This document shows, piece after piece, positions 1 to 64,000 of a stretch of DNA of 64,000 bases. Origin of the DNA: Candidatus Margulisiibacteriota bacterium (GTDB lineage: Bacteria > Margulisbacteria > Riflemargulisbacteria > GWF2-35-9); the NCBI GenBank assembly GCA_028715625.1, contig JAQURL010000005.1, positions 1 to 64,000 of the forward strand, in the 5' to 3' direction. Numbering within the stretch: position 1 is the stretch's first letter; each line of letters starts with the position of its first letter. The notes beneath the pieces were generated by a model. It ran no database searches. It saw nothing but the letters and a program-made list of their open reading frames with translations, and had not been told where the DNA came from. The translations under genes were made by a program, and so were the position numbers.

Positions 1-3000
1 GGTTTTTCGCATTTAAAAATGGCCTGGTACGGAATATCCTGCAATGGAGATATACAGTGGTATCCAATAACTTCGAATTATATCAGTGCTGATGCTTATA
101 ATGTAGACTGGTTTATATCGTATGATGCATTAGTAAGCGCCACAAATGATATTTATGTAAAGGTTGAGGATTTCGCCAACTGGGTTATAACGAGTCCTGT
201 ATTATTCCAGGTTTTAAAAGATGATGTACCTCCTTCCTATAATTTATTAGAAACAATAGATACAGAACGCTGGTATGGTAAAAAACAGGATTGGTTCGAT
301 AATTTTCCAGTAGTACTTTATGACTGGGGCGGATCTTTACTGAATGATATATATTATATGGTTTCCTATAATAATAATGGAATTACAGGCCAAACCAACT
401 GGTTTCTGGTTACAAAAAACGCAAGGGTAGTAACCTTCAATGCTCCATTAATAATAAACTGGGAAGCACTGACCAACGGTTATAACGATATTATTATTTC
501 CATGAATGATCATGCGTTAAACCAAACCACAGGAAAACTTTACACAATAAAAAAGGACACAGAATATCCTACATATAATAACAATATTAATAGCAATGAT
601 GTGCTCTATACATACTGGTATAGGGAGCAGCCTATAAATCTGACCGTTCAACTTGATACAAGTTTTTATGATTATAACTATTCTCTATTAAAATATGCGG
701 ATTATGTAATTATTAAGGATGGTTCGGACCCGATTAAGAATAATATATTCAATGTTACGACTTCGAATTACACAAAAAGAAAAAGTGTAGCCTGGAACAG
801 TATGCAGGAGGGTACAAACAACGTTTTTATTAATTTTAGTGACAACGCGGAAAATGTTGTTACAGTCGGGCCGATTTTTATGATTAAGCGGGATACTTAT
901 CCGCCGTCATTGAATTTTTATGTGTCAACGCAAACCATCGATATCTGGTATAATACACCACCCCCGTGGTTCACAGGATTAACCGCGAATATTTTTGATA
1001 TAGGAAATTCAGGGCTTAAAGATTTATTTTACAAAGCGAAATTAAATAATCAGACCGAATACTTGTCTCCCGAAGCTATTTCCAGGGATTTACATGAGGT
1101 AGCAGGTCTGTCGATCTCTTTGAATATGGCCTGGGATAATATATGGAACGGTACCAGCAATATTTATGTAAGAGTAAGAGATAATGCTTCGGTATTAATT
1201 GATCAGACGATTAATACCGACAATAACAATACGGTTGAACAGTCATTTGTTTTGAAAAAAGATATTATTTCTCCATCCATTATTGTGAGTTCGGCTTTCC
1301 AAAGCGATGATTCGAAGTTTTTAATATGGTACAGGATGCCCCCTGATTGGCTGACAACGATAGACATCCATTTTCATGATAGCGGATACTCTGATCTGCA
1401 GGAACTACAGTTCGGTGTAAGTTATAACAATTTGATGCACTGGTATGACATAACTGATAATAAAAGCCTGGGGATGTCGGATTTTCTTAACAATTGGCCT
1501 ATTTCCTGGAATTATCTGGGAGATTGTCTGAATGAGATATATATTTCTGTTAATGACAGGGCAAATAACGTCACCAGAATAAGCCCGGCATTTTCTATAA
1601 GAAAAGATACAATTGTCCCTACATTTTCCAATGTTGAAGGGCAGGACTTGAATTCGACCAAGTTTACCAAATGGTATAAACAATTTGACCCAAGCTGGAT
1701 GGCTACAGTAAACGTGGATTTCTTTGATCAGGGCGGCTCTCATTTAGCCATGATGACTTATATCGTCAGCTGGAACGGTAATAGCACTTATAATCAGGTT
1801 GTGATCTCAAACGGGACCGGATTAGGGCTGGACAGCTACAGGAATAACTGGGTTATAAGCTGGTCTATGCTGAGTAACGGCACAAATGATATTTATTTAA
1901 ATCTAAATGACTTGGCCACGAATGTAACAACCAGCAGACTGTTTTATATCAAGAAAGATGAAATTGCTCCTACTCTTAAAATAAATGAAAACCCGGATGA
2001 TCCCAAATTTAAAATATGGTACAACACAACACAATCCTGGCTAGAAGCCATCAATACAATCAATATCGGATTTGAAGATCTGGGCAGCTCCAATCTGAAT
2101 ATTATCCAGTATGGTGTATCATGGAACAATCAGCCGGTTGTCTGGTATGACATTGTGAGCAATATAGATACGGCAAATTATTATTCACCATGGACATTAA
2201 GCTGGAATAACCTCATCTGCGGCACTAACGATATTATTATTTCCATGAATGATCATGCCCTCAATAGAACAAAATCTTCCGTGTTGTTTAGTATATATAA
2301 GGATAATGTTTATCCTTCATATAATAGCTCTGTATCGGCAGATTTTACGCAGTGGTATCCAACAACACCATCCTGGCTTGCCGCGGTGAATATCAAATTT
2401 TCCGATACAGGAAGTTCCAATTTGAAAGATATGAATTACGGTATTTATAATCATACGTTGTCAACAATAAACTGGACATCAATTACCAAAAATTACGGAG
2501 GATCAAATTTTCAGAAGACCTGGCAACTCTATTGGGATACCTTAAGTTGCGGGACCAACAGCGTATTTGTATCATTTAACGATTTTGCCAATAATAACGT
2601 ATTTTCCGAGGTTTTTTATGTTAAAAAAGATGATATAGCTCCACGTTTTGAAAACCGTGAAACCTCCGATATGTCGGTTTATCCAATCTGGTATAACAAA
2701 GAAAGCAGGGTTCCCTGGCTGCAGCATATTGATGTCCGGTTCAGCGATGAAGGCAGTTCGAACTTAAGGACTTTATATTATGGAGTAGCCAATAATGGTG
2801 AACTTAAAGCATGGTATGTGATAACTCAGGATTTATGTACTGTTTCATACAATGACACCTGGAAGATTAGTTGGGACTCACTATATGAAGGAACCAATAA
2901 TATCTATGTGAAAGCTTATGACTGGGCGCAAAATGAAGTCAGCGGGTTTGTCTTTTATGTACTGAAAGATACTGAGAACCCAGTGTTCATGGACCTGGAA

Positions 3001-6000
3001 GACTTGGCTCATACAAAATATTCTTCCTGGCACAATAATACCTGGTTTAATCTAAACCCCACAACATTTAATTTTACGAATGTGATTTTTAACGACTATG
3101 GTTATTCAAATATCACCACGATTAGTTACTTAATATATGTAACCCAGAACCTGATAAATACATCAGTTATTACCACTAATTTCTTAAAACCAACGTATAA
3201 TATACCCTGGGCTGTTAATTGGGGCCTGCTTACCAATAACGTGAACGATATAGTAGCTGTGATAATGGACAGGGCTACTAATGTCACTACCACCAGTGTA
3301 TTATTTTCAATCAGGAAAGATATTGTTTCTCCATCGTATCAGATCAATGAAGTTAATGTGGACACACATAACTGGCACAATACAGCTCCGGACAATCTCA
3401 ACAATATTGACATAGACTTTTCGGACAGTGGAGGGGCAAGATTGAAAGCACTGCATTATGTTGTCTCAAATAATCAAACGTTAACCGAATGCCCCATAGT
3501 AATTAACGATGTTAATAGTGACACTTATACCAATCTCTGGAGCATAGATTGGACGGCTCTGACAAATGGTATTAACGAGATTTTTCTCTCTTTTAATGAC
3601 TATGCGGAGAACAAAATTATCAGCCCCAAAATACTGTCAATAAAAAAAGATATTATTTATCCCACGATTGTTTCTTTAATTAATTCTACAGACGCAATAT
3701 TTAAACCATGGTACGGATTGCGTCCGGAACCTTATGTTTTCGATGCGTTAACAGTAAATTTTTACGATCAGGGAGGCTCGCATCTGGATAAAGTTTATTA
3801 TCTTATATCTTCAGATACCGGCGTAAGAGAAATTCCTATATCGATAAATATCATCAGTGACAATTACACCAAACCTTTCAGCATAGACTGGAGCCAACTA
3901 TATGACGCTACAAATGATATCTATGTGCAGGCGATTGATAATGCTACTAATAAAACCGTATCTGTGAAGTTATTTTCAATTCGAAAGGATACTGTGCCTC
4001 CTACAGTAAACAATCTGGTAACTCCTGATTTATGCAGTAAATGGTACAAAGCCCCGGCTGCGTGGATGAACTCGGTCAATGTCTGGTTCGATGATATGCA
4101 AGCTTCTGGTGTAAAAGATATTTATTACGGTGTTTCTTTTAATAATAAAACAGTCTGGAGAGCTATTTCCCTGAACGTTAATCAGCTTACATTTACCCGG
4201 AATTGGTCTATTGACTGGACGTTGATAACTAACGGTATAAATGAAATTTATATCTCAATAAACGATATGGTAAATAATTCTGCCAACTATTATCTTTTTA
4301 ATATAAAAAGGGACAGCTTGACCCCGAATATGAAGTTAAATTTGTCTCCGACCGATACTGCTTTTATAGAATGGCACTCTCAGGCGTCGGCTACATTTAA
4401 TAATATGGATATAGATTTCTTTGATGTGGGCAGTTCCAATCTGGGTGTTGTACAATACATTGTTCAGAACGGCGCTTATAAAAAGACCGTAACCATAACA
4501 GGCAATGTTATTCCGCTTGATCAGAATGATTATCAGAATATCTGGGCTATTTCCTGGAACATACTGACAAATGGAGTGAACGAGATTTATTTGTCCGTAA
4601 ACGATATTGCCGGTAATCAGCTGGTAACCGGGCCGATATATTATGTAAAGAAAGATACAATTATTCCCACAATTAATGTGGATTCAAGTAATTTTACAGG
4701 TACTTATTTTTCAACATGGAGAAATCATCCCGAGGTTGTATATAATGACATTCCGGTACCTTTTAGTGATTACCTTTATTCACATTTAAATGTTGCCGCA
4801 TATTCAGTATCAGTAAACGGTAAGATTTGGGCAACAACCGCTATTACGGGACTTACTTCTGGTGATCCAAGCTATCCAGGCGGCTGGCAAATTGATTGGT
4901 TAGATCTTGATAACGGAACAAACGATATTTATATTATTGTTACTGATAACGCCGGTAACGCCTCCAGTTCTTATGTCTGTCATATTCTGAAAGACATTAT
5001 TTTACCGGATTTTGTGGACAACATGTCTGCCCATGACAGTGATTTTATCAAATGGTACAATACTACCCCCTCATTTTTGCCGATGGATATTGATTTTATT
5101 GACTACGGTGGTTCACAACTTAAAGCAGTGTCTTATCTGGTTTCCAATAACGGATATTATAAAGCTGTGCTGATATCACAGAATATTAATGTTACTACCT
5201 ATGATATAAACTGGAAAATAGATTTTTGGGCGGACCTGATCAACGGCACAAACGATATTTGCATACTGGCTACGGATAACGCAAACAATACTACCAATAA
5301 ATTGGCCAGGTCCATTTATAAAGATATAACTCCCCCGAATTATCATTATAACGGTTCCAATGGCAGCGACTATGATCGCTGGTATAATCGTCCTCCCACT
5401 GCATTGCTAACAATAAAGGACCTGGAAGTTACCGATAACGGGTACTCCAATCTGGACACACTGTCCTGGAGTTTTCTGAATTCTGTAACATCCAACACAT
5501 ATTTTCTGGCAAACAATATTAATCAATCGTCATACTCCACAACTTTTGATGTTGATTTTAATCTTCTGGTCAACGGCACCAATAATATTTTTATTTCGAT
5601 GAGCGATCATGCTACAAATAAAGTAACCTTAAATGTTTTTCACATTTATAAAGATGATATTACGCCTTCTTTTGTGGTCACTTCTGCAATATATTTCCAG
5701 CAGTGGCTTACAAAAGACCCCGGTTGGTTATCCACAAAATTTATCAGTTTTTATGATACGGGATACTCCAATCTGGCAACAATTCAGATATCACTGGTTA
5801 CCTTTAATTCAACTGTTACAACATCCTGGTTCCTGAATACAACCAATTACCAGTCTACAATTAATCCGACAATCAATTACAACAATTATCTGAACTGGTC
5901 AAACCTGCCCTGCGGAACAAATAATATTTATGTTTCAGTTTGGGACAGGGCTGGAAATTTAACAACAAATTTGGCGTTGTATATTAAAAAAGATATCTAT

Positions 6001-9000
6001 ACACCAACAATAAAAAGCAGTGAAAATTACACTGATATGCAGCATTCCTGGTATGATGAAAAATATACAATTTGGCATAATCAGAAACCTTTTACATCCG
6101 GTACACCAGGAGATTATTATTATCAGGATTTAAATATAATTGTGGGGGATACCGGTTATTCTTTATTGGATGATCTGGAGATGTTTGTATTGACTAACGG
6201 ACAAACAACCTCTTCAATTTTAGCTTCTCAGCTTAACACAAGTCTGGTTAATCAGGTAACGATACCCTGGGAGACTTTAACCAACGGAGTAAATTATATA
6301 TATTTCAGGGCTAGTGATAACGCGGGCTGGGTTACGGAAAGCCCGGTATATTTACAAATTAAGGTTGACACCATATCGCCCTCATATACAGTTGTCACTC
6401 CCGGTTTCGGTATTAAGGGGTTCAATGACTGGCATAGAGTAACACCTTCATGGTTGAACCAGGGGAATCTCACTGCACATGATGAAGGATACTCTAATCT
6501 CAATCAAATTTATTATCAGATATATAGCGAACAGGATCATTCAACCGGCAGCTGGGTAACAGTTGTTAGCGGCTATAATAGTCCTGACTGGACAACAGGC
6601 CTTCCTGTGGGCTGGAGTTCTTTGATGTGCGGAACAAATAACATTTATGTAAAAGTTCTTGATGCTGCTACCAATCAAACAGCTGGTTTTGCTTTCAAGG
6701 TACTGAAGGATGACATCCCGCCCTCAATTAATATAGGTGATATCGACAGCTATGATACACAGACCTGGTACAGGACAGGCCCTGGTTTCCTGCAAAATAT
6801 AAATGTTTCATTTAACGATGTCGGAAGTTCCAATATAAATGCCATAGCTTATGGTGTGTTAAACAAAGCGTCGCAGCAATGGTTTAATCTAACCAGAGAT
6901 GCTTCCATACTAACTTTTGGCTATTGGACTCTTCCCTGGAACAATTTAAAAGAGGGTACCAATGATATAAGAGTTATTATTTCGGATAATGCCGGATCTG
7001 TAGTTTCTTTGTCTTTATTTTCGGTTTTAAAAGATATCACTTCCCCATCATTTGTAGCGGTAGAAAATGCCGGATATGAGCTGGGCCTGAACGACTGGCA
7101 CAAAGTAGCACCGGCCTGGCTGACCCATGTAAGTATAAATTGTTATGACACAGGGTCTTCAAACATAAACAATGTTTCATATAATGTTGTTCACCTTGAT
7201 AACAACAGCAGTTCAGGCTGGTTGGGTGTGACCAGCAATTATTTGAAGGCCAGCTATCTGTCCGGGGTTTCAATTGACTGGAATGCCCTGCATAATGGCA
7301 GCAACGACGTGTATATATACATTGATGACCGGGCAAAAAATTCCACACAAAATTTTGTTTTTTCGTTTTTAAAAGATACTATTGCTCCAACTTACGCTGT
7401 GGGAAATATTTCAGCCTTTCAAAGCGGCCAATGGTATAATGCTCCTCCTGCGCAATTAATTAGTGTGGCCGTATCCTTTAGCGATTCGGGAAGTTCCAAT
7501 ATTAACGGTATTCAGTATGGTATAAGTATAAATAATATTGTCAATTGGAATTGGCTGACAAAAGACAATAATGTGGTCACCTACAAGTCAGGCTGGGCAG
7601 TGAGTTGGAATATGCTTACAGACGGGTTTAACGATATTTTGGTCAAAATAAGCGACAATGCGCGCTGGCAGGTTCAGAGCCCTGTTCTATTTCGGGTGCT
7701 TAAAGATACCATAATACCTTCATTCTCTGTTGCTGTCAGTCCGGTTAATTATAATCGCTGGTATAATGAAAAACCGGCCTGGATGAGCAGTATTCAAACA
7801 AATTTTTCAGACCTGGGCGGTTCCCAGTTGATGAAACTTGTGTACAAGATTGTCACTCCTGAAGGACATATTGACCGTATAATAAGTAATGATAATAACG
7901 CAAGCAACTATACCACATATTTAAATTTTGACTGGGCAGATCTGAGCAATGGCACTAACAATATTCTGATAAGCGCTAATGATCATGCCACTAACGTGAC
8001 CGCTAACAACGCTTTTTATGTGCTTAAAGATGTGATAAAACCAGAGTTTCACATAACAGAGTCTCTATTACCGTTATATACAGCGGCTACCAGTCCGAAT
8101 GTTATTGATTTTTTGAAAAGTATACCTGTAACCTTCAACGATGACGGAGGTTCAGGCCTGGCTACGATTTGTGTGGGTATAACCTATAATGCTCAGGATG
8201 GAAGTGTAAAAAAGACCTGGCTGAATGTAATATTCGGTGTAGGGGAAAGCGTATATACCAAGAAATGGTCTATACGTCTGCAGGATTTATACAGCGGTAT
8301 AAATACCCTATCAATAGTGGTATCTGACCGGGCAGGCAACACAGTGGACAGCGGATTTTTGTGCGCTGTGGAAAAAATACTTACAGGAGATACTTTAAGC
8401 TATAACTATGTGGAAGGTGAATGTCCGGTCTGGGAAAACAGATTTTCCGAGACAACTCCCTGGTACAGCCAGGCTCCGGCCTGGATGTCGCAAATAGATT
8501 TGCGTTTTTATGATTTGTCCGGAGTATATGAACTACAGCAGATATATTATGGCGTTAGCAATAATCCGCATATGGATTGGCATCAAATAGCAGATTTGTC
8601 ATCGCAGCGTCTTAGAGAATATAATCAGCCCTGGGCAATAGATTTCCAGACATTATATGAGGGTTATAATGAAATCTGGGTATCTTTTAATAACAATAAT
8701 ACGGACCCGAGTTTCAACAAGCTGGTTTCCAGTACCTATATGGTGATCAAAAAAGATACACAACCCCCTGCATTAGAAGGCGTGATGATAGATTCGGTAA
8801 ATGTTTACAACGCCCTGCCGATGTGGCTGCAACCATACACGTTTACGGTAGTCAGCGACAATTATTCTCTCGTAAAAACAGTACGATACGGAATTATGTA
8901 TGACGATGACTACTCTGAGGAAATGGGAACATCTATAAACTGGAGGCCGTTGACCGACAATATTAGCAAAGCTATTTTTCGCCCCACAATAAATATCAGT

Positions 9001-9100
9001 TGGGATGATTTGAAGGAAACCTGGAACTACATATGTATTTATACAGAAGATCATGCCCAACCCATTAATGCTTCGCAACCTATCGCTATTTTAGTAGGCA
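1..9100 (+). repeat. Tandem array of ~26 Ig-like ~112-residue modules
   Basis: Within the giant gene, about 26 units of roughly 335 bases each follow one another. Each protein unit shows W-Y near its start, a central 'F-x-D-x-G-x-S-x-L' turn, a 'W-x-I-x-W' pair, the signature 'G-T-N-D/N-I-Y/I', 'D-x-A-x-N', and a boundary of the form 'F-x-I-K-K-D-x-x-x-P'. Boundaries can be counted at 'KKD', 'LKD', 'RKD' or 'YKD'. DNA identity between units is mostly low, but some blocks are identical, so there has been recent exchange on top of old duplication. The fold looks like a bacterial Ig-like beta sandwich; I cannot assign a family. Confidence 0.85.
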
Positions 9101-12100
9101 GGGATACTATGCCACCTAAAGCGCTGGTTTTTCCAAACGGTTATAAACAGGTTATTACCAGCCGTCAGGCCGATTCGGTTGTAATTACCTGGGATGACCC
9201 GGGTGATGTGGGAATAGCCGGAGTGTCTTATTTTTGTTATGTCTGGACCAATGATCCAACTTCTACAAATTATGGTATTGATAACAGACTGCCGAATACT
9301 GAGGCGGGACGACAATATATCGCCAGCGCAATCGGATTACCTGAGGATTTGTATTACTTTAAAGTATGCGCCATGGATAAAGCAGGAAATACCGGTAATT
9401 GGGTTATCGCCATGACCTATATATACGACACCAGGGCTCCTGCCTTGCATATATCAAATAGTGATATAGGTTATGGTATGAATAATAACATAGCCAAGCT
9501 GGATGATGGCCTTAATATGGGCATAACAGGACTTTATGATGTGGGCCGCGCCGGGATCAGCTATAACATGGTTTTATTAAATAAAGGAGACTGGCAAGAT
9601 CCGATTGGGGATTCACATACGCATATCACTACCAATATATCCCGTTTCTCCTGGGATAAGGATACAGGGGGCAGTACAGAATGGGGTATTTCCGATAATG
9701 ACGATCGAAACGCCAACATGTTCTACTGGATGTATAGAGCCTATGACAGGGCAGGTAATACAACAACAGATTATAGAAAGCTGGATAGTTTCAGAATTGA
9801 TAAATTGCCACCGAATTTGAATTATTCCTATTCGGAATATGTAATTAATAGCGTTCCCTATAATGTAAGCAATATTAATGGCCAATGGACGTCGAAAAAT
9901 CAATTTAGTTTTATAGCCCATACTAACGTACAGGACCAGGAAGAACCTTATTCCGCGGGATTCGCCTATTTTGGTGCCAGTTTTGGACAAAACAGTAATC
10001 CTGACGCATCTACAAATAATTTTTGGGAAGGCAGTTACTTAAGCGGCATGAACCTGACGAACAGCCGCAACATGTATTTCAGTACACCTGTACTAGAAAA
10101 AAAAGAAACAGGAATACAATATTACCTGGCTCTCAGGGCCAAAGACACTGTCGGGAACACTACTAATTGGCAACCTGTCGTTAATTTTTATTATGACGGG
10201 TTTGAGCCTGGCAATCCCAGAGACTTCAGGCTGAATGATGGTGTCGGTTATTCCAGTTCGAACGTGCTTACTTTTTCCTGGGTAGAAGCACTAGACAGAG
10301 GTGGATCAGGTATAAAACGGTACCTGTTCAAATATTTTGGAGTTGACGCTACAGGAGCGGTGGTAACATCTTCAGGGACTATAGTGATCCCGACAACTAA
10401 CGGAACAGGAGTGCCTGGTTCTATGGTTTATACGTATGTAATTAATGTAAGCGCAGGCCTGGCTAATGAATATACTTATTATGGAGTGATAGCAGCTGAA
10501 GATAATGTAGGCTGGAATAGCACCAAGAAGTATACATCGGATTTTATGTCTTACGGATTGATGAGTAATACTGTATTAATGGACAATTTTAAACCCGACC
10601 AACCCAGAAATCCGAGAGTGCTTACCAAAACCGGTACTGACGCAACCTGGTCCTGGGGTATGCCTAAAGATAATGTAGCCGGAAAAACAGCCGGTTCAGG
10701 CATTGCCAATTACGAAGTAGTAACATATTGGTGGGATCCGGATACTAATGGGCCAGCGCCGGAAGACATGTTGCCAATTGACGCTGAGGCCATAGGCAGT
10801 ACCATTAGTATGACCGAACCGACATTTGTTTATCCATTACCCGGGGATTTTACGTTTATCGCCTATGTGCGGGCAATAGACAAGGTTGGCAATGCCGGAG
10901 ACTGGAAAAAGATAAGGGACCAGATAATAGATGACACTCCTCCTGAGAACCCGCCCTTGGCTAATAGTTCCAATATTACTTTATACTCCGTTTTTGCTAA
11001 CGATGGTATCGGATCATATGTTAAAGTTAAACCGTATACCCAGGGAAATGTGAACAAATTTCATTTTATCTGGATGCCCGGACAGGATGATACTATCGGG
11101 ATTAAAGGCTATGATGTAGCTTGGAAACAAGCAGGTCAATCTCCTGATTCCGGTTATACATTTACAACCAACAGGGTCACCTCATTCAGCATACCTGTAA
11201 ATTCTGCACCACCGATTGTGACCTATAATTTATGGCTAAGAGCATCAGATTATTACAATAATACAGCCAATTGGCAGCTTAGCTTTGTTTATGGTTATCA
11301 GGGACCTCCTACGGAGCTAAAAGATATTCGACCGGCAGACCCTAAGTTTGTTACACCTCTTTTTATAAACCAGGATTACGTTACACAAACCGGATATCAG
11401 GCCAAGGTTAGTATAAATAATGGGGTTAATCTGGCAAGTTCAGAGAATTTTAACGTTCGTATCTATAAGGCTTACTTAAATGCTCTTATAACAATAAATG
11501 CAAATGGAGAAAGTCTGGAGATTTTAGCTACCAAACAAGCAGTAATTACTTTAAATAATCTTGAACCTAATTATCAATATTTCGTTAAATACAGGATAAA
11601 AAACGGTGACGGATCGTATTCTGCTTTTAGTAACGGGACAGAGTACCTGTTTATAGATACTCTTACACCTTCCGCTGTGCAGGATATAATGATCGCTGAC
11701 GGTGAAGATTATGTAACTCAAGATACCGCGCAGGTCTGTTTTTATCCGGTCAGAGACGCTAAAGATGATAATGACAGTTACGCCGGTAGTGGTATAGATC
11801 ATTATGAAGCCAGGGTATATTATTATACCGGGCCAAATGATCCCGGTACCACAAGTACAAGTATTCTAACAAATCCCAGTTATATTAAAAATAAAGGAAT
11901 AGTATTGACTTTAAGCCATCCCGGAGGCGGTGTCTTAAAGGACGGATATAAATATGAAGTTAGAGTAAGAGCAGTGGACAGGGCAGGAAATTATGGTGAC
12001 TGGAGCAATACCAGCAACTGGGTGATAATTGATAAAACCCCTCCACCCAAAATAGATCGTAGCATGATTAACATCTCAAACCAGCAAAATGTAGCGCATG

Positions 12101-15100
12101 ATTTTTATACCGATAAATATATGTATATGTGGTCGTGGGGGGATAAGGGGGACGGGAATCCACCTGCCCCGGCCACATTCAACAGCGGTATACAACAATA
12201 TCAGGTTTACTATGGATATACTAACGATCCGTCCAATTTAGGTCCAAATGATATATTGGCAACCCAGGTAGGCAATCTGAGAGTTGAGTGGGCCGGGTAT
12301 AATATGTTCCATAAGACCAATAATAATATTAACGGCTGGCGAATAAATACTACCAGTGGAGGTTATCCGGGCGATATAAAATATTTCAAAGTAAGGGTCC
12401 AGGACTGGGCAGGCAACTGGTCTGTCTGGAGTGACCCATATATTACCAAAGTCGATTATTTCGCGCCGACTAATCCGCTTATTGTAAGTCCGGTAAGCAA
12501 CGTAATTACAAAAAATATGAACTTCGCAATTTCGTGGCAGGCAGCAACCGATATAGGTAGTACCAGCAATATCGTTTACCGTGTAATTTTGTATGATCGG
12601 GATGGTGTGGCAAAATATAACGATGAATCAACCTGGTCAGCACAAACCCAAAAAACTTTTGACCTTACATCAAATATGAATGGTGGTCTGGAACAATATT
12701 TTTATGCTAAAGTACTTGCTAAAGATGAATTCGGGCATGAATCAGCTCAGAATGAGTATTTTAATAATAATTCCAGTAAAAGGCTGGATGCTGATTTATA
12801 CACCAACTGGTGGATAATAGATAGCAGAAATCCCGGACAGCCTTTATCTCCGGTAGTGAGAAACACCTGGGTAGCGCCATATAATACAGAAGGAAATATT
12901 GTCTGGAATATAATCGGAGAGATGCTGGGTGATCGCGTAGCTGACCGTGATAACGTAATGTATTCGATTAACGGCTATGGTGTGGATGGTAATTTACGCG
13001 GTTACTTTTATTATGGGACATCACCACTTAGCACTTTTATTAACAGTTTGCCGGGTGGCTCCGACCGTTTTGATTCTCTAAGCAAGCTTTATAAAAACGG
13101 ATATGTCTGGGATGACGGCTCGGATTTCAACGGTCTTGGTATTTCCAGTAACTATGCCGGCGCATATTTAATAAACGCTTTAACAAGTTATGGAGATATT
13201 GGTGGACAGGAACCGGTTCAGGGATCGAAGAGGGCTATAACTGACCAATTTCTTTATTACTATTACTATCATAGTAATTATGAATTTCAGTTAAGAGGGG
13301 GCTGGCCATACTATTACAGATATAGTTCCACAGAAAAAGCTTTAATAAAACAGCGTTTAAAGGATTTTATAGATGGTACCAACGGCAGAGAAAAGAGAAG
13401 TTATCTTAGCTTTTCTACAACTATAGACGACCTGAAAAATCGTAGTTCGAATTATGTATGGTTCTGGCGGGGAGCTCCGGATGGAGACTGGACTGCTTAT
13501 AATAACTATAATGTTTTAGGCAGCGGTATCAGTTCCTGGAATGTATACAATAACAGCGGTTCCGTGCTCGCAACCAATACTTATAACAAAAATTATTATT
13601 ACTCAGGCTCAATGGATAACGTTACAGCCGGACAGGATAAAATCAAACTTCAGGCTGTTGATAATGCAGGTAACAGGGGAACCACTTTAGATGCCGGCAC
13701 AGGTTCACAAACAAGGATTCCCTGGGCTACGGACTATTACGCTCCAGCTCAATTCGCCCGCTGGGTAATAGCCCCGGACATAATGCAGGATAGCACCTGG
13801 ATAGGCAATAACAAACTGAACATGATTTGGAGCGGTTCATTTACCTGGGGGCCGGACTTGCAATATAATCCCTGGAATGATCGCGGTGGGTACCTGGGAG
13901 TAACCAATAATAAAAATGGGAAATTTCAATATCCCCAAGAAGGTCTTACGCGTTTTCAGGTACAGGCCAGAGATGAACTGTATTGGGGCAGCTGGTGGAA
14001 TTTATTTTATCTTTATTATGACGCTACACCACCAAATACACCGAATATAACATCTTTACCCAATCTGACAGATGTTGCTTATACAAGTACTAATTATTCA
14101 TTTCTTTGGAATATAGCAAGTGATCCCGGTACGGGATCAGGTTTAAGAGACTACCATGTGAAGATTATTAATAAAGATGGAACTGTAGTAGATGAGAGAT
14201 ATTTAACGAATCGTTCTGTCATTATTAATTCGGATATAGGTAAAAGCGGCGATCAGTACCAGATTGAACTTCGGGCCAGGGATAACGCGCTGCTGGAAAG
14301 CGGTGAGGACCAATCCGGTAGATTATTTTTTGATAAAGAATCTCCCAAAAAGCCATCAAGGTTCTGGCCCAGCTCCGGAAAACAATCGGGTGACTATATT
14401 TGGAGCAACAAAAACAATAATAATTTATGGTACTGGACAAAACCCGATGACCCTGGAAACAGCGGAGTATTGAAATATCGAGTGGACATAACAGTTCAGG
14501 GCGTACCAAAACCCCCTTTGTGGAGCAATATTTCGAATAATATACGTTGTACGGACAATGTAAATACTTATGCGGAAAATAATATTATACAGGGGAGTTT
14601 AGTTGTTTATGATAACGCGGGAAATACCAGCGATGTGCTTGGCGCAGTCAATAATTTAAAAATAGATACACTGGCACCAGCAAAAGCTGCTGATCCAGGG
14701 CTACAGGCCGTGAATGGCTATCCTATTACATCCAAATATTTCGGGCCTGATGAACAGCCAACAGGTTCTGTATATATTTATGACAAGACAGCACAGAATT
14801 ATTGCACAAAACTTGTTTTTTACTGGACCAGCGATTTATATACAGATTCGGGTAGCGGTATAGCGCGCTTGGAATATTATTGGGGACCGGACGCGGCCAA
14901 ACAAAGCGGCAAAGAATTAAAAGCCTCTGACAGACGAGTCACACCGGATGCGGAAATTCCTTTGGGCGCTGAAGTGGCATATTACTTTAAGGTAAGGGCT
15001 CAGGATAACGCCGGCAACTGGAGCAGCATGAATATATTGCATACAACCGTTTATGATGGTAATGCTTTGGGTCCGGAAGATGTACATAACCAGACACGTA

Positions 15101-18100
15101 TTTCTACCGATCGTCGTTACATGAATATTCCTACTCAGTCTTATACCTGGACAAAGGAATTTGATTCGTCCGGGGTTTCAGCGTTTGTAATACAGGTTTT
15201 TTCTTCAAATGTCATATTAAGTTCTAACGCTTATGGCAAGCCGGATGTGTTAAAAATTGTATCTCTTAGTTACTGGGTGCCGATACCAAATGACGGAGCG
15301 CAGATTACATACAACCTTTATTTCAATCCCACGTATTGTTCCAGCAGAGACTATTACATCATGGTGGCAATGGAAGATGGAGAGACCAACAGATCAATGT
15401 ACGGAAATCAGTCGGAATACGTCTGGCTGGATTTTCAGGCTCCGGAATACATACAAAGACCGACCATAGACAGTAGCGGACTGAATGTGTTCGTTACTTC
15501 TATAAATACAGGGGTAACATGGAACTGGCAGGAACCGGGAGATTTAGGAGGAAGCGGTGTCTGTTCCTATAATGTTTCCCTGAATTATTATGTGTCAAAA
15601 AATTATTATTCACAGGTTAATATCGCCAGTAATAATCTTGTACCGACTGCCGCGGTAAATTCTTATAATTTTTCACTAACTTTCAAGGATGACGTATATG
15701 CTTTTTACGTCTCGGCAGTTGACAGGGCAGGGAATATATCTACACCTTCCGAGGGACAGTTATTTTTGGTTGATACGACCAAACCGAGCCTGAATTTGCT
15801 TTTACGAAGCAGCTCCAATGCATATAATTATTCACGACCTTTTAAGGGTAAACAATACTATTTGATAGACGGTAACCAGGTTACCTGTTCCATATATCTG
15901 AAGGATTATTCATCAACTCAAACTGGCAATATCGGTTCAGGTATCGCCAAGATACAATTTGATCTGTTTGAACTACAGTCTACCAATAATGAATCGGGAT
16001 ATTTTATAACATCTAATCCATATGTTCCCTCCTTTAGTATCAATGGCATAACCTTTAATTTCGGTATACCGATAACGCAGGCAATTAATGCGACATTAAC
16101 AAACAATGCCATACATATTTCGCAGAATATCGGATTAGCTCAGTTCAGTATGATCAGCGCAGATATTGTTTGTTCCGATAATTATCTCAACTTTCGGGGA
16201 GTAGTTGATTCGACAAATATTCTGCCCGACAATGCAATAAACTTTGCACTATCGGAAAATTATACGGGGTTTTACTGTCTGCTAATGACCGTTGCCGACT
16301 GGGCGGGGAATATTACCACAAAAGCTGTTTATATTTACGAAGACATTAACCCACCCAGCATAGACGCGTCTTTTTCAGGGATACTGTATTTAGGTAAAGA
16401 CTTTAAGGTTTATATTAAAACACCGTCCGGAGTTACCGGCAGTATCATTCCCATTGGAACATTCCCAACAGTATTCAATCCGGAAAATGATACAAACTAC
16501 AGCTGGTTCGCCGACGAAACCAACCGCATACCGCTATTCCCTATTGGCAATAACCAGTACAGTGATACTCAAAATTTATTAACACTCAAAAAAGGCCTTT
16601 TCTATCCTTATGTGGAAACGAGTACTAATAATTGGGGGTCTGATTTTATTGTAATTTCGGCTAACCAGAAATTTTATATTAAAGTTTTTGATCAAAAAAC
16701 CACTGAAATGGGTTATTTCCAACAGTCTAACACTATTAATGCTCGTTTTGCCGAGTCTTGGGATTACTCCACTATGACCCTAACAGCTAATGAGCAAACT
16801 ACAAACAAGCTCAAATTTAACGGGATAGCTTTACAGGGATCCAGTTATAGATTTATTAACGCTGTTCCCGCTGATGTTATTGATTCAACATTGTTCCATC
16901 TTTATAGAAGTAAAAATCTAAGAGATAGAATGTGGGATGATACCAGAGAATTGGTAGAAATATCCATAAATGCGGTTGTTGAGGGGGCCCCTTTGCAATT
17001 GGCCGCGATGGATCTGGGCAACAATGTGGCTACGATCAGTTTTCAGAACGTATATTTTTCCAAGCCAATTAATTTGTATAGTGCTCAGCGAGTGGGTTTA
17101 ACATATGAGTCATCACATAACTACAATTTAAGAAACATCAACTCCCAACAGGATTGGGGAGATTATTCCTATAAACCTGTAAGCGTTAATGGTATCTATC
17201 AGATCGACACCGTAAATATTAATGTAGACCTAGATGTTATTTTGAGCGGTGATGTACACAGTCTGCGCGACTGGAACCAGAGACCTATCTTTTTATCCAC
17301 GGCTAATTCTACCATAAATGTTCTTGCGGGCTTGAACGCCATTAATCAGAATAATCCTCTGACAATTAATGTAACAACCGTTAATTACAAATACAGCGGT
17401 AAATTTTTTATACAGAACCTGAATTTGTCCGGAGAAGCCGGCAACTATTATACGCCACTGGAAAAAAGCACGAATTCGTTTGTTTCTGTAAATATGCCGA
17501 ATATTTATGGAGATAATTATGTATCGCTGCGTATTCAATACTGTTTTGATGATCAATATCCGAGTATCACATACAATTCAATATATCAGTATCCAGACTT
17601 CACCACATCTAACCGGAAAAAACTTGGAGCTTTAACGCTTACAAGCAACATCCTGTATATCGAAGATATTGATTCCCCTGTCATGGAAGTAAATATGCCG
17701 TCATCTTTTGTCAGAAGTGTTATACCATCAGAAATGCAAAGGTACAAGGAAATACTTTGGGTAGGCGTTAAAGATCTTTTAACAAAAGCCAACTGGATTT
17801 CCAAGAATGCCGCGGGTGTGACCATGAATGACAACCCGGTCTCTGGCGCTGGCCTTTCGAGCACTCCATTCCGTTACAGGATAATTGACAACGGTTTGAC
17901 AAAAAATTGGGAACAGGATTTTGATCTGGTCTCAGACAATATCGAGCAAGGCGTAAATATAATGGACCTGATCTGGATGGATAATGCCTTTAATTATTAC
18001 GGCACCAGAAATCTGGTGATTTATTATGACACATTGGCCCCAAGCTTTGTTCCCTTGAATCTGTCTACAAACTGGTATTCGGCAGTCAGCCCGGCAGCAG

Positions 18101-21100
18101 CAATTTTTGAGAAACCATATTTGAGCGGTTATGGCCTGGCCCCTATCATGCCCAATGATCCTTATAATGTGGATAAATCATTTTTTTATGATGGTCATGA
18201 CGGGATCAGATTGTACTTTATTGTTACTGATAATTTTAAGGAACAGGGGTATTTAAGCAACAATGCTTATGCCATCGCTGGTGTAAGAATATCTGTTTCC
18301 AGAAATTATGTGAGTGTGACGTCAGTAAATTTTACCACCTTAACCATACCTGCTGTAAGTTTTAATGCTTTAATTAATAACAGTTATGGTTTATTCGACG
18401 CAAAATGGCCAAGTTATAATATCCCCGAGCGTTCGCCAACAGTCGATTCCTCAGGTATTTTAACCAGAAATTTTAATTTTTGTCTGTATATCAGCAGGGA
18501 CCTGATTGTCTCGGATAACCCCTTATTCGGATCCGGAATATCGGGACTAAACACACAAAATATCAGTTATCTTGTAAAACTGGATGCTGTGGATTATGCC
18601 GGGAATAAATCGTGGACCCTGGTAAACAACAAATTGAATATAGAAAACACAGTAGTTAACAAATACATCACTTTAAATATAATTCCGGATAACACATATA
18701 ATCCGGATAATGCCAGGGCCTTAACCCGCAACTTGCGAAATACTTATCTGGAACAAAGTGAACTTTATTCACCTTTACAGACCAGCACATTCGATCCCAG
18801 GGAATGTATTTATAACAAGGGAGTGGTAAGTTTTAATATTTTTGCCACCATGAATGAGCTGGGAGGAGCGTATTTTGGCGTATTATGGACCAAAGAACCT
18901 ACCAGTAATATAACAAAGAACAGTTATGTTTATTATAATTATAATTATCTGCCCTGGGTAAAAACAGCAGGATTATATACCTGTCAGACGACTTTCAATT
19001 TTAATTTCTTCAGCCCTGTCCCAGCTGAAGGCAAGGATATATTGAATACAGGTTATTATCAAACTTATCATAATCCTGATCTTTCGATAACCACAAAGAG
19101 CATAACCATTAATGTATTTGTGGCCCCGGTCGGTTCTTCCGGAACTCCATTCGGACTTGATGACGGCTATTGGGTAAAATGTACGATTGATATTACCGAA
19201 CCTCAGCTGCAACCAGGATACTCGGAGTTTTATTTGATCACATATAATAACCAGAGATTAAATGCAAAAGCGGGGTTATCCATAATTAACAACACACCGA
19301 CAGGTTCTTATGTTTCTTTTGGAATAAGCAGTTTCAATTATGTTTCTTTGAATAATTTCACAGATGTTAGAGACATAATTTATTTAAGCGGATTAAAGAG
19401 CCAAACAGTAAGTTTCGCTTATGGTGATTATTTCGATCCGGAAAGCGGAATGGCTGAAAACGACAAATTTTTAAGAAAGAAAATTTATTTTACACCGTTA
19501 ACCACAAATATTAACTATAATTTCGGTACGCCCGTAGAAAACAGTTTGTACAATCAGAGTAACAGAATAATAAGCAACAATCTTAGCCAGGGAACAGGTC
19601 TGTATAAAATTGATCTTTATTACAGCGACAAGGCTGCCCTGACAACCAGGTCAAGCTACGCCGTTGTGCTGGATAGCGTGGTTCCGGATATTAACAAGTT
19701 TGCCTTCAGCAAATCTGTAAGTCAAAATTACCCTGCTGCTAATGATTATTATTACGGTAGTCAGAACGTGGTGGTATCCTGGAGCGCAGTAGATAATCTG
19801 GGGGCAGGCTCCAACGGATATCTTACCGGCGGTGATGCCCGCGGTATCTGGTTTTACGAATTGCGTTTTGAGAATTTAAGTCAGCCGTCGAGAAAAGGAT
19901 ATGTTTTCAGTTCTGTAAATACGACCATTGCTCGGGATTCCGAGCTGGGTAGCGCTTTTGTTCCGACTTTATATGAGGACCTGGTGCTTGATTGGGATAC
20001 GATTGTCAATGTTATTCACCCGGGGCAAGTCAAATTTACGTTAAATGCCTGGGATTATGCTTTAAATATGCAGTCCGCTACGCAGATCGTTTATTTTGAT
20101 ACAGGGAACGTAATCGACACAATGATTAGCAGCTTTAATAATGTCAGAAGTGACGCGGATAATCAGAATGATGGGGAAACTCCTTCAAATTCGGCATTCG
20201 CACCCGGTTATTTTGATCAAACAACAATTAATTATGAGATTGTTTTAACCGACAGCGCTTTTGACCTGACTCAGTTGAACACATTAAATACCGAGAATAT
20301 ACCTATAGAGATATGGATAATTACGCAGGACAAACAACTTCTGATCAGTCCGAATATGACCTGGGCAACTTTTAATAATATACACAACATAGCCGATAAT
20401 AATAATATCGGTGGTTATGTGATAAAAATAACAGCTGATATGGGGGAATATCTGGGAGTGGGCAAATATATGGGTGGGTTTACGATTAAGAACAAACTAA
20501 TCGACGGGGCCGGATATCTTTCTCTAACAAGTAACCTGAGTAACAGAATAACAGTGGATTTAACTGCGCCTGTGGGAACTTATAACTATAAGAATGATAA
20601 TGGGAATATAATACGTATCAGCACACTTCCAGATTTTACAAATTATGGAATTACCTTAAATTTTGCCTTTCATAAAGACAAAAATGTTTATACCGAAGCG
20701 AATTATAATGATCCTGAATCTGATTTGGCCTATCTTCCTTATAAATTTGTAATAAAAAAATATAATTTCGGTCATAATCTTTTAGCTACAATCACGAGAG
20801 ATTGGGAAGCCGCCACTCATAATCTTGTAAATCTGGGTGATGACAAGTTTGACATAATTTCTCCTAATTGCTGGTATGAAGTATTGCTTTATAATAAAAA
20901 CAATGTAGGTATTCTGGTCACCCGGTCATTAAACTTTATCTATGATACTGTTCCACCAACAATAAACTCGATAATTATTTCTCAACAGGTTATGAGCCAA
21001 CTGGATTACGCGCCATGTAGCGCCAATTTTATCGGGGCCAGGGATATCACCCTTAACTGGAAGGTATCCGATAATGTTTATTTTGAAGGTGGGAAATCCG

Positions 21101-24100
21101 CAATATTCAATGATATGCCTCATAATGGTGAACAATACTATCGACTGACGTTTATTAAGAGCAGCGAAATAAATATCAGCGGCAGTGTATTCCCGACTAT
21201 TCTGCAATATAGCATATCTAAAAATTATATACTTAATACAGTAGGTGAAGGTAAATCCGTTTTCAGACTTTATGCTTTTGATTTTGTAAATAATGTCTCA
21301 ACATTTGATATCGGACCACTTTATTATGACTGGTCAAATACCATTAATGAAAAAGTCGCCGATATACATCCTGCCACCGATAACGTTGATGATGTGTCAG
21401 ATGGCTTTAATGTAACTCCTTATGATGCCAGCCGTAAGAACGGTTATTATGACCAGACAACATTGAATTTAACAATCCTAATGAAACCCGATGCTCATGA
21501 TTTTACACAGTTCAACACCTTACCGTTCAGCTATTTACCTCTGGAAGTTTTTGTGCAGACTGCTTCTGTCCAAAACAGAGTAAATAATGATTGTGTGCTG
21601 GTCACATTTAATAACGCTAAATCAATCGATCAATATCCGAACCTGGCAAATTATTTACTCCAGGTTACTGTCGATTTAAAAGAGTATGTCGGTACCAATA
21701 ATTATTTGGGTGGAATGAACCTGTATTTCAAGTTTGTTGATGGTGCCGGCAATCTGTCACCTACTACCAGTTCGGGAGTGCCGGTTACAATTGACTTCAC
21801 AGCTCCGGTCGGACAGACTGTTTTCGCGCCCGGATTCAATTTTATCGGCCAGGATAACCTGTACAATTTTACAGGAATAAGTATTAATACGGCATTTAGC
21901 AGCGTAAATAATTGCATACTTTCGGCTAATTTTTCTGATAGTGAAAGCGGTCTGGCTGTGAGCTGGAATGATTTTATAGTTAATAGGGCAGACTTTAATG
22001 TTGACTTTGGTACGGAAACTACAGCAACCTGGGACAGGCACTGGAGGAACAATCCTCAGTTAAATACAAATGAAGATTCCACAAACACTGTTAATAAAAA
22101 ATACAGAATAACATGCGCTGTGGCCAACAATACGGGAATAGTTTATCAGGACAGTCCCAGATATGTGGTTATAGATAATATTAAACCGAATATCACCAAG
22201 TTTGATATTAATGAGTCTAACAATTTTAAAAATTATAAACCATCCAGCCGCAATTTTATCCAATATCAGGACTTGGGGTTGGTCTGGACAGCCTCGGATA
22301 ATGTTTTCAACATTGACCCGCAACTTTTTAATAATAAAAATCATCAGGGGATACATTATTATCAGCTATATTATAATAAACCCCAGGAAAACACTTTATG
22401 GAACTCAATCAGCGCTTCGATAGAGCCTACGCTGGATAATGAACTTATAGTTACAGAGGGTTACCTGTTGAATGTTGTAAAAGAAGGCAAAATCATGTTC
22501 CGTTTGTTTGCTTTTGATTTTGCGGGCAATTTGTCGACATCAGATATCGGTCCTTTTTATATGGATTTGATCAATACAATAAATCTGCAGGTATCTGCCT
22601 GCATAGCCGTATCGGATAATTCCGATAACAGCGATGATGATTTGACTCCTTATGAAGCAATACGACAGCAGGGTTATTTTGATCAGGTAACGATCGATTT
22701 TAAAATACTCCTGCAAACTACAGCTAATGATTTTACTCAGCTGAGTTATTTGAATTCTCCCAATATCCCACTGGAAGTTTATGTTGGTACTAATGATTAT
22801 TCCCTTCTCAGCGTGCCAATTTCCGCCCTGTCAGTAACATATAATCACAAGAAATTGCTTGATGACACACCAAATCTGGCATCATATTCCGTTCAGGTAC
22901 ATGTTGACTTTGCTAATTTCGTGGATAATTCTTTCTTCACCGGTAGCTTGAAGTTTTTTGTAAAATTTATAGATGGCGCCGGTAACCTTTCCGATACAAC
23001 GAATTCAATATTCATGCCTTTCTCGGTAACTATAGACTTGACTGCTCCGATGGGTGAAATTGATTATGTGAAAGGGCTTGGTTATATCGGTAGCCCCGAA
23101 GGTCTTACCCAATATGGGATCAGCAGGGATTACGCTTATTCCAGCCGTGACAACCAAATAGTCTTGTCCGCTAACTTTTGGGACAATGAAAGCGGCTTGG
23201 CCATCAGCTGGAACTGGTATGATATTAATGTAAGCAGATTTTCGGGAGGCGGGCAGCCCGCAACCTGGAGCAGGGGATGGAGCGCTTGTCCGACACTGGA
23301 TATTTTTGAGAGCGGTATTACAAGTGTTAACAATTATATTTATAAGGTGATCCTGTTTGGGGCAAATGGTACTGGTATTGTGGAGAAGCTTAATACGTTG
23401 AATATTATTATGGACCAAATGCCACCAAGTATCGGTGCGTTTGAAGTTAATCTGGCTAAAAATGTCGCAAAATATGAATCCAGCAGCGCCAACTTCTGTC
23501 AGGTACAAACTTTTAACATAACCTGGATAGCCACAGATAATTGCTGGTTTTCCGAACTGCCCCCAAATTTTAGCCAGCAAAAACATCAAGGTATTTACAA
23601 GTATTCTTTATTTTATAAGAAAAAAGTAGGTTCTCTAGACTGGACAGACTGGTTAACTATAAGCGACAATATTTTTCCGACAGCTCAAAACAGCTATATA
23701 CTCGGCTATGACTATGTGCGAACTAATTTTTCCAATGGTACGATTTATATTAAGCTGGAAGCCTTTGATTTTGCGGGAAATGTGGCTACGAGAAGTTTCG
23801 GTCCGGTATTTTTCGACGGGGACAATGATCTGAATAATCAGGTTGATCGCATGCTGGCTATGGATAACACAGATGCAGACGGACTGGGCGGTTCGCCTAT
23901 GGACGTGGGTGGTCCGAATTATTTTGATGAGCTGAACATTTTTATATCTTTTGTCATGTCTTCCAACGCTCAGGATTTAACTCAATTCAGTTATTTGCCG
24001 ATGCATCATATACCCCTGGATATGCATGTAATAGATGCGTTAAATAATGTCTACCCCATTTCTTCTATTAATATTTATAGTCATTATGACCGAGACAGTT

Positions 24101-27100
24101 TGCCAAATATTATCGATGTGCCCAACTTACGAAATGTAACCATAGATGTAACCGTTAATCTGGAGGACTGTATCGGTCTCGGAATGAACATGGGCGCATT
24201 GCAACTGGGAATAAACCTTATAGACGGAGCCGGAAATCAACTGGATACTTATAGCAGACCATTCCCGGTTACTGTCGATATTACTCCTCCACGAGGGGCT
24301 ATTAGCTGGAATACAATTGATTACGGAACTATAGGAAGTGATTTTACTTACCAGAATTATGGGATAACATTAGGAGTTCTTTTCAGCAGTAATAATGAAA
24401 ATTTACGCTTAACAGTTAATTGTGATGATCCTGAATCGGGCCTGGCCGATAAACCGTATCAGTTTATCGCGACTAAATATCCTTATGAAAGTTATCCTCT
24501 TAGCACAAATTATGTCCCTTCAACGATCACCAGAAATTTTGTAAGTACAAGCAATTTTAATATTAAGGATTTATTAACCGATGATAACATGATCTATACT
24601 CTGGAAACACAGGTGCGCAACAGATCGGGACTGAGCCAGGTAATGGTAAACAAAATTATTCTGGATACTCTTCCTCCGGTATTGTCTACTTTTGATATTT
24701 CCGAATCAACAGGTGGCATTTACAGCGCTTCCAGCCATAATTTCTATACACTGCAAGTAGTAACGATAAACTGGGGTGCATCAGACGCGGTTTATACAAT
24801 CCCACTGGACGCAATTATATTCGGAGGTAGTGCGCATCATAATGGAATTAAATTCTGTGAGATGTACTATGAAAAGTTCGGGACAATAAACTATATATCG
24901 AAAAATATTATTCCGGATGGAACGCAAGAGTTTATTATAACACCGGGTTATTTATTAAACCAAATTAATGAAGGGAAGGTAACGATAGGAATAAATGCTT
25001 ATGATTTTGCCGGCAACAAATCAAACACTATTAAACTGTTGTGGTTTGACTGGAGTAATACTATCAATATGATGGTAAGTTCCATAACAACTACTGTGGA
25101 CCGGACAAACGATAATAGCGATGATCCTGCTGATGAAATATCTCCTTTTGATGTAAGAAAAGTGCCCGGAATTTATGACCAGCCGACAGTTTCGATAAAA
25201 ATAGCTTTGACCTCCAACGTATCCGATGCCACAGGTTTGAGTACGCTACAGTATGATTTTATTCCACTGGAAGCCTGGATCAGTTTTAACAACACCTGTT
25301 CAAAAATTTCAGCTAATTTGGTTTGGGTTACTCACGATCCGATCAATTATATGGATGAGGTTAATAATCTAAGCAGTAAAAATCTATATGTTACAGTTAA
25401 TCTTTCCGAATTTATAGGTACGACAAAATATTTGGGTCCTGCGCAGATATTATTTAAATTTATAGATGGAGTGGGTAATTTAAGTGATTTCGATAATTAC
25501 GGACTATGTATTACTGTTGATTATACACCGCCTACATCATCGTCATCTGTACCTTTCAATTTCTATCAAAACATCGGCTGCAGCAGGAATTTCATACAAC
25601 CGGTGGATGGATATAACGGATATTTGTATACAAATACGATTAATTTCTTTGTAAGACTGGAGTCTTTCACAGATTATGAATCGGGAATGCCAACCGATTC
25701 TTACATGCTAAATATTAGCGGTAAAACCTTCACCGAGAACATAACCTTAGGAAGTACCGTTATGACGTGGCAGGATTTCAACGAATTCAGTGGTAAAGAT
25801 ATTATGAACCATACGTCCTACATAATACCGACGCAAAGTTATCATGATATTTTATTAAAGGTAAGAAATAATGCCGGTAACGTTACGCATAATTTGTTCA
25901 AATTGTATGTTGATGTTATTAATCCGGTAATTACTACATTTAACCGAACACCGCACTTTGACGTAGATAACGATGGATATCCTCCCGAAGAAGACTATAT
26001 GTACAATAAACAGGCAGTTTGGTTAACCTGGTCAGCCTGGGATAATTTGGGCGAAGAAAACGGAGGTTATGGTTATGTATCCGGTAATGGACTGTATTAT
26101 TACACTCTCTCCTGGATATGTAGCGATAAACAGGGTAATTTTGTTTCGTCAGGTGATATTTTTACAAGGGAAATGCAGGTAACAACCGATAAGTGGTTCC
26201 TGCCCACTGCCGATGTCGAGAAAATCAATGGTGTTACCTATGATATCTCCATATCAAATGATATAAAGGAAGGTAATGTTACTTTTAATCTGACTGCCGT
26301 TGATCTGGCAGGAAATGTTTCGACACAAACGATGAGGCTGCTTTTTGACTGGCACAATATGTCTGACGGAAATTCGGAATTTTCTTTTATTCCGGATATG
26401 ACCGATAACTCACCCATACCTGACCGTATTGTTCCAGATTACGGATATTTCGATCAACCTACTATGACTATAGTTATTACTCTAAATAATGTTAGCGAGC
26501 TCAGTGGACTATCAACGAAAAATTTGAAAATAAATTATTCGACGAATAATCTGACCAGTTTGGGAAATATGCCTTTGATCAGTCAGACGGACTATCAGTA
26601 TAGCATTGATATGTTTTCCGGTGGATTTGTGGTCTCTATTGATATTAATCTGGAAAGGTATTTGATAACCGTAAACAGCTTCAGCGGTTATCAGTCAAAA
26701 GGCGGGTCATTATCACTAAATATTACAGTCCTGGATAGGGCAGGTAATTTGCCACAAAATGCCGCCAAGTTCGGATGCAGGGTTACGGTAGATATGAATG
26801 AACCGGAACTAGATGACGGAGGCACCTTCAATATTTCCTTAATACCCTGTGAAGATCATGGCAGAGACGGAATTGCTCCGATGCCTGGTTATTATGATAT
26901 ACCTACTTTTGATTTTCTGGTCACAATAAATAATATTATTACCTCAAACGGTTTCGCGGATCTGGATCCGAAAATATATTTCAGGTTTATAAATCTAAGT
27001 CAGAATATCGTTGCTACTGCTTTTACAAAAGAATTTATAAAAGATGCTTACAATTCCGCGATTATCACCATGCAGATAGGTCAGGTGAATATGGCATCTT

Positions 27101-30100
27101 ATCTGTTAGCAGATTCTGGAATCGCTACCTGCGCAGTTGAAGATCAGTACGTTCTGGAAGCATATGTTAGAGATAGAGCGGGCCATATATTACGGAGATC
27201 ATTCTCGATAATTTATGATAAAACCAAGCCTTATCTGACTGATCGGGATTTCTTTTTCAAAATGGATATTGAGCAGGACAAAGATAGCTTCGGCGATGGC
27301 ATAGATCCTCTTCCCGGCTATTTTGACAGTTTTATAGCAACGCTAAGTATACAGTGGGATGCAACAAAATGGGCAACAGGACTTAATAGCGGACTTTATC
27401 ACGATTACGTGGCCACAGATATACATGGCTCAGGATTTAGGGATACACCAATATATGTCCGGTTTGAACCGATTGATGTTCAGGTATCAAAAAATATTTA
27501 TGCCCTGGCCAAATATCCTGATAACAAATATGGTGCCCCTGTTAGCGGTGGCACTGAAATTGTTCAGATCCCACTGATTGAAGGTTATGGCAATGTTATG
27601 TTTTATATCGCGGACAAAGCAGGCAATTTGACCCAGATCAATAATCTCGGTAACGGACAAATCAATAACAAATCCTACAGAATTACTGTTGATATCAAAG
27701 CACCCACCGGGATTTCTATGGACATATATGATGATACAGATAATGGCGGAGATGGTATTTTGCCAGCCAGAGGCTTTTTTGATCAAGCGATTATTACCTT
27801 TTCAGTTTCGGCGAATCCTGCAGATAATGTTTCCGGTTTACGTGTTAACAGCTATATTATTACAACCGCTAATATAGGAGAATCAGTTTATATCAACGGC
27901 GTAAAAAATTGGAAGAATTATATTTATCAATATCATAACGACTCTATAGATGATGAGAAAAATGAACCGGGCAATGAACTGCCCAGCTTTGGTTCGGTTC
28001 TGTTACCGACCGGTCCTGTTACTATTTGGGTTGGCTTGGTAGACAGGGCTGGTAATGTAGGGTTTATTTCACAGTCTGTTGTTGTTGATGTTGATCCGCC
28101 AAAAATTAATACCATGGGCGTTGATTTTGTGTTTAATCCAACTATCGGCAGACGAGGTGACTCGGATAGCGGAATTGACGGAATACATCCTTATTACGGT
28201 TACTTTGATGATCCCGGTGTAGATATAGATGTTACAACACTGAATTATACGGATGATTTTCCAAGAGTAAATCATCTCCTGGTTAAATCCTCAGCCGGCT
28301 CACTAACTGCCGATTATACATATTTGTTTGTTCCGACAACTCATAACTATGGAGGCAGTATATTAACAGTAACTGAAAATCAACTTGGGCAAACAGCCAA
28401 TATATTTATGAATATCAATACATTGGAAGGAAATCATGCAATCACTATTTATCTGGCTGATCTTGCCGGCAATGTAGTTTCCCGTACTATTCTGGTCACA
28501 GTGGATACGCAAGTACCTCAGGGCCAGATAGAAATTGTTATGGATAAAGGCAAGGATAGTCATGATGACGGAGTTGATCCTTTGCTGGATTATTTTGATA
28601 ATCCTGAAGTAAATTTTATTATTTCCAATAATTGTACAGACGCAGGTACCTTCAGAATTAACAAATATCTGGTTAAGTCTGATGCTGACGATGTCCTGGG
28701 TTATACAGCTCACAAATATAAAAATGAAAGCGGCGTGACCTTAACCGTTCAAAATATTGACGAAATCAATCTCGGACAGAACTTTGGCCAGACTATAAAT
28801 TATATTTATGCATTTAAACCAACAGATAATGAAGTAAACAGCATAATCATTTATGGCTTGATCGCCGATAAGGCAGGGAATGTGAAGGTTGCCACCAAAC
28901 AGGTGTTTATTGATTTTACACCGCCTACAGGTGATTTCCAATTATTTCTTGTTCCGGATAAAGACAGCAAAGGTGACGGGATAGATCCTTTATATGGTTA
29001 TTATGATAGTCCAACTATCGCCATTATTATTTCCGAGAATGTCCATGATAGCAAGGGCCTGAGAAATAACCGGTATTTTGTAAAAACAGACCCGCAATAT
29101 TCTTTGCCTGGTTTCAGTTCGTTTAATTATACAGGGCTGGGTTATTATCAGGAAGGACTGGACAATATTGTTTATGCTCATATCGGTACGACCAGAAATC
29201 AGATTGACCAAATTGGTTTTAATAATGAGGGTGTTTATACTATTTATGCCGGTATAGCCGATAAGGCAGGTAACCTTGTTACCAAAGAAATTAAAGTAAC
29301 CATAGATTACACTCCACCATTAGGTAATATTAATATTAATCTGGTTGCGGACAAATCCGACAGGGATGACGGAGCTGACCCTGATTACGGCTGGTATGAC
29401 GATAATACGGTTGATTTTATATTAGAGAGCACAAGTGGTAACGTACTTTATGATAATTTGGCAGGATTACGAGGGAACGCTTACTTCGCCAGAGTAGTCA
29501 CTTCGGGTACAACACAGATAATCTGGAATGTGATGCAGAGTTCTCCGACTTTTAACAATATTTTTGTTCCGGAAGATGAGAGCGTTACCAGGAACAGCAG
29601 AATTATTGTAGCGGTTGTGGACAAAGCAGGGAATGTATTAAATACCTACCATGATGTTCATGTTGACATTACCCCACCAACCGGGAACATGACGTTTACG
29701 ATAAAGCCAGATATAAACAATCGCCCGGATCAACTACAGCCCGAAGACGGCTGGTATAATGACGATACTCTGGACCTTGTCTGGAAATTACCTATAGATA
29801 ATTTATTACTAAAAGACAAACCGTTCAGATTGAAGATCAATAATTTACCCTGGTCTGATTTTTCTAACGCTTTGCACATTGAAGATTTTAAAACAAACTC
29901 CACTGAAACAACTATCAATGTCACCCTGCTTGCAGCAGATAAATCCGGCAACGTCCTTACGGCATCGGCTACAGTTTGTCTGGACTTCATTTCGCCATCC
30001 ACGTTTAACATCAATATAATACCTGATACCTCAGATGTGAACAGTAGCGGGATATTACCTGAAAAAGACTGGACACATAGTCGTTATCTCAACTTTGTAT

Positions 30101-33100
30101 GGACTACACCGAATGATACGCAAAGCGGATTGCGTTTGTTGCCATATCAATATATGAGTGAAGTCAAAGCTTATGGCGGATTTGTTTCGATAAATCAAGC
30201 CAGCAATTTTGAAGCCAAGGAGAAATATACTTCGTATTCGGACAGAGAACCATCATATATTTGGGTCAGGGCAGTAGACAGAGCAGGGAATATCACCGAA
30301 GTCAAAGCTAGCATAAATATAGACCTTACTCCTCCGGATGACTTTTTATTTAAAATTAAACCTGACACTCAGGAAAATCCTGCCTACGTACCCGAAGATG
30401 ACTGGTATAACGATAATACCTTGCAGCTGGAATGGGCTTCACCCCTTGATTTCGGCGGCTTAAGATATTCTTCTTCCTGCCAGGTACGTGTAAATAATAA
30501 GTCTGACTGGGTCAGCCTGAATATGTTGCCCAGTATAAATGAATATGAAAATTTTGTTGTATCTGAAGATTATAATACCAGAAAATTGATTATGAGAATT
30601 TATGATAAAGCCGGAAATTATAAAGAAATGGAAAGTAATACTTACAGAGTTGATCTGGGTGCGCCAACATTCAGCAAATTTGTCCTGCTTCCGGACAAGG
30701 ATGATTTAGGCCATCAACTTATTAACGGCTGGTACAGTCATCAGCTAATACACTGGGAATGGTTGGGTATGGACTCTGCCGGTCTGTCCAATATGCCTTA
30801 CCGCTATCATAATGTGAATTCTCCAAACGCCCAGTGGTCTCCATGGAGCACAGATGTCCAGACAGCCATTGTTACAACCTGGGGTATTCCGCAGGAGTTT
30901 GTTGTGGAAGTGAAAGACAAAGCAGGTAATTCTACGGTCAAGTCAGGATTTGTAAATGTGGCTTCCTTTGTTATTACGCAGGATATTTATTTTATATCCA
31001 TAGACATCAAAGAAACCGGAGTAACTCACCAGGCCCAGAATATTATTCCTGAAGAGAACTGGTACGACACACACACACTGAACATAGTTGTTACAACAAA
31101 TTATATTAGTCTGGTAGAACAGCAAAATATGACTAAAAATATGCAGTACTATTTATATAATACTAACGGTCAAACTAATGTAATTTATCAAGCTTCACCT
31201 ACATTCAACGACATTTACTGCGGTGAAACCGGGAAATCAGGATTATATATTATATATGGCATACAATTGGTAAACGGCTTAAAAATTGAAGGTAAAAAAC
31301 TTGTCTATATCGATACTAAACAACCGGAAAATTTGAAAGCTACATTACGCGCGTGCAAAGACAGCAGTGGAGACGGGATCGACCCTCTGCCCGGCTGGTA
31401 TGACCGAAAAACTTTTGATGTTGATCTATCTCCACCCAAGGATGACGGATTATTACGAGCGAATCCATATAGGTTCAGGATAAGAAGTGTTACTGTAAAT
31501 CCATGGAGCGATTATTTTTCATCGGAAAAACTGGAAAATGTAGCTGTATCCTTTGACGGCAAATATACTCTGGAAATAATAGCATTTGATAAAGCGGGGA
31601 ATATGGCCACCGCAGAAGTTTCCGTAAGTATAGACACACAGGTACCTTCTATAAATAATATGAGCATAATAATTTCTCCGGATGCTGTGAGTGAAAACGA
31701 AATAGCTCCTTTGAACGGCTGGCATAAGAAGGATATTATTTATGGAAGTATAACCTGGAATTCCATGGCGACTGAAAATTTAAGACAAGATTATTTGTTC
31801 GTCAAAGGGAACAGCTCGGACGATTATGGGAAATTCAGTTCCAATACATTTAATGTAAAATTGATTCCTGCGGACCTCTTGCCGATAAATATTGAAGTTC
31901 GGATTGTTGATGATGCCGGTAATGTAACCACATGCATTCAGAAAGTTTATGTGGACAATAATCCCCCGGGCAATAGCTATGTAATTATTCATAATGATGA
32001 GCGCCATACACCCTGGTTCTCACCGGAAGCAGGAAATTACGGACGTGTTACAGTTGACTTCCATTGGGCCGAACCGGTTGGTGGAGGGCTGCGCGACAAA
32101 CCATACAGTGTTCGCAGCAGTTTGGCGCCGTATGATAGCTGGACGACTTCTCAGGATTCTGCATTTTATTACGGGTTTATGACAACTGAAGGCATACAGG
32201 ATATTCAGGTAATGGCTATTGACAAGGCCGGGAACAGCGCAACATTTTTTGCAGGCGTAACAGTAGACACAACTTCTCCTTCGCCGGTTAGTATAAGCCT
32301 GTTGCCAGACCTGGACAGCGCAGGAGATAATTATGACCCTGTCCCCGGATATTATGATAATAAGGAGATACAGATCACGTTTTCGGAGTCAATAGATAAC
32401 CTGGGATTAAAGGCCAAACCTTACGTTATTCTCACTCAAAACCTGGAGAGTATTCCGACCTATCAAATATTTGATTTTACGGACCAGTTAAGTGCTGTCA
32501 TAAACGTTGACCATGAGGGTTTAAATACAATATCGGTCGTAGCTGTTGACCATGCAGGCAATTATTCTATGCAAAAAATAACGGTAAATATGTTTACTAC
32601 CAAGCCACAATTTACACTTACGGTTAATCAGACAAATTTTAATTCTGCGGCTGAATTACGGCTGACGTTTAATGTTAACAGGGATATCAAGATAAACGAT
32701 ACAAATATCAGATTCAAGGTGGCTGATAATATTTATCCTTTTAATATTAATATGCCCAGCAGTAATTGTTTTGTGGCTACGCTTAATGTCGCGGATGTAG
32801 TAAGTGACGGCATAGCTGAAATTATTTGCAGAGTTGTTGATAAAGCTGGTCTGGTAGTAACAAAACCGATTAACAGTATAAATGAGATTTATATACGCCT
32901 TCATACACCTCTTGAACCTGATTTTAAGGTTTATAATCCCAAAAACGGCAGCCGATACTGGACCAACACATGCAACGTTATAGTTTCATCTTCATACGGG
33001 TTGAATTTCCCGGACTACAGGTGGATCATTACACTTAATTCCACAAAACCTGATGCGGCAGATCCGGGATGGGCCACATTTAATCCGCAGTATTATATCA

Positions 33101-36100
33101 ATGATGAAACAGAAGGTACCAAAGTTTTGTACGCCTGGGTAAAAAATATTAACAATATTAGCCTTAAACCGACAACGGCCTCAATTACTCTGGATAAAAC
33201 ACTACCCATTGCTAATATTATTTTCGGAAAAGATAAAATGGGATATGGCCGGCAAACATTTTTTATTGATATTTCCGAGGAGTTGGATTTGCAGCCTACG
33301 GTTTCCTTATATTTTAATTCTTTATCCAATACTCGCTACATGAGTATTTCAGGTTCAGGCAAGAAATACAGCGCTGAATTTTATTTTACTGAGGATTTCG
33401 GAGAAGGTATGGTGTCAGTCTCTATTCTGATGACAGACAGGGCCGGTAACGTATCGACGCTTAATACAGGAATGCAGAGCGTTTACCTGAAGATGCTCTA
33501 TCCGGAAAAACCGAGATTGAAGATTTCAGACAGAAACAATTATGATCAGACCCAGTATGCAAATGATGACAAAGTACGTTTATGGCTGGCAGTAACCGAT
33601 AACGAATCCGTCTGGTATATAGTTGATGATACATTCGGAACCGTACCTAAAACAACGGATCCGCGTTGGTCCTCCATGAATTTCAATCTGGTCCTAACCA
33701 GTTGGAACATAGACGGGAAACTGATTAATTTCGACTACAGTGGTTATGACCATAGTAAGGGTTATCTGAATAAAACTTTCTATGCCTGGGTAAAGAACGT
33801 TAACGGTTATGTTAATATAACTCCGGCTGTGCAAAGTATTACAGTGGATTTTGACGCGCCGGTAGTAACCTTAAATTATACGCCATTTAATAGTTTGCCC
33901 GGTCAATTGATAAATATGACCATTAACTGTCAGGAAAAGATACAAATATTAAGTTCGGATATAGTTTATAATGACGATACGTACACAAGCCTTACTTTTA
34001 CAGAACTGACAGATAAGTGCTGGTATGCAAGCATTATTCCCAACAAGCAAAAACAATCATCATTCATCGGAACAGTACAAGACCTGGCTGGAAATACCAC
34101 CGATATCCACGTTCAACTTCAGCCCTATTTGCAGGTGATCAGCATTAATGTTTTAACCAGGAATGTCGGCCGCTGGAGTACTAACGTGCCCTTAATGATG
34201 ATCGGGGTTTCTCCATCTGCCAAAGTTATATTGAATTCTTTGAAAGTGGAAAAAATCAATGATGAGCTGCATAAGTCTTTACGCACTCTCAAACTGGTAT
34301 CCGCAGACGGCCAGTTATTAAATACAACCTTATATGAAAATGACAGCTCCACGGTCGAATTCCTTTTCAACGGCCTGGAAATCAAAGACCCCAGAACTTT
34401 TTATGTCTATGGAGATATTGAAAATTCAGCCATGGAGCCGTTTAGACTAAAGATGGTTCAGAGCTATTTCGGCGTCAGTTCGTATAATATTGTTAAAAAC
34501 GATAATTTGCCTTATACAACTCCGACCATAGACATCAGGAACGGTTTTAATATGCTGCAAATCTACAATGAAGATACGGCGATGCCCTCCAGAACAGTGC
34601 AGGTCAGACAATATGATCAGAACGTAGTGTTTTTTGAGTTTTTAATGAAAGGTTATCCTTACAGTGTTAAGGTTAACTCCTTAACACTCAATATCCTGGG
34701 TGACCTGCCGCTTAATTATATAAATAATTTTAAAATGTATCAGGATACAAATTATGACGGGATATTTAATAAAAATGACGATTATTGTTTTGATAACACG
34801 GACATAAATATATTGAGCGACAAGATAATCTTAAAGAATATCGGAGCTTCTATCAGTAATGTAAGTCAGAAGTATTTTATTGTAGGCAATCTGGCCATAG
34901 ATACACCGGTAAGCAGCAGCATCAGAATGGTTATCCTCAATAATAAAAATGTAGGATTGATCAATAAAGAAGATATCGTAAATGACAGTTATATGCCTTT
35001 ATCATCTTCCACTCTTATGGTTGCCAATTATATTCCCAAAGTATCTATCAGTAACAGGAACTTATACTATGGCGACGTATTCCAGGGTGACGTGGTCCGT
35101 GGTTATGCATCATTCAGGTTCCTGACCGATTTTTATACATCCAACCTGAGCAAGATAGGATTCAGGGTTTCCGGTAACACAACTATTGATGATATCCAGG
35201 ATTTCAGACTGTATTCATCTGTATCCGATTTATCCATGATACCGGACAACAGTACGATGTTATCAACGATAATAAACAAAAATGAATCACAACTGAATAT
35301 AACATTACTACCACAACTGGTCGTTACTACGGGTTCACCTTATATTTATGTAGAATTGCAAATCAGAGAAAACGCCAACACCGGCAGCATTCAGTGTATC
35401 ATGGAAAAAAGCAATATTTCTGTTAACGGGCAGATAATTAATACTGAAAATATTGTCTTTGGAGAATTGAATATTATAGATACACGTCGTCCGATTATTT
35501 CCGAAGTAAACATCCCTCAATTTGTAAATAAAGCAGATATTTTAACCTTTAATTTTGACGCTTATATAAAAGAAAAAAATAATATGATTTATAAAATTGA
35601 AGCTTCGCTTGGCAGCAAGAGAGGTTCCAGTGATGTATTGGCATGGACTCCGTTTAATATTGAAAAACAGCAGTATATTATGGACAAGAAAATTTTGCTT
35701 AGCAATATCAACTTAAAACACAATAATGAATACTATCTGAATTTAAGGACATATGGTACTGACCCCTTAGGCAACATCTATGTTTCCAATGAAAAGATTA
35801 CAACCTTCAGAGTGGATCTTACACCTCCACTTACACCAGACGGCAGCAAGATATTTATAAATCAGAATGTTATCGGGAATAAAGATAATAATCAGCAAAA
35901 TGTCTTTTATATTACCTGGCCTTCGGCCAAAGATGACGAATCCGGAGTCAAATGTTATGAATTGCAGGTAAGGTCAGGCACAAACCAGAAATGGGAAGAT
36001 ATCAGCACAACATTAACGCAGAATTACTTTAAAATGGTTGATTTGGACCTGCATAAACGTTATCAATACAGAATGCGTGCTCTTAATAATGCCAGCTTAT

Positions 36101-36462
36101 ATACTGACTGGATGGAGTCCGACTATTCTGATGTAATCAAACCCGCTGAAATTATTTATAATTTTTCTTTTTATCCCAATCCTTTCCGGTCTGAGATTGA
36201 AGATGGAACAATTATTTATGAACTGAATAAAGACGCCAATGTATCGATCAAGATTTATGACGCGCTTGGTCATTTCGTTAAAGAAATGAATTTTGTCTCA
36301 GGCAAAACCGGGGGAAATTCCAAAGAACCGAACAAAGTAGCATGGGATGGAACCAATGCGATTAATGAAAAAGTTGGCAAAGGCGGCTATATATTGGTTA
36401 TTTCCGCTGACAAAGAAGGTCCTCAGAATATTGTGAAGTTTATGGTTGGTGTTCTGCATTAA
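1..36462 (+). CDS. Giant modular secreted/surface protein, 5' end outside window
   Basis: One frame runs without a stop from base 1 to the TAA at 36460, at least 12,153 codons. The first ATG is at 19, but the six codons before it are open and continue a repeat module (GFSHLKMAWYGIS aligns with GSSNL..IQYGVS of later modules), so the true start lies upstream. Modules in order: about 26 Ig-like units to ~9.1 kb; fibronectin-III-like units with 'DxAGNxSxW' signatures to ~16.3 kb; a less repetitive part; five ~411-residue units (20.1-26.4 kb); about 16 Asp-rich-loop units (26.8-32.6 kb); a dockerin-like loop near 34.75 kb; a last FN3 domain; and a C-terminal FlgD-Ig/T9SS-like domain. Rich in Asn, Asp, Tyr, Thr and Trp, without transmembrane segments that I can see. 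I infer a giant adhesin or surface fibre; substrate and partner are unknown. Confidence 0.9.
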   Translation, partial: GFSHLKMAWYGISCNGDIQWYPITSNYISADAYNVDWFISYDALVSATNDIYVKVEDFANWVITSPVLFQVLKDDVPPSYNLLETIDTERWYGKKQDWFDNFPVVLYDWGGSLLNDIYYMVSYNNNGITGQTNWFLVTKNARVVTFNAPLIINWEALTNGYNDIIISMNDHALNQTTGKLYTIKKDTEYPTYNNNINSNDVLYTYWYREQPINLTVQLDTSFYDYNYSLLKYADYVIIKDGSDPIKNNIFNVTTSNYTKRKSVAWNSMQEGTNNVFINFSDNAENVVTVGPIFMIKRDTYPPSLNFYVSTQTIDIWYNTPPPWFTGLTANIFDIGNSGLKDLFYKAKLNNQTEYLSPEAISRDLHEVAGLSISLNMAWDNIWNGTSNIYVRVRDNASVLIDQTINTDNNNTVEQSFVLKKDIISPSIIVSSAFQSDDSKFLIWYRMPPDWLTTIDIHFHDSGYSDLQELQFGVSYNNLMHWYDITDNKSLGMSDFLNNWPISWNYLGDCLNEIYISVNDRANNVTRISPAFSIRKDTIVPTFSNVEGQDLNSTKFTKWYKQFDPSWMATVNVDFFDQGGSHLAMMTYIVSWNGNSTYNQVVISNGTGLGLDSYRNNWVISWSMLSNGTNDIYLNLNDLATNVTTSRLFYIKKDEIAPTLKINENPDDPKFKIWYNTTQSWLEAINTINIGFEDLGSSNLNIIQYGVSWNNQPVVWYDIVSNIDTANYYSPWTLSWNNLICGTNDIIISMNDHALNRTKSSVLFSIYKDNVYPSYNSSVSADFTQWYPTTPSWLAAVNIKFSDTGSSNLKDMNYGIYNHTLSTINWTSITKNYGGSNFQKTWQLYWDTLSCGTNSVFVSFNDFANNNVFSEVFYVKKDDIAPRFENRETSDMSVYPIWYNKESRVPWLQHIDVRFSDEGSSNLRTLYYGVANNGELKAWYVITQDLCTVSYNDTWKISWDSLYEGTNNIYVKAYDWAQNEVSGFVFYVLKDTENPVFMDLEDLAHTKYSSWHNNTWFNLNPTTFNFTNVIFNDYGYSNITTISYLIYVTQNLINTSVITTNFLKPTYNIPWAVNWGLLTNNVNDIVAVIMDRATNVTTTSVLFSIRKDIVSPSYQINEVNVDTHNWHNTAPDNLNNIDIDFSDSGGARLKALHYVVSNNQTLTECPIVINDVNSDTYTNLWSIDWTALTNGINEIFLSFNDYAENKIISPKILSIKKDIIYPTIVSLINSTDAIFKPWYGLRPEPYVFDALTVNFYDQGGSHLDKVYYLISSDTGVREIPISINIISDNYTKPFSIDWSQLYDATNDIYVQAIDNATNKTVSVKLFSIRKDTVPPTVNNLVTPDLCSKWYKAPAAWMNSVNVWFDDMQASGVKDIYYGVSFNNKTVWRAISLNVNQLTFTRNWSIDWTLITNGINEIYISINDMVNNSANYYLFNIKRDSLTPNMKLNLSPTDTAFIEWHSQASATFNNMDIDFFDVGSSNLGVVQYIVQNGAYKKTVTITGNVIPLDQNDYQNIWAISWNILTNGVNEIYLSVNDIAGNQLVTGPIYYVKKDTIIPTINVDSSNFTGTYFSTWRNHPEVVYNDIPVPFSDYLYSHLNVAAYSVSVNGKIWATTAITGLTSGDPSYPGGWQIDWLDLDNGTNDIYIIVTDNAGNASSSYVCHILKDIILPDFVDNMSAHDSDFIKWYNTTPSFLPMDIDFIDYGGSQLKAVSYLVSNNGYYKAVLISQNINVTTYDINWKIDFWADLINGTNDICILATDNANNTTNKLARSIYKDITPPNYHYNGSNGSDYDRWYNRPPTALLTIKDLEVTDNGYSNLDTLSWSFLNSVTSNTYFLANNINQSSYSTTFDVDFNLLVNGTNNIFISMSDHATNKVTLNVFHIYKDDITPSFVVTSAIYFQQWLTKDPGWLSTKFISFYDTGYSNLATIQISLVTFNSTVTTSWFLNTTNYQSTINPTINYNNYLNWSNLPCGTNNIYVSVWDRAGNLTTNLALYIKKDIYTPTIKSSENYTDMQHSWYDEKYTIWHNQKPFTSGTPGDYYYQDLNIIVGDTGYSLLDDLEMFVLTNGQTTSSILASQLNTSLVNQVTIPWETLTNGVNYIYFRASDNAGWVTESPVYLQIKVDTISPSYTVVTPGFGIKGFNDWHRVTPSWLNQGNLTAHDEGYSNLNQIYYQIYSEQDHSTGSWVTVVSGYNSPDWTTGLPVGWSSLMCGTNNIYVKVLDAATNQTAGFAFKVLKDDIPPSINIGDIDSYDTQTWYRTGPGFLQNINVSFNDVGSSNINAIAYGVLNKASQQWFNLTRDASILTFGYWTLPWNNLKEGTNDIRVIISDNAGSVVSLSLFSVLKDITSPSFVAVENAGYELGLNDWHKVAPAWLTHVSINCYDTGSSNINNVSYNVVHLDNNSSSGWLGVTSNYLKASYLSGVSIDWNALHNGSNDVYIYIDDRAKNSTQNFVFSFLKDTIAPTYAVGNISAFQSGQWYNAPPAQLISVAVSFSDSGSSNINGIQYGISINNIVNWNWLTKDNNVVTYKSGWAVSWNMLTDGFNDILVKISDNARWQVQSPVLFRVLKDTIIPSFSVAVSPVNYNRWYNEKPAWMSSIQTNFSDLGGSQLMKLVYKIVTPEGHIDRIISNDNNASNYTTYLNFDWADLSNGTNNILISANDHATNVTANNAFYVLKDVIKPEFHITESLLPLYTAATSPNVIDFLKSIPVTFNDDGGSGLATICVGITYNAQDGSVKKTWLNVIFGVGESVYTKKWSIRLQDLYSGINTLSIVVSDRAGNTVDSGFLCAVEKILTGDTLSYNYVEGECPVWENRFSETTPWYSQAPAWMSQIDLRFYDLSGVYELQQIYYGVSNNPHMDWHQIADLSSQRLREYNQPWAIDFQTLYEGYNEIWVSFNNNNTDPSFNKLVSSTYMVIKKDTQPPALEGVMIDSVNVYNALPMWLQPYTFTVVSDNYSLVKTVRYGIMYDDDYSEEMGTSINWRPLTDNISKAIFRPTINISWDDLKETWNYICIYTEDHAQPINASQPIAILVGRDTMPPKALVFPNGYKQVITSRQADSVVITWDDPGDVGIAGVSYFCYVWTNDPTSTNYGIDNRLPNTEAGRQYIASAIGLPEDLYYFKVCAMDKAGNTGNWVIAMTYIYDTRAPALHISNSDIGYGMNNNIAKLDDGLNMGITGLYDVGRAGISYNMVLLNKGDWQDPIGDSHTHITTNISRFSWDKDTGGSTEWGISDNDDRNANMFYWMYRAYDRAGNTTTDYRKLDSFRIDKLPPNLNYSYSEYVINSVPYNVSNINGQWTSKNQFSFIAHTNVQDQEEPYSAGFAYFGASFGQNSNPDASTNNFWEGSYLSGMNLTNSRNMYFSTPVLEKKETGIQYYLALRAKDTVGNTTNWQPVVNFYYDGFEPGNPRDFRLNDGVGYSSSNVLTFSWVEALDRGGSGIKRYLFKYFGVDATGAVVTSSGTIVIPTTNGTGVPGSMVYTYVINVSAGLANEYTYYGVIAAEDNVGWNSTKKYTSDFMSYGLMSNTVLMDNFKPDQPRNPRVLTKTGTDATWSWGMPKDNVAGKTAGSGIANYEVVTYWWDPDTNGPAPEDMLPIDAEAIGSTISMTEPTFVYPLPGDFTFIAYVRAIDKVGNAGDWKKIRDQIIDDTPPENPPLANSSNITLYSVFANDGIGSYVKVKPYTQGNVNKFHFIWMPGQDDTIGIKGYDVAWKQAGQSPDSGYTFTTNRVTSFSIPVNSAPPIVTYNLWLRASDYYNNTANWQLSFVYGYQGPPTELKDIRPADPKFVTPLFINQDYVTQTGYQAKVSINNGVNLASSENFNVRIYKAYLNALITINANGESLEILATKQAVITLNNLEPNYQYFVKYRIKNGDGSYSAFSNGTEYLFIDTLTPSAVQDIMIADGEDYVTQDTAQVCFYPVRDAKDDNDSYAGSGIDHYEARVYYYTGPNDPGTTSTSILTNPSYIKNKGIVLTLSHPGGGVLKDGYKYEVRVRAVDRAGNYGDWSNTSNWVIIDKTPPPKIDRSMINISNQQNVAHDFYTDKYMYMWSWGDKGDGNPPAPATFNSGIQQYQVYYGYTNDPSNLGPNDILATQVGNLRVEWAGYNMFHKTNNNINGWRINTTSGGYPGDIKYFKVRVQDWAGNWSVWSDPYITKVDYFAPTNPLIVSPVSNVITKNMNFAISWQAATDIGSTSNIVYRVILYDRDGVAKYNDESTWSAQTQKTFDLTSNMNGGLEQYFYAKVLAKDEFGHESAQNEYFNNNSSKRLDADLYTNWWIIDSRNPGQPLSPVVRNTWVAPYNTEGNIVWNIIGEMLGDRVADRDNVMYSINGYGVDGNLRGYFYYGTSPLSTFINSLPGGSDRFDSLSKLYKNGYVWDDGSDFNGLGISSNYAGAYLINALTSYGDIGGQEPVQGSKRAITDQFLYYYYYHSNYEFQLRGGWPYYYRYSSTEKALIKQRLKDFIDGTNGREKRSYLSFSTTIDDLKNRSSNYVWFWRGAPDGDWTAYNNYNVLGSGISSWNVYNNSGSVLATNTYNKNYYYSGSMDNVTAGQDKIKLQAVDNAGNRGTTLDAGTGSQTRIPWATDYYAPAQFARWVIAPDIMQDSTWIGNNKLNMIWSGSFTWGPDLQYNPWNDRGGYLGVTNNKNGKFQYPQEGLTRFQVQARDELYWGSWWNLFYLYYDATPPNTPNITSLPNLTDVAYTSTNYSFLWNIASDPGTGSGLRDYHVKIINKDGTVVDERYLTNRSVIINSDIGKSGDQYQIELRARDNALLESGEDQSGRLFFDKESPKKPSRFWPSSGKQSGDYIWSNKNNNNLWYWTKPDDPGNSGVLKYRVDITVQGVPKPPLWSNISNNIRCTDNVNTYAENNIIQGSLVVYDNAGNTSDVLGAVNNLKIDTLAPAKAADPGLQAVNGYPITSKYFGPDEQPTGSVYIYDKTAQNYCTKLVFYWTSDLYTDSGSGIARLEYYWGPDAAKQSGKELKASDRRVTPDAEIPLGAEVAYYFKVRAQDNAGNWSSMNILHTTVYDGNALGPEDVHNQTRISTDRRYMNIPTQSYTWTKEFDSSGVSAFVIQVFSSNVILSSNAYGKPDVLKIVSLSYWVPIPNDGAQITYNLYFNPTYCSSRDYYIMVAMEDGETNRSMYGNQSEYVWLDFQAPEYIQRPTIDSSGLNVFVTSINTGVTWNWQEPGDLGGSGVCSYNVSLNYYVSKNYYSQVNIASNNLVPTAAVNSYNFSLTFKDDVYAFYVSAVDRAGNISTPSEGQLFLVDTTKPSLNLLLRSSSNAYNYSRPFKGKQYYLIDGNQVTCSIYLKDYSSTQTGNIGSGIAKIQFDLFELQSTNNESGYFITSNPYVPSFSINGITFNFGIPITQAINATLTNNAIHISQNIGLAQFSMISADIVCSDNYLNFRGVVDSTNILPDNAINFALSENYTGFYCLLMTVADWAGNITTKAVYIYEDINPPSIDASFSGILYLGKDFKVYIKTPSGVTGSIIPIGTFPTVFNPENDTNYSWFADETNRIPLFPIGNNQYSDTQNLLTLKKGLFYPYVETSTNNWGSDFIVISANQKFYIKVFDQKTTEMGYFQQSNTINARFAESWDYSTMTLTANEQTTNKLKFNGIALQGSSYRFINAVPADVIDSTLFHLYRSKNLRDRMWDDTRELVEISINAVVEGAPLQLAAMDLGNNVATISFQNVYFSKPINLYSAQRVGLTYESSHNYNLRNINSQQDWGDYSYKPVSVNGIYQIDTVNINVDLDVILSGDVHSLRDWNQRPIFLSTANSTINVLAGLNAINQNNPLTINVTTVNYKYSGKFFIQNLNLSGEAGNYYTPLEKSTNSFVSVNMPNIYGDNYVSLRIQYCFDDQYPSITYNSIYQYPDFTTSNRKKLGALTLTSNILYIEDIDSPVMEVNMPSSFVRSVIPSEMQRYKEILWVGVKDLLTKANWISKNAAGVTMNDNPVSGAGLSSTPFRYRIIDNGLTKNWEQDFDLVSDNIEQGVNIMDLIWMDNAFNYYGTRNLVIYYDTLAPSFVPLNLSTNWYSAVSPAAAIFEKPYLSGYGLAPIMPNDPYNVDKSFFYDGHDGIRLYFIVTDNFKEQGYLSNNAYAIAGVRISVSRNYVSVTSVNFTTLTIPAVSFNALINNSYGLFDAKWPSYNIPERSPTVDSSGILTRNFNFCLYISRDLIVSDNPLFGSGISGLNTQNISYLVKLDAVDYAGNKSWTLVNNKLNIENTVVNKYITLNIIPDNTYNPDNARALTRNLRNTYLEQSELYSPLQTSTFDPRECIYNKGVVSFNIFATMNELGGAYFGVLWTKEPTSNITKNSYVYYNYNYLPWVKTAGLYTCQTTFNFNFFSPVPAEGKDILNTGYYQTYHNPDLSITTKSITINVFVAPVGSSGTPFGLDDGYWVKCTIDITEPQLQPGYSEFYLITYNNQRLNAKAGLSIINNTPTGSYVSFGISSFNYVSLNNFTDVRDIIYLSGLKSQTVSFAYGDYFDPESGMAENDKFLRKKIYFTPLTTNINYNFGTPVENSLYNQSNRIISNNLSQGTGLYKIDLYYSDKAALTTRSSYAVVLDSVVPDINKFAFSKSVSQNYPAANDYYYGSQNVVVSWSAVDNLGAGSNGYLTGGDARGIWFYELRFENLSQPSRKGYVFSSVNTTIARDSELGSAFVPTLYEDLVLDWDTIVNVIHPGQVKFTLNAWDYALNMQSATQIVYFDTGNVIDTMISSFNNVRSDADNQNDGETPSNSAFAPGYFDQTTINYEIVLTDSAFDLTQLNTLNTENIPIEIWIITQDKQLLISPNMTWATFNNIHNIADNNNIGGYVIKITADMGEYLGVGKYMGGFTIKNKLIDGAGYLSLTSNLSNRITVDLTAPVGTYNYKNDNGNIIRISTLPDFTNYGITLNFAFHKDKNVYTEANYNDPESDLAYLPYKFVIKKYNFGHNLLATITRDWEAATHNLVNLGDDKFDIISPNCWYEVLLYNKNNVGILVTRSLNFIYDTVPPTINSIIISQQVMSQLDYAPCSANFIGARDITLNWKVSDNVYFEGGKSAIFNDMPHNGEQYYRLTFIKSSEINISGSVFPTILQYSISKNYILNTVGEGKSVFRLYAFDFVNNVSTFDIGPLYYDWSNTINEKVADIHPATDNVDDVSDGFNVTPYDASRKNGYYDQTTLNLTILMKPDAHDFTQFNTLPFSYLPLEVFVQTASVQNRVNNDCVLVTFNNAKSIDQYPNLANYLLQVTVDLKEYVGTNNYLGGMNLYFKFVDGAGNLSPTTSSGVPVTIDFTAPVGQTVFAPGFNFIGQDNLYNFTGISINTAFSSVNNCILSANFSDSESGLAVSWNDFIVNRADFNVDFGTETTATWDRHWRNNPQLNTNEDSTNTVNKKYRITCAVANNTGIVYQDSPRYVVIDNIKPNITKFDINESNNFKNYKPSSRNFIQYQDLGLVWTASDNVFNIDPQLFNNKNHQGIHYYQLYYNKPQENTLWNSISASIEPTLDNELIVTEGYLLNVVKEGKIMFRLFAFDFAGNLSTSDIGPFYMDLINTINLQVSACIAVSDNSDNSDDDLTPYEAIRQQGYFDQVTIDFKILLQTTANDFTQLSYLNSPNIPLEVYVGTNDYSLLSVPISALSVTYNHKKLLDDTPNLASYSVQVHVDFANFVDNSFFTGSLKFFVKFIDGAGNLSDTTNSIFMPFSVTIDLTAPMGEIDYVKGLGYIGSPEGLTQYGISRDYAYSSRDNQIVLSANFWDNESGLAISWNWYDINVSRFSGGGQPATWSRGWSACPTLDIFESGITSVNNYIYKVILFGANGTGIVEKLNTLNIIMDQMPPSIGAFEVNLAKNVAKYESSSANFCQVQTFNITWIATDNCWFSELPPNFSQQKHQGIYKYSLFYKKKVGSLDWTDWLTISDNIFPTAQNSYILGYDYVRTNFSNGTIYIKLEAFDFAGNVATRSFGPVFFDGDNDLNNQVDRMLAMDNTDADGLGGSPMDVGGPNYFDELNIFISFVMSSNAQDLTQFSYLPMHHIPLDMHVIDALNNVYPISSINIYSHYDRDSLPNIIDVPNLRNVTIDVTVNLEDCIGLGMNMGALQLGINLIDGAGNQLDTYSRPFPVTVDITPPRGAISWNTIDYGTIGSDFTYQNYGITLGVLFSSNNENLRLTVNCDDPESGLADKPYQFIATKYPYESYPLSTNYVPSTITRNFVSTSNFNIKDLLTDDNMIYTLETQVRNRSGLSQVMVNKIILDTLPPVLSTFDISESTGGIYSASSHNFYTLQVVTINWGASDAVYTIPLDAIIFGGSAHHNGIKFCEMYYEKFGTINYISKNIIPDGTQEFIITPGYLLNQINEGKVTIGINAYDFAGNKSNTIKLLWFDWSNTINMMVSSITTTVDRTNDNSDDPADEISPFDVRKVPGIYDQPTVSIKIALTSNVSDATGLSTLQYDFIPLEAWISFNNTCSKISANLVWVTHDPINYMDEVNNLSSKNLYVTVNLSEFIGTTKYLGPAQILFKFIDGVGNLSDFDNYGLCITVDYTPPTSSSSVPFNFYQNIGCSRNFIQPVDGYNGYLYTNTINFFVRLESFTDYESGMPTDSYMLNISGKTFTENITLGSTVMTWQDFNEFSGKDIMNHTSYIIPTQSYHDILLKVRNNAGNVTHNLFKLYVDVINPVITTFNRTPHFDVDNDGYPPEEDYMYNKQAVWLTWSAWDNLGEENGGYGYVSGNGLYYYTLSWICSDKQGNFVSSGDIFTREMQVTTDKWFLPTADVEKINGVTYDISISNDIKEGNVTFNLTAVDLAGNVSTQTMRLLFDWHNMSDGNSEFSFIPDMTDNSPIPDRIVPDYGYFDQPTMTIVITLNNVSELSGLSTKNLKINYSTNNLTSLGNMPLISQTDYQYSIDMFSGGFVVSIDINLERYLITVNSFSGYQSKGGSLSLNITVLDRAGNLPQNAAKFGCRVTVDMNEPELDDGGTFNISLIPCEDHGRDGIAPMPGYYDIPTFDFLVTINNIITSNGFADLDPKIYFRFINLSQNIVATAFTKEFIKDAYNSAIITMQIGQVNMASYLLADSGIATCAVEDQYVLEAYVRDRAGHILRRSFSIIYDKTKPYLTDRDFFFKMDIEQDKDSFGDGIDPLPGYFDSFIATLSIQWDATKWATGLNSGLYHDYVATDIHGSGFRDTPIYVRFEPIDVQVSKNIYALAKYPDNKYGAPVSGGTEIVQIPLIEGYGNVMFYIADKAGNLTQINNLGNGQINNKSYRITVDIKAPTGISMDIYDDTDNGGDGILPARGFFDQAIITFSVSANPADNVSGLRVNSYIITTANIGESVYINGVKNWKNYIYQYHNDSIDDEKNEPGNELPSFGSVLLPTGPVTIWVGLVDRAGNVGFISQSVVVDVDPPKINTMGVDFVFNPTIGRRGDSDSGIDGIHPYYGYFDDPGVDIDVTTLNYTDDFPRVNHLLVKSSAGSLTADYTYLFVPTTHNYGGSILTVTENQLGQTANIFMNINTLEGNHAITIYLADLAGNVVSRTILVTVDTQVPQGQIEIVMDKGKDSHDDGVDPLLDYFDNPEVNFIISNNCTDAGTFRINKYLVKSDADDVLGYTAHKYKNESGVTLTVQNIDEINLGQNFGQTINYIYAFKPTDNEVNSIIIYGLIADKAGNVKVATKQVFIDFTPPTGDFQLFLVPDKDSKGDGIDPLYGYYDSPTIAIIISENVHDSKGLRNNRYFVKTDPQYSLPGFSSFNYTGLGYYQEGLDNIVYAHIGTTRNQIDQIGFNNEGVYTIYAGIADKAGNLVTKEIKVTIDYTPPLGNININLVADKSDRDDGADPDYGWYDDNTVDFILESTSGNVLYDNLAGLRGNAYFARVVTSGTTQIIWNVMQSSPTFNNIFVPEDESVTRNSRIIVAVVDKAGNVLNTYHDVHVDITPPTGNMTFTIKPDINNRPDQLQPEDGWYNDDTLDLVWKLPIDNLLLKDKPFRLKINNLPWSDFSNALHIEDFKTNSTETTINVTLLAADKSGNVLTASATVCLDFISPSTFNINIIPDTSDVNSSGILPEKDWTHSRYLNFVWTTPNDTQSGLRLLPYQYMSEVKAYGGFVSINQASNFEAKEKYTSYSDREPSYIWVRAVDRAGNITEVKASINIDLTPPDDFLFKIKPDTQENPAYVPEDDWYNDNTLQLEWASPLDFGGLRYSSSCQVRVNNKSDWVSLNMLPSINEYENFVVSEDYNTRKLIMRIYDKAGNYKEMESNTYRVDLGAPTFSKFVLLPDKDDLGHQLINGWYSHQLIHWEWLGMDSAGLSNMPYRYHNVNSPNAQWSPWSTDVQTAIVTTWGIPQEFVVEVKDKAGNSTVKSGFVNVASFVITQDIYFISIDIKETGVTHQAQNIIPEENWYDTHTLNIVVTTNYISLVEQQNMTKNMQYYLYNTNGQTNVIYQASPTFNDIYCGETGKSGLYIIYGIQLVNGLKIEGKKLVYIDTKQPENLKATLRACKDSSGDGIDPLPGWYDRKTFDVDLSPPKDDGLLRANPYRFRIRSVTVNPWSDYFSSEKLENVAVSFDGKYTLEIIAFDKAGNMATAEVSVSIDTQVPSINNMSIIISPDAVSENEIAPLNGWHKKDIIYGSITWNSMATENLRQDYLFVKGNSSDDYGKFSSNTFNVKLIPADLLPINIEVRIVDDAGNVTTCIQKVYVDNNPPGNSYVIIHNDERHTPWFSPEAGNYGRVTVDFHWAEPVGGGLRDKPYSVRSSLAPYDSWTTSQDSAFYYGFMTTEGIQDIQVMAIDKAGNSATFFAGVTVDTTSPSPVSISLLPDLDSAGDNYDPVPGYYDNKEIQITFSESIDNLGLKAKPYVILTQNLESIPTYQIFDFTDQLSAVINVDHEGLNTISVVAVDHAGNYSMQKITVNMFTTKPQFTLTVNQTNFNSAAELRLTFNVNRDIKINDTNIRFKVADNIYPFNINMPSSNCFVATLNVADVVSDGIAEIICRVVDKAGLVVTKPINSINEIYIRLHTPLEPDFKVYNPKNGSRYWTNTCNVIVSSSYGLNFPDYRWIITLNSTKPDAADPGWATFNPQYYINDETEGTKVLYAWVKNINNISLKPTTASITLDKTLPIANIIFGKDKMGYGRQTFFIDISEELDLQPTVSLYFNSLSNTRYMSISGSGKKYSAEFYFTEDFGEGMVSVSILMTDRAGNVSTLNTGMQSVYLKMLYPEKPRLKISDRNNYDQTQYANDDKVRLWLAVTDNESVWYIVDDTFGTVPKTTDPRWSSMNFNLVLTSWNIDGKLINFDYSGYDHSKGYLNKTFYAWVKNVNGYVNITPAVQSITVDFDAPVVTLNYTPFNSLPGQLINMTINCQEKIQILSSDIVYNDDTYTSLTFTELTDKCWYASIIPNKQKQSSFIGTVQDLAGNTTDIHVQLQPYLQVISINVLTRNVGRWSTNVPLMMIGVSPSAKVILNSLKVEKINDELHKSLRTLKLVSADGQLLNTTLYENDSSTVEFLFNGLEIKDPRTFYVYGDIENSAMEPFRLKMVQSYFGVSSYNIVKNDNLPYTTPTIDIRNGFNMLQIYNEDTAMPSRTVQVRQYDQNVVFFEFLMKGYPYSVKVNSLTLNILGDLPLNYINNFKMYQDTNYDGIFNKNDDYCFDNTDINILSDKIILKNIGASISNVSQKYFIVGNLAIDTPVSSSIRMVILNNKNVGLINKEDIVNDSYMPLSSSTLMVANYIPKVSISNRNLYYGDVFQGDVVRGYASFRFLTDFYTSNLSKIGFRVSGNTTIDDIQDFRLYSSVSDLSMIPDNSTMLSTIINKNESQLNITLLPQLVVTTGSPYIYVELQIRENANTGSIQCIMEKSNISVNGQIINTENIVFGELNIIDTRRPIISEVNIPQFVNKADILTFNFDAYIKEKNNMIYKIEASLGSKRGSSDVLAWTPFNIEKQQYIMDKKILLSNINLKHNNEYYLNLRTYGTDPLGNIYVSNEKITTFRVDLTPPLTPDGSKIFINQNVIGNKDNNQQNVFYITWPSAKDDESGVKCYELQVRSGTNQKWEDISTTLTQNYFKMVDLDLHKRYQYRMRALNNASLYTDWMESDYSDVIKPAEIIYNFSFYPNPFRSEIEDGTIIYELNKDANVSIKIYDALGHFVKEMNFVSGKTGGNSKEPNKVAWDGTNAINEKVGKGGYILVISADKEGPQNIVKFMVGVLH
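9100..16350 (+). repeat. Fibronectin-III-like modules of the giant protein
   Basis: The unit type changes here. Modules begin with 'D-T-x-P-P-x-x-P', carry 'W-x-x-P-x-D-x-G-x-S-G-I/V-x-x-Y', and end with 'V-R-A-x-D-x-A-G-N-x-G/S-x-W', the pattern of fibronectin type III or related domains often found in bacterial surface proteins. Spacing is irregular (about 90-150 residues), and one longer insertion rich in Tyr and Asn lies near 12.9-13.7 kb. Domain type is an inference from motif shape. Confidence 0.65.
20110..26355 (+). repeat. Five tandem ~411-residue modules
   Basis: A marker segment ('T-I-N-x-x-V', an Asp/Asn-rich stretch, then 'G-Y-F/Y-D-Q-x-T' and 'A-x-D-x-T-Q-L/F-x-x-L') recurs at about 20110, 21340, 22574, 23824, 25060 and, in a shortened form, 26355. 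The spacing is 1230, 1234, 1250, 1236 and 1295 bases. Each unit also holds 'V-T-V/I-D-x-T-x-P', an 'E-S-G-L' segment and a 'D-F-A-G-N' segment, so it is itself built from three or four beta-sandwich domains that were duplicated as a block. Confidence 0.8.
26840..32580 (+). repeat. About 16 modules with acidic, probably Ca-binding loops
   Basis: Each unit starts with an acidic loop close to 'P-D-K-D-S-x-G-D-G-I-D-P-L-x-G-Y/W-Y/F-D'. I see copies near 26850, 27270, 27725, 28150, 28540, 28950, 29345, 29703, 30018, 30357, 30690, 31010, 31345, 31675, 31990 and 32300. The alternating Asp/Gly pattern resembles thrombospondin-3 or EF-hand-type calcium loops. Later copies (29.7-31.0 kb) lose several Asp residues. 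Each loop is followed by a beta-sandwich-like region ending in 'V-D-x-A-G-N' and 'V-D-x-T/x-P-P'. Calcium binding is inferred. Confidence 0.7.
34741..34782 (+). other. Dockerin/EF-hand-like calcium loop in the giant protein
   Basis: The codons spell D-T-N-Y-D-G-I-F-N-K-N-D-D, matching the dockerin or EF-hand loop pattern D-x-N-x-D-G-x-(I/F)-N-x-x-D. Only one such loop is visible here; dockerins normally have two. It lies in the less repetitive C-terminal part, between the acidic modules and the last FN3 domain. Confidence 0.55.
36150..36459 (+). other. C-terminal FlgD-Ig / T9SS-type sorting-like domain
   Basis: The last ~100 residues carry 'F-Y-P-N-P-F', then 'I-I-Y-E-L', 'V-S-I-K-I-Y-D-A-L-G', 'W-D-G-T-N' and 'G-G-Y-I-L', the order typical of FlgD Ig-like domains and of type IX secretion C-terminal domains. 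It is at the extreme C-terminus, as a sorting domain would be. An FN3 domain (about 35.8-36.1 kb) precedes it. A PorV/PorQ-family gene sits at the other end of the window, which fits, but no core type IX secretion genes are visible. Confidence 0.65.
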
Positions 36463-36509
36463 TAAAATAATATTTCCTAATAGTCCGATAGCATAAAACG
36501 GGGTATCTT

Positions 36510-36518
36510 TGATATAAT
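36510..36518 (+). promoter_or_regulatory. Extended -10 promoter of the cysE-like gene, predicted leaderless
   Basis: TGATATAAT is a perfect extended -10 (TGnTATAAT). It ends only 8 bases before the ATG at 36527, and no Shine-Dalgarno sequence lies between. Transcription should start at or within a few bases of the start codon. No good -35 is visible, as is usual for extended -10 promoters. Confidence 0.55.
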
Positions 36519-36526
36519 ATTGAACA

Positions 36527-37219
36527 ATGATCATTTTCAGTATTTTTTTGGCAAGTTTATTCCTGTTATTGGTGCTTATTGCCTACATCCATAAAGATAT
36601 TCAGGCGATATTTCTTGGAGACCCGGCAGCTAAAAATATTCTGGAAGTTTTGACCTATCCCAGCCTTTATGCCACCTCCATGCACAGGATCAATCATTTG
36701 TTATGGTCTGTCAGAATTCCTTTTATTCCGAGATTATTATCACAAATTGTCAGATTTTTTACCTTTATAGAAATTCATCCTGCTGCCAGAATAGGAGATG
36801 CTCTGTTTATCGATCATGGTGACGGGGTAGTTATCGGCGAAACTGCAGAAATTGGCAATAATGTAATTTTGTATCATCAGGTTACATTGGGCGGTACGGG
36901 CAAGGAAAAAGGCAAGAGACATCCGACAATAGGCAATAATGTAATAATCGGAGCGGGTTCTAAAATCCTGGGCAATATAAGAATAGGGAATAATTGTAAA
37001 ATCGGAGCGGGCACGATAGTTTTAAAGAATGTTCCAGATCATTCAACAGTGGTGGGAAATCCTGGAAGAATAGTTTCCGGAACAAATAAAGATATGGTAG
37101 AATCACTAGACTTGGGAAATGTACCAGACCCGATTCAGGAAAACTTTATAAAATTGGAAAAACAAATTAAAACTTTGCAGAAACAAGTAAAAGACCTGTC
37201 TGCAAATAAAAAGTCTTAA
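36527..37219 (+). CDS. cysE: Serine O-acetyltransferase (CysE/EpsC type)
   Basis: A 230-residue protein of the left-handed beta-helix acyltransferase family that makes O-acetylserine from serine and acetyl-CoA for cysteine synthesis. The N-terminal segment 'DIQAIFLGDPAAKN...YPSL.AT..HRI.H' is the CysE helical domain. Next come the hexapeptide repeats with 'IDHGDGVVIGETAEIG' and 'TLGGTGKEKGKRHPTIG', which hold the two His residues of the active site. Unusually, residues 1-20 form a hydrophobic segment (IIFSIFLASLFLLLVLIAY) that could anchor it in the membrane, while the large CysE N-terminal domain is short. This matches the short EpsC-like class. It ends two bases before the J-domain gene, so the two are probably co-transcribed. 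The ATG at 36527 is chosen for its match to the family and the promoter. Confidence 0.85.
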   Translation: MIIFSIFLASLFLLLVLIAYIHKDIQAIFLGDPAAKNILEVLTYPSLYATSMHRINHLLWSVRIPFIPRLLSQIVRFFTFIEIHPAARIGDALFIDHGDGVVIGETAEIGNNVILYHQVTLGGTGKEKGKRHPTIGNNVIIGAGSKILGNIRIGNNCKIGAGTIVLKNVPDHSTVVGNPGRIVSGTNKDMVESLDLGNVPDPIQENFIKLEKQIKTLQKQVKDLSANKKS

Positions 37220-37220
37220 A

Positions 37221-37904
37221 ATGATTGTAAATAAAAATAAATATTTCAAGATTTTAAATGTTGCTGAAGATTCCAGTGTCAGCATAATTAAACAAACAAC
37301 TAAAAAGTTACTAAAAAAATATCATCCGGATCAACATCCCAAACACAAAGACTGGGCTGAAACTCAGACTAAAAGGATACTCGAGGCTTACAAAATTCTG
37401 GTTAAGGATATTGAACATGGTAAAAATCAGGAAAAGAGAATAATTTATCAACCGCATATAAGAATAATTCTCAAAGAAAAAAAGAGTTTTTTTATAGAAA
37501 CCATTGTCCCTGAAAATGATACTCAGCAGAAAGTTTATTTTGATGTTAGTCTTATAGACCGTGTAATATCCAGCCTGGATTTAACCTGGGTACGGGAACC
37601 TGTTATGGCGAAATTTGGGGAATTTAATTATTATCTGATAAATAGACTTATATATAGTGAGGGTGTAAGGCAACTTGATAATGGTTATAAAGTTTTATTG
37701 TTTAAGCCTGTTTTTGTGAGCAATTACCGATTAGCTTTAGGGTTTGTTAGCGGCGGAAAAGTTACTGAGCTTTTGGATAATGATTGTTCGCAAATGGAGA
37801 GTAAAAAAGTTAACGATCTTGAACTTAAATTTAAAGAAAATGATTATTATATAACACCGGATGTTTATAAAAATATAGAAAGGTTGTTATTAGAAAAAAA
37901 GTAA
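37221..37904 (+). CDS. J-domain protein with an unassigned C-terminal domain, in a chemotaxis cluster
   Basis: A 227-residue protein. Residues 1-70 form a DnaJ-type domain: 'YFKILNV' helix I, 'LLKKYHPDQHP' with the HPD tripeptide that activates DnaK ATPase, and 'ILEAYKIL' helix III. There is no Gly/Phe region or zinc domain, so this is a class C J protein. Residues ~80-227 are not a known DnaJ part. The segments 'VSLIDRVISSLDLTWVREP' and 'YRLALGFVSGGKVTELLD' loosely recall the CheW fold, and cheD and cheR follow, but that resemblance is weak. Its start is one base after the stop of the acetyltransferase, and cheD follows after 15 bases. Its role might be to bring a chaperone to a chemotaxis or motor complex; this is a guess. 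Confidence 0.75.
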   Translation: MIVNKNKYFKILNVAEDSSVSIIKQTTKKLLKKYHPDQHPKHKDWAETQTKRILEAYKILVKDIEHGKNQEKRIIYQPHIRIILKEKKSFFIETIVPENDTQQKVYFDVSLIDRVISSLDLTWVREPVMAKFGEFNYYLINRLIYSEGVRQLDNGYKVLLFKPVFVSNYRLALGFVSGGKVTELLDNDCSQMESKKVNDLELKFKENDYYITPDVYKNIERLLLEKK

Positions 37905-37919
37905 CATATCATATAGTAT

Positions 37920-38405
37920 ATGACCAGTATTAGCGTGGGTTTGGCAGAGATTAAATTCTCGAGAAATCCGGATGATATTATAATCGCACATGGCTTGGGG
38001 TCTTGTGTGGGTGTAGCCATCTATGATACTAGCTGCAAATTGGGTGGCATGATCCATGTCGTTCTTCCCAGCAGTTCAATACAGAAAGATTTTGCTACCA
38101 CACCGGAACGTTTTGCCGATACCGGTATACCGGTGCTGCTTAATAAATTTTTGTTATTGGGAGGGAAGGTTGCCACTTCTTTTGTAAAAATTGCCGGTGG
38201 CGCCAACATGTTCCAGTATAATAATATGAGCAGTTTAGATATCGGGGGGAGAAATATCGTAGCCGTTAAGGAGACTTTAAGCAAATATCATATTGTCCCC
38301 ACGAGTGAAGATGTCGGTGGTTGCAATGGGCGCACATTTTCGATACAAATTGCCACAGGCAAGGTTTTTTCCAGGATGATAGGAATGAAAGAGAGAGAAA
38401 TTTAG
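37920..38405 (+). CDS. cheD: Chemoreceptor glutamine deamidase CheD
   Basis: A 161-residue protein of the normal length for CheD, which deamidates Gln in methyl-accepting chemotaxis receptors and, with CheC, tunes CheY-P signalling. The motif 'GLGSCVGVAIYD' gives the catalytic Cys (about residue 29) and 'GGMIHVVLP' the catalytic His (about residue 46). 'ADTGIPVLL' and the C-terminal 'DVGGCNGRTFSIQIATGKV' also match the family. By hand alignment the Thr that sits a few residues before the Cys in some CheD proteins is not obvious here. No chemoreceptor, CheA or CheC gene lies in this window, so its partners are elsewhere. cheR follows directly after it. Confidence 0.9.
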   Translation: MTSISVGLAEIKFSRNPDDIIIAHGLGSCVGVAIYDTSCKLGGMIHVVLPSSSIQKDFATTPERFADTGIPVLLNKFLLLGGKVATSFVKIAGGANMFQYNNMSSLDIGGRNIVAVKETLSKYHIVPTSEDVGGCNGRTFSIQIATGKVFSRMIGMKEREI

Positions 38406-38420
38406 AGCTAGGGGGAATTG

Positions 38421-39224
38421 ATGGAAGATACTTACGATATTGAATATGAAAAGTTTAAACAGGATGTAAAAAGTATCCTCGGAGTTGATTTGAATCAATA
38501 CAAACCGGCTCAAATGAAAAGAAGGATCAGGTCTTTTATCAGTAAATATAAATGTGTAACCTTGGCTTCTTTTACAGAATTGCTGAAAAAAAATGACGAA
38601 GCCTTAAAAGTCTTCAAAGATTACATCACAATTAATGTAACCGAATTTTTTAGAAACCCTGAAAAATTCGAGGAACTAAAGACCAAAGTTTTGCCTGAAC
38701 TAATTAAAAATTCCAGAAATCAGGGCAGACATACTGTAAGAATTTGGAGTGCAGGTTGTTCAACTGGGGCTGAAGCTTACACACTGGCAATTATTTTTGA
38801 AGAACATTTCCAGGGAGTAGACTACTCTGTAATCGGGACGGATATTGATGAGAATATTGTAAGAAACGCCAAAGCCGCAGAATATAAAGATATAGAGATT
38901 AAGAACCTGAACAAATATATACTGGATAAATATTTTGATGTTCAGGCAGATAAAACAAAATGGAAAGTAAAAGATAAACTGAAAAGGAATGTAAAATTTT
39001 TGCTTGGTAATTTACTGGGAGATACATTCCCCAAAGGATTTGATTTAATATTGTGTCGGAATGTGGTTATATATTTTACAGAGGAAGCAAAAGATATTTT
39101 ATATAAAAAATTTTATGATTCTTTGGTAGACAATGGGGTTTTGTTTATCGGAGGTACAGAAAGTATTTTAAATGCAAAACAAATAGGCTTCAAAAATAGC
39201 ACTAATTTGTTTTATTATAAGTAA
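38421..39224 (+). CDS. cheR: Chemotaxis protein methyltransferase CheR
   Basis: A 267-residue SAM-dependent methyltransferase that methylates glutamates of chemoreceptors. The N-terminal all-alpha domain (residues 1-75) is followed by 'ITINVTEFFRNPEKFEEL', the SAM-binding motif 'WSAGCSTGAEAYTLA', 'GTDIDENIV', and 'LILCRNVVIYF', then 'LFIGGTES' near the end; all are CheR hallmarks. I take the ATG at 38421. A TTG one codon earlier is in frame, but the GGGGG at 38411-38415 is better spaced for the ATG. No C-terminal TPR or pentapeptide-binding extension is present. Lies between cheD and the HDOD gene in what looks like one operon running to fliM. Confidence 0.93.
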   Translation: MEDTYDIEYEKFKQDVKSILGVDLNQYKPAQMKRRIRSFISKYKCVTLASFTELLKKNDEALKVFKDYITINVTEFFRNPEKFEELKTKVLPELIKNSRNQGRHTVRIWSAGCSTGAEAYTLAIIFEEHFQGVDYSVIGTDIDENIVRNAKAAEYKDIEIKNLNKYILDKYFDVQADKTKWKVKDKLKRNVKFLLGNLLGDTFPKGFDLILCRNVVIYFTEEAKDILYKKFYDSLVDNGVLFIGGTESILNAKQIGFKNSTNLFYYK

Positions 39225-39235
39225 AGGGAAAATAT

Positions 39236-40111
39236 ATGACAGAAGAACAGCAAAAAAACGAATTATTTGAAGAATTGATCTTAAAACTCAACGACATTAT
39301 GCCTTTGCCTGTGACGGTAAAAAAGATTATAGAGCTTACCAGAGATCCGAACACTGAACTGAAAGATCTGGTTGTCGTATTAGAAAAAGATCAGGCCATG
39401 GTTTCTAAAATATTGAAGCTGGCCAATTCCTCATATTACGGTTTTTCCAAACAAATAAAAACGATCTCTCATGCGGTTGTTTGCCTGGGTTATAATACCA
39501 TTAAAAATATGGCTTTGGCTGTTTCCACTTATTCCATGTTTGATAAAAGTATTGTCAGTTATGCCCTGGAAAAGGGTGCTTTGTTCAAACACAGTTATGC
39601 TGTGGCTATAGGTTCCCGTATCATTGCCAAGAAAGTAAAACATATTAACCCTGAAGAAGTATATGTTATGGGCTTGCTTCATGATATAGGCAAGATAATC
39701 CTGGACCAGTATGCCAAGGACAAATTTATTGATGTTATCCGTTTATTCCGCAAAGGTAGTATTACTTTCCTGGCAGCTGAGGAACAGGTCCTGGGCTTTA
39801 ATCATGGTGAAATAGGAGCTAAGATAGCAGAAAAATGGAACCTGTCGGATGAGCTTATTGAGTCAATACGTTATCATCATCATCCGCAAAATGCCAGTCC
39901 CGAGAATGTATCGGTTCATATGGTTCATATTGCTGATGTGGTGGTTGAAATGATGGGCCTGGGGCTCGGTTATGACGGCCTTAATTATGAATTGTGCCCG
40001 GATTCAATGACCAGGTTGGGCCTGGAAGGAGCTGATATGGAAAGCTTGATGATTCAGATCATGGACGAATTAAAAACAGATAGTCTGGAAATACCCGGGG
40101 CAGAACAATGA
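39236..40111 (+). CDS. HDOD-domain signalling protein
   Basis: A 291-residue protein. Residues ~15-215 form an HDOD domain: 'LPLPVTVKKIIELTRDPN', 'LEKDQAMVSKILKLANSSYYG', 'ISHAVVCLGYNTIKNMAL'. Unlike many HDOD proteins it keeps His-Asp residues (LLHDIGKIILDQ, FNHGEIGAKIAEKW, YHHHP), so hydrolase activity of HD type cannot be excluded. HDOD proteins often act in motility and c-di-GMP pathways, commonly near chemotaxis genes as here. A clear ribosome-binding site (AGGG) precedes the ATG. Its TGA stop overlaps the fliM ATG (ATGA), indicating translational coupling. Confidence 0.85.
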   Translation: MTEEQQKNELFEELILKLNDIMPLPVTVKKIIELTRDPNTELKDLVVVLEKDQAMVSKILKLANSSYYGFSKQIKTISHAVVCLGYNTIKNMALAVSTYSMFDKSIVSYALEKGALFKHSYAVAIGSRIIAKKVKHINPEEVYVMGLLHDIGKIILDQYAKDKFIDVIRLFRKGSITFLAAEEQVLGFNHGEIGAKIAEKWNLSDELIESIRYHHHPQNASPENVSVHMVHIADVVVEMMGLGLGYDGLNYELCPDSMTRLGLEGADMESLMIQIMDELKTDSLEIPGAEQ

Positions 40112-41130
40112 GCAGCATATTATCTCAGGAGGAAATCAATGCGCTCTTGATGGGAGTTATGGATGACGGGGCTGCAACACCTGTGGTAGAAAATACTGTT
40201 GAAGAAGGAGAAACAGCGGTCACTCAACAAAAGTCCAGTTTTATTGAAGAATTTCAACATATTACCAAATATGATTTTCGAAGACCTAATAAATTTTCCA
40301 AGGATTTACTGAGAATACTTAAAAGTTTCCATGATAACATGGCCCGTTTGTTCAGTGCTTCTTTATCCGTTTATCTCCGCCAGGATGTGAAAGTTCATTT
40401 AACCTATATCGAGCAACATACCTATTCGGAATATATAGAAGATTCCAGTGAAAAATCACTATTTTATATAATTTCTTTTATTGATGATCAGGCCATTCTT
40501 AGCCTGGATGTTAATATCGGCATGCTGCTTGTGGAAAAATTACTGGGTGGCGAAGGAAAGAAAGTCGACACCGAGAGAATGGAACCCACCGAAATTGAAA
40601 TGACAATTATAAAAAATATTCTGGACAAGCTTTTTCAACATCAGAAAGAAAGCTGGGGCGATGTAATGAAGGATTTACCTCGTATTATTACCATTGAAAA
40701 TAATCCCAGAGTTATTCACCTTGTCCAGCCGAATGACATAGTATTAAAAATGGTTTTTGAAATTACAATAGGTGACGGGGTCGGTATTTTTACTTTTTGT
40801 ATACCTTATATAGCAATTGAGCGTGTGTTAAATCAGTTGCTGCAAAGCCAGTTTGTGAGGATGCAGCATCAATTCGTTAAAAAGTCCGAAGAGATGGAAA
40901 GAAATTTAAAAGGCGCAAAAATAGATATTTCCGCAGAATTGGGAAAAACCAATCTTACAATTGAAGAATTGATATCTGTAAAAGTCGGCGATATTGTAAA
41001 ACTGGAAACCAAAAAATATAACGATTTACTGCTTTGGGTAGGCGGGTTAAAAAAGTTTACCGGGGAATTGGGCGTATCTGATAATCACTACGCAATAAAA
41101 ATAAAAGGCGTTAATGATAATCTTCTTTGA
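40108..41130 (+). CDS. fliM: Flagellar motor switch protein FliM
   Basis: A 340-residue protein of standard length. The N-terminus 'LSQEEINALLMG' is the CheY-P docking motif of FliM. The middle domain has 'FRRPNKFSKDLLRILKSFHDNMARLFS', which binds FliG in classic motors. The C-terminal SpoA/FliN-like domain shows 'LTIEELISVKVGDIVKLE' and 'LLWVGGLKKFTGELG'. In a flagellum this forms the C-ring that CheY-P acts on. No fliN, and no separate fliG or fliF, is in the window. A FliF-FliG-like fusion is encoded at 58117-59967 instead. Start overlaps the stop of the HDOD gene by four bases. Confidence 0.93.
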   Translation: MSSILSQEEINALLMGVMDDGAATPVVENTVEEGETAVTQQKSSFIEEFQHITKYDFRRPNKFSKDLLRILKSFHDNMARLFSASLSVYLRQDVKVHLTYIEQHTYSEYIEDSSEKSLFYIISFIDDQAILSLDVNIGMLLVEKLLGGEGKKVDTERMEPTEIEMTIIKNILDKLFQHQKESWGDVMKDLPRIITIENNPRVIHLVQPNDIVLKMVFEITIGDGVGIFTFCIPYIAIERVLNQLLQSQFVRMQHQFVKKSEEMERNLKGAKIDISAELGKTNLTIEELISVKVGDIVKLETKKYNDLLLWVGGLKKFTGELGVSDNHYAIKIKGVNDNLL

Positions 41131-41158
41131 AAAATCAGGAAAGGCAAAAAATTTTTAA

Positions 41159-42202
41159 ATGGCACAAATCAGACTTGTAAAACCGGAAGAAAGAACAACC
41201 GAATATATCGGCAACCCGGATGTCATTGTTTTGGATCAGAAGACCGAGGTTGCGGTTGAGATGGATAACCTCTACAAAAAGAAGGGGCAATTAACTGAAG
41301 AAATTGAAGAAATGGAGAATAAAAAAGAGCGGTTGTTTGAGGAATTGAAATACCTGAGTTATCAGCTCAATAATCAAAATCAAAAGGCCAGACAGGATTT
41401 TCAGGAAGAAATTAAGGGCATGAAAAACAGGGTCATGCAGGATATTCAAAAAATGAAGGAACAAGCGGAAGGCGAGATTTTTTATCTGAAACAGCAAAAA
41501 GAATCCATTATGAGAGAATATTCCGATGAAATAAAAAAGATGGCAATTGCCCTGGATAAACAAAAAAAATTATATCTTACTAAAATGCAGAGCTTTAAAG
41601 GTAAATTTGAGGATAGTGTACAAAAACTTATAACCATATACGCTGACCGGAAAAAAGAAATAACCGGAAATCTGCAGGTTATGCAAAAAGAAAAAAAAGA
41701 ATTTGAACAGCAATTGCAAATTAAATTTGAGAAAGAAAAAAAAGATATGCGCAACGAATATTTCAAAAAACTGGCAGAGGTTAATGAAGAGTATAAAGAA
41801 CAGATCGCTGCTAAAAAACAACAGCACGAAAAGCTGCTTGAGGATTACGAGTATCGTCTGCGATCCGAAAAACAATCTTTCGAAAAGAAACTTATTGAAA
41901 ATCAAGATATGTATCAAGTCAAGCTGGGTGAGATTAAACAGCAATTCGTACCTTTAATTAACGAAGAGACTGAAAAGTATAAACAAATTTTACAGCAGGT
42001 CGGCAAACAGAGAGAGACTCTTGTTCATCATTATAAAATGGAAGTGACTGCGATTAAACAGCAATATTCTTCGCTGCTGGAGCAGGAAAAAAAGAACTAT
42101 AATTCATTATTCAGTGAGATAACAGCAAAAAAAGATGAATTCTTGAAATCCTATCAGGCTCTATTAGAAAGAACAGCACAACTGGAAGACGAAAATAAAT
42201 AA
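41159..42202 (+). CDS. Coiled-coil protein encoded next to fliM
   Basis: A 347-residue protein, almost entirely charged coiled coil from about residue 35 to the end, rich in Lys, Glu and Gln. The first ~30 residues (with 'VKPEERTTEYIGNPDVIVLD') look like a short globular or docking segment. No family is recognised by eye. Residues ~111-157 ('KQQKESIMREY', 'LDKQKKLYLTKM') align without gaps to residues ~1778-1824 of the giant rod protein encoded at 52156-57975, with about 18 identities in 47. It begins 28 bases after fliM with no obvious ribosome-binding site at optimal distance. Its position suggests an accessory part of the motor or of the same rod-like structure. Confidence 0.75.
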   Translation: MAQIRLVKPEERTTEYIGNPDVIVLDQKTEVAVEMDNLYKKKGQLTEEIEEMENKKERLFEELKYLSYQLNNQNQKARQDFQEEIKGMKNRVMQDIQKMKEQAEGEIFYLKQQKESIMREYSDEIKKMAIALDKQKKLYLTKMQSFKGKFEDSVQKLITIYADRKKEITGNLQVMQKEKKEFEQQLQIKFEKEKKDMRNEYFKKLAEVNEEYKEQIAAKKQQHEKLLEDYEYRLRSEKQSFEKKLIENQDMYQVKLGEIKQQFVPLINEETEKYKQILQQVGKQRETLVHHYKMEVTAIKQQYSSLLEQEKKNYNSLFSEITAKKDEFLKSYQALLERTAQLEDENK

Positions 42203-42230
42203 AAAAAGTATTTAACTGCTAAAACTTTTT
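42203..42230. terminator. AT-rich hairpin between convergent genes, probable bidirectional terminator
   Basis: AAAAAGT (42203-42209) pairs with ACTTTTT (42224-42230), and TTTA (42211-42214) pairs with TAAA (42220-42223) around a five-base loop; one A is bulged. On the minus strand the stem is followed by a long T-rich tract, on the plus strand the T run lies in the stem itself. It separates the coiled-coil gene from the convergent STAS gene, whose stop codon lies inside the stem. Confidence 0.45.
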
Positions 42231-42583
42231 AATGCTTCTTCTTCGTTTACAAAGATATTAATTTTTTTAGAAATTTTTGTAATATCCAGAACTCGCTTCA
42301 CATCTACAGTAGGGTTTAATATTTTGAATGCTCCGCTTTTTTCGGTTATTTGTTTGTAACTGTCAAATATAGCACCGAGACCTGACGAATCTACATAATT
42401 CACATTCTTCATTTCAAGTAGAATATTTTTATTGCCTCTATTTAATTCTTCCTCAATAATTTCAGTTAATACATAGTTGTTATCAACGTCCAGTTCAATA
42501 TCACCGGTAACACCTGTTTCTGTTTTCTTTGCTCCCAGGCTGATGATCAGAATTCCGTTTTTTACTTCTTTATGTATTTCCAA
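42212..42583 (-). CDS. STAS-domain anti-sigma-factor antagonist (first copy)
   Basis: A 123-residue single STAS domain protein like SpoIIAA/RsbV. 'LLEMKNVNYVDSSGLGAIF' holds the conserved Ser (DSSGLG) that is phosphorylated by a partner kinase/anti-sigma factor. Such proteins release a sigma factor or another target when dephosphorylated. The phosphatase is probably the SpoIIE-type enzyme encoded upstream on the same strand. The start is TTG at 42583, with a perfect AAGGAGGT seven bases ahead. It is a paralogue of the STAS gene at 42702-43019, separated from it by 118 bases of AT-rich DNA. No RsbW-like kinase is in the window. Confidence 0.9.
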   Translation of the reverse strand: MEIHKEVKNGILIISLGAKKTETGVTGDIELDVDNNYVLTEIIEEELNRGNKNILLEMKNVNYVDSSGLGAIFDSYKQITEKSGAFKILNPTVDVKRVLDITKISKKINIFVNEEEALKSFSS

Positions 42584-42701
42584 GGTTGTTACCTCCTTTA
42601 AATTCTAAACCAATGTATTAACAAATGAACTGTAACCCTAGAAAATACTATAAATACACAATACCCATTTGTCAATAACTTTTAAAACAAATAAAACAAA
42701 A

Positions 42702-43019
42702 TCACATATCGATTTTTAATATATTCAGCATGCGTTTAACGTGTTCGCTGGGATTCAAAATTTTGAAAATCCCTCCGGAGCTCGCGATTTTTTGATAACA
42801 ATTTAAAATGGCACCGAAACCTGAGGAATCTATATATTTAACATTTTTTAGTTCTAAAAGAAAATTTATAGTACCTTTTTCCAATTCATTATCAATTGTT
42901 TCGGTTATAATATAATAATTATCAATGTCGATTTCAATCTGACCAGACACATTATTCCCTTCTTTTCTTCCACCCAGGGTAACAATTAAAAATTCTTTAA
43001 GTTCTTTAGTGACTTCCAA
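42702..43019 (-). CDS. STAS-domain anti-sigma-factor antagonist (second copy, shorter)
   Basis: A 105-residue STAS protein with 'LLELKNVKYIDSSGFGAIL' around the phosphorylatable Ser. It aligns along its whole length with the neighbouring copy at 42212-42583 but stops about 17 residues earlier, after 'MLNILKIDM', so the last helix and strand are missing or reduced. The start is TTG at 43019, preceded by AGGAGGTG. It begins 10 bases after the phosphatase stop, so the two are very likely co-translated. The pair of paralogues suggests two output partners for one phosphatase, which is an inference. Confidence 0.87.
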   Translation of the reverse strand: MEVTKELKEFLIVTLGGRKEGNNVSGQIEIDIDNYYIITETIDNELEKGTINFLLELKNVKYIDSSGFGAILNCYQKIASSGGIFKILNPSEHVKRMLNILKIDM

Positions 43020-43029
43020 TTAACACCTC

Positions 43030-44805
43030 CTATACCCTTTTAATAATAATAACAGTAAAGTCGTCATGTAAAGGGGCATCTTGAGAAAATAATAAAATAT
43101 CTTCAACAATTTTATCGACAATTTCTTGTGCGCCAAGATGTTTATTCTTGGTTATAAGAGCGCGGAAACGTTCTTCCCCGTAGGAATCTTCCAGGCGATT
43201 CCTTGCTTCTGTGATACCATCTGTAAAAAGGATTGCTATATCTCCCGGCTCCATAACATATGTTTCTTTGCCATATTTGGCATTGGAAAAAGCACCGAGA
43301 GGGAAACCTCCTTCTTCCAGTACATGAAAACTATTGTCTGAATTTCTGTAAAAAAACGGATTTTCGTGCCCGGCGTTAGTGTAGGTCAAAGTCCTGTTTG
43401 CATTATCAATGATGGCGTAAACGCTAGGTATATAATTTTTAACACTTTTATTTTTAACCAGGTTGTCGCTTATTTTTTCAAAGACTGCATGCGCTTCTTT
43501 ATTATCAAAAACCGAAGATTGCATGATGCCTTTAAAAAAGGCCATGATTAACGCCGCAGGGATTCCTTTGCCGACGATATCGGTAAGAGTAACTCCCAAC
43601 AGATTTTCATCAAGTTGAAAAAAGTCGAAATAGTCGCCACCGATAACTCTTGCAGGAAAGGATGTAGCAGCGATGTCAAAGTTTTGTAAAGCCGGCTTGA
43701 ATTTGGCCTGCAAACCCTCCTGTATGTTTCTGGCTACCTGTAATTCTTTTTGTGTCATTTGTTCTTTGAGAGATTGATCATACAGCCGATTATTTTCTAT
43801 TGATGCTGCGGCAAGAGATACTATAGTTTCTATAATCGATATATCATTATCATTAAATTTTTCCTTAAAAAAGTTTTTGCGGATAAGTCCCAGATAGCCG
43901 ATAACATTTTCTCTGATAATAAGAGGGATAAAAAGCAATTCCGGGATTATTATATCGACAATATCCGGATTGTCATTTTTTACTATTTTTACCGAGTCCA
44001 GCTTGAGAATTCTCATTTCATCCTTTATATATTCAAGCATATTTCCTTTGTCTTCCAATTCAATAGATATTAAATTGTCAGGAAAATCACGTTCAAAGTT
44101 ACTCATGTATTCGGCAGTTTGTTCATTTCTGGTATGCCAACTGGCCCTGACTTCCAGCTTATCCGTATTAGTACTCATGAGGGTAAGAAATCCCATTTCA
44201 GCTTTGGCATGTTTGAGAATAATATCGCCCAGTATGGAAAGCATATCATCCATATTTACAAGTGAATAAATCATTTCTCGGGCTTCGTTGATAACTTCCA
44301 GTTTTTTATATAATAATTCCTGATGTTTTCTGGCGATGATAAAATATTTTTCCTGGAACAACCATAAAAGTATATGGTAGAGATGGTAAAGATCATGATT
44401 CTGGAAAAAGTCTATTTCATTATAGATCAGCATTGCCCCATGCAGTTTGCTCTCCAGAACCATGGGTATAACCTTTAACATATTCATGTGAAAAGGTTTC
44501 GGCTCGGTTATTCTTTCCTCCACAAATATAGTTAATTGTTTGGAGCGCAGGGCCAGACCTGACTGCTCTTCAATATATTGAACAAGCTGGTCTTTGACAC
44601 TATTCAGTTCATTAACCGTGAATTCGCTGATACCGTAAAGAACACTGCTCCCGGTATTGCTATTGGTAACAAGAGCAATTAATGGTGATGTTAACTGCTC
44701 CTGTTTAATAAATTGCAGAACAATACTAACGAGGTCTTCTTCGCTTTTAACGTTTTCAAAATTCTTTTTTAAAAAATATAATTTTTCTAAGTAATTATTA
44801 TTCAT
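43030..44805 (-). CDS. GAF-domain SpoIIE-type serine phosphatase
   Basis: A 591-residue PP2C-family phosphatase that should dephosphorylate STAS proteins in a partner-switching pathway. Residues ~1-150 look like a degenerate sensory (GAF-like) domain. Residues ~180-340 form a clear GAF domain ending in the helix 'LAAASIENNRLYDQSL'. Residues ~355-591 are the SpoIIE/RsbU catalytic domain, with metal-binding 'GGDYFDFF' (389-396), 'DIVGKGIPAAL' (409-419), 'TNAGHENPF', 'GDIAILFTDGITEARN', and C-terminal 'HDDFTVIII'. No transmembrane segment, so the sensed signal is cytoplasmic. It is followed at 10 bases by its likely substrate, the second STAS protein. No clear ribosome-binding site precedes its ATG. 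Confidence 0.92.
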   Translation of the reverse strand: MNNNYLEKLYFLKKNFENVKSEEDLVSIVLQFIKQEQLTSPLIALVTNSNTGSSVLYGISEFTVNELNSVKDQLVQYIEEQSGLALRSKQLTIFVEERITEPKPFHMNMLKVIPMVLESKLHGAMLIYNEIDFFQNHDLYHLYHILLWLFQEKYFIIARKHQELLYKKLEVINEAREMIYSLVNMDDMLSILGDIILKHAKAEMGFLTLMSTNTDKLEVRASWHTRNEQTAEYMSNFERDFPDNLISIELEDKGNMLEYIKDEMRILKLDSVKIVKNDNPDIVDIIIPELLFIPLIIRENVIGYLGLIRKNFFKEKFNDNDISIIETIVSLAAASIENNRLYDQSLKEQMTQKELQVARNIQEGLQAKFKPALQNFDIAATSFPARVIGGDYFDFFQLDENLLGVTLTDIVGKGIPAALIMAFFKGIMQSSVFDNKEAHAVFEKISDNLVKNKSVKNYIPSVYAIIDNANRTLTYTNAGHENPFFYRNSDNSFHVLEEGGFPLGAFSNAKYGKETYVMEPGDIAILFTDGITEARNRLEDSYGEERFRALITKNKHLGAQEIVDKIVEDILLFSQDAPLHDDFTVIIIKRV

Positions 44806-44843
44806 ATATTTATAAATTGTTCTGGAAACGACTGAATATTATT

Positions 44844-44951
44844 TTACATCAAGATTTCATTAATCGGAATAGGAATGTCGATTTCAAGATCGATATTCCG
44901 GTTAAGGCAGCAGATTGTAGTTTTATGGTCATCGTCTTTGGAGTTATACAT
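44844..44951 (-). CDS. Small ORF (35 residues) ahead of the phosphatase gene
   Basis: An ATG at 44951 opens a 35-codon frame ending in TAA at 44844. A very good ribosome-binding site (AAGGAG, five bases from the ATG) is the main support. The peptide starts MYNSKDDDH, contains a Cys-Cys pair in the middle, and ends in the patterned acidic-hydrophobic run 'IDLEIDIPIPINEILM'. No homology is recognised. It lies 38 bases upstream of the SpoIIE-type phosphatase on the same strand, so it could be a regulatory small protein or leader peptide of that operon. It could also be a chance frame. Confidence 0.45.
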   Translation of the reverse strand: MYNSKDDDHKTTICCLNRNIDLEIDIPIPINEILM

Positions 44952-45006
44952 GATTGCTCCTTATTATTCCTTTGTAACGACTGTCGGCATTGATTTTGCA
45001 GACAAC

Positions 45007-45038
45007 TTGTTTTCTTTATTTTAAATTACAGCTATAAT
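45007..45038 (+). promoter_or_regulatory. Candidate promoter of the metK operon
   Basis: A perfect TATAAT is at 45033-45038, about 90 bases ahead of the metK ATG. The nearest -35-like hexamer is TTGTTT at 45007-45012, with a 20-base spacer that is longer than usual. The 5' leader then ends in the ribosome-binding site AAAGGAG. The gap 44806-45127 otherwise holds only the small minus-strand ORF. I see no SAM riboswitch signature in the leader. Confidence 0.4.
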
Positions 45039-45127
45039 ATACCCTGTTTTAGAGAACATTAAACATTGGGGCAAAGTTTTTCGAGAAATAAAATAATAAG
45101 CCCGAATATATTGTAAAGGAGACAAAA

Positions 45128-46315
45128 ATGAGCAAAAGAATAATGCTGGATAAAGATACCTTCCTGTTTACGTCAGAAAGTGTGTCCGAAGGACATCCTG
45201 ATAAAATGGCAGACCAGATTAGCGATGCAATATTGGATGCGCATCTCAAGGAAGACCCGGATTCGCGTGTAGCCTGCGAGACAATGGTTAAAACAGGTTT
45301 GGTTATCGTATCAGGAGAGATTACATCCAAAGCCACTGTGAATTATGAAGCAATCGCCAGGGATGTAGTTAAACAAATCGGCTACGCTCATACTGATGAC
45401 GGTTTTGATTATGAAACTTGCGGAGTGATAACAGCTATAGGCAAACAATCCCAGGATATTTCTCAGGGTGTTACCGAAGGTGTGGGTTTATTTAAAGAAC
45501 AGGGCGCAGGAGACCAGGGGATAATGTTCGGTTACGCTACCAACGAGAATAAAGAATATATGCCATTACCGATAATGCTGGCTCATCAGTTGCTGGAAAA
45601 GCTGACAGAACTCAGAAAAAGCGGAGCGTTGCCATATGTTAAGCCGGATAGTAAATCACAGGTAACTGTGGCTTACAAGAACAACAAACCGGAATATATT
45701 TATTCTATAGTTATTTCTACCCAGCATAGTGAGGACGTTGAACATAAAACTATTCGTAAAGACATGATCGAAAAGGTTATCAAAGAAGTAATCCCCGCTA
45801 ATCTGCTGAATAAACTGGAAGATGACAGGGTTTATATTAATCCTACGGGACGTTTCGTTGTAGGCGGCCCTATGGGAGACTGCGGCCTGACCGGCAGAAA
45901 AATTATTGTGGACAGTTACGGTGGCATGAGCCGTCATGGCGGCGGTGCTTTTAGCGGCAAAGACCCATCCAAGGTAGACCGTTCTGCAGCGTATGCAGCC
46001 AGATATATCGCTAAGAATATTGTGGCAGCTGGACTTGCGGACAGATGTGAAGTACAACTGGCTTACGCTATCGGTGTAGCAGAGCCGATTTCTATTTTTC
46101 TGGAAACTTTCGGAACAGAGAAAGTGGATAAGGAAAAAATTGTTGATATAATTTATAAATATTTTCCTATTAAACCAAAAGATATAATCGACAGCCTGAA
46201 ACTCAAGCAACCAATTTACCAAAAGACAGCATCATATGGCCATTTTGGTAGGGATATCTTCCCTTGGGAACAACTGGACAAAGTTGATATTCTCAAAAAA
46301 GAGGCATTAAAATAA
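45128..46315 (+). CDS. metK: S-adenosylmethionine synthetase
   Basis: A 395-residue enzyme of normal length that makes S-adenosylmethionine from methionine and ATP. Signature segments are '[21 protein letters not shown]' near the N-terminus (His of the ATP site), '[12 protein letters not shown]', the P-loop-like '[19 protein letters not shown]' and '[15 protein letters not shown]'. A good ribosome-binding site, AAAGGAG, precedes the ATG. It heads a tight plus-strand run with rimO, pgsA, pncC, recA, rny and ymdB. SAM is also the methyl donor for CheR and a cofactor of RimO, but the grouping may be accidental. The end of metK overlaps the inferred rimO start. Confidence 0.97.
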
Positions 46316-47604
46316 ATATCGGATTTATTAGTCTGGGTTGTCCTAAAAACCTGGTAGATACCGAAACAATGATGGGGCAAGTCGCTAAGCAGCACAAGCT
46401 GGTCACAGATATGGACAAAGCGGATGTGATGGTGCTGAACTCCTGCTGTTTTATACAGGATGCGGAACAGGAAACCATCGATACCCTATTGGAACTTAAA
46501 CAGTGGAAGAAAACTTCTAAACGCAAGATTATCCTGGCCGGATGTTATGTAGAAATCCAGAAGGACAAGTTGCTCAAGCAATATCCTTTTATTGATGGGA
46601 TTATTAATACGGGCGCAGTATCGCGGATAAATGAAGTTTTAGAACAGATTTCCAAATTTGACGGAGCTATAACGATTTACGCCAATCATATTCATAATTT
46701 TTTAGGAGAAGAGCAAAGAATACTCTCCACACCTCCTCATTACGCTTATTTAAAAATAGGTGAAGGCTGCAATAACAGCTGCGCTTATTGCCGCATTCCT
46801 TCTATCAGAGGTTCGGCTTTGTTCAGACCGATAAAACAGATAATCGAAGAGGCAGAGAAGCTGGCTGATAGCGGTGTGAAAGAAATTATTGTTGTAAGCC
46901 AGGACAGCACCATGTACAACTATGACGGATACAGTTTCAGCGGTCTTTTACGAGCACTGGACAGAATAGATAAACTTGCCTGGATTAGGATTATGTACTG
47001 TTATCCTGATAAAATATCCGATGATCTAATTCGTACCATAAAAGCATCGAAAAAAATTGTTAGATATATTGACATGCCAATTCAACATATAAATGATAAA
47101 ATATTAAATAAAATGAATAGAATGAGTCAAAGGAAGAGTATTACGAACAGAATCGATACATTGCGTGAAGAAATAACTGACATTAAACTGCGTTCCACAG
47201 TAATGGTCGGTTACCCCGGAGAAGATGATAATGATTTCGGGGAACTATATGACTATATCGAAGAGACTCAGTTCGATCATTTGGGTGTTTTTGCTTATTC
47301 TCAGGAACCGGGTACATTTTCATTTAACATGAGGGGACAAGTTGATGAACATGTCAAACAAAAAAGGCTTGATGCCATTATGAACCTGCAAAAAGGGATA
47401 AGTAAAAAACTGAATAAAAAATACATAGGGCAGGAAATGGATGTGCTAATCGATAATAGTGAAGGTGGACGAAGATATTTTGACGCACCGGAAATAGACG
47501 GGTTTGTCTATGTGGCAAATCTTAAGAAACAAGATATCGGCCAGCTAAAAAAAGTCAAAATAAAAAAAGCCCTAGAGTATGATTTGATCGGCAGGACCAC
47601 TTGA
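46312..47604 (+). CDS. rimO: Ribosomal protein S12 methylthiotransferase RimO, inferred ATA start
   Basis: A radical-SAM enzyme that methylthiolates an Asp of ribosomal protein S12. The first ATG (46369) would remove the conserved N-terminus. The codons before it read '[16 protein letters not shown]', the invariant RimO start with its first cluster Cys. No ATG, GTG or TTG exists between that segment and the in-frame stop at 46285. The best start is ATA at 46312, seven bases after GAGG (46301-46304), overlapping the metK stop as ATAA and giving 430 residues, the normal size. An ATT at 46306 is an alternative. Other motifs: '[16 protein letters not shown]', 'LAGCYVE', the radical-SAM '[16 protein letters not shown]' (CxxxCxxC) and a C-terminal TRAM domain. 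The stop overlaps the pgsA TTG start (TTGA). Confidence 0.93.
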
Positions 47605-48122
47605 ATTTAGCCAATGGGCTGACGCTTTTAAGAATCTGTGCGATCCCCCTCCTTCTAGTCCTGTTGTCTGTTCCGCATGTTTCCGATACTCAGAAAATAA
47701 TCGATTTATTGGTTTTTCTGGCGATTACTTTTACAGACTATCTGGATGGATTTCTGGCCAGAAAGCTTAAGCAGGAAACTAATATGGGGCAACTTTTAGA
47801 CCCGCTCGCGGATAAAATGTTGGTATTTTCTTTATTGCTCTGGTTTATAGCCGCGCAAAAAATTGCCTATTACTGGGTAGCAATCCTGCTCTTCAGGGAA
47901 ATGGCTGTGCTGGGCTTAAGGTCTATTGCAGCTTTGCAAAAAGTTGTGATTAAAGCGGACCGACTGGGGAAAATAAAAACAGTCTGGCAATACGTAACAT
48001 TAGCCTGGTTGATACTGGAGCTACCTTTCGTTGATCTTTGGGTTATCGGTATGGTTATTATTACACTGATATCGGGATTTAATTATTTTTATGAGAACCG
48101 AGAGGTTTTAAAAAGTGGCTGA
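47601..48122 (+). CDS. pgsA: CDP-diacylglycerol-glycerol-3-phosphate 3-phosphatidyltransferase
   Basis: A 173-residue integral membrane enzyme making phosphatidylglycerol phosphate, the first step to phosphatidylglycerol. '[11 protein letters not shown]' is the usual N-terminus. The CDP-alcohol phosphotransferase signature D-x2-D-G-x2-A-R-x8-G-x3-D-x3-D is complete in 'DYLDGFLARKL...GQLLDPLADK'. Four or more hydrophobic helices follow. The start is TTG at 47601, overlapping the rimO stop by four bases and preceded by AGGA. Its end overlaps the next gene by eight bases. The order rimO-pgsA-cinA/pncC-recA is a well-known conserved neighbourhood. Confidence 0.93.
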   Translation: MNLANGLTLLRICAIPLLLVLLSVPHVSDTQKIIDLLVFLAITFTDYLDGFLARKLKQETNMGQLLDPLADKMLVFSLLLWFIAAQKIAYYWVAILLFREMAVLGLRSIAALQKVVIKADRLGKIKTVWQYVTLAWLILELPFVDLWVIGMVIITLISGFNYFYENREVLKSG

Positions 48123-48633
48123 TTTTAAGGATATTCTTATGCAGAAGGAAGTAAAAAATCTGGATGCAATTCCCTTTAAGGTCGCTGACCTGATAAAAGA
48201 AAAAAAATATCAGCTGGTTATTGCCGAATCTATTACGGGTGGGGATTTAAGTGCTAATATAGTTAGAGTGCCGGGTGCTTCTGATTTTTTTGTCGGAGGC
48301 ATTGTGGCTTACAGCAATTTGATAAAAGTGCGTGAATGTTTGGTAAATCCCCAGACAATCCAGCGTTATGGGGCTGTAAGTGCGCAGGTTACCATGGAAA
48401 TGGCCAAAGGAGTGCAGCATAAATATCAAACGCAGATTGCGTTGGCCACTACCGGATTTGCCGGACCCAAACGGGAAATGGAAAAAGTGGGTTTGGTTTA
48501 CATAACGTTGCTTATTGAGCAACAGGAATATAGCAAGAATTTTATATTTAGCGGAGAAAGAACAGATATTATTAAACAAACATCTTTTGCTGCCCTGGAG
48601 TTACTAAGATATTATCTGGAAAATTTTAAATAA
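48115..48633 (+). CDS. pncC: CinA C-terminal-domain protein (PncC-type nicotinamide-nucleotide amidase)
   Basis: A 172-residue stand-alone CinA C-terminal domain, the part with nicotinamide mononucleotide deamidase activity in the pyridine nucleotide cycle. It lacks the N-terminal molybdopterin-binding-like domain of full CinA. The motifs are 'LVIAESITGGDLSANIVRVPGASDFFVGGIVAYSN', split over residues ~37-75, and 'TTGFAGPKREMEKVGLVYITL'. Two differences from the usual family sequence are visible: AESCTGG reads AESITGG, and the Gly pair after AGP is replaced by charged residues. The catalytic Ser is kept, but activity is less certain. The start is GTG at 48115, overlapping pgsA. recA follows after 12 bases. 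Confidence 0.85.
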   Translation: MADFKDILMQKEVKNLDAIPFKVADLIKEKKYQLVIAESITGGDLSANIVRVPGASDFFVGGIVAYSNLIKVRECLVNPQTIQRYGAVSAQVTMEMAKGVQHKYQTQIALATTGFAGPKREMEKVGLVYITLLIEQQEYSKNFIFSGERTDIIKQTSFAALELLRYYLENFK

Positions 48634-48645
48634 GGAGGTTTTTTT

Positions 48646-49644
48646 ATGGCTGAGAATGATTTAAGTAAAGCAGTGGATATAGCAATGCATCAGATTGAAA
48701 AAAATTTTGGCAAGGGTGCGATAATGAAGCTGGGTGATGTGAAAAAACTGGCAATGGATTATATTCCTACCGGTTCTCTCAGGCTGGACGCGGCTTTGGG
48801 TGTTGGAGGACTGCCTAAAGGTCGTGTGGTAGAAGTTTTTGGGCCGGAAAGTTCAGGTAAAACCACAGTTTCCTTGCACATAATTGCAGAAGCTCAAAAG
48901 CGCGGAGGTATTTGTGCTTTTATTGACGCGGAACATGCGCTGGATCCCACATACGCAAAAAATATCGGAGTAAATACCAAGGAACTTCTAATTTCCCAAC
49001 CGGACTATGGTGAACAGGCTTTGGAAATCGCTGAAACACTGGTGAAGAGCGGGGCTGTGGAAGTAATTGTTGTAGATTCCGTAGCAGCGCTGGTACCCAA
49101 GGCGGAACTGGATGGAGAAATGGGGGATTCCCATATAGGACTACAAGCCAGGTTGATGTCGCAGGCGTTGCGCAAACTGACCGCGTCAGTTAGCAAATCA
49201 TCAACTATTGTTATATTTGTTAATCAGTTACGTGAAAAAGTCGGTATTATGTTCGGTAATCCGGAAGTTACACCCGGCGGCAAGGCTTTGAAATTTTATT
49301 CATCGATAAGGCTGGATGTAAGAAAAAGAGACAGTATTAAAAAGGGTGAGGATGTTATCGGAACACTCACAAAAATAAAAGTTGTAAAAAATAAAGTAGC
49401 CATTCCTTTCAAAGAAGCTACGGTAGAAATTATTTACGGGAAAGGAATTTCTAAAACAGCAGAAATACTGGATATAGCTGTTGAAAATAATCTCATAGAA
49501 AAGTATGGGTCCTGGTATAGTTACAATAATGAAAAAATAGGGCAGGGCAAGGATAACGCTCAACTATACCTCGAAAATAATCCCGAGATTATGGCAACTC
49601 TGGAAAAAAAGATTAGGGAGATTTTAGGTATACCAGTTAAGTAA
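48646..49644 (+). CDS. recA: Recombinase RecA
   Basis: A 332-residue RecA, somewhat short at the C-terminus, where the acidic tail seen in E. coli is missing. Walker A 'GPESSGKTT', Walker B region '[12 protein letters not shown]', '[18 protein letters not shown]' and '[12 protein letters not shown]' (loops L1/L2 region) are all present. It promotes homologous strand exchange and the SOS response. The ATG has a strong AAGGAGG. I see no LexA-type operator directly upstream, and since the gene is within a tight operon any control would be from an upstream promoter. Confidence 0.98.
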
Positions 49645-49672
49645 TGTAAATTTAATTTAAAGGAGGTTCAAG

Positions 49673-51208
49673 ATGATGATAATTACCATCGTAGTATTTG
49701 TAGTATTATTCGCAGGATTAAGTTATTGGTTATTTGTTCAGAATAATATCATTCAGAAAAAAGAAAAAGAAGTGGAAGCCAGGACCGCTAAACTGGTAAA
49801 GGAAGCAGAAAGAGCTGCAGAGGATATAAGGCGCGAAGCATTAATTCAGTCCAAAGAAGAAATGCTCAAAATCAGAAATGAAGCCGAGAATGAGTTAAAG
49901 GAAAGAAGAGAAAAACAGTTGCTTCAGGAAAACCGTCTTATTCAGAAAGAAGAACATCTGGATGTACGCGAGGCCCATCTGGAAACCAAAGAAGGTGAAT
50001 TGCAGAAAAAGACCGCTTCCGTAGAAAAACAGCAACAGGATATTGAGGTTGTTTATCAGAAGCAGATTGAAATACTGGAGAAGGTTGCTCAGCTTGGCCG
50101 TGAAGACGCAAAAAAGATGCTGCTGGAACATCTGGACAGAGAAGTGAAATTTGAAGCTGCCAAGATTATTAAGGAAACAGAGGAACTGGCGCAAAAAACT
50201 TCGGTAAGAAAAGCCAGAGAAATTATAGCTACTGCCATCCAACGTTGTGCTGTAGACAATGTTGTGGAAATCACAACTTCCGTTGTGGCATTACCGAACG
50301 ATGAAATGAAGGGCCGCTTGATAGGTCGTGAAGGACGAAATATTCGTGCTTTTGAAACTTTAACAGGTATAGACCTGATTATTGATGATACTCCGGAAAC
50401 TGTTGTGTTATCGGGTTTTGACCCCATACGCAGGGAGATCGCCAAATTAACTCTGGAGAAATTGATACAGGATGGCAGGATCCACCCGACAAGAATTGAA
50501 GATATCTATAATCAGGCCAAGAAGGATCTGGAAGCCATTATCATGGACATTGGAGAAAGATCCGCCCTGGAAGCAGATGTACAGAACCTGTCACAAAATA
50601 TTATTTATTTGCTGGGCAGGTTGCATTACCGCACTAGTTACGGTCAGAATGTTTTACAGCACAGTATAGAAGTTGCGCATATAGCTTCACTTATGGCTCA
50701 GGAACTGAATGTAAACGTTAGGCTGGCCAGAAGAGCCGGTTTACTGCATGACATCGGCAAGGCGATAGACTTCGAACGTGAAGGTACCCATGCTCAGTTG
50801 GGAGCAGACTTCGCTGTGAAAAATGGAGAAAACGAAGAAGTAATTCACGCCATTCTGGCCCACCACGAAGAAACAAAACCGCAGACTATTGAAGCAATCC
50901 TGGTCGCGGCTGCTGATGCCATATCTGCTTCCAGACCGGGTGCCAGAAGAGAGTCTATAGAAGCTTATATTAAGCGTCTGGAAACTTTGGAAAACCTGGC
51001 AATTTCCTTCTCCGGCGTAGAAAAAGCTTTTGCTATTCAATCAGGCAGAGAAATCAGGGTCATGGTAAAACCGGATATTATTAACGACAAGCTGGCTTCC
51101 AAGCTGGCCCGTGATATTGTTAAAAAGATTGAAAGTGAACTGGAATATCCAGGGACAATAAAAGTTACGGTAATCAGAGAAACCAGGGTACAGGAAGTCG
51201 CTAAATAA
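49673..51208 (+). CDS. rny: Ribonuclease Y
   Basis: A 511-residue membrane-anchored endoribonuclease that initiates mRNA decay. Residues ~2-25 are the N-terminal transmembrane anchor, and ~30-175 are coiled coil. Then comes a KH domain with 'GRLIGREGRNIRAFETLTGIDL' split around residues 213-235, and an HD domain with 'HSIEVAHIASLMA', 'LLHDIGKA' and 'ILAHHEE', which carries the metal ligands. AGGAGG at 49661-49666 is six bases before the ATG at 49673; a second ATG follows immediately. The recA-rny-ymdB order is as in Bacillus-type genomes. Its TAA is directly followed by the ATG of the next gene. Confidence 0.97.
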   Translation: MMIITIVVFVVLFAGLSYWLFVQNNIIQKKEKEVEARTAKLVKEAERAAEDIRREALIQSKEEMLKIRNEAENELKERREKQLLQENRLIQKEEHLDVREAHLETKEGELQKKTASVEKQQQDIEVVYQKQIEILEKVAQLGREDAKKMLLEHLDREVKFEAAKIIKETEELAQKTSVRKAREIIATAIQRCAVDNVVEITTSVVALPNDEMKGRLIGREGRNIRAFETLTGIDLIIDDTPETVVLSGFDPIRREIAKLTLEKLIQDGRIHPTRIEDIYNQAKKDLEAIIMDIGERSALEADVQNLSQNIIYLLGRLHYRTSYGQNVLQHSIEVAHIASLMAQELNVNVRLARRAGLLHDIGKAIDFEREGTHAQLGADFAVKNGENEEVIHAILAHHEETKPQTIEAILVAAADAISASRPGARRESIEAYIKRLETLENLAISFSGVEKAFAIQSGREIRVMVKPDIINDKLASKLARDIVKKIESELEYPGTIKVTVIRETRVQEVAK

Positions 51209-52000
51209 ATGATTAAGGTTCTGTTTTTTGGCGATATTGTAGGCAAAATAGGGCGGGATATGTTTTTCGCCCAATTGCCGGAATTGAAAAAAAAGTTTAA
51301 ACCTGACCTGGTTATCATTAATGGAGAAAACTCAGCTAACGGCAAGGGCATTACCTCCAAGATTTATCATAGTTATTTACAGGCCGGAGTTGATTGTGTA
51401 ACTTCCGGTAATCATATATTTGATAATAAGGAGATATTGCCTCTGATTGATGAGTATGAAGCACTTATCCGTCCGGCAAATTATCCGGTAAGCGTTCCTG
51501 GGAACGTGGTTTATAAAAAAGTAATAAAAGGTACAAAGATTGCTGTTGTAAATTTTTTGGGCCAGGTTTTTATGCCTCCGGTTGATAATCCTTTCCATGT
51601 TTTTGAGTCCATGCTAAATACTGTCTTAAAAGACAGTTCGTTAATTATCGCCGATATACATGCTGAAGCTACTTCTGAAAAAATGGCCTTTGCTTACAAT
51701 TATACCGGGAAATTATCGGCAGTTTGCGGAACACACACACATATCCAGACCTCTGACGCGCAAATACTGGGTGAACATACGGCGTATATAACAGACCTGG
51801 GGATGATAGGCGCTAAACACTCAATCCTGGGTATGGCTCCGGAATCCATAATTAACCGTTTTATTACTTATATGCCGGAGAGGATTGCTCCACCAGAAAC
51901 TGATGAAGAAGTTGTTATGGATTATGTGTTTATGGAGTTCGACACTTCAGGCAAGGCCTGCAATATAGAATCATTTCATAATATACTGGAAGTGGAATAA
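51209..52000 (+). CDS. ymdB: YmdB-family metallophosphoesterase
   Basis: A 263-residue protein of the YmdB (TIGR00282) family, phosphodiesterases that hydrolyse 2',3'-cyclic nucleotides and influence RNase Y and biofilm/motility decisions in Bacillus. 'FFGDIVGKIGRD', 'NGENSANGKGI', 'TSGNHIFDN', 'DIHAEATSEK' and 'CGTHTHIQTSD' supply the Asp, Glu, Asn and His metal ligands in the expected order. The start codon touches the rny stop codon (TAAATG), so translation is coupled. This is the last gene of the metK-ymdB run; a long inverted repeat starts at its stop. Confidence 0.95.
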   Translation: MIKVLFFGDIVGKIGRDMFFAQLPELKKKFKPDLVIINGENSANGKGITSKIYHSYLQAGVDCVTSGNHIFDNKEILPLIDEYEALIRPANYPVSVPGNVVYKKVIKGTKIAVVNFLGQVFMPPVDNPFHVFESMLNTVLKDSSLIIADIHAEATSEKMAFAYNYTGKLSAVCGTHTHIQTSDAQILGEHTAYITDLGMIGAKHSILGMAPESIINRFITYMPERIAPPETDEEVVMDYVFMEFDTSGKACNIESFHNILEVE

Positions 52001-52132
52001 ATTATACTCTTAGCAAAATGGTTTTCGGCATTGTTGCCTGCGTCGTTCGCAGCTCAATGTACCATTAAGTACACCTCCGCTGCTCGCTTCTTGGCGCCTC
52101 GTCGAAATTCCATTTTGCGTCGAGTATGATTT
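51999..52132. repeat. Long imperfect inverted repeat with nested hairpins
   Basis: The outer arms 51999-52021 and 52110-52132 match at 19 of 23 positions as an inverted repeat. Inside are three perfect small hairpins: GGCA/TGCC (52027-52038), CTGCG/CGCAG (52038-52052) and TGTAC/GTACA (52058-52073). The element starts at the ymdB stop and lies between convergent genes. It is more GC-rich than the flanking DNA. It could be an intergenic mobile repeat, a structured RNA in the ymdB 3' end, or a terminator, though it has no terminal T run. Only one copy is seen in this window. Confidence 0.7.
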
Positions 52133-52155
52133 CAAAAATATTAATAGATTTGGGT

Positions 52156-55100
52156 TTAGTTATAGATTTTATTAATTTCAACCTGATATTGTGCCTGTAA
52201 ATTTTCCAGTTGATTTTTGAAGTTACTCTGGATGTCTCCCAGTTTGTTCTCGAAAAGGTTTTGCTTGTTTTCAAAGACTTGTTGTTTTCTGGCCAGAAGC
52301 ACTTTATATTCCTTATCTTTGTTTTGCAAATGAGAATCAAAAGATTTTTTTATGGTAGCCAGTTGTTGAACATAAGTTTCCTTGATTTGATCTTTATCAG
52401 GCTCAAATACGACCTTTAATTTTTCAACATCTTTTTGACTTTGTTCTTTCATCGTTTGCAGATTTTTTTCATAGTCATTCTGAATAGCCAAATATTGTTC
52501 ACGGAGTTCGAAAATTTGTCCTTCAAAGTGTTTTTTCACCTGTTCCATTTTTTGAGTGTAAATGATTTTTTGCTTACTTAAGGAAATCAGCAATTTTCTT
52601 ACAGTATTATTATAATCATTCATAACAGCTTCTTTTTGAGTATTTAGCTGTACTATCTCTTGTTGGGTTTTATTCTTTATTATTTCAACATCAGCTAAGG
52701 ACATTTCTTTTAATTGGGCGATTTTCTCCAAATTTTCCATTTCTATTTTTTTTGCTTTCTCTTCAGCTTTTTCGATAATTTTTTTACTGTCAAATTCATT
52801 TTTTTCTTGAAGCTGAGCGATCTCTTCAAGCTTTTTTACACTTTTTGTTTCTATTTCTTTGGCTTTTTCTTCTGCTTTTTCTTCTAATTTTTGTTTCTTT
52901 TGCAGGGCTTCCTGTAGAATTTTGTCAGCCTCGAAGCGGGCTTTATTTTCTATGTTATTTTTTATAGCCGTAGAAGCTTCCTGAATTTTTTCAGCTTTGT
53001 TCTGAGCTTCCTCGATGAGAGCAAAAGCCTTTACATTGGATTTCTCCAGGATATTCTTTGCTTCAATCTCTGCTTTTGTAATTATTTCCGATGCTTCCTT
53101 TTCCATCTTAGACTTTTCCAGTTCATTTTCTTTCTCAGCATCTTTTATCATTTGTTTAGCCTGCTGCTTTGCCTGAGAAACCATACCGGTTGCATTGTCT
53201 TTAGCCTGATTAATAATTTGCTCCGATTGTTCGATGGCCATTTTTTTAAGCTGTTCAATTTCAGTTAAAGCTGATTGCTTTTGCTGGCGCAGGACTTCTT
53301 CTATTTCTTGTTTATGTTTTTTAGAATTTTTAATGATTGATTCAGCGTCTTTTTCAGCTTCTTTCAGATAATCCCTGGCAATATCTTTGGCATCCGAGGA
53401 AATTTTATCGGCTTCTACCCGGGTTTCATTTAAAATATTATTTGATTCCAGTTCAGCTTCATGAATTAGTGTTTGGGCTTTTGCTTTTATATGGTCAGCT
53501 TCCAGCCGTGCCGCGACAATCAGCTGGTCTGCAGTATTTGTAGAGATTTCTCTGATTTCTTCTATGTCTTTAAGTATAGATTCCTTAAGTTGCAGCAGTT
53601 CTTTTTCACCGTTTTTTCTATTAATTTCTGCGTTATCTATTATTTCATCAGCCTGTTTCTGTGCGTTTATTAAAATAACTTTTGACGTCCCGGCTGCTTC
53701 CAGCTTAATACGTTCAGCTTCACTGTTAGCAAAATCTATTGTTTGCTCGCATTCAGCCTGCATCTGCTGTACGTCTTTTCCCATCTCCATTTTCTTTTGT
53801 GTCGCTTCATTTATGATTTTATCTGCCTTGCGCTGGGATTCAGCTATATTTTTTTGAGTTTGTAATTCCGCTGATTTTTTTGTTTTTTCGGCAATAGAAA
53901 TTATCAGGCTTGCCTTTTGATGGGCATTAACCAGAAGCTGTTCAGCCTGGTCTTGAGCATTTTCCAGCAATTCTTTGGCTTTAATTTCAGCTTCCCGCAT
54001 TTTTTGATCAGTTTCTATCCGGAACTGCTCAGCTTGTTCAACGGTAATTTCAGCTTCTTTCTCATATTCTTTAACCGCGATTCTTGCTTTTTCCATTATG
54101 CGCTCAGCTTCCAGTTGAGCTTCATAAATTAATGCCGAAGAATTTTTGGTTGCGTCCGCCAGCATTCTTTCGGCATCGAGTGTTGCCTGTTTATTAATTT
54201 GTTCGGCATCATTTTTTAAGAACTGGGCATCGGATTCTGCTCCGGCTTTGAGTTGAATTGCGCTATTGTGTATATACTCTGCTTTTTTCTGAGCCAGTTC
54301 TACCAGTTCATTAGCCTGAATACCGGCGTTTTTCAGGATCCGGTCAGCTTCAAGGTTTGCTTCTGCGCTAACCTGTCTGGCGTCATCTTTCCATTTTTGT
54401 ACTTCCTGTTTATAATCTTCTTTCTGCTTCAAAGTTCTGTTTATAATGGCTTCAGCTTCATTCTGGGCATTGCTGATTATCACTGCGGATTTACCTTGGG
54501 CCACAGCCAAAATACTATCCGCTTCCGCTTTGGCACTATTAATAATTTGCTGGAACTCTTTTTGAAAATGTCTTTTGTTGGCTTCTGTCTGTTGCTTGAC
54601 CTTATTGGCATCTTCAAGAACAGACTTTGCGTCCTGTTTGGCTTTTGTCAGGATATTGTCGGCTTCCAGCAGTTTTTTGCTTACAACTTTTTCAACATCA
54701 AGTCGTGCTTGTTCGGCCTTCATGCTGATTAGCTGTACGTCTTTTTGCGCAGCCTGAATAATCTGATCTGCCTTGGCACAGGCATCGTCTACCATTTTGC
54801 CGGAACTCATATTGGCCTGTGCGCTGATTTGCATTGCTTCATCCTTCAGAAGCTGGGCGCTTCCCTCAGCTTCGGCCTTAACAAGATTGGCATTATCAAT
54901 TATGAAGTCAGCTTTTTTCGTGGCAGTTTCCAGAATTTCCTTAGCTTTGTCCTCAGCTTCTTTTTGAGCGGTTTTAATAATATTTTTCGATTCTTGTTTT
55001 AATTCCTGAAGTTCTGCCTTTAACTGGTTTTTTTGCAGTTCGGCTTTATCAATAATATTCTGTGCGTCAGTTTTAGCTGATCCCAGAATGTTTTCAGCCT

Positions 55101-57975
55101 GAGTTTTGGCTTCAATGATTATTTCATCAGCTTCTTTTTTGGCTGATACTGTTTGCGTCTGGTTTTCCTGCTGGACCTTGGTTAACAATTCATCCACTTT
55201 ACTATAAGCATTGGTAATAAGTTCATCGGCTTCTGCTCTGGCAGCAGAGAGGATTTCCTTTTCTTTATCAGTAGCCCGGGCAAGAATACTGTCATATTCT
55301 TTTTGAGCGTCGCGGTTCAGGGCTTTTGTTTCATTTTTCATGGCTTGCAGCTCTGTTTTTAATAATTCTTTTTGTTCCAGAACCTTGTCAAGAATACTTT
55401 GAGCTTCATTCTGAGCAGTCTGAACAATTTTCTCGGCTTCCTGCTTGGCCATTGCTGCTTGTGTTTGATTGTCCTGCTGGACTTTGTTCATCAATTCAGT
55501 TGTTTTATTGTAGGTTTCGGAAATTAATTCATCAGCTTTGACTCTAGCCGCAGAGAGTATACCTTTTTCTTTGTTAGCAGCCTGGGCGAGAAGATTGTCC
55601 TGCTTTTCCTTTTGTTCCTGTGCCTTAGCCAGAATACTCTGAGCTTCATTCTGGGCAGCCTGAACAATTTTTCCAGCCTCCTCTTTGGCCAAAGCGGCTT
55701 GAACCTGAGTATCCTGCTGAACTTTGCTGAGCAGTTCGTCGACTTTGCAATAAGCACTGGTAATGAGTTCGTCGGCCTCAGCCCTGGCAGAGGAAAGCAT
55801 TACTTTTTCTTTCTCGGCAACCTGAGCAAGAAGATTGTCATATTCCTTTTGAGCGTCACGGTTCAATGCTTTTGTCTCATTTTTCATAGCTTGCAGTTCT
55901 GTTTTCAACAATTCTTTTTGTTCATTAGCCTTAGTCAGTATGCTTTGGGCTTCATCATGGGCAATTTGGATAATTTTATTGGCTTCCTGTTTAGCTAATG
56001 CCTCTTGAGCTTTATTGTCCTGCTGGGCTTTGTTTGTCAATTCTTCTGCTTTATGAAGAGCATTAGTGATTAGTCCATCGGCTTCAACCCTGGCCGAAGA
56101 AAGGATTTCTTTTTCTTTAACTACAACATCTTGCATCCGAAGATCAAATTCTTTCTGCGCCTGCTTGTGAAAATCCCTGGCTTCGGAAATAATCACCATC
56201 GATTCATCCTTGGCTTTTTGTAACAAACTGTTGGCAGCATCTTGAGCTGTGCCGGTTATTTCACCTGATTTTATTTTTTGTTCCTGGAAATAATTAGTCG
56301 CATTAGCCTTTATTTGTTTTGCCTCATTAATAATACTGTCAGCATTTTTTCTTGCCTCAGCAAGAATTTGTTCGGCTTCCTGATTGGCATTATTAATGAT
56401 TTGCTGTGAAACTTTGTTGAACTGTTTTATGTCTGTCTGGTTTTCAGTCTTTATTTGTTCTGCCCTGGCCATAACTTGTTGTGCTTCATTCATAGCTTTA
56501 GCTAAAATATTCTTGGCGTTATCTTTGGCTTCGTTAGTAATCTGTTCCGCGTCGGCTTTAGCCTGCACCAGGATATCTTTATAATCATCCTGAATTTTGC
56601 TTAAATTATCTTTCAAGTTATCTTTATGTAATTTTTGAAGAACTGTGTCCGCCTGTTTCTGGGCTTCAAGAATTATATTTTTAGCTTTCTGATCTGCTTC
56701 GGATATGGTTTTTTCAGATTGTTGCCGGGCTAATTTTTTAATTTCTTCGATATCGCTTAAGGCAAATTCTTTGATTTTTTGGACTTCCATATTCGCTTCA
56801 TCTTTTAATTTTGAGGCTATTTCCAGTACTTCATCCGCCTTAAGCTGTGCTTGCTGGGAAATGACTCTTGCCTGTTCCGAAGCCCTGGTCAATATTTCTT
56901 CCGCAGTAGCCCTGGCCTTGCTTGTGATTTCCATGGAACTTTGTTTTAATTCCTGCACATTTTGTTCGGTTAGCTGTTTGGAAGAAACAGCATTACTGAC
57001 TATTGATTCGGCTTTTTCATGAGCGTCTTTAATAATTTTTTCTGCTTCTTCTCTGGCTTTATTGATTATTTCATTTGTGTTTTGTTTAACCTGATCTATG
57101 TTTTTATTAGCGTTATCTTTGGTCTCTACAACATGGGCCAGAATAATGCCGGCTTCTTTTTCGGCTTGTTCTGTAATGAGCCGGGCTTTTTCATTAGCTT
57201 CAATAATAATTCGTTCGGATTCTTCTCTGGCCTTGCTTATTATTTCATTAGTGTTTTGCATAAGCTGGTCCATGTTTTTGTTAGCATTATCCTTGGCTTC
57301 CACAACATGGGATAAAATAGTATCGGCTTCTTTTTCAGCCTGTTCTGTAATAAGCCGGGCTTTTTCATTGGCTTCGGCAACGATCTCATTGGCTTCTTTT
57401 AAAACGAGATCTTTATATTGAGTGGCTTCCTCTATTTTTTTTGTTTTTAAATGTTCCAGTTCTTCATATGCTTTTTCAATAAATTTCAGAGTATAGGTTT
57501 GTGATTTATTTATAATATCATTTTGAACCAGAAGTACTTTGTCCGTTGCTGGCGATTCTTCCTGGCCATTAGCCGGAGAGCTTTGTTTAATGGTGTTTAT
57601 CTTAAGGGATAGTTTTTCATTGCGTAATCTGGCAATATCATTCTGCAACTCTTTCTGCAAACGCAGATATTCACTTAAAATTCTCTCCTGTTGTTCTTGC
57701 TGAACTTTAAAGTCTTCTCGCTTTTTAAGTTCAAAATTTTTAACTTTTTCCCTGGAGCTGTCCAGGCTGTTTTTTATAGTTTCAAGCTCCATGGCCAGTT
57801 TATTTTTTTCTTCGCGGGCTTTACGTAAATCGTCATCAATGCGTATTTTTTCTTCCTGGGATTTAATAAGCATTTGTATGGTTTCGGACGTATTTATTTT
57901 GTCAGAACCAGTTGTTTCTTTGTGAATAATTTTTATATCCGGATTAGATATGGTTTTTTGCGTTTTTTTCTTCAT
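52156..57975 (-). CDS. Giant hendecad-repeat coiled-coil rod protein (1939 residues)
   Basis: A 1939-residue protein that is nearly all coiled coil, rich in Ala, Glu, Lys and Gln, with recurring 'A-x-x-E-A-x-x-I-I/L-x-x-A' 11-residue (hendecad) patterns like those of Scy/FilP-type cytoskeletal proteins. Residues ~1-50 are less ordered and basic. Near-identical blocks repeat: 'EANEKARLITEQAEKEA' recurs 58 residues apart, and 'ARAEADELI' blocks recur 80 and then 102 residues apart. The last ~160 residues change to a heptad-like character and are homologous to part of the fliM-linked coiled-coil protein. No transmembrane segment is seen. It follows the FliF-FliG fusion gene by 141 bases and has its own candidate promoter. 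I infer a long cytoplasmic rod or scaffold; function unknown. Confidence 0.85.
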   Translation of the reverse strand: MKKKTQKTISNPDIKIIHKETTGSDKINTSETIQMLIKSQEEKIRIDDDLRKAREEKNKLAMELETIKNSLDSSREKVKNFELKKREDFKVQQEQQERILSEYLRLQKELQNDIARLRNEKLSLKINTIKQSSPANGQEESPATDKVLLVQNDIINKSQTYTLKFIEKAYEELEHLKTKKIEEATQYKDLVLKEANEIVAEANEKARLITEQAEKEADTILSHVVEAKDNANKNMDQLMQNTNEIISKAREESERIIIEANEKARLITEQAEKEAGIILAHVVETKDNANKNIDQVKQNTNEIINKAREEAEKIIKDAHEKAESIVSNAVSSKQLTEQNVQELKQSSMEITSKARATAEEILTRASEQARVISQQAQLKADEVLEIASKLKDEANMEVQKIKEFALSDIEEIKKLARQQSEKTISEADQKAKNIILEAQKQADTVLQKLHKDNLKDNLSKIQDDYKDILVQAKADAEQITNEAKDNAKNILAKAMNEAQQVMARAEQIKTENQTDIKQFNKVSQQIINNANQEAEQILAEARKNADSIINEAKQIKANATNYFQEQKIKSGEITGTAQDAANSLLQKAKDESMVIISEARDFHKQAQKEFDLRMQDVVVKEKEILSSARVEADGLITNALHKAEELTNKAQQDNKAQEALAKQEANKIIQIAHDEAQSILTKANEQKELLKTELQAMKNETKALNRDAQKEYDNLLAQVAEKEKVMLSSARAEADELITSAYCKVDELLSKVQQDTQVQAALAKEEAGKIVQAAQNEAQSILAKAQEQKEKQDNLLAQAANKEKGILSAARVKADELISETYNKTTELMNKVQQDNQTQAAMAKQEAEKIVQTAQNEAQSILDKVLEQKELLKTELQAMKNETKALNRDAQKEYDSILARATDKEKEILSAARAEADELITNAYSKVDELLTKVQQENQTQTVSAKKEADEIIIEAKTQAENILGSAKTDAQNIIDKAELQKNQLKAELQELKQESKNIIKTAQKEAEDKAKEILETATKKADFIIDNANLVKAEAEGSAQLLKDEAMQISAQANMSSGKMVDDACAKADQIIQAAQKDVQLISMKAEQARLDVEKVVSKKLLEADNILTKAKQDAKSVLEDANKVKQQTEANKRHFQKEFQQIINSAKAEADSILAVAQGKSAVIISNAQNEAEAIINRTLKQKEDYKQEVQKWKDDARQVSAEANLEADRILKNAGIQANELVELAQKKAEYIHNSAIQLKAGAESDAQFLKNDAEQINKQATLDAERMLADATKNSSALIYEAQLEAERIMEKARIAVKEYEKEAEITVEQAEQFRIETDQKMREAEIKAKELLENAQDQAEQLLVNAHQKASLIISIAEKTKKSAELQTQKNIAESQRKADKIINEATQKKMEMGKDVQQMQAECEQTIDFANSEAERIKLEAAGTSKVILINAQKQADEIIDNAEINRKNGEKELLQLKESILKDIEEIREISTNTADQLIVAARLEADHIKAKAQTLIHEAELESNNILNETRVEADKISSDAKDIARDYLKEAEKDAESIIKNSKKHKQEIEEVLRQQKQSALTEIEQLKKMAIEQSEQIINQAKDNATGMVSQAKQQAKQMIKDAEKENELEKSKMEKEASEIITKAEIEAKNILEKSNVKAFALIEEAQNKAEKIQEASTAIKNNIENKARFEADKILQEALQKKQKLEEKAEEKAKEIETKSVKKLEEIAQLQEKNEFDSKKIIEKAEEKAKKIEMENLEKIAQLKEMSLADVEIIKNKTQQEIVQLNTQKEAVMNDYNNTVRKLLISLSKQKIIYTQKMEQVKKHFEGQIFELREQYLAIQNDYEKNLQTMKEQSQKDVEKLKVVFEPDKDQIKETYVQQLATIKKSFDSHLQNKDKEYKVLLARKQQVFENKQNLFENKLGDIQSNFKNQLENLQAQYQVEINKIYN
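55260..56110 (-). repeat. Near-identical DNA blocks inside the rod gene, 546 bases apart
   Basis: The segment encoding 'ELLKTELQAMKNETKALN' with its flanks is present around 55313-55380 and again around 55859-55925, exactly 546 bases (182 codons) apart. A shorter relative lacking a 22-residue insert lies between them. A second pair, 58 codons (174 bases) apart, is at 57181 and 57355. The sequence similarity at DNA level points to recent duplication or gene conversion within the gene. Confidence 0.8.
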
Positions 57976-58002
57976 AAAGAAAATCTATCCCCAACGTTTA
58001 AT

Positions 58003-58043
58003 ATTATATCTGGGTTAATGTTTATAGTCTATCAATTGATAGA
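58003..58043 (-). promoter_or_regulatory. Candidate promoter with overlapping palindrome ahead of the rod gene
   Basis: On the minus strand TAGACT (58031-58026) and TATAAT (58008-58003) are 17 bases apart. A perfect 16-base palindrome, TCTATCAATTGATAGA (58028-58043), overlaps the -35 box, where an operator would sit. GGGG at 57992-57989 may serve as a weak ribosome-binding site. This would let the rod gene be controlled separately from the FliF-FliG fusion gene upstream. Confidence 0.5.
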
Positions 58044-58116
58044 TTTTTTCTTCTTTTTTCAGTGGACAGAAAATGTATATTTTTTTACAGAAAAATTTCG
58101 GACATTCATTTTGTCT

Positions 58117-59967
58117 TTACATATTTTTGAACAGAGCGTCAATTTCGTCCTGGTTCATTTTCGCGTTGTCCACGCCGAATTCTTTTTGTTTGATACTGAT
58201 GCGTCCCATTTTATTTAAGGCTTTTGCTGTTTTTATCAGGTAATCTTTGGCATTAGCCAGCTCAACTTCAGTAAAATTGTCTTTTCTTAAAGAAATTACT
58301 TCTTTGACCATGGCTTGAAGACCTGGAGCGAGCCCGCTGATCATGGTGTTGCGTTCATCTTCCGGAAATGATATCAGGCACATGGCCAGTAAGTTGGGAT
58401 CAAGCTCCATAAATACCTTGGTTAAATCTTCTTTGTTAAGGGATAAAACATCCTCGAAAAGAACAATCATGTCACGGATTTCAGCCAGTACATCCGGATG
58501 TTTTTCGTGCAGGGCCATGGTCAGTTCTGTTTTCTTTTCCGTAGGGAATTTGTCCAGCAACGGTAATACAGCGTGTTTCCCTCCGATAAGACAGGCAACT
58601 TTTTCTTTGTAAGTTTTTTCCAGCTCTTCAATATCTTTGGCAGGATATTCAATTTCGTAAGTCAGAAAAGGAATAATGTCCGTTTGTTCTTCGGTATCGA
58701 ACCTGGAAAAAATTACACTACCCAGATGGCTTGGCAGATAGGAGATTATTATAGCTACTTTTTGCCAGAATAAATCCTTATTAGGGTCATCAGCAGGAGG
58801 TTTGTCCCTTTCCAGCAAATAGGCAAGTTTGAGAATATTGCCTTCATTAACAAATTCAAAATAATCTCTGGTGCCGGCATCTTGTTTTATAGTGATTTCA
58901 TCGTCAAAACCTTTGGTTGCAGCGTCAACGTTAATGCTGCTATTTGCTATTTGCGACGACATGCCACTCCCCCCGCCGCCGCCATAACCCCCACCACCAC
59001 CACTGCTTGATTCTTTAGCGCTGCTTTCAGCTACGGTGGTAGCAATCCCGCTGGCGCTTTTTGCCAGCATAAACATAGCCAAGGCAACACCGGCAATTGT
59101 TAGGATTAGCAATATTCCCAAACCGATAAAAATGAGCTCTTTTAGTTCCAATTTATTTGCGGATGAACTTTTTTTATTAACCAGTGTACTGATAAATTCT
59201 TTAGAAGACTTGATTTCATTTTTAAAAAATTCTATGTTCTGATTATTTTCCACGGAACTTGCCTCAGCCTGTCGCATGCTGTTTTCTATAAGCAATTGAA
59301 ATTTTTTGTCACTGTCATTCATTAAAACCGTATTCATGTCGGCATTATTTTTAAGAATTTCCTTGATACTATCCAGGAATTTGGCATCAGCCTTACTTGT
59401 ATCATTTTTTTCAGGTTGGTAGAAATTTTCTTTATACAACTGAATTGTACTGTTCCGATACAAATCAAAGTCCAGCCAGCTTTTGATTTTTTTCAGGACC
59501 TCATCCTCATTTTTTATGGAAGAATTTAGCCAGACAGTAACTTCATAATGGCTAAAAATATAGACATTTTGAATATTGGACTTGGCAATTTGTTTAATTG
59601 GGACTCCAGGTAAAAATAATGTTTGGACACGCTGCGCGTTTTGGTTATTTACTTTCACCCGGACTTTAATAGCCACAATAACCTGATTTATTCCGAATAT
59701 TTTATCCAGCAGATTTTGCAGGTCTTTTTCTTTGATCTGTTGATAGGAAAGAATTTCCGAACTGGAGTTAAATTCCATTTGTGTATTTTTTTCAGTATTC
59801 ATAGATAAGATTTCTTCGGTATTTGTTTTTACAATATTGGACACGGGAAATTCTTTATTAAAATTTATGTCAGGATTTTCCTCACAAATGCTAACACTTG
59901 AAAATAGAAGTAAAAGAATAAGCATGACCCGGCGAGAAAATTTTGCTAACAAAGTTTTTTTACACAT
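58117..59967 (-). CDS. FliF-FliG-like membrane fusion protein with C-terminal CheY-docking-like motif
   Basis: A 616-residue protein. Residues 1-27 form a signal peptide or first membrane anchor. Residues ~75-185 resemble the last periplasmic (ring-building) part of FliF, with 'LQNLLDKIFGINQVIVAIKV' and 'KKIKSWLDFDLYRNSTIQLY'. The FliF N-terminal ring domains are absent. A transmembrane helix spans ~279-303 and a Gly-rich hinge ~322-334. Residues ~370-505 match FliG armadillo domains ('IIISYLPSHLGSVIFSRF', 'DVLAEIRDMIVLFEDV') and ~506-592 the FliG C-terminal domain. The last 12 residues, 'MNQDEIDALFKN', look like the FliM/FliY motif that binds CheY-P. It starts one base after the TPR gene and lies between that gene and the rod gene. 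It may form an MS-ring/rotor in one chain. Domain assignment is by eye. Confidence 0.72.
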   Translation of the reverse strand: MCKKTLLAKFSRRVMLILLLLFSSVSICEENPDINFNKEFPVSNIVKTNTEEILSMNTEKNTQMEFNSSSEILSYQQIKEKDLQNLLDKIFGINQVIVAIKVRVKVNNQNAQRVQTLFLPGVPIKQIAKSNIQNVYIFSHYEVTVWLNSSIKNEDEVLKKIKSWLDFDLYRNSTIQLYKENFYQPEKNDTSKADAKFLDSIKEILKNNADMNTVLMNDSDKKFQLLIENSMRQAEASSVENNQNIEFFKNEIKSSKEFISTLVNKKSSSANKLELKELIFIGLGILLILTIAGVALAMFMLAKSASGIATTVAESSAKESSSGGGGGYGGGGGSGMSSQIANSSINVDAATKGFDDEITIKQDAGTRDYFEFVNEGNILKLAYLLERDKPPADDPNKDLFWQKVAIIISYLPSHLGSVIFSRFDTEEQTDIIPFLTYEIEYPAKDIEELEKTYKEKVACLIGGKHAVLPLLDKFPTEKKTELTMALHEKHPDVLAEIRDMIVLFEDVLSLNKEDLTKVFMELDPNLLAMCLISFPEDERNTMISGLAPGLQAMVKEVISLRKDNFTEVELANAKDYLIKTAKALNKMGRISIKQKEFGVDNAKMNQDEIDALFKNM

Positions 59968-59968
59968 A

Positions 59969-60943
59969 TTAATCTTCCAGGGTTTGCAGGAAGTAGATTA
60001 TTTCCTGATTGTTGGGCTGATAATGTAAAACTCTTTTCCAATATTTTTTGGCCCGTTCATAATCCTGTAACATATAATAGATTGAGCCTTTAAGCGACAG
60101 TGCTCCGGTATGCGTTGGATCTTCTTTTAAAATAAGGTTACATTCTTCTATAGCCAACCAATACTGTGATTCATAAAAATATAACAGGGCTTTATTCAGA
60201 CGTTTGGTGAGCAGGTCAAGTGATTCATTGGATAAATCTTCATAGAGTTGCTGATATTCGGTATCTTTTTTAGTGGCAACCTCCCAGAACATATCTATGA
60301 AAAAACGATTACGGTTATAATATGAACTTAGTTCAATTTTATCCAGCGACTTGGTGTTGCCCAACACAAAATCACTTACAGCCGATCCGACAATGTTTCT
60401 TTCTTTTTTCACCAGATTTTTTTCATAATTTTTTACTTCTTTTTCAATGTTGGGATTCTTTTTTAAAATCAGTATGAATTTTTCTCTGGTCAGCAGATCG
60501 TTATTCCCGTTGAAGCTGCTGAAATCTGTATCAGGGAAAAAGTTTTTTAATATTTTTATGGCAGCATTGATAGAAACCGGAGCTAACGGATCGGAAATTG
60601 TTCCATCAACAAATTTCTGTTCGATGGCGGTCTGCACGTAGGGAAAAGCACTCAGTTTACCGGTTATTGTAGATATATAGGGAATTTTGGCAGTAAAGTT
60701 GGGGGTCAGATTATTCATGACCATACCGATCAGCGCCACCTGGATTGCGTTTAAATGCGCGTTAAGCTGAAAAGTATTGTCTGTAAAAAGAGGCAAATAA
60801 TTGTTGCCGGCAAAATATTGGATGTCATTATAATATGTGTTGTTTGCGCTGACATCTGCGACATCCAGAGAAAAAACAGGGCATGTTTGAAAAAAAAGGA
60901 TAGCGGTACATACTATTGATATAATAATTCGTTTTTTAAAAAT
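59969..60943 (-). CDS. Secreted TPR protein, inferred ATT start
   Basis: A 324-residue protein if translation starts at ATT (60943). A TTG at 60796 is the first usual start codon, but the 49 codons before it continue the frame and spell a textbook signal peptide (MFKKRIIISIVCTAILFF, cleavage near 'CPVFS'). AGGGG lies seven bases before the ATT, and a stop codon three codons upstream excludes a longer frame. The mature part has an unassigned N-terminal region (~residues 30-230). At the C-terminus are two to three tetratricopeptide repeats, with 'ALLYFYESQYWLAIEECNLI' split across 'ALSLKGSIYYMLQDYERAKKYW' (residues ~255-320). TPR proteins in the periplasm often assemble motor or secretion parts. 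It is one base upstream of the FliF-FliG-like gene, so the two are coupled and probably interact. Confidence 0.8.
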   Translation of the reverse strand: MFKKRIIISIVCTAILFFQTCPVFSLDVADVSANNTYYNDIQYFAGNNYLPLFTDNTFQLNAHLNAIQVALIGMVMNNLTPNFTAKIPYISTITGKLSAFPYVQTAIEQKFVDGTISDPLAPVSINAAIKILKNFFPDTDFSSFNGNNDLLTREKFILILKKNPNIEKEVKNYEKNLVKKERNIVGSAVSDFVLGNTKSLDKIELSSYYNRNRFFIDMFWEVATKKDTEYQQLYEDLSNESLDLLTKRLNKALLYFYESQYWLAIEECNLILKEDPTHTGALSLKGSIYYMLQDYERAKKYWKRVLHYQPNNQEIIYFLQTLED

Positions 60944-61081
60944 GTTTTATCCCCTATAATGTCGTCAAACATAAACATTCCGGGCTATCCGGCACGTGCT
61001 AAAAAATACCTGTTCCCTCTTAAGGACTTTAATTCTATTCTAATAAAAGATTGCTAGAAGTTCAACAAAAGCACGAAAAAC

Positions 61082-61438
61082 CTAGGATGTTAACTTATTA
61101 ACCAGAGTAATGAGCTTTTCTTCGTCAAAAGGTTTAACCAGAAAATTTTTAGCGCCATTTTGTAAGGCGTCCATGATAGTTTTTTGCTGGGACTCATTGG
61201 TGAGCATCACGACTTTTGCATTTCTATTTATTTTAATGATTTCTTTCAAAGCAGTTAATCCGTCCATTTCAGGCATGTTCACATCCATAAACACCATATC
61301 CGGGTTTTCACTTTGAAACATTTGAATACCGTTAGCCCCATTTACAGCTTCCAAAATGGTATGACCGATCGGCCCCAAAATATTTTTTATACGCATGCGA
61401 ACAAAAGAAGCGTCATCAATAACAAGTACTTTGGCCAT
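61082..61438 (-). CDS. cheY: Single-domain response regulator, CheY type (copy 1)
   Basis: A 118-residue stand-alone receiver domain. 'VLVIDDASFVRMRIKN' has the acidic pair, 'MVFMDVNMPEMDG' the phosphorylated Asp (about residue 52), 'VVMLTNES' the conserved Thr and 'FLVKPFDEEKL' the conserved Lys. It should carry the signal from a CheA kinase (not in this window) to a motor switch, either FliM or the FliF-FliG-like protein encoded downstream. The two CheY copies here share the pattern 'MAK-x-LV-x-DDASF-x-R' and are paralogues. It has no Shine-Dalgarno sequence and probably a leaderless mRNA. The 138 bases between it and the TPR gene (60944-61081) hold no supported gene. Confidence 0.92.
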   Translation of the reverse strand: MAKVLVIDDASFVRMRIKNILGPIGHTILEAVNGANGIQMFQSENPDMVFMDVNMPEMDGLTALKEIIKINRNAKVVMLTNESQQKTIMDALQNGAKNFLVKPFDEEKLITLVNKLTS

Positions 61439-61444
61439 TTTTAC

Positions 61445-61453
61445 ATTATATCA
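61445..61453 (-). promoter_or_regulatory. Extended -10 promoter of cheY copy 1, predicted leaderless
   Basis: Read on the minus strand, TGATATAAT is a perfect extended -10 ending six bases before the ATG at 61438, placing the transcription start at or next to the A of ATG. It is the same nonamer as found in front of the cysE-like gene. No ribosome-binding site is present. Confidence 0.55.
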
Positions 61454-61455
61454 TA

Positions 61456-61809
61456 TTAAAGCAGTTCATTAAGGCAGCTGATAATTTTTTCATCATCAAA
61501 AGGTTTGGCAATAAATTTTTTGGCTCCGCATTGAATGGCTTCCATAATTCTTTCTTGTTGAGCTTCATTGCTAAGCATTATTACTTTTGCAGATTTATCA
61601 AAATCGATTATTTCTTTTAAGGCTTCAATTCCATTCTTAACAGGCATGGTAATGTCCATAAAAACAATTTGTGGTGAATCTGATTTATATTTTTCTACTG
61701 CTATTTGACCGTTTTCAGCTTGAATAATTTCATGTCCGGATTTTTTTAACATATTTGCAATCTTAATTCGCATGAAGGAAGCATCATCAACGACAAGTAT
61801 TTTAGCCAT
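61456..61809 (-). CDS. cheY: Single-domain response regulator, CheY type (copy 2)
   Basis: A 117-residue receiver domain with 'ILVVDDASFMRIKIAN', the phosphorylatable Asp in 'IVFMDITMPVKNG', Ser in the switch position ('VIMLSNEA') instead of Thr, and Lys in 'FIAKPFDDEK'. It is the first gene of the minus-strand run that leads to the TPR, FliF-FliG-like and rod genes, and it is divergent from motA. Copy 1 follows after 17 bases but with its own -10 box. Two CheY proteins in one locus suggest either a signal and a phosphate sink, or two targets (FliM and the FliF-FliG-like tail); this is an inference. Confidence 0.92.
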   Translation of the reverse strand: MAKILVVDDASFMRIKIANMLKKSGHEIIQAENGQIAVEKYKSDSPQIVFMDITMPVKNGIEALKEIIDFDKSAKVIMLSNEAQQERIMEAIQCGAKKFIAKPFDDEKIISCLNELL

Positions 61810-61818
61810 ATAAATACT

Positions 61819-61847
61819 ATGCTACAACAAAGCTTTCTGCCATACAA
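61819..61847 (-). promoter_or_regulatory. Candidate promoter of cheY copy 2
   Basis: On the minus strand TTGTAT (61847-61842) and TAGCAT (61824-61819) are 17 bases apart. The -10 box ends nine bases before the ATG at 61809 and no Shine-Dalgarno sequence is present, so a leaderless or nearly leaderless mRNA is predicted. Confidence 0.35.
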
Positions 61848-61910
61848 GGACAGAATGATATTAATATACCAGAAAAAAATAATGTTTCGGCGGAAAGCCG
61901 TCAGGGAATT

Positions 61911-61939
61911 TTGACTCATGTAACATATTGAAATAGAAA
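61911..61939 (+). promoter_or_regulatory. Candidate promoter of motA-motB
   Basis: TTGACT (61911-61916) and TAGAAA (61934-61939) are separated by 17 bases. A strong ribosome-binding site (GGAGGGGG, 61952-61959) and the motA ATG at 61965 follow. A small GC-rich hairpin (CGGC...GCCG near 61888-61900) lies just upstream in the shared divergent region. No flagellar sigma-28 type promoter is visible. Confidence 0.45.
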
Positions 61940-61964
61940 CAATAGATTTTCGGAGGGGGACGAT

Positions 61965-62744
61965 ATGGAACTCAATATTATTTTAGCGCCTATAGTTATG
62001 GTATTTATTCTCTGGATAGGATTACCCGAGATTTTACATAAACCCATGGAATATTTGCATGCAGCGTCAATTATGATCGTTTTGGGTGGTTGTATGTTCG
62101 CCCTCATTCTGGGATCAAAATTTACAAATTTTAAATCATTCCTCAAGGCCCTGACTTTTATTGTGGTCCCGCCAAAACATACTGAGGCAGAGCATGCTAT
62201 AAACACAATCGTGGAATTGGCTCGTGTAGGCAAAACCAAAGGTAAATCCGCTATCGTTAGTGAAATAGATAAAATTAAGGACCCATTTATGAAATATGGT
62301 GTCCAGTTGGTTGTAGATAAAACAGGGGAAAATTTTATCAGGTCCGCTCTCTATAATACCATTGAAGAAATGCAGGAGAGGCACAATATTATTATAACCT
62401 TATATAAAAACATGGCAGTTATAGCACCGGTTTGCGGTATGGTAGGTACTATAGTTGGTTTGATCCAGGTATTAAAAAACATGTCCGACCCTTCAACATT
62501 AGGGGCTTCAATGGCTTTGGGATTAATAGCCACTTTTTACGGAGGATTTTTTTCTGGGATGGTCTTCAGTCCCATCGCGCAAAAATTGAGAATATTAAGC
62601 GATGAAGAAGCACACTTAAAAAGAATGATGACCGAAGGTATTTTATTTATTGAAAGGGAAGAAATCCCTTTGAAAGTTGAGAAATATTTATATAGTTATC
62701 TCAGTTTTGCCAAATCTGATAAAAAAGGTAAAAAAGGCAAATAA
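61965..62744 (+). CDS. motA: MotA-type stator protein
   Basis: A 259-residue proton- or sodium-channel stator subunit with four hydrophobic segments: two near residues 1-50 and two near 145-205. 'IAPVCGMVGTIVGLIQVLKNMSDPSTLGASMALGLIATFYGGF', split over residues ~148-190, is the conserved MotA/PomA core. 'RMMTEGILFIEREEIPLKVEKYL' matches the C-terminal cytoplasmic end. The cytoplasmic loop (~50-140) carries the charged residues that would touch FliG. In the flagellar motor MotA4-5B2 rings turn the rotor through FliG. It is divergent from the cheY genes and followed by motB at one base. Confidence 0.93.
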   Translation: MELNIILAPIVMVFILWIGLPEILHKPMEYLHAASIMIVLGGCMFALILGSKFTNFKSFLKALTFIVVPPKHTEAEHAINTIVELARVGKTKGKSAIVSEIDKIKDPFMKYGVQLVVDKTGENFIRSALYNTIEEMQERHNIIITLYKNMAVIAPVCGMVGTIVGLIQVLKNMSDPSTLGASMALGLIATFYGGFFSGMVFSPIAQKLRILSDEEAHLKRMMTEGILFIEREEIPLKVEKYLYSYLSFAKSDKKGKKGK

Positions 62745-62745
62745 G

Positions 62746-63462
62746 ATGAGCTATAAGAAAAAAGTACATCAGGAGGAAGGCGAGAGTCCAATCGGATTTG
62801 TAATGTTCGGCGACCTTATGTCGCAGCTACTTTGTTTCTTTATTCTACTTTACGTCTTCGCAACAATAAGCGCCGCAAAATCCGGAGGAACAGACTATAC
62901 GGATATGATCGCTCAAATGAGTCGAAATTTCAAACAAACAATGGAAAGAAAACCTATTACTATTCAGGAACCCAAAAAGGAAGAAAAATCCAAGCTGGTA
63001 GAGAAGGTTAGGCAGGTACTTATTGACCAGAAGCTGGAGCCATTTGTAGACTTGATTGTGGAGGATAAAAAAATCAGACTTATTTTTTCACAACCGGTTT
63101 TGTTTGATATAGCAGACGCCACTCTAAAGGCTGATTTCGCGAAAACATTGTCTCCGGTTGCCGATATAATAAAAGGAATATCCAATAATATAGTAGTTGA
63201 AGGTCATACAGACAATGTGCCTATTCATACTGAAAAGTATGATTCCAACTGGGTTCTTTCTTTTCATAGAGCATATAGCGTGGTAAATTATTTAACACAA
63301 ACCAAAGGTATAGACCCGCAGCGTATTTCTGTAATGGGTTATGGTGAATACAGACCAAGATTTGCCAATGATACGCAGGCAAACAGGGATATGAACCGTC
63401 GTATCGAAGTAATAATTCTAACCGATGCAAATTTTGCCAATCCAACTCCTGCTTCTAAATAA
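62746..63462 (+). CDS. motB: MotB-type stator protein with OmpA domain
   Basis: A 238-residue stator subunit. I take the ATG at 62746, one base after the motA stop; an in-frame ATG at 62677 lies inside motA and has no reason to be used. A basic N-terminus is followed by a single transmembrane helix with 'FGDLMSQLLCFFILLYVF', whose Asp (residue 23) is the ion-carrying residue of MotB. Next come a linker with a plug-like amphipathic part and an OmpA peptidoglycan-binding domain (~residues 145-232), with 'VVEGHTDNVPIHTEKYDSNW', 'LSFHRAYSVVNYL' and 'NRRIEVIIL'. It anchors the stator to the cell wall. The 99 bases to the next gene contain an AT-rich stretch with a possible -10 only. Confidence 0.94.
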   Translation: MSYKKKVHQEEGESPIGFVMFGDLMSQLLCFFILLYVFATISAAKSGGTDYTDMIAQMSRNFKQTMERKPITIQEPKKEEKSKLVEKVRQVLIDQKLEPFVDLIVEDKKIRLIFSQPVLFDIADATLKADFAKTLSPVADIIKGISNNIVVEGHTDNVPIHTEKYDSNWVLSFHRAYSVVNYLTQTKGIDPQRISVMGYGEYRPRFANDTQANRDMNRRIEVIILTDANFANPTPASK

Positions 63463-63561
63463 AAAAATCGTCAGAATCGTTTAAATCCTTGCAATTTCCG
63501 GAGAAATGTTTAAAAACTATATAAATAGGGTATGGTGTATGTGGGGGATCAGAGTATTCGT

Positions 63562-64000
63562 ATGCGAAAAATTATATATATATTATTAATTTGCTCTGTG
63601 GGCACATTTGCGATTGAGCATTATGGTTCCTTCGCGGAATGGAATGTGGGTGCGCGTTCTCTGGCGATGGGCCGGGCATATGTTGGACTGGCTGATGATG
63701 CATCTTCTTTATTTTGGAATCCTGCCGGAGTTATGCGACTTAAAAGCATGCAGGCCATGTTTCAGATGGTTATGCTCTATGAGCAATATAATATGATGTA
63801 TGCAGGTTTTGCCCTTCCCGGCGCGGAATCCGCTCTCGGTGTGGAATTTTTAATGCTCGGCGGCTCGGGTATTGAAGGGCGGGACAAATATAATCAATTC
63901 ACACAGATGGTCCAGGACAGCAAAATGGCAATAGGTTTAACTTATTCAAAAAGGGTTATGCAAAATGTGTTCATGGGCCTGAAGGGAAAATATTTTATGA
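63562..64000 (+). CDS. PorV/PorQ (UPF0164)-family outer-membrane protein, 3' end outside window
   Basis: The first 146 codons are in the window. A signal peptide (MRKIIYILLICSVGTFA) is followed by 'GARSLAMGRAYVGLADDASS' and 'LFWNPAGVMRL', the hallmark start of PorV/PorQ and UPF0164 outer-membrane beta-barrel proteins, then alternating strands such as 'ALGVEFLMLGGSGIEGRD'. In Bacteroidetes, PorV carries proteins bearing type IX C-terminal domains to the cell surface. In other phyla members often accompany large secreted proteins with the FlgD/T9SS-like C-terminus, as the giant gene here has. An ATG at 63532 is in frame, but the ATG at 63562 gives the proper signal peptide and has GGGGG (63543-63547) upstream. 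Confidence 0.82.
   Translation, partial: MRKIIYILLICSVGTFAIEHYGSFAEWNVGARSLAMGRAYVGLADDASSLFWNPAGVMRLKSMQAMFQMVMLYEQYNMMYAGFALPGAESALGVEFLMLGGSGIEGRDKYNQFTQMVQDSKMAIGLTYSKRVMQNVFMGLKGKYFM

Follow-up and report, generated by a model that had tools for sequence, protein, structure and literature searches.

The question raised by this locus is whether a protein that appears to join parts of FliF and FliG in a single chain belongs to a flagellum or to some other machine, and whether CheY might act on it directly. The window, by which we mean the whole stretch of 64,000 nucleotides that was analysed, holds the complete open reading frame of this fusion (58117..59967, minus strand), which encodes 616 aa. 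To our knowledge, it is only from flagella that MotAB-driven rotors of the FliG type are known, and a rotor of this kind outside the flagellum would be of some consequence.

Domain architecture of the fusion

From its N-terminus, the chain contains a signal peptide or transmembrane helix (residues 4-30, 59878..59958), recognised from its hydrophobic sequence and as a helix in the AF2 model; a periplasmic domain resembling RBM3 and collar of FliF (residues 69-180, 59428..59763); a transmembrane helix (residues 275-308, 59044..59145), seen in the model and in the sequence; a disordered, Gly-rich hinge with pLDDT <50 (residues 307-365, 58873..59049); and the middle and C-terminal domains of FliG (residues 378-592, 58192..58836), all encoded on the minus strand. 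The FliG part is recognised even from a single sequence: FliG_C (PF01706) matches residues 485-592 with E=8e-10 and 39.4 bits, above the cut-off of 23.3, and FliG_M gives a match below its cut-off at residues 402-432 (E=3.5e-4). TIGR00207, the equivalog-level model of full-length FliG, reaches 36.8 bits against a cut-off of 226.7, and no match to FliG_N was found in the Pfam and TIGR00207 profile searches. A profile built from seven fusion orthologues retrieves FliG M-C structures from the PDB with E=1.8e-11. A Pfam match to MgtE_N (E=0.0023) presumably reflects the known similarity of that domain to the FliG fold.

The FliF part is weak when judged from one sequence, where the SpoIIIAG model matches below its cut-off (E=1.3e-4). 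When 32 related fusions were aligned by hhalign to FliF of the same phylum, the probability was 97.1% (E=5e-11) over RBM3 and collar, compared to 0.1% for the reversed-profile control; with the eight closest sequences only, it was 4.9%, and the case for the FliF domain thus depends on the wider fusion family. The AF2 model (mean pLDDT 72.5) has a pTM of 0.38, so that the relative placement of the domains in it is uninformative; it nonetheless contains an RBM fold of the order helix-strand-strand-helix-strand at residues 69-180, a long helix at residues 219-265, FliG-like helices at residues 378-587 with pLDDT mostly >90, and a separate short helix at residues 606-614, in the tail. Foldseek searches with this model return FliG structures first (FliG MC 1lkv, E=1.5e-8), followed by the RBM3/collar of FliF (6sd1, E=0.01, probability 1.0). 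Only one RBM fold precedes the transmembrane helix in the model, i.e. RBM1 and RBM2 are absent. The preliminary description had proposed a FliF-FliG-like fusion with precisely this order of segments; the Pfam, PDB-profile, hhalign, AF2 and Foldseek results bear it out, and we regard a one-chain architecture of FliF RBM3/collar, membrane helix and FliG M/C as virtually certain. A sporulation channel of the SpoIIIAG type can be ruled out, since the match reflects the RBM3 domain that FliF has in common with it, and FliG and MotAB accompany it here.

The C-terminal tail and the FliM-docking site

The chain ends in NQDEIDALFK (58126..58155, minus strand), which had been singled out earlier as resembling a CheY-docking motif. 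This resemblance holds within one clade, where the tail is conserved in 10/10 proteins (from 8 genomes) as Q-x-[DE]-[IV]-D-x-[LF]-[FI], a few residues past an invariant Phe; outside the clade it is absent. When the ten tails are aligned, Asp is constant and Gln, Ile and Leu are nearly constant, so that the pattern Q-x-[DE]-I-D-x-L-[LF] is conserved. In the FliG tree, a supported branch (100/96) separates the ten proteins from the rest, and a single gain of the tail is thus sufficient to explain its distribution. A fusion paralogue on contig C25 of the source genome carries a degenerate version, DKKIDELF. In 396 proteins (147,943 aa), the strict motif Q.[DE]ID.L[LF] was found seven times, in six fusion tails and at the N-terminus of FliN, and this rarity argues against a chance occurrence; a looser form of the motif, applied to the same proteins, also catches the N-terminus of FliM and a few others. 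Among the local open reading frames, the best match of a tail profile outside the fusions is again the N-terminus of FliN (E=0.0045), while FliM scores poorly (E=5.4). The canonical FliM of the window (40108..41130, plus strand; PF02154, 5.8e-45) carries the N-terminal docking peptide SQEEINALL and served as the reference for the tail.

Binding of CheY by peptides of FliM and CheZ is established according to PMC9659070 and references therein; the CheZ peptide, which is C-terminal (Guhaniyogi 2006, cited in PMC9659070), provides a precedent for a docking peptide at this end of a protein. Judging from the residue pattern, we consider it moderately probable that the tail binds CheY. An entirely different GTPase partner is suggested by the PDB search with the tail profile, in which the sole matches at E<=10 were C-terminal helices of MglB (AEMSDDDIDNLF; E=0.069) and FliM was not among them: the tail might dock the Ras-like MglA, as the MglB helix does, instead of CheY. 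However, MglB-family proteins are absent from 55/55 genomes in which positive controls were detected, the Arf-family matches found in 19 genomes sit in open frames of at least 329 aa, none of them the size of MglA, and it is CheY genes that adjoin the fusion. With no MglB in the 55 genomes and no MglA-sized gene in the 19, docking of MglA is largely refuted, and we believe it to be highly improbable. As a separate observation, the CheY-docking peptides of the FliM/CheZ type have a lookalike in the MglB C-terminal helix (DDIDNLF), possibly through convergence.

The EHPQ motif is the site at which FliG docks FliM (PMC4642947). In our alignment, 6/6 canonical FliGs keep it, as EQPQ in this phylum, and every fusion has lost it; most members of the tail clade have (L/x)(Y/F)WQ at this position. 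That one chain has lost FliM docking and acquired a FliM-like peptide would be consistent with CheY acting on such a rotor without the help of FliM. The tail might instead serve, as a conserved peptide, to dock a different partner, such as a CheC/CheX-like phosphatase, a chaperone or a coiled coil, or else a self-inhibitory helix, given that CheY binding is what we infer from the motif and that the fusion on contig C33 has an adjacent CheY, yet no tail. Against such a partner, which we think unlikely, stand the match of the residue pattern to the N-termini of both FliN and FliM of the same genome and the loss of EHPQ in the very proteins concerned.

Stators, neighbouring genes and flagellin-free relatives

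On the plus strand, the window contains genes for a stator: a flagellar-type MotA (61965..62744; PF01618, 1.8e-24; PDB matches to PomA/MotA) and a MotB (62677..63462) with a peptidoglycan-binding OmpA domain (PF00691, 1.1e-18) and a plug/transmembrane region (PF13677, 1.5e-8). MotB retains the conserved channel Asp (FGDLMSQ), as do the other fusion-linked MotBs. The source genome encodes four fusions, on contigs C5 (this window), C25, C2 and C33, and a flagellar-type MotA/MotB pair lies within about 4 kb of each; there are 10 MotA/ExbB genes in this genome, two of which are ExbB/TolQ-like and located away from the fusions, and by a rough estimate the chance that all four fusions would have MotAB beside them is about 1e-6. 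In the tree, the MotA of the window groups with MotA, not with ExbB/TolQ; those of C5, C2 and C25 form one clade (100/99) with that of the related genome G002, while the tree is too poorly resolved to show all fusion-associated MotAs as a single clade. In relatives, MotAB is present at several but not all fusion loci; it was not seen in the stretches fetched for G003, G004, G001, G005 C9, G006 C110, G007 and G039, some of which end at contig edges. We consider it likely that the fusion is driven by MotAB.

The residues through which this would happen have changed. In E. coli FliG, R281 and D288-D289 face MotA (PMC12505986). R281, D289 and R297, all of them torque charges, have each disappeared from all fusions in the alignment; an acid at 288 persists in these fusions only in 8/10 members of the tail clade, where the residues at R281/D288/D289/R297 are G/S, E (8/10), V and T/A. 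Either the interface with these MotAs is altered, or force is passed differently, and because of this loss of the classical torque charges, the word rotor is, for the fusion, one that we infer.

The genes next to the fusion point to both signalling and the cell surface. The minus-strand run consists of two CheY genes, an SLH-TPR protein, the fusion and a coiled-coil protein of 1,939 aa; MotA, MotB and a PorV-like protein follow on the plus strand beyond the CheYs. The CheYs, a short way upstream of the fusion in the run, have their nearest matches among motor CheYs like that of T. maritima (61082..61438, minus strand; Response_reg 6.6e-29, best PDB matches motor CheYs; and 61456..61809, minus strand; Response_reg 2.2e-27, best PDB match T. 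maritima CheY, 8.5e-32). The periplasmic SLH-like/TPR partner (59969..60943, minus strand), identified by TPR matches and its upstream frame, has a listed start at 60796 (TTG), but its open frame, with a signal peptide, reaches to about 60943, and no ATG, GTG or TTG start is present between 60796 and 60943. In the C25 paralogue and in G007 this protein is joined to the N-terminus of the fusion, which suggests that the two are in contact. Its SLH domains may bind the cell wall, which would sit ill with a freely turning ring.

The coiled-coil protein directly downstream (52156..57975, minus strand) has the N-terminal motif NPDIKII. Large cytoplasmic coiled coils were also observed beside other fusions, MotAB or FliM (41159-42202 in the window; L042; L037 6443-8155; L035 9951-11153), and several of them share the motif N-P/N-D-I/V-x-I/V/L-I/V within their first 20 residues.

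The PorV/PorQ-like outer-membrane protein (63532..63999, plus strand), cut by the window end, is of the same family as a neighbour of the fusion at the C25 locus, which passes the PorV-family model NF033709 (94.7 against a cut-off of 90). At the other end of the window, a surface protein of 12,147 aa (19..36462, plus strand), made of repeats and cut at or near the contig start, has a C-terminal sorting domain of the type IX kind (TIGR04183, 27.2 bits, cut-off 23), with FlgD_ig/CHU_C below cut-off. Giant proteins of the same family adjoin fusions in C2, G003, G001, G005 and G007, and giant sorting-domain proteins and PorV-family proteins stand beside many fusions. Both of these features of a putative type IX system are over their cut-offs; for SprA, in a search run without a positive control, PF14349 had no match and TIGR04189 short sub-threshold matches only. 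We note separately a protein of 1,714 aa in C2 (L109 3691-8835) that matches SprA positions 590-650 weakly but repeatedly. It was assigned to no family by Pfam, NCBIfam or PDB searches, and almost every genome searched encodes a protein similar to it.

These neighbours lend themselves to a non-rotating envelope complex, in which MotAB and the fusion would push or pull a trans-envelope chain, like TolQRA or AglRQS, and surface proteins would thereby be secreted or moved, the tail being the target of CheY or of some other regulator. The loss of the torque charges, a partner that may be tied to the cell wall, and the nearby PorV-like proteins and type IX-like sorting domains would all agree with this; we nevertheless hold it to be improbable, although worth considering, as the fusion retains both RBM3 and the FliG C-terminal domain and the MotA is of flagellar type, not of the ExbB/TolQ type.

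Whether the fusion serves a flagellum can be addressed from its distribution. The preliminary description had called for a search for separate fliF, fliG, fliN and flagellin genes, and the source genome indeed has a normal fliF-fliG operon (on C45), FliN and three flagellins, as well as two FlhA copies and hence two flagellar-type export systems. On C43 (L086) lie FlgH/FlgI-like proteins and a set of a FliF-like protein of 485 aa, a short FliG-like protein of 202 aa and a FliI-like protein; a further motor-like set on C61 (L085 660-5131) encodes, in one run, a FliF-like protein of 439 aa, a FliG-like protein of 334 aa with all three FliG domains, MotA, MotB and a FliM-like protein of 191 aa. 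The fusion paralogues on C25, C2 and C33 measure 855 aa (46% identical to the C5 fusion), 498 aa and 545 aa, respectively, and the C2 fusion is followed by a second, FliG-only protein. Such FliG-only proteins (225-266 aa) were observed after C2-type fusions in general (L036 9279-11568 in C2; L047, L048), and this pairing looks as if the rotor had two kinds of FliG.

A search of genome contigs with the single fusion protein gave no match, while an alignment used as the query retrieved five named Margulisbacteria records, with Candidatus Marinamargulisbacteria, Margulisbacteria GWF2_35_9 and a Termititenax-labelled MAG among the matching relatives, which places the source genome in Candidatus Margulisbacteria. 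Fusions were found in 29/74 of the Margulisbacteria genomes searched. In a set of 55 genomes, 23 have a fusion and eight have flagellin; all eight flagellin carriers also have a fusion, which leaves 15 carriers of the fusion in which flagellin was not detected, and of these genomes, five have a completeness of at least 90%. Some flagellins could be hidden by incomplete assemblies, but not plausibly all of them. FlhA is present in 52/55 genomes; a flagellin-free, flagellar-type basal apparatus seems to be widespread in the phylum and, with its export apparatus so common, there may be a link between the latter and the fusion.

An accessory or alternative rotor of a true flagellum, such as a second MS/C ring in some flagella, would be in keeping with the flagellar origin of the FliF and FliG domains and with the flagellins and double FlhA of the source genome. 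We think this quite improbable: the fusion occurs in at least 15 genomes without detectable flagellin, and thus cannot as such be counted as a flagellar part; the source genome already has its normal operon and the second FliF/FliG-like set of L086; and rod, hook and export genes are absent from the fusion loci. The FliF domains RBM1 and RBM2, which line the export gate, are also absent from the fusion. Very probably, therefore, the fusion is not a part of the flagellum. Beyond what had been described initially, the fusion is decoupled from flagellin and belongs to a group of four rotor-like paralogues that have MotAB pairs of their own.

A putative surface motor and its relation to known systems

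An ion-driven stator of its own and many flagellin-free relatives make the system look like a steerable motor at the cell surface, and we tentatively suggest, at somewhat short of even confidence, a MotAB-driven, CheY-steered, non-flagellar motor with a one-chain rotor. The fusion would be the rotor-like subunit of an ion-driven motor separate from the flagellum; its copies would form a ring in the membrane through RBM3, which MotAB would turn or push by way of the FliG C-terminal domain. Phosphorylated CheY might dock on the flexible tail, replacing the FliM step, and so change the direction or engagement of the motor. Force could then run through the SLH-TPR protein to the PorV-like outer-membrane proteins and giant adhesins, resulting in a gliding-like surface movement; movement of surface adhesins as the output is possible, and we hold this, too, at slightly less than an even chance. 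More speculative still is the generalisation to a Margulisbacteria class of chemotaxis-steered surface motors, flagellum-free and present as several paralogues per cell, with one-chain rotors that have their own MotAB, bear the CheY site and move giant adhesins.

If one-chain rotors exist across a phylum even where flagellin is missing, the core for torque and switching must be able to operate as a module, which would be relevant to the origin of the flagellar motor or to its dismantling. Were the rotor subunit itself to bear a docking peptide, this would be a natural switch free of FliM, making it testable how much of the C ring is needed for switching.

Novelty had been suspected for the system as a whole. 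This does not extend to the fusion itself, as a natural FliF-FliG fusion has already been reported in Chlamydiaceae (Bergeron 2016, PMC4768692); for the motor system, we found no description in the open-licence literature. The chlamydial protein likewise has FliF and FliG in one chain, but it is built in reverse: at about 330 aa, it keeps the SctJ-like parts, lacks the SpoIIIAG-like third domain and has the FliG M region only, whereas in the Margulisbacteria fusion RBM3 is the only RBM and is joined to both FliG M and FliG C. Descriptions of the chlamydial protein mention neither a MotAB pair nor a Gly hinge or CheY-like tail, and it is thus a precedent for the fusion only.

The gliding/type IX motor of Bacteroidota (GldLM, SprA, PorV, SprB) is similar in that an ion-driven stator of the 5:2 type is found together with PorV-family proteins and with giant surface proteins that end in a sorting domain; here, however, the stator is a flagellar-type MotAB and the rotor is FliF/FliG. 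The Agl-Glt gliding motor of Myxococcus also reuses a MotAB-like stator for surface movement, together with coiled-coil and TPR proteins, but AglRQS, which groups with generic ion transporters (PMC12505986), lacks a FliG partner, and in the Margulisbacteria genomes searched MglB is absent and no MglA was found.

The closest relative remains the flagellar rotor (FliF MS ring and FliG, with MotAB and CheY), which shares the RBM3/collar, transmembrane helix, FliG M and C domains, flagellar-type MotAB, CheYs and a CheY-docking-like peptide. The fusion differs in being one chain, without RBM1-2 and FliG_N and without EHPQ and the classical torque charges; in lacking rod, hook and filament genes at its locus and occurring in genomes without flagellin; and in carrying the docking-like peptide on the C-terminus of the rotor itself. 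With its pattern Q-x-[DE]-I-D-x-L-[LF], this peptide is of the same kind as the short amphipathic helices at the C-terminus of CheZ and the N-terminus of FliM, but here it sits on a FliG-like protein.
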